From positions 1 to 25,019 of IMG/VR virus record IMGVR_UViG_3300020417_001171: DNA of 25,019 nt. The stretch is one strand, 5' to 3'. A program made the position numbers and the translations under genes. Source of the DNA: a virus. Below the pieces are notes generated by a model, which saw only the letters and a program-made list of their open reading frames with translations, was not told the DNA's origin and did not search any database. Below are positions 1 through 25,019 of this stretch, piece after piece; the stretch's first letter is position 1; the number at the start of each line of letters is the position of its first letter.

Positions 1-3000
1 GTAATCGGGTTGGATGTGTCCGCTGCAACAGACGGAGTAATCCCAAACATAACAGGAACATCTACATCCTGATCGATATCTGCGCCTTCTGCGAGATCTG
101 CAAAGAAAGCTAGATAAGCTAAAGTCTGGTTGACTGTTTTCTTATCCATATCAGAAAGATCTTCTCTGATTTTTCGACCAGCCAGAGCGTCTTCAAAAGG
201 GTCTAAAACCGTGAACGACCTCATAAGCTGATCTGTGGTCATGTTCCCGTCCATGAGAGCGTCGCCCATGTCGGCATCAGGAACTGTGGGAGATATAGGG
301 ATAGAAAGAGGGGGCATCTCTACCGAACGACCTCTGGCATGATTACTTTTTAATTTTTCAAGTAACTTTCTGCCCTCCTCGTCCATATGGGTGCTAATCG
401 TGTGTCCCCAAAAATTGAGGTCATTTTCCCCCAACAAATCTTTAGCGAAGAACCCAACTAACTCTCTAGCTTTTACTGAACGCAGAGACCTGAAGCGGGG
501 GTCTAGCCCATATCCTTGTAAGGTAAAGTTTTCAGGGCCAGTCCCACGAGCAGAACTGGGGTTAATTCTGGCTATTCTCCTATCGCCCCGCTGCCCAAAA
601 TTAACCTTGCCTCTAAAGCCTGTGGTTCGTGCCCTTTGAGCAGCTTGTTCAGCAGCCCTAGAAGCAGCAGCTCGTTCAGCGGCATGGCCGTCTGCGTCCC
701 TGTCGCGGGGGACTTGTTGGACAAATCTTTTGCCCTCAACCATTTCGTAATCAGACGCCCGCATGATTGCATTAAACAAAGGAGCATCAGCAGAAGCTTG
801 TGTAAACAACTGGAAAGCAATCGCTTCTTCCTCTGCTTGATCGGCGGTTTCTTCAATCGTGTCTACATTCATGGCCCGCCGAAATGTCTCTAGGACTTCC
901 GCAGGGGCCTCGAAATTAAGATTCATGTTCTTATTGTCGCGCTCAAAATTAGCTTCAATCGCGATCATCTCATTCATAAGAGTATGAATGGCTGAATCTA
1001 AAGGACCGTGTGGCTCGCGGCTAAGGCGTCTATTCGCAATGAACCTGTTAATGGCCGCGCTGATATAGCGTTTAAGGATAGACAACAGTTTTGGGTTTTG
1101 TGACCAGAACTGCGTGTCTTCTTCGGTAGTGAAACCTTTCGTTGCTTTCTGCAACTGCATGCGGAGCTTTTCCTCAACCAAACGCTTTCTTTCTTCATAG
1201 GCCACAGCAGGGTCTTCTGAGCGAAGGTTTGCTTTCATTTCCGCTACCCGTGCGGCTCGTTTTTCAGAGTTTAAAATACCGCTGCCGTATTCCTCTGCAA
1301 TAGCATCAAAATCTTCATCACTTAATACTTCCATAATGCTGTTGATGTCAGCATCAGTCAGTGACCTGAAAGAAGCGATGTGCGCTAATTCTTCGTGAGC
1401 GATAATGTAAGCAATAGCTTTTTGAGCGAGAGGATCTAAACCATGTATAAGAGCAGCTAGTTGGTTGGGGTTAATAAAAATCGTAACGCCATCAACCCTA
1501 GCTGTTTGATCCATGTCCTCGTCAAACGCTAGTCTCTTATTTAGGGGGAGCCTTTCACTTATGTAATCAATAACCCCTTGCACTTCAGCCGCTACAACGG
1601 GATCACCTTCTGTCTCTGCAATTTCTTCTTTTAGCTGCGCCGTTTCCTCTTCCCGTAAAGCTTCTAGCCGCCTGCGTTCACCAAACGAGCCAATGGCAGT
1701 ATCTGCATCTGGTTCTTGGTTTGTTTCTAAAAAATTAGATAAAGTATTCCTTATATCAACGGCAAATACTTGTTCTTCAGTAAGAACTCCTTCTGGGCCT
1801 ACCGCATCAGCCGTTTCAGCAATACGGATAATCTCTGGCAGAGATTTTTCCCGTATAAGATTACCACGATCAGTATTTTCAAATTCTTCCGTTATAAAAA
1901 CAACGGCATCTTGAGGGATTGTTGTTGGTTCAGCCGCTTCAGCAGCTTCTGTTTGGCGCTCACGAATGCGTCCTGCGAAGCTCTCCCGCATTTTTGCACG
2001 TCGCGCATTAGCGTCCGCAGTCGCTTGAGCTGCGTCATACGCAACAGCAGGCAGGACTTTGTTGGTCACATTCCGGTGAGTGGTGCGCCCCAGATCAAGG
2101 ATGTCTTCCATAGCATCCGCAAACTGTTTTCCTTCAGTCGGAGTAACTTTGCGGAACAAGCCAGTGATCGACTCAATAATGCGGCGGAAGAATCCGCGTT
2201 GTCCTTGCGGTGTGTCCAGCTTCTTAATGTGATACTGGAACTCAGGAGACAGTAAGAAGCTCGCAACAAACTCGTCCAAGTTTACAAGGCCGTCTTCCAG
2301 AATAGCATTGGTCTCATCACTCGCAGCATACTGCTCCATCGCCATCGCATGCAGTCCTTGCAGCCGCTGGCGGGCGAGGCGTTGTTTTGAGGTAAGCTGG
2401 TTCTGTGGTTTGTTGAGAGTATCGGAAAGGAACGCATGGACATATTCTTCAAGAAGAACATTTTCAAGGCCGCGACCGTTACCGCTAGCTGTGTTAATAA
2501 ACACACGGTGTGATCCATCTGCTCCGCGAACATACTCACCTGCAACTTCCAAGTTGGCTTCCCCCATGCTGAAGCCCACGTTGCGAATAAATTCTTCGTC
2601 TTCCAGAAGCATCTCAGCCACCAACTTGTGGTTGGGGTTCTCACTGGACTCAGCAATTTTTTGCAGGGCTTCAACAACCGAATCAGGGTTGCCTGATTCC
2701 AAACCAAGAAACGCTATTTCAATTTCATTGTTAAGAGCTGCTTGTTCACGTTCAGCATCGGTAAGGTGTGAACGCGACAGACGGCGACGGATAGATTGAT
2801 CCATCGCTTTGATAAAGTTTACAGCTTGTATGCGAGAAGCTGGTTGCCCAAGAGATTCAGTAATTAGTTCTCTTGTCAGCTCAATCGTCTCTTCATCTTG
2901 GGACGGATCGCCCTCAAGTCTGTTGGCAATAGCATTAAGCTTAAGGCTTGTTCTTAAATCCAAGCCAGACCGGAACCGCCCTGATTCAAGAAGGCGTACA

Positions 3001-6000
3001 AACTCAGCCGCATCTGGGTTTGTAGGGTTAGTTGCCATCCACCCGCCAATGCTATTCATTAGCTGCTTAACCCCGCTTTCAGTTTCAAGCATAGACCTGA
3101 CATGAGTAGCCATCTCAGGGTCGGGGTCGGGGTAGATCGATTGAAACGCCAAGTCAGTCAGCGCATCTTTAAGTTCTGAGTCTTCGCGAATAGCGCCAAC
3201 AGCGTCGTCTAAAGTTCGTTTTACAACACCCGCGAATACTTGCGGCGGAAGTGGGTCAGATGTGTCTTGCCCGTCTACATAGATAGCTTGGTTCTCTACG
3301 TTCTGGAGACCCAACGCATCCATTGCGTCCTGATCGTGCATGCTGACAAACGCAGCATTTTTTTCATGCGTTCCTCTGGCTTCTTGTTGCGCTAAGTAGC
3401 GGTCAACATTTCTGCGGACAATCTTAGTAAAAGTAGGCATAGACCCACCTGCAAAATCGTCAGCGTTTAAAACGTGTTCTTCAACAAACTGAACAATAAC
3501 TTCAGTGTCGGTAGGGGTCTCAGACTTTTTAATAGAAGTAAGTGAGCGTAGCCTAGCAACTACTTCTTTTTTCGGGACATCCTCCTGCATACGAGACAAG
3601 AGTTCCCTGACTACTGCTTTTTTCTTATTGGGAGCAACCGTAACCTTATTGCCTATGCGGGCTGTAAATTTTTTCCGGCGGTCCAACAAAGCAGAACGAA
3701 GTTCAAAAAGTTCGGCTTTACGGCGGAACTCAGTAACAGCTCCTGTTATAGCGGCTTCTCTAAAAGCGATATCATCCAGCTTGTTGCCTTCATCGCCATA
3801 GAAATCCATGAACGAATCAAACTGCGCTGGATCAGCAGTATATGCGTCGAGGAATCGTTCAAGCTGCACATCGAGTTCAGCCATCGACATACCAACAGAC
3901 ACTAAATCGCTGCCATCGGAAGCTAGGCCGTGTGCCCCATCAGGCAGGATTTTATCATAATCAACAATAAAGGGGAGACTCGCCCACGCATTAGCCAGAT
4001 CATGGTTGGCTTCAACTGAGCCTACCTTGTCTACAGGCGCGACCATAGACTCTTTAAGTTGCCCGTCTAATGTCGGACGGAGGACATCTACAACCCAGCC
4101 ATCTCTTATCTTAAAAGCAGGGTTTATGTTTTCGGTTCCTTCGGGTGGCGCTGCTACAGGAATGTTGTGCGCCAACATTTCAGCTACAACAATAGGGTCG
4201 TTGTTAAACAACCCTCTTCCGTGTCTATCAACAACGCCTGTTATTTTTTTGCCTTCCTCTTTTTTCCCTGTCTTAGGATTGAAGAAAGTTCTCCTGCGGC
4301 TGCTCTTAAATCCTTTGCCGCCAGCAGGTTCTTCTACCTCAATGACCGGATAGCGGTTATAAACAACCTTGGCCATGAGATCCGATTTGTCTGAATACTC
4401 TGAAGACGCAGGTAAGCCAAACCTAGCGGCAGAGGAAACCCTTACAGGAACACCAAACCGAACAGCTAGTGTTGCATACTCCAACACTTCAGCCATTTCT
4501 GATTCGGTTATTTCTTCGCCAGCTTTAAACGCAGACAGATCAAAATGGCCTGCTTCAGACACATCAACCCCTTCAAGAGAAACGGAAGGACGGACTTCCG
4601 CGTAAGCGACGACAGATTTTTTTCTGTCTGGAAGAGGGTCTACAAGCGCAAGTCTTCCTGTTTCAGTAACAATAACCTGCATCTGGTCTAACCCCAGACG
4701 TTGTGCAACGACATTACGGCGAGGACTACCTAGCTTGAAAGTAAGCTCACTAAAATCTTTCTCCCTGAAAGGAGTCATCGGCAAAGAGATCTTTCCTTCG
4801 CCAGAAACGTCGATTGTTTCTTCAACAGCAACAAAGTCATTTATGCCGCGTTGGAGGCGCAGCATGCCTTCTTCTGTATTAAGGGCGTCTTCAAGTTGGA
4901 AAAGAAAAGTAGATGCTGATTCATCGTCGGCAAATGGGTCTCCTTCTGTAGAACCAAATGTAGCAGGTGGTTCAGTGCCCACTATAAGTTCAGGAGTAGG
5001 CCCAGCAGGAGCGGCGGGAGCATCAGGAGCAGGTCCAGTAGGGGTAGGTCGCGCTGTAGAAGACGGGGTAGCTACTTCAGCAACTTTTTCTGCTTTCTCT
5101 GCCCGAACAATGCGTTGCATCAACTGCGCCCGTGCAGTTATGTCTTCGACTCCTTCTTCTACTTCGGTAGGAAGACCCGCTTCTTCTGCTATCTTTTGAA
5201 GTTCTTCAACAGGCGGGGAGTCGGGAAATCTGCGGTTGATCTCCTCTTCAGTAACTTGAATTGTAGCAGCAGGAGTAACCTCGCCATACGATAGCACTCC
5301 GACTTCTTCAGGGGTAACGGCAGTTTCCAGTTCAAATGTCGCTTCGCGGTCTCCTACTGTTGGGACAGTGCGGCGTTTAGCTTCCCGCCCTGCGGGTTGG
5401 GCTTCGCGGATACGGGCTGCTGTTTTAGCTGTCTGCCTCACGGCTTCAGCAGTAAGTGGGCTGTCTGTTCCCTCTAGCCTTGAGGCAACGCCCTCGTAAA
5501 AATCTCTGCGTAGTCTGGCACCAGCCGCAGCTTCTCCAAAACGATTGGGCCGGAACTTAGCATTTATTCGTTGAACAGCAGGGACACCTGCACCCATAAC
5601 GCCACCTAGTGCGCCAGCATAAAGGGACTGTGACATCCTCTCCAACATTGGAGTGTTCTCTTCAAGAACGGCATCAACAATAAACCCATTAACAAACTCA
5701 TCGAGGGCTTCTTCTTGTGCTTCATCTACAACATTGCCAAGAAGAGACCGTGCCCCTGAAAACTTGTATTTTTTCAGTTGGGCTTTTAGTTGTAGAGCCA
5801 TTGCTTTAGCAACGGTCTGGTCACCAATTCCTTTTGTGTTAGCGACAGATTTTAAAACACCGGATAATTTTTTGAAGGACATCCCCTTTAGCAAGGCGTC
5901 TTCTACACCACCTCTGCCCAAGGCACCGAACCCAGCAGTGATAAATCCAGTAAAAGCACCAGCCATCATCGCGCCACCAAGTGCTCTGTCGTGGATCTCT

Positions 6001-8051
6001 GCGCGGCTTAAATCAGTGTTTTGCTGCAACTGATGGAAGAGTGTTCCATAAGTCGCTGACCCAGATCTTGTAGCCGCAGGAATAAAAGAAGCGGTAGCGA
6101 TGCCAAACTTTTTAGCAAACAAACCATTGTATCCTTTAATAGCGGCTTCAGCTCCTTTGAATGTTCCTTCTTTTGTCTCTTTAAGAGACAACTTAATTAA
6201 ATCTTCTTTGACTAATCTTTCGGCTGCTTCTTTTGTGGTTTCTTTTCCCGTTTTTTGGAAAACAGAACTAGTCAAAGCTTTGCCAAGACCTTTAGCAGTC
6301 AGCCTGCCGCCCTGTCGGGCTGCAAGATATGCCGCACCTCCTGCGCCACCCGCAGGGGCCGTAGCCACCGCGAGTACAGCAGTTGCACCTACATCGACCA
6401 AAAGAGGAGCAATAGTTTCGGCAATGTCCTGCCCAAAACCAAAGTCCTCACCAAAAAGTTTAGCTACTTCTCGTCTATCAGAATTACGACGAGCAGAATT
6501 TACCAAGGTATCTTGTGCCCATTCCGCCCCAAAAGCTGCCGGAATAGCTGCTGCTAGACCTGTAAAAGAATCCCACAAAGACCAAGCAACACCTTTGGTT
6601 CTTTCAGCAAACCCGTTGAAGTTTTTCTCGTCGGCTAAAAAGTCAGAAAGGATTTCATGGTTTGCCCGCCCATTGGCTCTCCCTTCTGTGAGTGCTTGGT
6701 TCCACTCATCTGCTTGACCAGAGCGGCCCAACAAGTCGCTCATGTCACTAAAGCTACTCTCCAAGAAGGCGACTCTGCTATCTGTTAAAGTTTGTTTTAG
6801 TTTGTCGTCGATGTCAGGGCGGGCAGCAAGCATGCGGTCAAACACATCTTTGTTCGCCATTGCCGCAGGGTGAACCACAGGGCCAAGGTAACCATATGTG
6901 CGGATGTTCTTGCCTACTTCATCGTCCCCATCGTGAAACTCAAACTTGTTGTTAGCGTTAGCGTCGTTAAGTATGGCTTGCTTGTAAGCAGTTTTAACTT
7001 CTTCAAGACTGAACGCATCGCTTTGTTTCACGCTCTCATTAAGGCGACGAGCAAGTTCTCTGGTTGCGTCGTTAAAGTCGATCCCCCCTGCGGTAGCAAT
7101 AGCGGCTCGTTCGTCTCGCGCTGCTTTTGTTCTTTCGTCTTGATCTCCCCCAGTAACCTTACCAATCAGCCAACCAGCAGCATCGCTTATGTCTTGCCCT
7201 GCGTCATCCAAAAACCATTCCCACGCATCAGCTTTGTCCCATTCAGAACGAGCAAGGCGAGACCCGTGACCTGATATCTGATGGCGAAAAGACTCGTCTT
7301 GTTCGGCCAATTCTAAAATCATGTCATGCGCTTCGCGCAGACGCTTGTATTTATACTTAGGTATCTCTGTGCCTTCTTGAATAGTCAGTTGATCCTGCGC
7401 GAGAAACGCATCTGACATCTGCACTCCACCAAGTTTGGAGTCTTTAAGAGCGGTAATAAGATCGCTTTTGGTTGCGCGGTCGCCTGCGATAAACTCAGGG
7501 TTGCCGTCATCTCCTTGGACAATCGCAAACGCAAGCTCTCCATTATTTACTGCTGTCCGTTTTACATCATCGAAACGGTTATCTACAATACTCTCTACTT
7601 GTGCCTTAGCTGCTTCCAGCTTATCAACAGTTTCAGGCATTACATCTGAATCTGTCTCAACAACTTTTTTAAGTGCCTTGTAGCGAGTGATCGTTTCCCA
7701 ATCTGAGTCAGTTTGAAAATCAATAGTAGATTGAATAAGGTCAACCTGCCTGTCGAAAGAGACCGAAGCGGGCGGCTTGTAAAACGACTCCAGCATATCT
7801 GGGTCGTCTTCAGCGACTAATCCTTCCCTGAGCAACGACTGTGAAAACCCAGACCTAATCTCCTGTTCAACCCCTACATTATATCGATCCGCCTTAAGGT
7901 ATTCTTCCCGAAGATAGTTAGAGTAATCTAGCCTGTTCTGGATCTGATCGTGGTTTAAAGGGGCTGTGTCAGACCACTCAGAATACTTCTGGACTTCTAG
8001 CGGGGCCGGAGGTTCCGGTGTCTTCCCCATAAGGATTTCAAAATCAGTCAT
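1..8051 (-). CDS. Giant virion-type / polyvalent protein, C-terminus beyond window
   Basis: One open frame of at least 2683 codons begins at the ATG at 8051 and leaves the window at base 1. I checked the frame at several points along its length and it stayed open. The N-terminus reads MTDFEILMGKTPEPPAPLEV. Glycine/alanine-rich hydrophobic stretches lie around residues 490-510, 545-580, 690-715 and 805-827, and a Pro/Ala-rich linker at about 995-1020. Two segments look like metallopeptidase helices: LLEEYVHAF (E1868, E1869, H1872), with a possible third ligand at E1927 in NLDEFVASF, and AHEELAHIA (H2219 to H2224). Family knowledge: huge phage proteins with such hydrophobic segments and zincin-like domains include ejection/internal-core proteins and 'polyvalent' proteins that enter the host with the DNA. 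Its place as last gene after terL and two virion-type genes fits an ejection protein. That role is inference. Confidence 0.85.
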   Translation of the reverse strand, partial: MTDFEILMGKTPEPPAPLEVQKYSEWSDTAPLNHDQIQNRLDYSNYLREEYLKADRYNVGVEQEIRSGFSQSLLREGLVAEDDPDMLESFYKPPASVSFDRQVDLIQSTIDFQTDSDWETITRYKALKKVVETDSDVMPETVDKLEAAKAQVESIVDNRFDDVKRTAVNNGELAFAIVQGDDGNPEFIAGDRATKSDLITALKDSKLGGVQMSDAFLAQDQLTIQEGTEIPKYKYKRLREAHDMILELAEQDESFRHQISGHGSRLARSEWDKADAWEWFLDDAGQDISDAAGWLIGKVTGGDQDERTKAARDERAAIATAGGIDFNDATRELARRLNESVKQSDAFSLEEVKTAYKQAILNDANANNKFEFHDGDDEVGKNIRTYGYLGPVVHPAAMANKDVFDRMLAARPDIDDKLKQTLTDSRVAFLESSFSDMSDLLGRSGQADEWNQALTEGRANGRANHEILSDFLADEKNFNGFAERTKGVAWSLWDSFTGLAAAIPAAFGAEWAQDTLVNSARRNSDRREVAKLFGEDFGFGQDIAETIAPLLVDVGATAVLAVATAPAGGAGGAAYLAARQGGRLTAKGLGKALTSSVFQKTGKETTKEAAERLVKEDLIKLSLKETKEGTFKGAEAAIKGYNGLFAKKFGIATASFIPAATRSGSATYGTLFHQLQQNTDLSRAEIHDRALGGAMMAGAFTGFITAGFGALGRGGVEDALLKGMSFKKLSGVLKSVANTKGIGDQTVAKAMALQLKAQLKKYKFSGARSLLGNVVDEAQEEALDEFVNGFIVDAVLEENTPMLERMSQSLYAGALGGVMGAGVPAVQRINAKFRPNRFGEAAAGARLRRDFYEGVASRLEGTDSPLTAEAVRQTAKTAARIREAQPAGREAKRRTVPTVGDREATFELETAVTPEEVGVLSYGEVTPAATIQVTEEEINRRFPDSPPVEELQKIAEEAGLPTEVEEGVEDITARAQLMQRIVRAEKAEKVAEVATPSSTARPTPTGPAPDAPAAPAGPTPELIVGTEPPATFGSTEGDPFADDESASTFLFQLEDALNTEEGMLRLQRGINDFVAVEETIDVSGEGKISLPMTPFREKDFSELTFKLGSPRRNVVAQRLGLDQMQVIVTETGRLALVDPLPDRKKSVVAYAEVRPSVSLEGVDVSEAGHFDLSAFKAGEEITESEMAEVLEYATLAVRFGVPVRVSSAARFGLPASSEYSDKSDLMAKVVYNRYPVIEVEEPAGGKGFKSSRRRTFFNPKTGKKEEGKKITGVVDRHGRGLFNNDPIVVAEMLAHNIPVAAPPEGTENINPAFKIRDGWVVDVLRPTLDGQLKESMVAPVDKVGSVEANHDLANAWASLPFIVDYDKILPDGAHGLASDGSDLVSVGMSMAELDVQLERFLDAYTADPAQFDSFMDFYGDEGNKLDDIAFREAAITGAVTEFRRKAELFELRSALLDRRKKFTARIGNKVTVAPNKKKAVVRELLSRMQEDVPKKEVVARLRSLTSIKKSETPTDTEVIVQFVEEHVLNADDFAGGSMPTFTKIVRRNVDRYLAQQEARGTHEKNAAFVSMHDQDAMDALGLQNVENQAIYVDGQDTSDPLPPQVFAGVVKRTLDDAVGAIREDSELKDALTDLAFQSIYPDPDPEMATHVRSMLETESGVKQLMNSIGGWMATNPTNPDAAEFVRLLESGRFRSGLDLRTSLKLNAIANRLEGDPSQDEETIELTRELITESLGQPASRIQAVNFIKAMDQSIRRRLSRSHLTDAEREQAALNNEIEIAFLGLESGNPDSVVEALQKIAESSENPNHKLVAEMLLEDEEFIRNVGFSMGEANLEVAGEYVRGADGSHRVFINTASGNGRGLENVLLEEYVHAFLSDTLNKPQNQLTSKQRLARQRLQGLHAMAMEQYAASDETNAILEDGLVNLDEFVASFLLSPEFQYHIKKLDTPQGQRGFFRRIIESITGLFRKVTPTEGKQFADAMEDILDLGRTTHRNVTNKVLPAVAYDAAQATADANARRAKMRESFAGRIRERQTEAAEAAEPTTIPQDAVVFITEEFENTDRGNLIREKSLPEIIRIAETADAVGPEGVLTEEQVFAVDIRNTLSNFLETNQEPDADTAIGSFGERRRLEALREEETAQLKEEIAETEGDPVVAAEVQGVIDYISERLPLNKRLAFDEDMDQTARVDGVTIFINPNQLAALIHGLDPLAQKAIAYIIAHEELAHIASFRSLTDADINSIMEVLSDEDFDAIAEEYGSGILNSEKRAARVAEMKANLRSEDPAVAYEERKRLVEEKLRMQLQKATKGFTTEEDTQFWSQNPKLLSILKRYISAAINRFIANRRLSREPHGPLDSAIHTLMNEMIAIEANFERDNKNMNLNFEAPAEVLETFRRAMNVDTIEETADQAEEEAIAFQLFTQASADAPLFNAIMRASDYEMVEGKRFVQQVPRDRDADGHAAERAAASRAAEQAAQRARTTGFRGKVNFGQRGDRRIARINPSSARGTGPENFTLQGYGLDPRFRSLRSVKARELVGFFAKDLLGENDLNFWGHTISTHMDEEGRKLLEKLKSNHARGRSVEMPPLSIPISPTVPDADMGDALMDGNMTTDQLMRSFTVLDPFEDALAGRKIREDLSDMDKKTVNQTLAYLAFFADLAEGADIDQDVDVPVMFGITPSVAADTSNPI

Positions 8052-8085
8052 AGCTGAAATAAGTTTGGGATATGTAGATTAGAGA

Positions 8086-9117
8086 TTAGTCGAAATGTGA
8101 AGCAATCGTCGGTGCGCCAGTGGGTGTTTTACCAGCAACTCCAGTGCCTTCGTTAAGGCGAGTAACTGACTGGTTTATTGTGCGGAGGGCCGCACGGTAG
8201 ACATCTTTTGTAGAAGAACTAGCCACAAACTCAGGATCAAGATTGGGGTTGAGGCTCAAGATAATCTCCTCTAGCTGTTCGCGTTCTTCTGGAGAAAACT
8301 CAAGTTTGCCTGTAGTTTGAGGTTCTTGTACTACCCCGTCTTTGAGGGATTTTGCGACAAAGTCATCATCAACAACCCCCATTTTCAAAAGCGTGGCTTC
8401 GTGTTGAAGAAGCCTTTTGCGTTGATTGTCGGTTCTAGTATCAATTATAGACCGTTCAAGTTCCTGTTGCTTTTGCTTTGCTGCTGTTTCAGAACGCCCT
8501 TTATAGACCGAAGCAAGGTCATCGTAGGCTTGTTCTTGGCTAGTAATCTCAGCTCCTCCTGCGGAAGACGGGTCAGTAATGCGCTTCCTAATAGCATCCT
8601 GTGCTCCTACCTGACCAAGAGTATGTAGGATTCCAGCTTCGCGTTGTTCTTTGCGGCGTAAATCTTGCTCTTCTTTATTGGCTCTAGCGGCATTCGCTTG
8701 TGCCGTTTGTGCCGCAGACGTAAACATGTTTTGCATTGCGGGGCTGTGAGGCAGTGCCCCAGCCATGCTCATCTGCAATCGAGCAATGTCGCTGGTCTGT
8801 TGGTAGGCGTCTTTAGAATCATCGTTGAGAATAGCGTCCAAGTTCTCCATAAGAGCAGGCATCTGCTCCATCGCTTCAATTTCTCCTTTAGCTTTTCGCC
8901 GTGTCGCAGCTAGGGCTTCCTGAGATCTTTGATAGGCCAAATCCTGCTGATGCATATTTAGCATATCGTTAGCCATCTTAATCGATTGCTCCTGCACCGG
9001 AGCAATCGATTGCATGTAGTTTGCATGGAGTTGGCGGAACTCAGACTGACGCATACCGCCCACAGGGAAGAACTGTGAGCGTAGGGGAGCGATGTCGTTA
9101 TTAAAATTAAGAGCCAT
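8086..9117 (-). CDS. Virion-type protein, helical, function unknown (343 aa)
   Basis: A 343-residue frame starting MALNFNNDIAPL. Most of it is charged, Gln/Ala-rich and probably helical, notably residues 30-110 and 140-250, with no clear catalytic motif, signal peptide or membrane segment. It begins 2 nt after the stop of the 307-aa gene and ends 34 nt before the giant gene, so the three are probably cotranscribed. I do not recognise the family. Its position just before a giant protein recalls T7 gp15 before gp16 (internal core proteins), but this is an argument from order only. It could equally be a tail or neck component. A perfect 13-bp inverted repeat lies inside its coding sequence. No convincing Shine-Dalgarno sequence precedes the ATG. 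Confidence 0.85.
   Translation of the reverse strand: MALNFNNDIAPLRSQFFPVGGMRQSEFRQLHANYMQSIAPVQEQSIKMANDMLNMHQQDLAYQRSQEALAATRRKAKGEIEAMEQMPALMENLDAILNDDSKDAYQQTSDIARLQMSMAGALPHSPAMQNMFTSAAQTAQANAARANKEEQDLRRKEQREAGILHTLGQVGAQDAIRKRITDPSSAGGAEITSQEQAYDDLASVYKGRSETAAKQKQQELERSIIDTRTDNQRKRLLQHEATLLKMGVVDDDFVAKSLKDGVVQEPQTTGKLEFSPEEREQLEEIILSLNPNLDPEFVASSSTKDVYRAALRTINQSVTRLNEGTGVAGKTPTGAPTIASHFD
8980..9011. repeat. Perfect 13-bp inverted repeat with 6-nt loop, inside a CDS
   Basis: The arm AATCGATTGCTCC is followed by the loop TGCACC and the exact reverse complement GGAGCAATCGATT. It lies within the N-terminal coding part of the 343-aa virion-type gene (encoding ...QSIAPVQEQSIK...). No T-tract follows on either strand, so it is not a classical intrinsic terminator. 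Confidence 0.85.
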
Positions 9118-9119
9118 GT

Positions 9120-10043
9120 TTAGTATGAAGTGCGTTTCTCCATCGTCCGCAGCCCGCCTGTTTGTAGCCCGCCTGTTTGTAGCCCGCCTGTTTGTAGCCC
9201 CGCTGCTTTTTCTCTGTCGGCTAACAACTTGTTAGCTAAATTTATCCTTCTCAGTTGCATGTCTTCCATCTGACTTTGTGCCCCCGCTAATTGTTCCTGT
9301 TGCGCTGCAACACGACCACGATGGGCTTCACTTACAATGTTGGGTTGGTTGACTCTCTCCTGTAAAGATTGTCCCATCAACTTCTGAGCCTCCCCCCACG
9401 CGCCAAATCTCCTAGCCCGCCTAGCAGCACTTGCCAACTTGCCAGCGCGGGTACCAATTTCGCGGGGAGCTTGTCTAAGTGCACTGCCCGAACCAAGTGG
9501 TTGAGCTGGTTGGGCGGCACCCCCACCACTCTGTCTAGCAACAGCAGCATCAAAAGCTCCCTGAGAAGCAAAGTCTTGTCTGCGAAGATTGCTTGTAGCT
9601 AATGGGCTTTCAGCTACTAGGGTTCCTGAAGGACTAATCCCTTCTTTCTTCAAGAACGCATCAAACCCTTTGTCGTCAAAGGCTGAATCAGTGACCCCGC
9701 GATCCCTTGCTTTTTTAAGAAGATCAGCAGTAAGTTTCCCTTCTTTAGCCAAGCCACGTACTTTGCCAGCAATATCCTTCCCCCTCTGAACTTCTTCTTC
9801 GGAGCGCATAGAAGGGTTCCACGAAAGTGGGCCAGTAGTTGTTGCTGCTGTTTCAGGTTGATTCTGTCCTACAGGAGCAGTGGCTACAGGGGCAGAAGGT
9901 GTTTTTGCTGACTTAAGGAGAGAAGCTTTATCTCCTAAGACAGGAGTAACTTGCCCCCCTGAAATATCAACTGTCTTAACCCCAGCGAGGGGCTGCATAT
10001 ACGGATCTTCTTCTTCTTTAGATTTTATTCCTCTCAGAGCCAT
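9120..10043 (-). CDS. Virion-type protein with C-terminal pentapeptide repeat (307 aa)
   Basis: A 307-residue frame starting MALRGIKSKEEEDPYMQPL. The sequence is low in complexity: a Pro/Thr/Ala-rich stretch around residues 30-80, a Gly/Gln/Ala-rich stretch around 170-195, a basic region near 200-215 (SAARRARRFGAWGEA) and a helical Gln-rich region at about 230-280. It ends with three GLQTG-type repeats followed by a diverged unit and TMEKRTSY. The start lies 2 nt past the stop of the upstream small basic protein and the end 2 nt before the 343-aa gene. I recognise no family. Its position suggests a virion or ejection component (compare T7 gp14), but that is inference. The DNA repeat behind the C-terminal repeats is listed separately. 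Confidence 0.8.
   Translation of the reverse strand: MALRGIKSKEEEDPYMQPLAGVKTVDISGGQVTPVLGDKASLLKSAKTPSAPVATAPVGQNQPETAATTTGPLSWNPSMRSEEEVQRGKDIAGKVRGLAKEGKLTADLLKKARDRGVTDSAFDDKGFDAFLKKEGISPSGTLVAESPLATSNLRRQDFASQGAFDAAVARQSGGGAAQPAQPLGSGSALRQAPREIGTRAGKLASAARRARRFGAWGEAQKLMGQSLQERVNQPNIVSEAHRGRVAAQQEQLAGAQSQMEDMQLRRINLANKLLADREKAAGLQTGGLQTGGLQTGGLRTMEKRTSY
9151..9195. repeat. 15-bp tandem repeat, three perfect copies
   Basis: The unit AGCCCGCCTGTTTGT occurs three times head to tail without mismatch, followed by a partial AGCCC. It keeps the reading frame of the overlapping gene and encodes the LQTGG repeats on the minus strand. In-frame 15-bp units can expand or contract without breaking the gene. 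Confidence 0.95.
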
Positions 10044-10045
10044 GT

Positions 10046-10339
10046 CTACCAGAGATGTTTGCAGGCCCAGTAACGGGCTGTGGTTTTATCTTTTGCGGTC
10101 TTACAGTTGTGTCTTGCTCGAAAATTTGCGCGGCGTTTTGGATTTTTATGTTTCCTAAAATCGCTGTAATCACGATGCCCGTACGACACTTTTTTGATCT
10201 TATCGCCTTGTTTGCCAAGGACTACGAATTTTTTTTTAGATCCTTTAGGTGCTCTTTTCGGCTTGTTGAAGCCAGCATAAGACTCCCCCATGTATTGGAT
10301 TCTACCAGAAGGAAGACGCTTAAACCTTTTTGCTGCCAC
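10046..10339 (-). CDS. Small basic protein with FRARHNC...YWACK signature
   Basis: With a GTG start at 10339 this is 97 aa, beginning MAAKRFKRLPSGRIQYMGES and very rich in Lys and Arg. The C-terminal half carries FRARHNC and, about 15 residues later, YWACKHLW, giving a Cys/His/Trp signature that I recall from small proteins in many marine phages. Their function is unknown to me. The frame stays open upstream to a TTG at 10453 (135 aa) preceded by AGAGGA, but that start lies inside a long hairpin and the added N-terminal part is hydrophobic and unlike the core, so I prefer the GTG. The gene lies between terL and the 307-aa virion-type gene (2-nt gap). It may bind DNA, judging only from charge. 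Confidence 0.75.
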   Translation of the reverse strand: MAAKRFKRLPSGRIQYMGESYAGFNKPKRAPKGSKKKFVVLGKQGDKIKKVSYGHRDYSDFRKHKNPKRRANFRARHNCKTAKDKTTARYWACKHLW

Positions 10340-10449
10340 AACCCATAAGTTACCGTTATTAAAGCTTACTGTCAATTCCAGCAAAAGAGCTAACGGAGGC
10401 GTCAAGCTATCTGAGAAATGGCGCGATTTCGCAAATTGCAAAATCGACT

Positions 10450-10526
10450 TCAAAAAGTCCTCTCTAATACATGTGGGCTTATTGGACTCTCCAATGTGCC
10501 CATACGTTTTACAGAAGACTTTTTGA
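10450..10526. repeat. 77-nt imperfect palindrome abutting the terL stop codon
   Basis: The sequence folds back on itself around base 10488. Three co-centred arms are visible: ATTGGA/TCCAAT (10481-10486, 10490-10495), TGGGC/GCCCA (10474-10478, 10498-10502) and CAAAAAGTC/GACTTTTTG (10451-10459, 10517-10525), with short matches between them. I count 30 Watson-Crick pairs of 37 possible, plus two that wobble in RNA of the plus strand. The outer arms pair an A-tract with a T-tract, as bidirectional terminators do. An RNase III processing hairpin like those between T7 genes is an equally good guess. It also contains a possible TTG start of the next gene. Confidence 0.8.
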
Positions 10527-12314
10527 CTACGAGATCAGATTCGTCTCTGGGTTTTCTAGAGATTTACCTAGTGATTTAATTGTAACCCGCTTCCTGAACC
10601 CCTCACCCTGATCCTCTTTCGGTGGGTCGATAGCCACTAAACCTAGCCTCTGGCGGGCGCAATCCAGTGCAAGGAATGCAGCGTCTGCCAAGTCAGGAGA
10701 CCTGCCGAACCGTGCCTTGAACTCTGGTTTGGACTCAATCTTCACCTTAAGGGAACCAGTTTTAATCATGTCGTAGTTCCTAGCGCACATCTCCTGAGCG
10801 AGATCAGAGCTGATGCCGTAGACCTGTTTCGTCCTCATAAGTTCTTTTCCCACAAACCATAACTCAGAAACACGGTTAGTGTAGAGTTCTTCACCTGTGA
10901 GCTGGCTGTTCATGGAAACACGCTTGTCAGATGCTCTGCCCCCAAATGTCACCCGCATGAAATTAGGCGACCACTCTCCTGCAAGGACATCACAGAATGG
11001 TGCCCCCGCTCCAGTGGAGTCCACCGCTACGTTCTCAGGGCTGACCCCTTTACGTTTACAGTGGTCTACAATCTGGTGAACAATCTGGTAAGTGCGAGGC
11101 ACTGCCTTGTTAGTGGCATCGTCGTTGAGGTGGATCGCGTCAGTGAACTGACAAACGTATTGCCCGTTCTTGGCGTATCCTACTTCAGCAATCGAAAGGA
11201 TCGTCCGGTCACCACCATTCGTAAATGCGGGGTCGATCCCCGCGACCTTTGTCGGCTTATCCGCCCACTCAATTTTCCCCATTGCCCCGCTCTTGGTGAG
11301 TTCAGATTCGCCGTAGATGCCTGTCGTCTCGTCGCTATCAAAAAAGATAGCTCTGACCATCCGCATGTAGCCTCTTGATTCCGGCCCCAGTAATATTCGG
11401 TCCTCTTCTAGTTTCGCCGCTGTTGGTAGCCAAGGGTATTTAGTCTCACCTAGAAGGACGTTAGGACTGCGCTCCCCATCTAAACGAATATACTTACCGC
11501 CCCACTTAGTGTCCCATTCGTCTGCGGTATGGATGTCTACAGAATCCCAACCGTCTTCTGGTTCTGACCAGACCCCAAACGCATCGAAGCGTGAGTTCGG
11601 GTTAGACATCCCGATCATCTGGAAGAACGGGTTCTTCGACAGGTTAGTCAGGCCAGCATTGACTATAGCTTCTGACAGTTCTGCCAGCTCGTCCCCGATT
11701 AAAATCACGCGCTTCTGTTTCAAGCCGATAAATTTACCGACTGCGTCCTTCGTTTTTTGTTTCTCAGCAGCAATAAGTGACAAGCCAGCCCGCTCAATAA
11801 GAGTCTCCTTTTCATCTACATAGGCAGCGTTGCCGATTGAATCCCGAATTTTGATCGGCGCTCCATCAATCACGGACAGCAAAGACATGACCGATCCCCA
11901 GATTCGCTTACGTGCTTCACGTAGTGTAGTCGAGGTCATCAAGACCAGCGTGTCTCGTGGTTGTGACAGCCAGTTGATGATCCCCCAAGCTGCCATAGTA
12001 TGGGATTTACCAGAAGAAGCTGACCCGCCGATAGACAGGTATTTGTTTTTTAACGCCGAACGAATCATCAATTCTGCCCAAGGATGACGAATCATCATGG
12101 GTTCGGGCAGGTCATCATGGTTCCATAGCTCGTCGCACAGCCGCCAGAAGTAATACTCCTTTGCGATTATTTTCGGATGATGCGCGAACCCGTATAATAA
12201 CGAAGTCACTAAACTTGTCGGGGGAATCAACAACCCACCGACATCCATTTTTTTCGTCTTAGGATCGATTCGTGGCTCAAGAACGCGCTTGCGTTTATTT
12301 GGGTCGGGCGGCAT
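10527..12314 (-). CDS. terL: Terminase large subunit (TerL)
   Basis: ATP-driven DNA-packaging motor and nuclease. With the ATG at 12314 the protein has 595 aa, starting MPPDPNKRKRVLEPRIDPKT. The N-terminal ATPase has a Walker A-type loop GGSASSGKS (about residues 96-104) and a Walker B strand VILIGDE (about 203-209). The C-terminal RNase H-fold nuclease shows GIDPAFTNGG (D361), AVDSTGAG (D432) and SPDLADAAFLALD (D541/D544), so all expected acidic residues appear present. The frame runs on to a TTG at 12386, but that would overlap the divergent terS gene and add an atypical segment, so I use the ATG. No clear Shine-Dalgarno sequence precedes it. The gene heads the leftward block, and a long palindrome follows its stop at once. 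Confidence 0.93.
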   Translation of the reverse strand: MPPDPNKRKRVLEPRIDPKTKKMDVGGLLIPPTSLVTSLLYGFAHHPKIIAKEYYFWRLCDELWNHDDLPEPMMIRHPWAELMIRSALKNKYLSIGGSASSGKSHTMAAWGIINWLSQPRDTLVLMTSTTLREARKRIWGSVMSLLSVIDGAPIKIRDSIGNAAYVDEKETLIERAGLSLIAAEKQKTKDAVGKFIGLKQKRVILIGDELAELSEAIVNAGLTNLSKNPFFQMIGMSNPNSRFDAFGVWSEPEDGWDSVDIHTADEWDTKWGGKYIRLDGERSPNVLLGETKYPWLPTAAKLEEDRILLGPESRGYMRMVRAIFFDSDETTGIYGESELTKSGAMGKIEWADKPTKVAGIDPAFTNGGDRTILSIAEVGYAKNGQYVCQFTDAIHLNDDATNKAVPRTYQIVHQIVDHCKRKGVSPENVAVDSTGAGAPFCDVLAGEWSPNFMRVTFGGRASDKRVSMNSQLTGEELYTNRVSELWFVGKELMRTKQVYGISSDLAQEMCARNYDMIKTGSLKVKIESKPEFKARFGRSPDLADAAFLALDCARQRLGLVAIDPPKEDQGEGFRKRVTIKSLGKSLENPETNLIS

Positions 12315-12347
12315 GATTAAATCAGGTTCAACTTTACTGTTAAAAAC
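12315..12347. promoter_or_regulatory. 33-bp divergent gap between terL and terS starts
   Basis: The start codons of the leftward terL and the rightward HTH gene are only 33 bp apart, in an AT-rich stretch. Both blocks seem to start here, so promoter elements must lie in this gap or inside the two 5' coding ends. I see no strong sigma-70 pair and no Shine-Dalgarno sequence for either gene. Confidence 0.3.
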
Positions 12348-12953
12348 ATGGGAAGCAAGAGCGATGGGAACAACGAGATAGTTCAAGAAGCATTAAAACT
12401 TAATGCGGAAGGGATGACTAATGCTGCTATCGCCAGAAGATTGGGTGTTCATCAAGGGACTGTCCGCAGATGGTTCCGCAAACTGGGGCTTCCCCCAAAG
12501 AAAGCGGGTTTTAAACTACCTGACAAAGATGTCGATAAAGACAAACTGAAGGAAGACCTTGAAGTGCATCTGGACGAGATGACACGAGAAGCCGCTACCG
12601 CAGCTAAACTGGCAGCGTCCACAGAAGAGGATAAGATCCTCGCAGAGATTGCCGAATCACAGAACTCCCCTGCCGATAAATACCAACACTACGTCGCGGC
12701 AGCGGGGATTAAACTTTTACGCGACAGTATGGTGTCCATCAAAGGGCCGAAGACTGTGCGCGAAATGTCAGAGTTAGATCAACTTATCAGGCGCAACCTT
12801 GGCTTGAACGCCAAGACAGGTGGCGGCGGGAGCCGCATGCAGATAGACATTTCTATACTCAATAACTCGAAAGCTGATAAAGGTGATGGCTCGCTGGACA
12901 AGATGAAGGGTAAAACCATAATCGACGTGGACAGCGATGGAAATGTGGAATGA
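12348..12953 (+). CDS. terS: Helix-turn-helix protein, probable terminase small subunit
   Basis: A 201-aa protein. Residues 10-47 form a helix-turn-helix: IVQEALKLNAEGMTNAAIAR followed by RLGVHQGTVRRWFRKLGL. A long acidic-basic helical region follows (about 65-155). The tail has a glycine run and RMQIDISILNN (about 157-175). Small terminases bind the packaging site through an N-terminal HTH and oligomerise through a helical core, and this layout and size fit. The gene sits head to head with terL rather than just before it, which is unusual for a terminase pair, so a DNA-binding regulator is the alternative. It is first in the rightward block and its last 17 nt overlap the next gene. The first ATG is chosen because a later ATG (about residue 23) would cut helix 1. 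Confidence 0.7.
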   Translation: MGSKSDGNNEIVQEALKLNAEGMTNAAIARRLGVHQGTVRRWFRKLGLPPKKAGFKLPDKDVDKDKLKEDLEVHLDEMTREAATAAKLAASTEEDKILAEIAESQNSPADKYQHYVAAAGIKLLRDSMVSIKGPKTVREMSELDQLIRRNLGLNAKTGGGGSRMQIDISILNNSKADKGDGSLDKMKGKTIIDVDSDGNVE

Positions 12954-13212
12954 CAGGTTCAGCATAGAGTTCGACGGGCCAGAAGATATCGAAGGACATC
13001 TTACTCTGAGCCTGTTGTCTGAGCTTGCAGAAGCATACATAGGAGTGGCTTATCACCCTAACGGCCCACCTATATCCTGCTATAGCCATCCAATAGCCAC
13101 AGCTATCCTTTCCAATAACTGGAATATATCCGAATCAGCAGCATCCAATTTAATTGACTATCTTGCTGAGAATGCTAAAGGTGAGTCAGCTCCAGCATTC
13201 CTTAAAACATAA
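12937..13212 (+). CDS. Small protein of unknown function (91 aa)
   Basis: A 91-aa frame starting MEMWNDRFSIEFDGPEDIEG. It is mildly acidic, with no membrane segment and no motif I recognise. The middle HPNGPPISCYSHP is Pro/His/Cys-containing and the second half looks helical. It overlaps the end of the HTH gene by 17 nt. A second ATG two codons later would reduce the overlap. It is followed after 6 nt by another small gene. Support comes from its fit in the tight rightward series, not from homology. Confidence 0.6.
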   Translation: MEMWNDRFSIEFDGPEDIEGHLTLSLLSELAEAYIGVAYHPNGPPISCYSHPIATAILSNNWNISESAASNLIDYLAENAKGESAPAFLKT

Positions 13213-13218
13213 TGCACA

Positions 13219-13464
13219 ATGTTTTTTCAAAGACAGTCTGTTACAGACCCTCTGGTTCTACGTCGAAAAGAGCTAGGCGATAACAGGTTTACTTATCGTG
13301 TAACTCAAGTGAAAGGGAAATACTGCCGCGTTATCCCTTCTAGCTGGAGAGAAGTTTTTTTTGCACAGATGTTAATCAAGGGCGAAACCCTTGAAGTCAC
13401 TCCTGATGGAGATGGGTTCCTTATCAGAGAAGACGCCCTGCCCAGATTACCCAAAAAGAAATGA
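13219..13464 (+). CDS. Small protein of unknown function (81 aa)
   Basis: An 81-aa frame starting MFFQRQSVTDPLVLRRKELG, basic overall, ending LPRLPKKK. Alternating hydrophobic and charged residues (RFTYRVTQVKGKYCRVIPSS, then LIKGETLEVTPDGDGFLIRE) suggest a small beta-rich fold, possibly AbrB- or SH3-like, but no diagnostic motif is visible. Its stop overlaps the start of the DUF1599-like gene in an ATGA arrangement, which suggests translational coupling. No strong Shine-Dalgarno sequence is seen before the ATG. Confidence 0.6.
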   Translation: MFFQRQSVTDPLVLRRKELGDNRFTYRVTQVKGKYCRVIPSSWREVFFAQMLIKGETLEVTPDGDGFLIREDALPRLPKKK

Positions 13465-13790
13465 ACACTGAGCAGCTCCTTGCAATCCACGAAGAGACAT
13501 CAAAACTGGCGCAGGACATAATGCGTAGGAAGAACAGTGATTACACTGGTGGCTCCGAAGCAACTGATGCCCTTGAGAATTTTAAAGCGTCTAGATCCTT
13601 GGGCCTGCACCCTGTAACCGGACTCCTGCTCCGTGTTCAAGACAAGCTGATGCGGATTCGTTCATTCGTGGCTGATGGCTCTTTGCGAGTTCACAATGAA
13701 TCAGTAGAAGATGCCTGCGACGACATCGTCAATTACGCAATCCTTTGTAAAGCTCTCTTACGAGAAGAAGCAGAAACCAAAAAACGGTAA
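13461..13790 (+). CDS. DUF1599-like (MazG-like, nucleotide-modification-associated) protein
   Basis: A 109-aa all-helical protein. The stretch MRRKNSDYTGG (about residues 21-31), the following ENFKAS, then LLRVQDKLMRI (about 57-67) and the acidic ESVEDACDDIVNYAILCKAL (about 80-99) match my memory of the DUF1599 / 'nucleotide modification associated domain 1' family. That family resembles MazG-type nucleotide pyrophosphohydrolases, in which acidic residues on helices bind metal and nucleotide. In phages such proteins may adjust the dNTP pool or serve DNA base modification, and no modification enzyme is visible in this window. It overlaps the upstream gene by 4 nt and is separated from the next by 3 nt. 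Confidence 0.75.
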   Translation: MNTEQLLAIHEETSKLAQDIMRRKNSDYTGGSEATDALENFKASRSLGLHPVTGLLLRVQDKLMRIRSFVADGSLRVHNESVEDACDDIVNYAILCKALLREEAETKKR

Positions 13791-13793
13791 ACG

Positions 13794-14027
13794 ATGGACA
13801 TAAATGTTGTTAGAGAAGCACGTAGAAAAAAGTGCGCGACCGAATGTCGGGAACTCGCGAACTGGTTACTCGACAGGGCTAACCTGTTGGACAGGGAACT
13901 GACAGACGACCAGAACACCTTGATTGCTCTGGGCAAACACATTGGCCGCATGAGAGCTGACATAGACCAGTCTGGTTGGGCTACATCAGTGGAACATCCT
14001 AGCCAGTTTCTGCTGACGCAGAAATGA
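13794..14027 (+). CDS. Small helical protein of unknown function (77 aa)
   Basis: A 77-aa frame starting MDINVVREARRKKCATECRE. The N-terminal half is basic and helical with two Cys residues (C14, C18). A charged helix follows (LLDRANLLDRELTDDQNTLI), and the tail is WATSVEHPSQFLLTQK. I see no known motif. It lies 3 nt after the DUF1599-like gene and overlaps the resolvase start by 4 nt (ATGA), so it belongs to the same transcript. Confidence 0.6.
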   Translation: MDINVVREARRKKCATECRELANWLLDRANLLDRELTDDQNTLIALGKHIGRMRADIDQSGWATSVEHPSQFLLTQK

Positions 14028-14515
14028 TCGTTGGTGTCGATAACGGGCTAGACGGAGGGCTGTGCGCTATTGCCCAGTTCGATGGTAGCCTGATCGACAA
14101 GATCGCGATGCCATGTCAAAGACGCAGCAAGAAGCGTGAGATTGACATCTGCAAGATCCACCAATGGCTATCAGATTTAAACACCCCTTTTGTTTTAGCC
14201 ATTGAAGAACCGTTGGCACATGCGAAAAGCTCGCAGGCGGTGCGCTCAATGGCGATCTCGTTCGGGAAGTTGTTGGGGATGGCCGAGTGCAAAGATTACG
14301 AGGTTGCGCGAGTCAGTGTCCACAAATGGCAAAAGAAAATGTTGGGCTTTATCCCCAAGGGAAGAACCAAAGAAGTAGCTCTGAAACTGGCGCAAGAAAT
14401 GGAGCCTTCTGAAAACTGGCTGAAGAACAAAAGATGTAAGGTTCCTCACGACGGGATCATCGATTCGTTCCTCATTGCTCACTACTACCGCAACGGCCAG
14501 AGAGAAAAAAACTGA
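14024..14515 (+). CDS. RuvC-like Holliday junction resolvase
   Basis: A 163-aa protein with the RNase H-like layout of RuvC-type resolvases. The first strand MIVGVDNGLDGG supplies D6, the strand FVLAIEEP supplies E61, and the C-terminal PHDGIIDSFLIAHY supplies D143 and D147 (with H142). These match the four-acidic metal-binding set of the family. Phage members resolve branched DNA made by recombination and replication before packaging. The length is typical. The gene overlaps the upstream small gene by 4 nt and lies among recombination genes, which fits the role. The absence of a RuvA/RuvB partner is normal for phages. Confidence 0.85.
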   Translation: MIVGVDNGLDGGLCAIAQFDGSLIDKIAMPCQRRSKKREIDICKIHQWLSDLNTPFVLAIEEPLAHAKSSQAVRSMAISFGKLLGMAECKDYEVARVSVHKWQKKMLGFIPKGRTKEVALKLAQEMEPSENWLKNKRCKVPHDGIIDSFLIAHYYRNGQREKN

Positions 14516-14540
14516 TTTGTATTGTGGTTAAAGAGAGGCT

Positions 14541-14819
14541 GTGGTAAAGCCCTCCTTCATGCCACGCTACACTAAGCCAGAACACGTCGAACAGTATTTC
14601 GAGCAACACTCGATACCTGTTCCAGAAAAGCCTTCGTTTTATTGGAAGGCGATACAGCCAGCCTTGGAGCTGGGCTTTATTTTAGGCCAATCGGACAATG
14701 GCGATATTGTCGTGATTACACCGCACAGGCATCGAAAAGTCTACCGTGGTTTTAAAGCTACGAAATACCATCTGGGCATGGTGTTGATGCATGCAATGTT
14801 GAGTAACCCAATGCACTAA
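14541..14819 (+). CDS. Small protein of unknown function (92 aa)
   Basis: A 92-aa frame from a GTG at 14541, or 86 aa from the ATG at 14559 (MPRYTKPEHVEQYFEQHSIP). The purine-rich AAGAGAGG at 14531-14538 is rather close to the GTG and far from the ATG, so the start is uncertain. The sequence is rich in aromatic and His residues, with a likely beta pair (FILGQSDNGDIVVITPHRHR, then KVYRGFKATKYHLG). I see no recognised motif. Its stop overlaps the helicase start by 1 nt (TAATG), suggesting coupling. Confidence 0.6.
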   Translation: MVKPSFMPRYTKPEHVEQYFEQHSIPVPEKPSFYWKAIQPALELGFILGQSDNGDIVVITPHRHRKVYRGFKATKYHLGMVLMHAMLSNPMH

Positions 14820-16129
14820 TGAAAACACCCTACCCAAGGCAACAGGATCTCATTGACTTCTTCGTCCGGCAACAAGAAGCCGGATACAACACCTGCGACA
14901 CATCACATACTGGCGTAGGCAAAACTCTCATAGCCTGCATGATGGCTAAGAAACTTAACCGCCCCGTAGCGGTTCTGTGTCCCAAGGCAGTTATACATGC
15001 GTGGGGGATGGAGATGGACGAATGCGAAGTAGACGAGATAGAGTTCATCCACAACTTTGAAAAGGTCCGCACTGGGAAAACTCTCCACATGGACAAGAGT
15101 GGTAAGAAGATAATGAAATGGCGGTTGCCTGAAGACACTCTGGTCTTGGTAGACGAAATCCATAAATGCAAAGGGCCATACACCCAGAACGCGCAGCTTG
15201 TGATCTCGCTGATCCAACAAGGATACTCAGTGCATGGGATGTCAGCTACAGCAGCCGAAGATCCCACCGAGATGAGGGCGTTGGGATACATGCTGGGGCT
15301 GCACTCTTTAAACAAAGCAGAAAACGATTTGAGTAACTGGTACAGTTGGATGTTACGCAACGGGTGCCAGCAGAATGAATGGGGCAAATGGGAGCTTGTT
15401 AAACGGTCATGCCTGCCTGCGATAAGGGCGCAGATGTATGGGAAAAACGTAAAGCGTCTTACAGTCGAAGACTTCCCAGACTCGTTCAAAGAAAACAGAG
15501 TAATCACAGAACCTGTGGAGTTTAGTAAGGCTTCCAAGATACGTTCCGCTTACAAGAAAGCGGGCATCACACCGGACATCGTGGAGCAATATATCGAGAA
15601 TGGGACGGTGGAGGACAGCGACTATATGCTGGTAAACATACTCCGTGCTCGCCAATTAGCGGAGTCATTTAAGATAACTGATCTGGTAGACATGGCGGAG
15701 GATCTTGTGTTGGAGGGTAAGAGCGTAGTTATATTCGTAAACTTCTCCGACACGGTGCAGACACTCTGTCAGAATCTAGGATGCGATAGAGTAGAGGGGG
15801 GTCAGTCAGCAGAACAAAGGCAGGAGGCTATCGACAAATTCCAACGTGATGAGACACACGTCCTTGTGGTGAACATTGCAGCAGGAGGGACGGGCATATC
15901 TCTTCACGACACTAATGGGAAAAGACAAAGAGTATCGTTGATCTGCCCATCGTTCTCAGCTAAGAACCACCTTCAGACGTTGGGCCGCATCCACCGCAAC
16001 GGGGCGAAGAGCGATGCTATTCAGAAGATCCTTGTAGCCCACGACTCTATCGAAGAAGCCGTAATGAAATCAATTAACAATAAACTCAAAAATATAGATA
16101 CACTACACAATGAGCCAACCAGATCATAG
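14819..16129 (+). CDS. SNF2-like superfamily 2 helicase / translocase
   Basis: A 436-aa protein with a full SF2 motif set: motif I SHTGVGKT (29-36), motif II VDEIH (111-115), motif III MSATA (141-145), and C-terminal motifs GGTGISL (357-363) and QTLGRIHRNG (387-396). The arginine pair R391/R394 is at the expected finger positions, and HRNGAKS resembles the SNF2 'HRxGQ' region. Such short SNF2-like proteins recur in phage modules with a Cas4-like nuclease, an ssDNA-binding protein, PolA and a primase-helicase, as here. It likely moves along or remodels DNA during replication or recombination. It overlaps its neighbours by 1 nt and 20 nt. Confidence 0.9.
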   Translation: MKTPYPRQQDLIDFFVRQQEAGYNTCDTSHTGVGKTLIACMMAKKLNRPVAVLCPKAVIHAWGMEMDECEVDEIEFIHNFEKVRTGKTLHMDKSGKKIMKWRLPEDTLVLVDEIHKCKGPYTQNAQLVISLIQQGYSVHGMSATAAEDPTEMRALGYMLGLHSLNKAENDLSNWYSWMLRNGCQQNEWGKWELVKRSCLPAIRAQMYGKNVKRLTVEDFPDSFKENRVITEPVEFSKASKIRSAYKKAGITPDIVEQYIENGTVEDSDYMLVNILRARQLAESFKITDLVDMAEDLVLEGKSVVIFVNFSDTVQTLCQNLGCDRVEGGQSAEQRQEAIDKFQRDETHVLVVNIAAGGTGISLHDTNGKRQRVSLICPSFSAKNHLQTLGRIHRNGAKSDAIQKILVAHDSIEEAVMKSINNKLKNIDTLHNEPTRS

Positions 16130-17228
16130 TTCCAGAGGACACGCAGAATTCAGCCCATCCAGTCTTAAATACGTCGCTTCGTGTGCGGGGTACGAGGGGA
16201 AAGATGGAACCAGTGCTGCCGCAGAGATGGGTACGCGTATCCATGAAGCATTAGAAGTGCGGGATTCGTCTGCTCTGCATAACGAGCAAGAGGCAGATAT
16301 CTACAATCAGATTGTAGAAATGGAGGATGAATTCATGGGGAATTTCCCGCCCGTGAAAGAAGAACACAACGAGATCCAAGTTGATGTCAAACTAGACGGA
16401 ACAGAGACGTGGGGAACCTGCGACAGGTTTCTAGTCCTTGAGTCAGGCACCGAAGCTGTAATGGCTGATTACAAAACAGGCATCAGCATTATCGACCCAC
16501 CTGACAAAAACTGGCAAGCCAAGGCTTATGCAGTCGGGGCTTTCCAGAAATACGAGGATATCGAGAAGATCGTCTTTGTGTTTTATGTGCCGCAACATAA
16601 CGACTCTTTGCACCACACGTTCAGTCGTGATGACTTAGCTGGCCTTATTCAAGAGTTGAGTGACGTTATCAAGAAAGGCGAAGAAGTTCGGCCTAAGTGG
16701 GCTAAAGGAGAGATAGACCTTAAAGACTGCACACCTACTCAGTACTGTCGGTTCTGCAAACATGAAGACGCTTGCCCTGCTTTGGGTGGGCTGGTTCTCG
16801 ATGTAGCGAAGAAGCTCGACTCTACGATCCCTGACGTAGATTTGGAAAACATTGACGATCCTGCGCGTCTGTCAGAACTCTTTAACATCGCCAAGATCGT
16901 GGAGAACTGGGCGGCTCGTATTAAAGAGCGAACTAAAGAAGCTGCGCTGGGTGGCGTAGAGCTGGACGGGCTTAAGTTGCGGTCAATGGGTAGACCCAAG
17001 AAGATTACCAACAACGAGACGCTTACGAAGATAGCGGAAGAATTCGGATTAGAGCCTTCTGCCGTGTTGGAGCTGGGGTCTTTCCCTCTTTCTAAGATCG
17101 CAAAACTCGTTGGCTCTCAGGCAGTAAAGGGAGAGAAAAAAATATTAGAACGATATTTCATTGACGCCTGTGAAAGCGCGGGCATTATCCACACCTCTGA
17201 CGAACGGTTCTCAATCGTGAGTCAATAA
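16110..17228 (+). CDS. PD-(D/E)XK nuclease, DUF2800/Cas4-RecB-like
   Basis: A 372-aa protein. Nuclease core: H45 in MGTRIHEALE, D105 in GTCDRFLV, the D120-Y-K122 motif in VMADYKTG, and QAKAYAVGAF (about 136-145). Cys residues C25 in SCAGYEG and C207/C213/C216/C222 in DCTPTQYCRFC and KHEDAC are arranged as in Cas4/AddB-type 4Fe-4S nucleases. The C-terminal third (about 230-372) is helical and may bind DNA or a partner. The family probably acts as an exonuclease that makes ssDNA for recombination or repair, next to an ssDNA-binding protein. It overlaps the helicase by 20 nt. Assignment to DUF2800 is from memory of the motif pattern and gene order. Confidence 0.85.
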   Translation: MSQPDHSSRGHAEFSPSSLKYVASCAGYEGKDGTSAAAEMGTRIHEALEVRDSSALHNEQEADIYNQIVEMEDEFMGNFPPVKEEHNEIQVDVKLDGTETWGTCDRFLVLESGTEAVMADYKTGISIIDPPDKNWQAKAYAVGAFQKYEDIEKIVFVFYVPQHNDSLHHTFSRDDLAGLIQELSDVIKKGEEVRPKWAKGEIDLKDCTPTQYCRFCKHEDACPALGGLVLDVAKKLDSTIPDVDLENIDDPARLSELFNIAKIVENWAARIKERTKEAALGGVELDGLKLRSMGRPKKITNNETLTKIAEEFGLEPSAVLELGSFPLSKIAKLVGSQAVKGEKKILERYFIDACESAGIIHTSDERFSIVSQ

Positions 17229-17253
17229 CCAAGAAGCGAGAAGCAATTAAGCG

Positions 17254-17916
17254 ATGAGCAAGAAACAAGAAACCGAAACGACGACCGCAGTAGCGGAAGT
17301 CCCCAAGAGCGAGCTGGCCACTACAAATGCCAGCGGACTTGAAATCTCTTCTACTGATATTGACGTGCCTCGCGTCAACATCGTTCAGAAGACCTCCGAG
17401 ATTGAGGCCCCGCTAGGGGCCGTTGTCCTCGACAAGCAGCATGTGCTGGCTGAAGCGGATGAAGCAATCTCTGTCACTGTTCTCTCTGCCCTTAAGGGTT
17501 GGCGCGAGAACATCGATTATGACAGCGACGAGATCCCTCAGACTGCTTACACGCAGGAAGAGGCAGATCAAATCAAAGCGACCTCTGAGTATGACATGCT
17601 TGAATTCGCGGAGATTACCGTCCTGTTTAAGCAGCCGGAAGGCTCTGACAATGATGCGGCGTATCCGTTCCCGATTGGGGATGATAACTACGCTATCGGC
17701 AGGATGAACGTGAGTAAGGATGCCTACAGGCAAACTTTCAAGCGTTTGGCTACATTCGCAGCCTTCAATCCGGCTGCATCATTGCAGCACAGATTATGGA
17801 ACTTTAAGAGTTCTTTGATCAGCCGTGGTAAGTATAGCTGGTTTGCGCCATCTTTGTCCGTCCTTCAGGACGAGCCAACAGATGCCGTAAAAACTTTTGT
17901 AGGAACCTTCTCGTAA
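17254..17916 (+). CDS. Probable phage ssDNA-binding protein
   Basis: A 220-aa protein. The N-terminus (1-35) is polar and likely flexible. The core has beta-like stretches (VPRVNIVQK, APLGAVVLD, AISVTVLSALKGWREN, FAEITVLFKQ, NYAIGRMNV) and ends with SRGKYSWFAPSLSVL, with aromatic residues that could stack on bases. The family is not certain from sequence. The assignment rests on size, the beta-rich OB-like pattern and position between a Cas4-like nuclease and PolA, where phages of this type keep an ssDNA-binding protein. It starts 25 nt after the nuclease gene and its stop overlaps the next start by 1 nt (TAATG). Confidence 0.6.
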   Translation: MSKKQETETTTAVAEVPKSELATTNASGLEISSTDIDVPRVNIVQKTSEIEAPLGAVVLDKQHVLAEADEAISVTVLSALKGWRENIDYDSDEIPQTAYTQEEADQIKATSEYDMLEFAEITVLFKQPEGSDNDAAYPFPIGDDNYAIGRMNVSKDAYRQTFKRLATFAAFNPAASLQHRLWNFKSSLISRGKYSWFAPSLSVLQDEPTDAVKTFVGTFS

Positions 17917-18140
17917 TGGAAGAGAATACAGAAATTACGGAATGTCCTTCCGCAACGGAGCATTTCAATGAGCTTCTTAAAGAAGAAGTTCAAATGATTA
18001 ACAGCACCATTGCGGACTTTGAGGATAAAGTCCAGACAGCTTGCAGGGCTTTGCGGAAACTAGAATGTGTCCGCGAGGCTTTGCAGAACCAGATCAGGTC
18101 AAACAAGGAGCAACTCCAGCTTGACCTCGATGAAGAGTAA
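17916..18140 (+). CDS. Short acidic coiled-coil protein (74 aa)
   Basis: A 74-aa acidic protein, MEENTEITECPSATEHFNEL..., with heptad-like hydrophobic spacing from about residue 20 to 68 (VQMINSTIADFEDKV, ACRALRKLECVREAL). A single long helix that pairs as a coiled coil is likely. It overlaps the ssDNA-binding candidate by 1 nt, so the two are probably translated together and may interact (inference). A strong terminator begins 12 nt after its stop, making it the last gene of this part of the block unless transcription reads through. Confidence 0.7.
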   Translation: MEENTEITECPSATEHFNELLKEEVQMINSTIADFEDKVQTACRALRKLECVREALQNQIRSNKEQLQLDLDEE

Positions 18141-18152
18141 CTAACCCTTATA

Positions 18153-18193
18153 GCCCGCCCCGACTCATTTTCCATCGGGGCGGGCTTTTCTTT
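18153..18193 (+). terminator. Strong intrinsic terminator in front of polA
   Basis: A perfect 11-bp GC-rich stem, GCCCGCCCCGA / TCGGGGCGGGC, with an 11-nt loop is followed at once by TTTTCTTT. This is a textbook rho-independent terminator for rightward transcription. The polA start codon lies at 18202, only 8 nt beyond the T-tract. Confidence 0.93.
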
Positions 18194-18201
18194 ATGATTA
18201 C

Positions 18202-19962
18202 ATGGAATCCTATGCCTTGGACTTTGAGTCCTATTACGATAAGAGCTGCTCAATCAAGCGGCTAGGCCCACTGGGGTATTTTTCCCACCCTGACTTTGAT
18301 GCCTACATGGTGTCAGTTGTGGGCGACAACGGTTACGAATTTGTAGGTCACCCTAAAGATTTTGAATGGGGCCTACTTGAAGGAAACCGTGTTCTGTCCC
18401 ATAATGCATCCTTCGACGAAACGCTCTATTTCTTTGGAGTAGAGAAAGGATGGTGGCCGAAAGTTGACTTTGCAGAGTGGCATTGCACTGCTGACATGGC
18501 CGCTGCATGTGGTCTTCCGAGGTCGTTGAAAAACGCTACGGCAGAAGCTTTCGATTTAGATATCTCTAAGACTACTCGCGACAACATGGCTGCGAAGAGG
18601 TGGGAGAACATGCCGGAAGAGTTCCAAAAAGAAGTTAGTGACTACGCCTTAAAGGACTCCGTGTTGTGTTTAGAACTCTGGCAGAAATATCAAGAGCAAT
18701 GGCCGGATCGCGAAAAGCTTATCAGTCTAACCAACCGTAGGATTATCCAGCGGGGGTTGCCAATGGACGCAGCTTTATTAAAAGAGCAACTGGAGACAAT
18801 TAACCAGAGACTCTTTGAAGCGGAGTCGGCTATTCCGTGGGCTGGAGAAAAACCACTACTTAGTCGCGCAGCTTTCGATGAAGAATGCCACAATCATGGG
18901 CTGGAGCCACCTAAATCCTTAGCCCAGAATGATGTTGATGCTCAGGAATGGTTAAGGCAGTTTGGGCATAAGTATAAGTGGGTTGAAGCCGTTACAAACT
19001 GGAGGCGTATCAACGCACTCAAGAAAAAGCTGGAGGCATTTGACTACGCTACCCTGCCAGATGGTCGTTACTATGGCGGATTGATGTATTGGGGGGGACA
19101 CACTGGCCGTTTCTCTGGGAGCGGCGGTAACCTTAACCTACAGAACTTACCTCGCGATGAGATGTTCGGGGTCAACCTGCGCCACATGATCTGCGCCCCA
19201 AAAGGGAAGAAGCTCGTGGTGGCTGATCTGTCACAAATTGAGGTGCGGACATTGTGCTGGCTCGCAGGGGACCGAGATACTTTAGATGAGATAGAGAACA
19301 CCGAAGATATCTACGAAGCGTTTGCGATCAGGATGGGCTTGTGGGCGAAGGGCAGAGGGTCTTTGAAAGAGAAGGCTCCTAAACTACGGCACAAGGTAAA
19401 GGCTATTGTCTTAGGGTGCGGGTATGGTGCAGGAGCTACTAAATTTTCTGAGATGTATAGCATGCCAATAGATGAGGCGAAGGGTGCTGTAGATCTTTAC
19501 AGAGACAGGCTTTATGCCATCCCGAAACTCTGGCGAAGGATTAACAACAAATTGAGGCAATGTTACAACACAAGAGTTCCTTACGATGAACCTCTTCCGT
19601 CAGGACGCACCATTAACTATGGGAGGATAAAACTGGTTAAGCAAAATGACCAGATAAGTCATCAGGCGATTGTCAGCCGTAATGGAAAGAGGCTACCCAT
19701 GAAACTCTGGGGAGGGGTTGTCGCGGAAAATTTATCGCAAGGACTTGCACGAGACATCTTTTCAGACATGATCGTCAGGCTGGAAGAAGATGGAATCAAC
19801 TTGATCTTTCACGTCCACGACGAGGTCGTAATTGAATGTGATGAAAATGAAGCAGAATCAATTCTGGAGCGAACAATCGAGATCATGTCAACGCCGCCGA
19901 CATGGATACCCGATATCCCCTTGGCGGCAGAAGGACAAATGCTTACCCGTTACCAGAAATGA
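18202..19962 (+). CDS. polA: DNA polymerase family A with 3'-5' exonuclease
   Basis: A 586-aa replicative polymerase. The exonuclease domain has ALDFES (D7, E9), SHNASFDE (D72) and DYALKDS (Y148, D152), the complete DEDDy set. The polymerase domain has motif A VVADLSQIEVR (D342), motif B running from R396 through K400 and L404 to Y408 G409, and motif C FHVHDEVVIE (H539, D540, E541). There is no 5'-3' exonuclease domain, as in T7 polymerase. The position equivalent to E. coli Phe762 is Leu404 (TTA at 19411-19413). The start cannot be later, because D7 would be lost. No Shine-Dalgarno sequence is seen, and the gene lies just behind a strong terminator. It overlaps the primase-helicase by 4 nt. 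Confidence 0.97.
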   Translation: MESYALDFESYYDKSCSIKRLGPLGYFSHPDFDAYMVSVVGDNGYEFVGHPKDFEWGLLEGNRVLSHNASFDETLYFFGVEKGWWPKVDFAEWHCTADMAAACGLPRSLKNATAEAFDLDISKTTRDNMAAKRWENMPEEFQKEVSDYALKDSVLCLELWQKYQEQWPDREKLISLTNRRIIQRGLPMDAALLKEQLETINQRLFEAESAIPWAGEKPLLSRAAFDEECHNHGLEPPKSLAQNDVDAQEWLRQFGHKYKWVEAVTNWRRINALKKKLEAFDYATLPDGRYYGGLMYWGGHTGRFSGSGGNLNLQNLPRDEMFGVNLRHMICAPKGKKLVVADLSQIEVRTLCWLAGDRDTLDEIENTEDIYEAFAIRMGLWAKGRGSLKEKAPKLRHKVKAIVLGCGYGAGATKFSEMYSMPIDEAKGAVDLYRDRLYAIPKLWRRINNKLRQCYNTRVPYDEPLPSGRTINYGRIKLVKQNDQISHQAIVSRNGKRLPMKLWGGVVAENLSQGLARDIFSDMIVRLEEDGINLIFHVHDEVVIECDENEAESILERTIEIMSTPPTWIPDIPLAAEGQMLTRYQK

Positions 19963-22136
19963 AATACCGTTATCTCAAAAATCTACGTGATAACAGCGCA
20001 CACTACACGTCTGATCTCAGCAAGTTAAAGAAACAGAAGCCTTCGTTCTCAACTAAAGCCGACTACAGGGAGTGGTGCGCGGATGCTCAAACGGATCATG
20101 TCTTTTATTCTAGTGTCGAAGGTAGGGCACCTTCAAAGCGTGTAAGCAACGATAACCCAGCACACAAAATATATGGGGTCGTTGCTGACTACGATGCATC
20201 GGTTGACTGGGCCGCTATAGACAGTGACATCAAGTTCAAATGCGGGGCTGGAAAATTACCAACATGGAGATCTAAGACACAGTCGGGGTATCTTCGTTTG
20301 GTGTGGGAATTCAAAGAGCCTATCCCTATCGAGCCTGAGCTGTTCGATACGTTCATGTTGAACATGATGAAATCTCTGCAACTGAACAAGTTGTTTGCGG
20401 GGTTTGATAGTTCTTCGTTAAGAGCCAATCAGTATTTTGAGCTGGGGGAGGATTGGGTAAAAACATCAGAGCCGCTTGACGCATCTATTGTTCAGGCAGC
20501 TCTTGCTAAAGCGGTGTCCGACAAGCCGCCTCAATCCAGCGACACGTCTATACCCATCAGCACAGTAGCGGAAGAAATAGAATCTCGTTTTCCAAACCGT
20601 TGGGTTGGGGATTTTGAGATCGGTTCTCGCGGCCCGTTGTTCTGGATTGATGACGGTATAAACAGAGACGGGTGTCAGGTCGTGGAGGACGGTATCGTCT
20701 GTTACAGCGACAGAGCGGGGAAGGGCTTCATGTCGTGGCGCGACATCTTCGGAGCGGGGTTCGTAAAAGACTACGAAGAGAAGAAGCTGGCGGGGCTACT
20801 TGACGAGTATTGGTTTAACGGTCGGAGCTTTTTTAAGGTGCTCTTTAACAGTGCTGTGTCTATTCCCCGTGACCAACTTATCCTAGAGTTGAGGCAGGCT
20901 GGATTTACTGCCAAGCCAAGGAAGAACCAACCACTGTCGGAAGTAGAGGCGGCTATTTTAACAGTAAGCAACCAGAACAGAATCGATGAGATCGCCCCCG
21001 TCGTGTTCTCAGGGGATCGGGTGGTGAGCTACAACGGGCACAGGATTCTGAACTGTGCAAACATTGATCCAGTCCAGCCTGATGCGGACGGCGATAAAAC
21101 AAAATGGCCTTTTTTGGATAAGTGGTTGAGCCAGCTTTTTGTGGATAGCGGTTCTAGCCCTGCTCTGGATTACTTTTACTCGTGGCTGAAGCGGTTCTAT
21201 ATGTCCGTTCTGGAGAGGGAGTTCGTACAAGGGCAGGCTCTACTCTTAGTGGGTCCAACGAATAAGGGGAAGTCGTTGTTGTCGAACAGGGTAATCAGTG
21301 GATTAGTGGGTGGGTATGCTGACGCTTCTGATTACTTGTCTGGTCAGACAAAATTCAACAAGGATCTGGGCCGTGTAGCAACGTGGGTCATTGACGACAC
21401 TACTTCTGCTGCTTCATTCCAAGATCAACGGAAAGCAACTGAGCTGATTAAAAGGGCCGTAGCAAACCCTCGTGTTGAGTATCAGGCTAAATACGCTGAC
21501 GCAATGAGCATCCCGTGGACGGGTAGAGTTGTGATGTCTCTCAACATGGACATTAACAGTTTGTCGGTGATACCTTCTTTGGACAGTAGCAACAGGGACA
21601 AGTTGATGGCTCTACGTATCAGGGACAACGCTACAAGTAATTTCCCTCGTAACTCTATACTTGAGAAGACCATCGAGGATGAGCTGCCGTTTTTCGCTAA
21701 GTTCCTTATGGACTGGGTGATCCCAAAAGAAGTGGAAGACGTGGGTCGTTTTGGAGTGCAGTCTTTTATCGACAACACTATTGCTGATGCCGCTTACGAT
21801 AACAGTAGCAGAAGCACCGTGGCAGAACTGGTAGAGTTCTTTGTGAAGAGGTGCCGCGAGCTAAACGACGAAATGGATTATTGGACGGGCACCTTGACAG
21901 AATTCCAAGTCGCGCTGCATGACTTCAACAACGGGAGGAATGTTGGCATGTCCAACAACCTAGAGTTTGTCAGGCGAGGTATGGCCACTCTGGAAGAGTC
22001 TGGGAAAAACAATTCCCACGTTCGACCAATCAAATCTAAAGGTAGAGGTGGTGGCAAGATTTGGGAAATCAGCCTTTCTTCTTCCTTCGATATCGATGTG
22101 ATGACTCAAACGAGTCAGGCCGTCTCAACGCCTTGA
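19959..22136 (+). CDS. Primase-helicase (AEP-like N-terminus, SF3/VirE-like ATPase)
   Basis: From the ATG at 19959 (ATGA overlap with polA) this is 725 aa. The N-terminal part contains YGVVADYDASVDW, with a D77-x-D79 pair like the catalytic acids of archaeo-eukaryotic primases, then RLVWEF and DSSSLRANQYFELG (about 150-163). The C-terminal ATPase has Walker A GPTNKGKS (432-439) and Walker B WVIDD (D479, D480), then VVMSLNMDIN (sensor-like). This layout fits a replicative primase fused to a superfamily 3 or VirE-type helicase, partner of the adjacent PolA. The frame extends 57 nt further upstream inside polA, but the coupled ATG is preferred. The last 68 bp are overlapped by a convergent nuclease gene. 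Confidence 0.87.
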   Translation: MKYRYLKNLRDNSAHYTSDLSKLKKQKPSFSTKADYREWCADAQTDHVFYSSVEGRAPSKRVSNDNPAHKIYGVVADYDASVDWAAIDSDIKFKCGAGKLPTWRSKTQSGYLRLVWEFKEPIPIEPELFDTFMLNMMKSLQLNKLFAGFDSSSLRANQYFELGEDWVKTSEPLDASIVQAALAKAVSDKPPQSSDTSIPISTVAEEIESRFPNRWVGDFEIGSRGPLFWIDDGINRDGCQVVEDGIVCYSDRAGKGFMSWRDIFGAGFVKDYEEKKLAGLLDEYWFNGRSFFKVLFNSAVSIPRDQLILELRQAGFTAKPRKNQPLSEVEAAILTVSNQNRIDEIAPVVFSGDRVVSYNGHRILNCANIDPVQPDADGDKTKWPFLDKWLSQLFVDSGSSPALDYFYSWLKRFYMSVLEREFVQGQALLLVGPTNKGKSLLSNRVISGLVGGYADASDYLSGQTKFNKDLGRVATWVIDDTTSAASFQDQRKATELIKRAVANPRVEYQAKYADAMSIPWTGRVVMSLNMDINSLSVIPSLDSSNRDKLMALRIRDNATSNFPRNSILEKTIEDELPFFAKFLMDWVIPKEVEDVGRFGVQSFIDNTIADAAYDNSSRSTVAELVEFFVKRCRELNDEMDYWTGTLTEFQVALHDFNNGRNVGMSNNLEFVRRGMATLEESGKNNSHVRPIKSKGRGGGKIWEISLSSSFDIDVMTQTSQAVSTP

Positions 22137-22620
22137 TCGGGAGGTGATACCCATCGCAAAGATAGGTAAACCCTTCTTCATCTGAATCGCCTTTCTTTTT
22201 AAAATTTAAAGGCTTAGTGACGTGGTGGCGACTAGCCCACCCTAAAAGCCAGACTTTTGAAAAATCTTTGTGGACCCGTGTAAAAAAATACACGTCTGCT
22301 TTTAAATCTTTGTTCGCAGAATTTACACTAGCGATGTAGTGAAGTTGGGGACGAGTCGTGCAGGTTTTAGATTTTACGTCCACCTTCTTCTTATTGAAAA
22401 GGTAGTCATGGGTATAACACTGCTCACCTACATGCTCTGCGGCTTTAATATATTTGCCAAAAGCAACCTCCCCCAAAAACCCAGTCATCCGGCCTGCCCC
22501 TTTAGTGTAGGAATTAGGTGGTATGCCTAAAGCCTGAGACCTTCGGAAAGCCTCCGCGACATCTTCCTTGTTAGGGTGAAACAGGACGAATCGGTTTTTT
22601 AGCTGGCGAAACTGGCTCAA
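22069..22620 (-). CDS. PD-(D/E)XK nuclease-like protein
   Basis: A 183-aa basic protein. GFLGEVAFGKYIK (E51), then THDYLF (D72) and KVDVKSKTC (D81-V-K83) match the E...D-(x)n-(D/E)xK layout of restriction-endonuclease-fold nucleases. The basic C-terminal tail ends RYRRKKKG. A role in host DNA breakdown, junction cutting or packaging is possible, and the sequence does not say which. It overlaps the 79-aa gene by 4 nt upstream, and its C-terminal end runs tail to tail over the last 68 bp of the primase-helicase. It is the last gene of the leftward lysis block. Confidence 0.75.
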   Translation of the reverse strand: MSQFRQLKNRFVLFHPNKEDVAEAFRRSQALGIPPNSYTKGAGRMTGFLGEVAFGKYIKAAEHVGEQCYTHDYLFNKKKVDVKSKTCTTRPQLHYIASVNSANKDLKADVYFFTRVHKDFSKVWLLGWASRHHVTKPLNFKKKGDSDEEGFTYLCDGYHLPIKALRRPDSFESSHRYRRKKKG

Positions 22621-22856
22621 GTTCTAAATTGGCGGGTCTTATCAGCAATCGATTTAGGTTGCTTAACAAATTGCTTACCCGCTTTGTTACCTTCAGCTTT
22701 AGCTTTATTAGTTGCGGCCTTTTCAGAAGAAGACAGAGAAGCCCACGCAGCATCAGGTAAATATCTTTTCTTTCCTTTGCTGGGCTTTTTATCAGAGGTG
22801 CGCCACTTCTGTTTTGTCCAACGATCTAAAGATTTCTGTGGGTTTCTTTTAGCCAT
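22617..22856 (-). CDS. Small basic DUF5872-like protein (79 aa)
   Basis: A 79-aa Lys-rich protein starting MAKRNPQKSLDRWTKQKWRT. The SLDRWTKQKWRTSDKKPSKG segment and RYLPDAAWASLS, followed by EKAATNKAKAEGNKAGKQF, resemble small proteins I recall as DUF5872 from phages and large viruses. Function is unknown. The charge suggests nucleic acid binding. It overlaps the nuclease gene by 4 nt and the preceding 55-aa gene by 1 nt. Confidence 0.75.
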   Translation of the reverse strand: MAKRNPQKSLDRWTKQKWRTSDKKPSKGKKRYLPDAAWASLSSSEKAATNKAKAEGNKAGKQFVKQPKSIADKTRQFRT

Positions 22857-23023
22857 CAGTAACTGTCTTTTTTCTTTAGAAATCTAGCCGCTCTTTTTTT
22901 TGCGCCTTCGGGTTTAGTGTGGCCAAAACCTTTTTTCTTCATAGCAAGGTGGTCTTCGTGGGTGTTTGCTTTGTGGCCCTTGCCCGACTTATCGTACATC
23001 ATATGTGGTTTGAATTTTTTCAT
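22856..23023 (-). CDS. Tiny basic protein (55 aa)
   Basis: A 55-aa frame from the ATG at 23023: MKKFKPHMMYDKSGKGHKAN, THEDHLAMKKKGFGHTKPEG, AKKRAARFLKKKDSY. It is very rich in Lys and His. The H-x2-DHLAMKKKGFGH segment resembles short phage proteins I have seen without assigned function. Its stop overlaps the next ATG by 1 nt (TGATG), and AGAGA upstream may act as a weak Shine-Dalgarno sequence. The unbroken frame and tight spacing on both sides make it a real gene despite its size. Confidence 0.7.
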   Translation of the reverse strand: MKKFKPHMMYDKSGKGHKANTHEDHLAMKKKGFGHTKPEGAKKRAARFLKKKDSY

Positions 23024-23027
23024 ATCT

Positions 23028-23207
23028 TTAATCTCTGTAACCGCCCCCCGCTTTTTTGTAGCGAGAAGCTAATAACTGGGCTTTCCGTGCTGACCATTGT
23101 CCTGCTTTGCCCCCTTTTGTTCCACGTTTGATCTCGTTAAACAAACGGCGTCGCATCGTCGGCTTGGTGTAATTGCCCGCTTCGTTGACTCGTGATTTTT
23201 TATTCAC
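23028..23207 (-). CDS. Tiny basic DUF6321-like protein (59 aa)
   Basis: A 59-aa frame from a GTG at 23207, reading (M)NKKSRVNEAGNYTKPTMRR, RLFNEIKRGTKGGKAGQWSA, RKAQLLASRYKKAGGGYRD. The VNEAGNYTKPxMR ... KGGKxGQWSARKAQLLA ... GGGY pattern is highly characteristic of small proteins common in marine phages, which I associate with DUF6321 from memory. Function is unknown. The GTG overlaps the end of the SprT-like gene by 8 nt, and the gene ends 4 nt before the next start. Confidence 0.8.
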   Translation of the reverse strand: MNKKSRVNEAGNYTKPTMRRRLFNEIKRGTKGGKAGQWSARKAQLLASRYKKAGGGYRD

Positions 23208-23499
23208 TGTTAAATCGTTTAGTAAACCTTTCCCAAGCTGGGAAATAGATCTCGTCCATACACCTCACTATACTTTCCTCTTCGTAAGATTCTGAGTAAC
23301 TGAGACCAGAGATGGCGAGGCTAGCGTGAAGCATCTCATGCCGCACGGTGTCGTGGAGTTCCTTACCCTTGAGGGTCTTATCGATGGTAATAAGTTTTCG
23401 TCTATGGGAATACATCCCGTAGCAGTCATCATCTCCCAGATCTCCCAGCCGGATTCGGACCCGAACACCGCCGATAGTTATGCTCTTGGGGAGGCTCAT
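23200..23499 (-). CDS. SprT-like zinc metalloprotein (99 aa)
   Basis: A 99-aa protein with the zincin motif VRHEMLHASLA (H54, E55, H58), followed by SYSESYEEESIVRCMDEIY. An acidic residue there (about E74-E76) could be the third zinc ligand. The N-terminal half looks beta-rich (ITIGGVRVRIRLG, KLITIDKTL). Small SprT-like or ImmA-like proteins of this kind are common in phages and their targets are unknown. It overlaps the amidase stop by 4 nt and the 59-aa gene by 8 nt. Confidence 0.75.
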   Translation of the reverse strand: MSLPKSITIGGVRVRIRLGDLGDDDCYGMYSHRRKLITIDKTLKGKELHDTVRHEMLHASLAISGLSYSESYEEESIVRCMDEIYFPAWERFTKRFNSE

Positions 23500-24047
23500 C
23501 CTTCTGCATAGTTTTTAATCGCGCGGGCATACACACCCGCAAGCCTCCCACGATTATTGTTAATCATTCTCCACTCTTCTTCATTACTCCCGAAAAACGG
23601 TTCAGCAATCACCGCTACAGGGCGCACCTTGCGGAGTAGATAACTACCTCGTTGTTTGGGGCCTCGCGGTTTTATGCCCCGTGAAACCATTTCGGGATAC
23701 GATTGCTCCATCTCATCACGTAGAGTAGAAGCAAGTTTCTCTCCGCCCTTGCTAGTATGCCAATAAAGCCACTCGTGCCCTTTGGCGGATGGGCTGGCTG
23801 AGTTAAAATGTAGCTCAATAACTGCGTCGATGTCGTCTTCGATTAACTTACGAGACAGGTAATTGATGCCACCTACATAACTCTTAGCTGGATATGTATC
23901 GTAGATCCGGTGGTCTACATTTAAAACATGGGCAATACGGCGAACCATGTCGCGGTTAAAGTCCCATTCCGAAAGGACATAGTCGCCTGTCGTATATGCG
24001 CCTTGGTCTCCTAGACGGGAGTGCCCAACTGCCAGACCAATTTTCAT
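23496..24047 (-). CDS. N-acetylmuramoyl-L-alanine amidase (endolysin)
   Basis: A 183-aa protein with the Amidase_3 zinc site: H9 in LAVGHSRLGDQGA, E27 in LSEWDFNRD, H80 in VIELHFNSAS and catalytic E149 in VIAEPFFGSN. The enzyme cuts the bond between muramic acid and the peptide stem of peptidoglycan, releasing progeny phage. It has no signal peptide or wall-binding domain, so it is a single-domain endolysin of the type used against Gram-negative hosts, and it should need a holin to reach the wall. Small membrane proteins just upstream can serve. It overlaps the 55-aa membrane protein by 4 nt. Confidence 0.92.
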   Translation of the reverse strand: MKIGLAVGHSRLGDQGAYTTGDYVLSEWDFNRDMVRRIAHVLNVDHRIYDTYPAKSYVGGINYLSRKLIEDDIDAVIELHFNSASPSAKGHEWLYWHTSKGGEKLASTLRDEMEQSYPEMVSRGIKPRGPKQRGSYLLRKVRPVAVIAEPFFGSNEEEWRMINNNRGRLAGVYARAIKNYAEG

Positions 24048-24211
24048 TTTTTAATGACGCGGTAAAGAGACACAAGGCCAACAGCGATGCCCACAATAAG
24101 AGAACCAACACGCAACCAATACTCAAATTGTTCCTGCATGCTTGTGATAAGGCCCAGCATCGGAGCCGCCATGCCAACTAGAGAGTCGATGACTTTAGGG
24201 TAGTTAATCAT
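24044..24211 (-). CDS. Small membrane protein, holin candidate (55 aa)
   Basis: A 55-aa frame from the ATG at 24211: MINYPKVIDSLVGMAAPMLG, LITSMQEQFEYWLRVGSLIV, GIAVGLVSLYRVIKK. Two hydrophobic segments (about 10-24 and 34-50) and a basic C-terminus fit a holin-like or holin-accessory protein. It sits directly before the amidase, with ATGA overlaps on both sides. Function is inferred from context. Confidence 0.7.
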   Translation of the reverse strand: MINYPKVIDSLVGMAAPMLGLITSMQEQFEYWLRVGSLIVGIAVGLVSLYRVIKK

Positions 24212-24489
24212 TTTTCACCAATAATAACCGCACGGCGATATGAGTAGTCGCTGTGGAACTTGTGGTCTTTTCGCCCCACCAAACTCCCTTCGCAGAACTC
24301 ATACGTTTTGCCTTCAATCAGCGTCACTGTCGGCGGATCGTATAATGCGCTGGCGTTCGCGCTTGATGCGCTTTGCGACCCGTTCCATGAGCAGCTTGCT
24401 ATGAGGGTCGCCAATGGAAGCAAGGCCATCAAGCCTATCTTCGAGAGCGTCGAGATGTCGGTCTCGTTGCAGTCGCACATATTCGACAT
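24208..24489 (-). CDS. Small lipoprotein, o-spanin (Rz1-like) candidate
   Basis: A 93-aa frame from 24489, with an internal ATG at 24429 giving 73 aa starting MALLPLATLIASCSWNGSQS. LATLIASC is a good lipobox, with the acylated Cys in the IASC sequence. After it comes a Ser/Ala-rich linker (SQSASSANASALYDPP) and a short folded part (VTLIEGKTYEFCEGSL). The 5' end lies inside the neighbouring 72-aa gene in another frame, which is the usual arrangement of Rz/Rz1 spanin pairs. Unlike classical Rz1 it is not proline-rich. The acidic segment before the internal Met is odd for a signal peptide, so the shorter start may be real. It overlaps the next gene by 4 nt. Confidence 0.6.
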   Translation of the reverse strand: MSNMCDCNETDISTLSKIGLMALLPLATLIASCSWNGSQSASSANASALYDPPTVTLIEGKTYEFCEGSLVGRKDHKFHSDYSYRRAVIIGEK

Positions 24490-24532
24490 AAGCCTGTAAA
24501 GCAGCAGTTAATAACTTAAAGAAGGTCTTCAC
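24314..24532 (-). CDS. Small helical protein, i-spanin (Rz-like) candidate
   Basis: A 72-aa frame from a GTG at 24532: MKTFFKLLTAALQAYVEYVR then a charged helix (RLQRDRHLDALEDRLDGLAS ... MERVAKRIKRERQRI). A short hydrophobic N-terminus followed by a coiled-coil-like segment fits an Rz-like inner-membrane spanin, though the hydrophobic part is short and weak. The lipoprotein gene starts inside it in a different frame. The GTG overlaps the stop of the upstream small membrane protein by 4 nt. A cytoplasmic helical protein is the alternative. Confidence 0.55.
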   Translation of the reverse strand: MKTFFKLLTAALQAYVEYVRLQRDRHLDALEDRLDGLASIGDPHSKLLMERVAKRIKRERQRIIRSADSDAD

Positions 24533-24708
24533 TTGCTCTTAGCCTTGCCCACATTGAGGGCAAGCCAGCTAATGACGCTTGAGATTCTCTGGACCCATTT
24601 GTTGTCCGATTCGTTAGGAGTCATGGTGGCGACTAGTGAGGCCACCGCAATTACGCTGGCTGCAATCTGCAAAAGTTCTTCTGCGTTATTTGTAATGTAT
24701 TCGATCAT
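24529..24708 (-). CDS. Small membrane protein, holin-like (59 aa)
   Basis: A 59-aa frame from the ATG at 24708: MIEYITNNAEELLQIAASVI, AVASLVATMTPNESDNKWVQ, RISSVISWLALNVGKAKSK. One hydrophobic segment (about 14-30), then a TPNESDNKW loop and ISSVISWLALNVGKAK. The 'TP...KW...LALNVGKAK' pattern recurs in short holin-like proteins of marine phages as I remember them. It is the first gene of the lysis group, 11 nt after the 88-aa gene, and overlaps the next by 4 nt. Confidence 0.7.
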   Translation of the reverse strand: MIEYITNNAEELLQIAASVIAVASLVATMTPNESDNKWVQRISSVISWLALNVGKAKSK

Positions 24709-24719
24709 TGAATTGGGGG

Positions 24720-24986
24720 TTACATCATATTGTTGGTGTAGGCTCCCACACCAGAGGGGTCGAAATTGATTCTGGGTTTAGCCGCGCCTCTGTGGGCATC
24801 AAGCTCTTCATCAAGGATAGCGCGGCAAATTCCCCAGTGGTAATTAGCGCGTTCAAGATCTGCATTGTCTTCCGCAGTGTTGCCCAACATGGCATGCTTG
24901 ATTGCACTCAGACTAGAAACATAAACAACGTCCGTGCTACTAAGAAGTGTCTGGAACTTGCGCTTTAGCAGGAGGCGGATCGACAT
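24720..24986 (-). CDS. Small conserved-type phage protein, function unknown (88 aa)
   Basis: An 88-aa frame starting MSIRLLLKRKFQTLLSSTDV. The core AIKHAMLGNTAEDNADLERA followed by NYHWGICRAILDEELDAHRG and the tail PRINFDPSGVGAYTNNMM resemble a small protein I have seen in marine phages close to head or neck genes. It probably forms two helices plus an extended tail. It may be a structural connector (inference). It overlaps the open end of the preceding gene by 47 nt. The first 12 or so residues look less conserved-like, so the real start is uncertain, but no better start codon is visible before the core. Confidence 0.7.
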   Translation of the reverse strand: MSIRLLLKRKFQTLLSSTDVVYVSSLSAIKHAMLGNTAEDNADLERANYHWGICRAILDEELDAHRGAAKPRINFDPSGVGAYTNNMM

Positions 24987-25019
24987 CGTTTTTTCGTTCC
25001 GGTTGTCGATGCGGTAACG
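24940..25019 (-). CDS. C-terminal end of a gene entering from the right (partial)
   Basis: An open minus-strand frame enters the window at 25017 and stops at TAG 24940-24942. It reads LPHRQPERKNDVDPPPAKAQ and ends VPDTS. A Pro-rich polar tail like this is common at the end of phage structural proteins, but 25 residues are too few to identify it. It would overlap the 88-aa gene by 47 nt. Confidence 0.4.
   Translation of the reverse strand, partial: LPHRQPERKNDVDPPPAKAQVPDTS

Follow-up and report, generated by a model that had tools for sequence, protein, structure and literature searches.

A giant gene of uncultured marine phages probably encodes a polyvalent ejection protein with a constant chassis and a swappable cargo slot

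We analysed a 25,019-base IMG/VR contig from an uncultured marine phage (the window), one end of which is occupied by a giant gene. Comparison of its product with homologues from other, largely marine, uncultured phages indicates that the gene probably encodes a giant polyvalent ejection protein, built as a constant chassis with a swappable slot and delivered together with the phage DNA. The best reading is that it founds a new family of a known kind of polyvalent and ejection proteins, and that the chassis-plus-slot design is unusually clear in this family. The finding ties a large group of uncultured marine phages, represented by hundreds of contigs, to the themes of polyvalent proteins and ejectosomes.

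A real gene that runs off the record

A first-pass annotation made from the DNA alone had described a minus-strand frame open for at least 8 kb and a protein of more than 2680 residues, and both statements hold. The frame starts with an ATG at 8051, runs to position 3 through 2,683 codons with no stop, and leaves the record before its 3' end. With the window's base composition, a stop-free frame of this length has a chance probability of about 10^-64. The frame differs by 10 synonymous changes and 1 non-synonymous change over 346 common codons from G001, a 34,888-nt relative that overlaps the window at 98-99% identity, and by 48 synonymous and 36 non-synonymous changes over 1,503 codons from L284; codon third positions are the most changed. 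Because so long a stop-free run is so improbable and the differences are mainly synonymous, the frame is a real gene. From residue 593 onwards, the Tara Red Sea MAG contig PBPU01000114.1 (L201/L284) encodes the same protein (96.5-97.6% identity). It reads on to a stop after 4,620 residues, so the whole protein comprises about 5,212 residues, of which the window covers about half.

Using the window's terminase, we found 212 related stretches in IMG/VR. The giant gene was present in 16 of the 16 longer records examined, and the records of the longest relatives extend to 55-63 kb. A tblastn search of 50,697 records of cultured phages gave no match for the giant, portal or capsid protein and one weak match for the terminase. 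Neither the window protein nor its 97% relative had a significant match in Pfam, PHROG or NCBIfam. Close homologues on L201, L200 and L202 lie in MAGs named Acidimicrobiaceae and Porticoccaceae; these are probably mis-binned phage contigs, so the MAG names say nothing on the host.

A constant module plan

The alignments took in 12 and then 91 homologues, in which the common order is N-terminal module, linker, middle module, zincin 1, zincin 2, cargo slot and C-terminal module. The window contains the following parts of this plan.

3..8051, minus strand: giant open reading frame, 2,683 codons present, 3' end cut by the end of the record
5400..8051, minus strand: N-terminal module, residues 1-884, mostly helical in the structural model, with four conserved Gly/Ala-rich hydrophobic segments
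4482..5399, minus strand: linker, residues 885-1190, Pro- and Glu-enriched, with a Pro/Ala stretch at residues 999-1021 (nt 4989-5057)
2895..4481, minus strand: middle module, residues 1191-1719, optional in the family
2085..2846, minus strand: zincin-like domain 1, residues 1736-1989, with EEYVH at 1868-1872 and LDEFVASFLLSPEFQ at 1925-1939
897..1589, minus strand: zincin-like domain 2, residues 2155-2385, with EELAH at 2220-2224 and Glu 2294 as candidate third ligand
3..896, minus strand: start of the variable cargo slot, residues 2386-2683

The N-terminal module (~880 aa) opens nearly every homologue whose start is covered, and the C-terminal module (~1,000 aa) comes last in every homologue whose end is covered. 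Zincin 2 is present in all 91, and zincin 1 was not found in 17. Full-length homologues mostly measure 3,400-4,300 residues and range from 2,284 to about 5,212, a variation that comes largely from optional and inserted segments; the shortest (L186 and L171) consist of little beyond the N-terminal module, zincin 2 and the C-terminal module. In the linker between zincins 1 and 2, L284 has ~65 extra residues with an EGVLTEE repeat at their flanks (window residues 2083-2095), which points to a recent indel change.

The Pro/Ala linker that the first reading had placed near residue 1000 is the stretch at 999-1021. Likewise, the hydrophobic stretches it had listed near residues 490-510, 545-580, 690-715 and 805-827 coincide with maxima of the hydropathy averaged over 57 N-terminal modules (residues 488-506, 547-565, 690-708 and 808-826). 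These segments are only moderately hydrophobic, with at most 22 of the 57 members reaching 1.6 over 19 residues at any site, and the window protein has 3 strong hydrophobic segments against a mean of 6.3 in its own shuffles. The protein may form part of a trans-envelope channel and act early in the host, as the first reading proposed, but the channel stays tentative: the four segments are conserved yet mostly under membrane-helix strength.

The structure models of the two end modules are moderately confident (pLDDT 76-77; 76 for the C-terminal one). For the N-terminal module there is no sequence match, and its model had no fold match below 1e-3 in searches of PDB folds and BFVD. A Gly/Ala and EExxEE pattern looks alike by eye in this module and in Cellulophaga gp123, a resemblance that hhalign did not support. 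The homologies to experimentally characterised proteins described below thus concern the C-terminal module and zincin 1 rather than the family-specific N-terminal half.

Cargo is exchanged between near-identical chassis

Cargo is swapped between near-identical chassis: in the pairs compared, the C-terminal modules are 95-99% identical and the slots differ. L122 and L105 have 95% identical C-termini and slots of 727 and 1,079 aa that are 5% alignable, the first with a weak ART-PolyVal match (under the curated cut-off) and the second with L5 gp82-like and DUF7178 domains. At the same C-terminal identity, L121 carries ART-PolyVal in its slot and L102 DUF7178; L181 and L183, 98% identical at the C-terminus, have slots of 350 and 99 aa. 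The cargo of L155 and L185 is 47% identical. In the slot of L284 a cargo unit occurs twice, both copies matching the one present in L101, and the C-terminal module follows.

Across 45 slot regions, DUF7178 occurs in 11, ART-PolyVal (an ADP-ribosyltransferase; best E 2.7e-18) in 7 and GNAT acetyltransferase models in 2, with one match each for methyltransferase and L5 gp82. PHROG matches of the slot regions include a ParB C-terminal domain, a DprA-like protein and a virion RNA polymerase (phrog_2206, matched by two cargo regions of other members); DnaJ is carried by one insert outside the slot. Different members of one family thus carry unrelated activities (ART-PolyVal, GNAT, methyltransferase, DUF7178, ParB-like, DnaJ). 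The cargo part of the window protein matches nothing in Pfam, and in the protein as a whole only the two zincin-like domains can be recognised. Alignment alone separates constant delivery parts from variable cargo in this family, and the slot is a direct source of candidate early-acting phage effectors.

This exchange bears on an alternative that we consider unlikely, namely a DarB-like antirestriction protein that is packaged and injected and only shields incoming DNA from restriction. A protein called DarB-like, gp69 (4,515 aa) of the Bcep22-like phage JC1, is of similar size and is found in CsCl-purified virions (PMC9144972). Against this alternative, the window protein has no DdrB-ParB, helicase or methylase domain, and the cargo differs between near-identical chassis and includes unrelated enzymes.

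The C-terminal module and zincin 1 resemble virion proteins

For the proposed ejection protein, one link to virions comes from the C-terminal module. Its profile matches gp123 of Cellulophaga phage phi18:3 (E 1.6e-40, hhalign probability 99.9), which is annotated as a structural protein from experimental MS/MS. It also matches ORF31 of Pseudoalteromonas phage vB_Pun_Y3 (E 5e-71), in which an ART-PolyVal domain precedes the module. At the level of fold, the C-terminal model matches viral proteins named large polyvalent protein associated domain and the S-CBP2 internal virion protein; the curated LPD Pfam models have no match in these proteins, and the resemblance is to LPD-named proteins by fold. 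vB_Pun_Y3 also encodes a 3,421-aa polyvalent protein (L118, 2903-13168, plus strand) with DdrB-ParB, LPD1, LPD5, ART-PolyVal and methyltransferase domains, and this protein and the adjoining gene for the C-terminal module are possibly a split form. In the PDB the C-terminal profile also picked up influenza haemagglutinin HA2 (E 1e-3), a match with no other support that was set aside as chance helical or coiled-coil similarity. Compared with the C-terminal domain of the N4 virion RNA polymerase (vRNAP), the module showed no homology.

Zincin 1 matches the tetrameric ejection protein gp48 of phage PhiM1 (residues 381-504, E 1.2e-8) and the internal virion protein 9sfn (E 1.7e-7), both matches spanning the HExxH region and the downstream Glu region, as well as the C-terminal region of N4 vRNAP (hhalign E 7e-7). 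PhiM1 gp48 is a solved ejection protein, and the N- and C-terminal modules do not match such a protein. The label 'zincin' for domain 1 is motif-based, since residues 268-528 of gp48 were called endolysin/exotransglycosidase-like by its authors (PMC11440229). The motifs of zincins 1 and 2 do not align, so we do not claim the two as duplicates.

The metallopeptidase-like segments expected near residues 1870 and 2220 were located at 1868-1873 (EEYVHA) and 2220-2225 (EELAHI), but as EExxH rather than HExxH. Peptidase activity is accordingly uncertain, both window motifs lacking the first His. Relatives have HExxH at both sites: among 50 members, the first ligand of zincin 1 is His 23 times, Glu 25 times and Arg twice, and among 66 members that of zincin 2 is Glu in 54 cases and His in 10, with the general-base Glu and the second His nearly invariant at both sites. 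That two metal-binding residues replace one another in an otherwise conserved site suggests that the metal site still works and has not decayed; seen at the first zinc ligand of both sites, this exchange would be an unusual metallopeptidase variant. Polyvalent proteins are marked by a zincin-like metallopeptidase domain with HExxH and a downstream Glu; the family here has two domains with [H/E]ExxH and a downstream Glu, both EExxH in the window and HExxH in some relatives.

Zincin-like domains and effector-like cargo would also suit a protein made during infection that stays out of the virion, a polyprotein or toxin processed by its own peptidase domains. That reading appears improbable given a C-terminal homologue detected in virions by MS/MS, a zincin 1 homologue that forms part of a solved ejectosome, and the linkage of the gene to the terminase gene run.

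Conserved neighbours and the terminase

The genes around the giant gene in the window are as follows.

8086..9117, minus strand: 343-aa gene directly upstream of the giant gene, candidate partner ejection protein
9120..10043, minus strand: 307-aa gene, candidate partner ejection protein
10046..10453, minus strand: 135-aa protein, DUF5754 / phrog_7595
10527..12386, minus strand: terminase large subunit, phrog_2, four genes upstream of the giant gene on the same strand
14819-16129, plus strand: helicase-like replication gene, assigned by eye
18202-19962, plus strand: family A DNA polymerase, phrog_17, E 3e-84
19902-22136, plus strand: primase-like replication gene, phrog_1829

At 131 homologous loci, the 343-aa gene adjoins the giant gene in 120 and the 307-aa gene is recognisable close to it in 93. 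The order, with two candidate partners upstream, resembles T7 14-15-16 and N4 52-51-50. As is usual for polyvalent proteins, which belong to portal-terminase phages and are linked to structural genes, the giant gene stands beside a terminase and conserved neighbours. Past the window's other end, G001 adds portal-like, scaffold-like and capsid-like genes, names that rest on size, order and sequence and carry no family match. The 307-aa protein has a short tandem LQTGG repeat near its C-terminus. Elsewhere in the window, two minus-strand genes were assigned by eye: one for an N-acetylmuramoyl-L-alanine amidase-like protein (23496-24047), the other for a small protein whose RHEMLHA motif is metallopeptidase-like (23200-23499). 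The 97% relative has two further genes downstream of its giant gene, on the plus strand of L283: one encodes an AAA-type ATPase, MoxR-like by eye (1056-2180), and the other a 517-aa protein (3216-4769) that contains HEALHALLSHA as well as a long Asp/Thr/Gly repeat and by eye resembles a VWA peptidase.

A tail tape-measure or fibre protein, large through the setting of tail length or through receptor domains, might be suspected from the size, the helical hydrophobic N-terminus and weak fold matches to tape-measure proteins (E >= 0.05). We regard this as very unlikely: homology of the whole protein to either family, which the first-pass annotation had named as grounds for abandoning its proposal, was sought and no significant match was found; family members measure between 2,284 and about 5,212 residues, mostly because of optional and inserted segments; and the giant gene is placed after the terminase with two conserved small genes. 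An N4-type vRNAP with a diverged catalytic core shares the layout of a ~900-aa N-terminal domain, low-complexity linker, middle and C-terminal domain (PMC12633501), the zincin 1 match and the phrog_2206 match of two cargo regions in other members, but can hardly be maintained when the C-terminal modules are not homologous, neither the window protein nor L284 has a polymerase match, and no module besides zincin 1 has a usable match to N4 gp50.

A proposed route from capsid to host

The polyvalent ejection protein is accordingly the reading that we carry forward, and for it we envisage the following sequence of events, in which packaging, ejection, processing, effector action and any channel are inferred. 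The constant chassis (the helical module at the N-terminus, zincin 2 and the C-terminal module) would be packed in the capsid with the two smaller partners, pass through portal and tail at infection and enter the host along with the DNA. Effector domains swapped between phages (ADP-ribosyltransferase, acetyltransferase-like, DUF7178, L5 gp82-like, DnaJ, ParB-like and others) would sit in the slot that separates zincin 2 from the C-terminal module, and in some cases in the linker region. The chassis modules may help translocation and the cargo would act in the host; the zincin-like domains would probably cleave the chain, free the cargo or assist in breaching the envelope.

The earlier proposal of an ejected multi-domain effector is thus the best-supported one, through the gp123 and gp48 homologies, the polyvalent-type cargo of relatives and the two candidate partner genes, although the peptidase motifs of the window protein are altered. 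More tentatively, and with considerable doubt, the protein may be a dedicated protein-delivery chassis with a fixed slot for interchangeable effectors, from which the His/Glu-exchangeable EExxH site of both zincins frees the cargo. If true, it would in principle be a natural phage counterpart of a modular secretion carrier.

Comparison with known systems

The polyvalent proteins (Iyer et al. 2017, PMC5512222) are likewise large multidomain phage proteins with zincin-like metallopeptidase domains; they combine ART-PolyVal with unrelated enzymes in one chain, as the window protein's relatives do, and share the genomic link to terminase and structural genes. Unlike them, the 91 homologues here have two constant end modules and one main slot, no curated LPD Pfam match is found, and both window zincins are EExxH.

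The virion structural proteins gp123 of Cellulophaga phage phi18:3 and gp129 of phi19:3 end in the homologous C-terminal module and are encoded by the final structural gene of their run, but measure 1,871-1,935 aa and have no recognisable N-terminal module, zincins or cargo. ORF31 of vB_Pun_Y3 (Poorviridae) has the module with ART-PolyVal before it and adjoins the 3,421-aa polyvalent protein; it differs in being a separate 1,027-aa gene, and its neighbour's DdrB-ParB, LPD1 and LPD5 are absent from the giant protein.

PhiM1 gp48 (PDB 8vb2), the counterpart of T7 gp16, has a zincin-1-like domain at 381-504 with HExxH and a third-ligand region, but is 1,263 aa long and without a cargo slot. As in T7 14-15-16, the giant gene follows two adjacent genes, which here encode candidate internal proteins. 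N4 vRNAP gp50, with gp51 and gp52, is also a giant beads-on-a-string protein with a metallopeptidase-like region, encoded last after two partner ejection proteins; it differs in its polymerase core and in its non-homologous C-terminal domain. Finally, the DarB-like gp69 of the Bcep22-like phage JC1, which we liken to the window protein by size and description, is a giant podovirus protein proven in virions.
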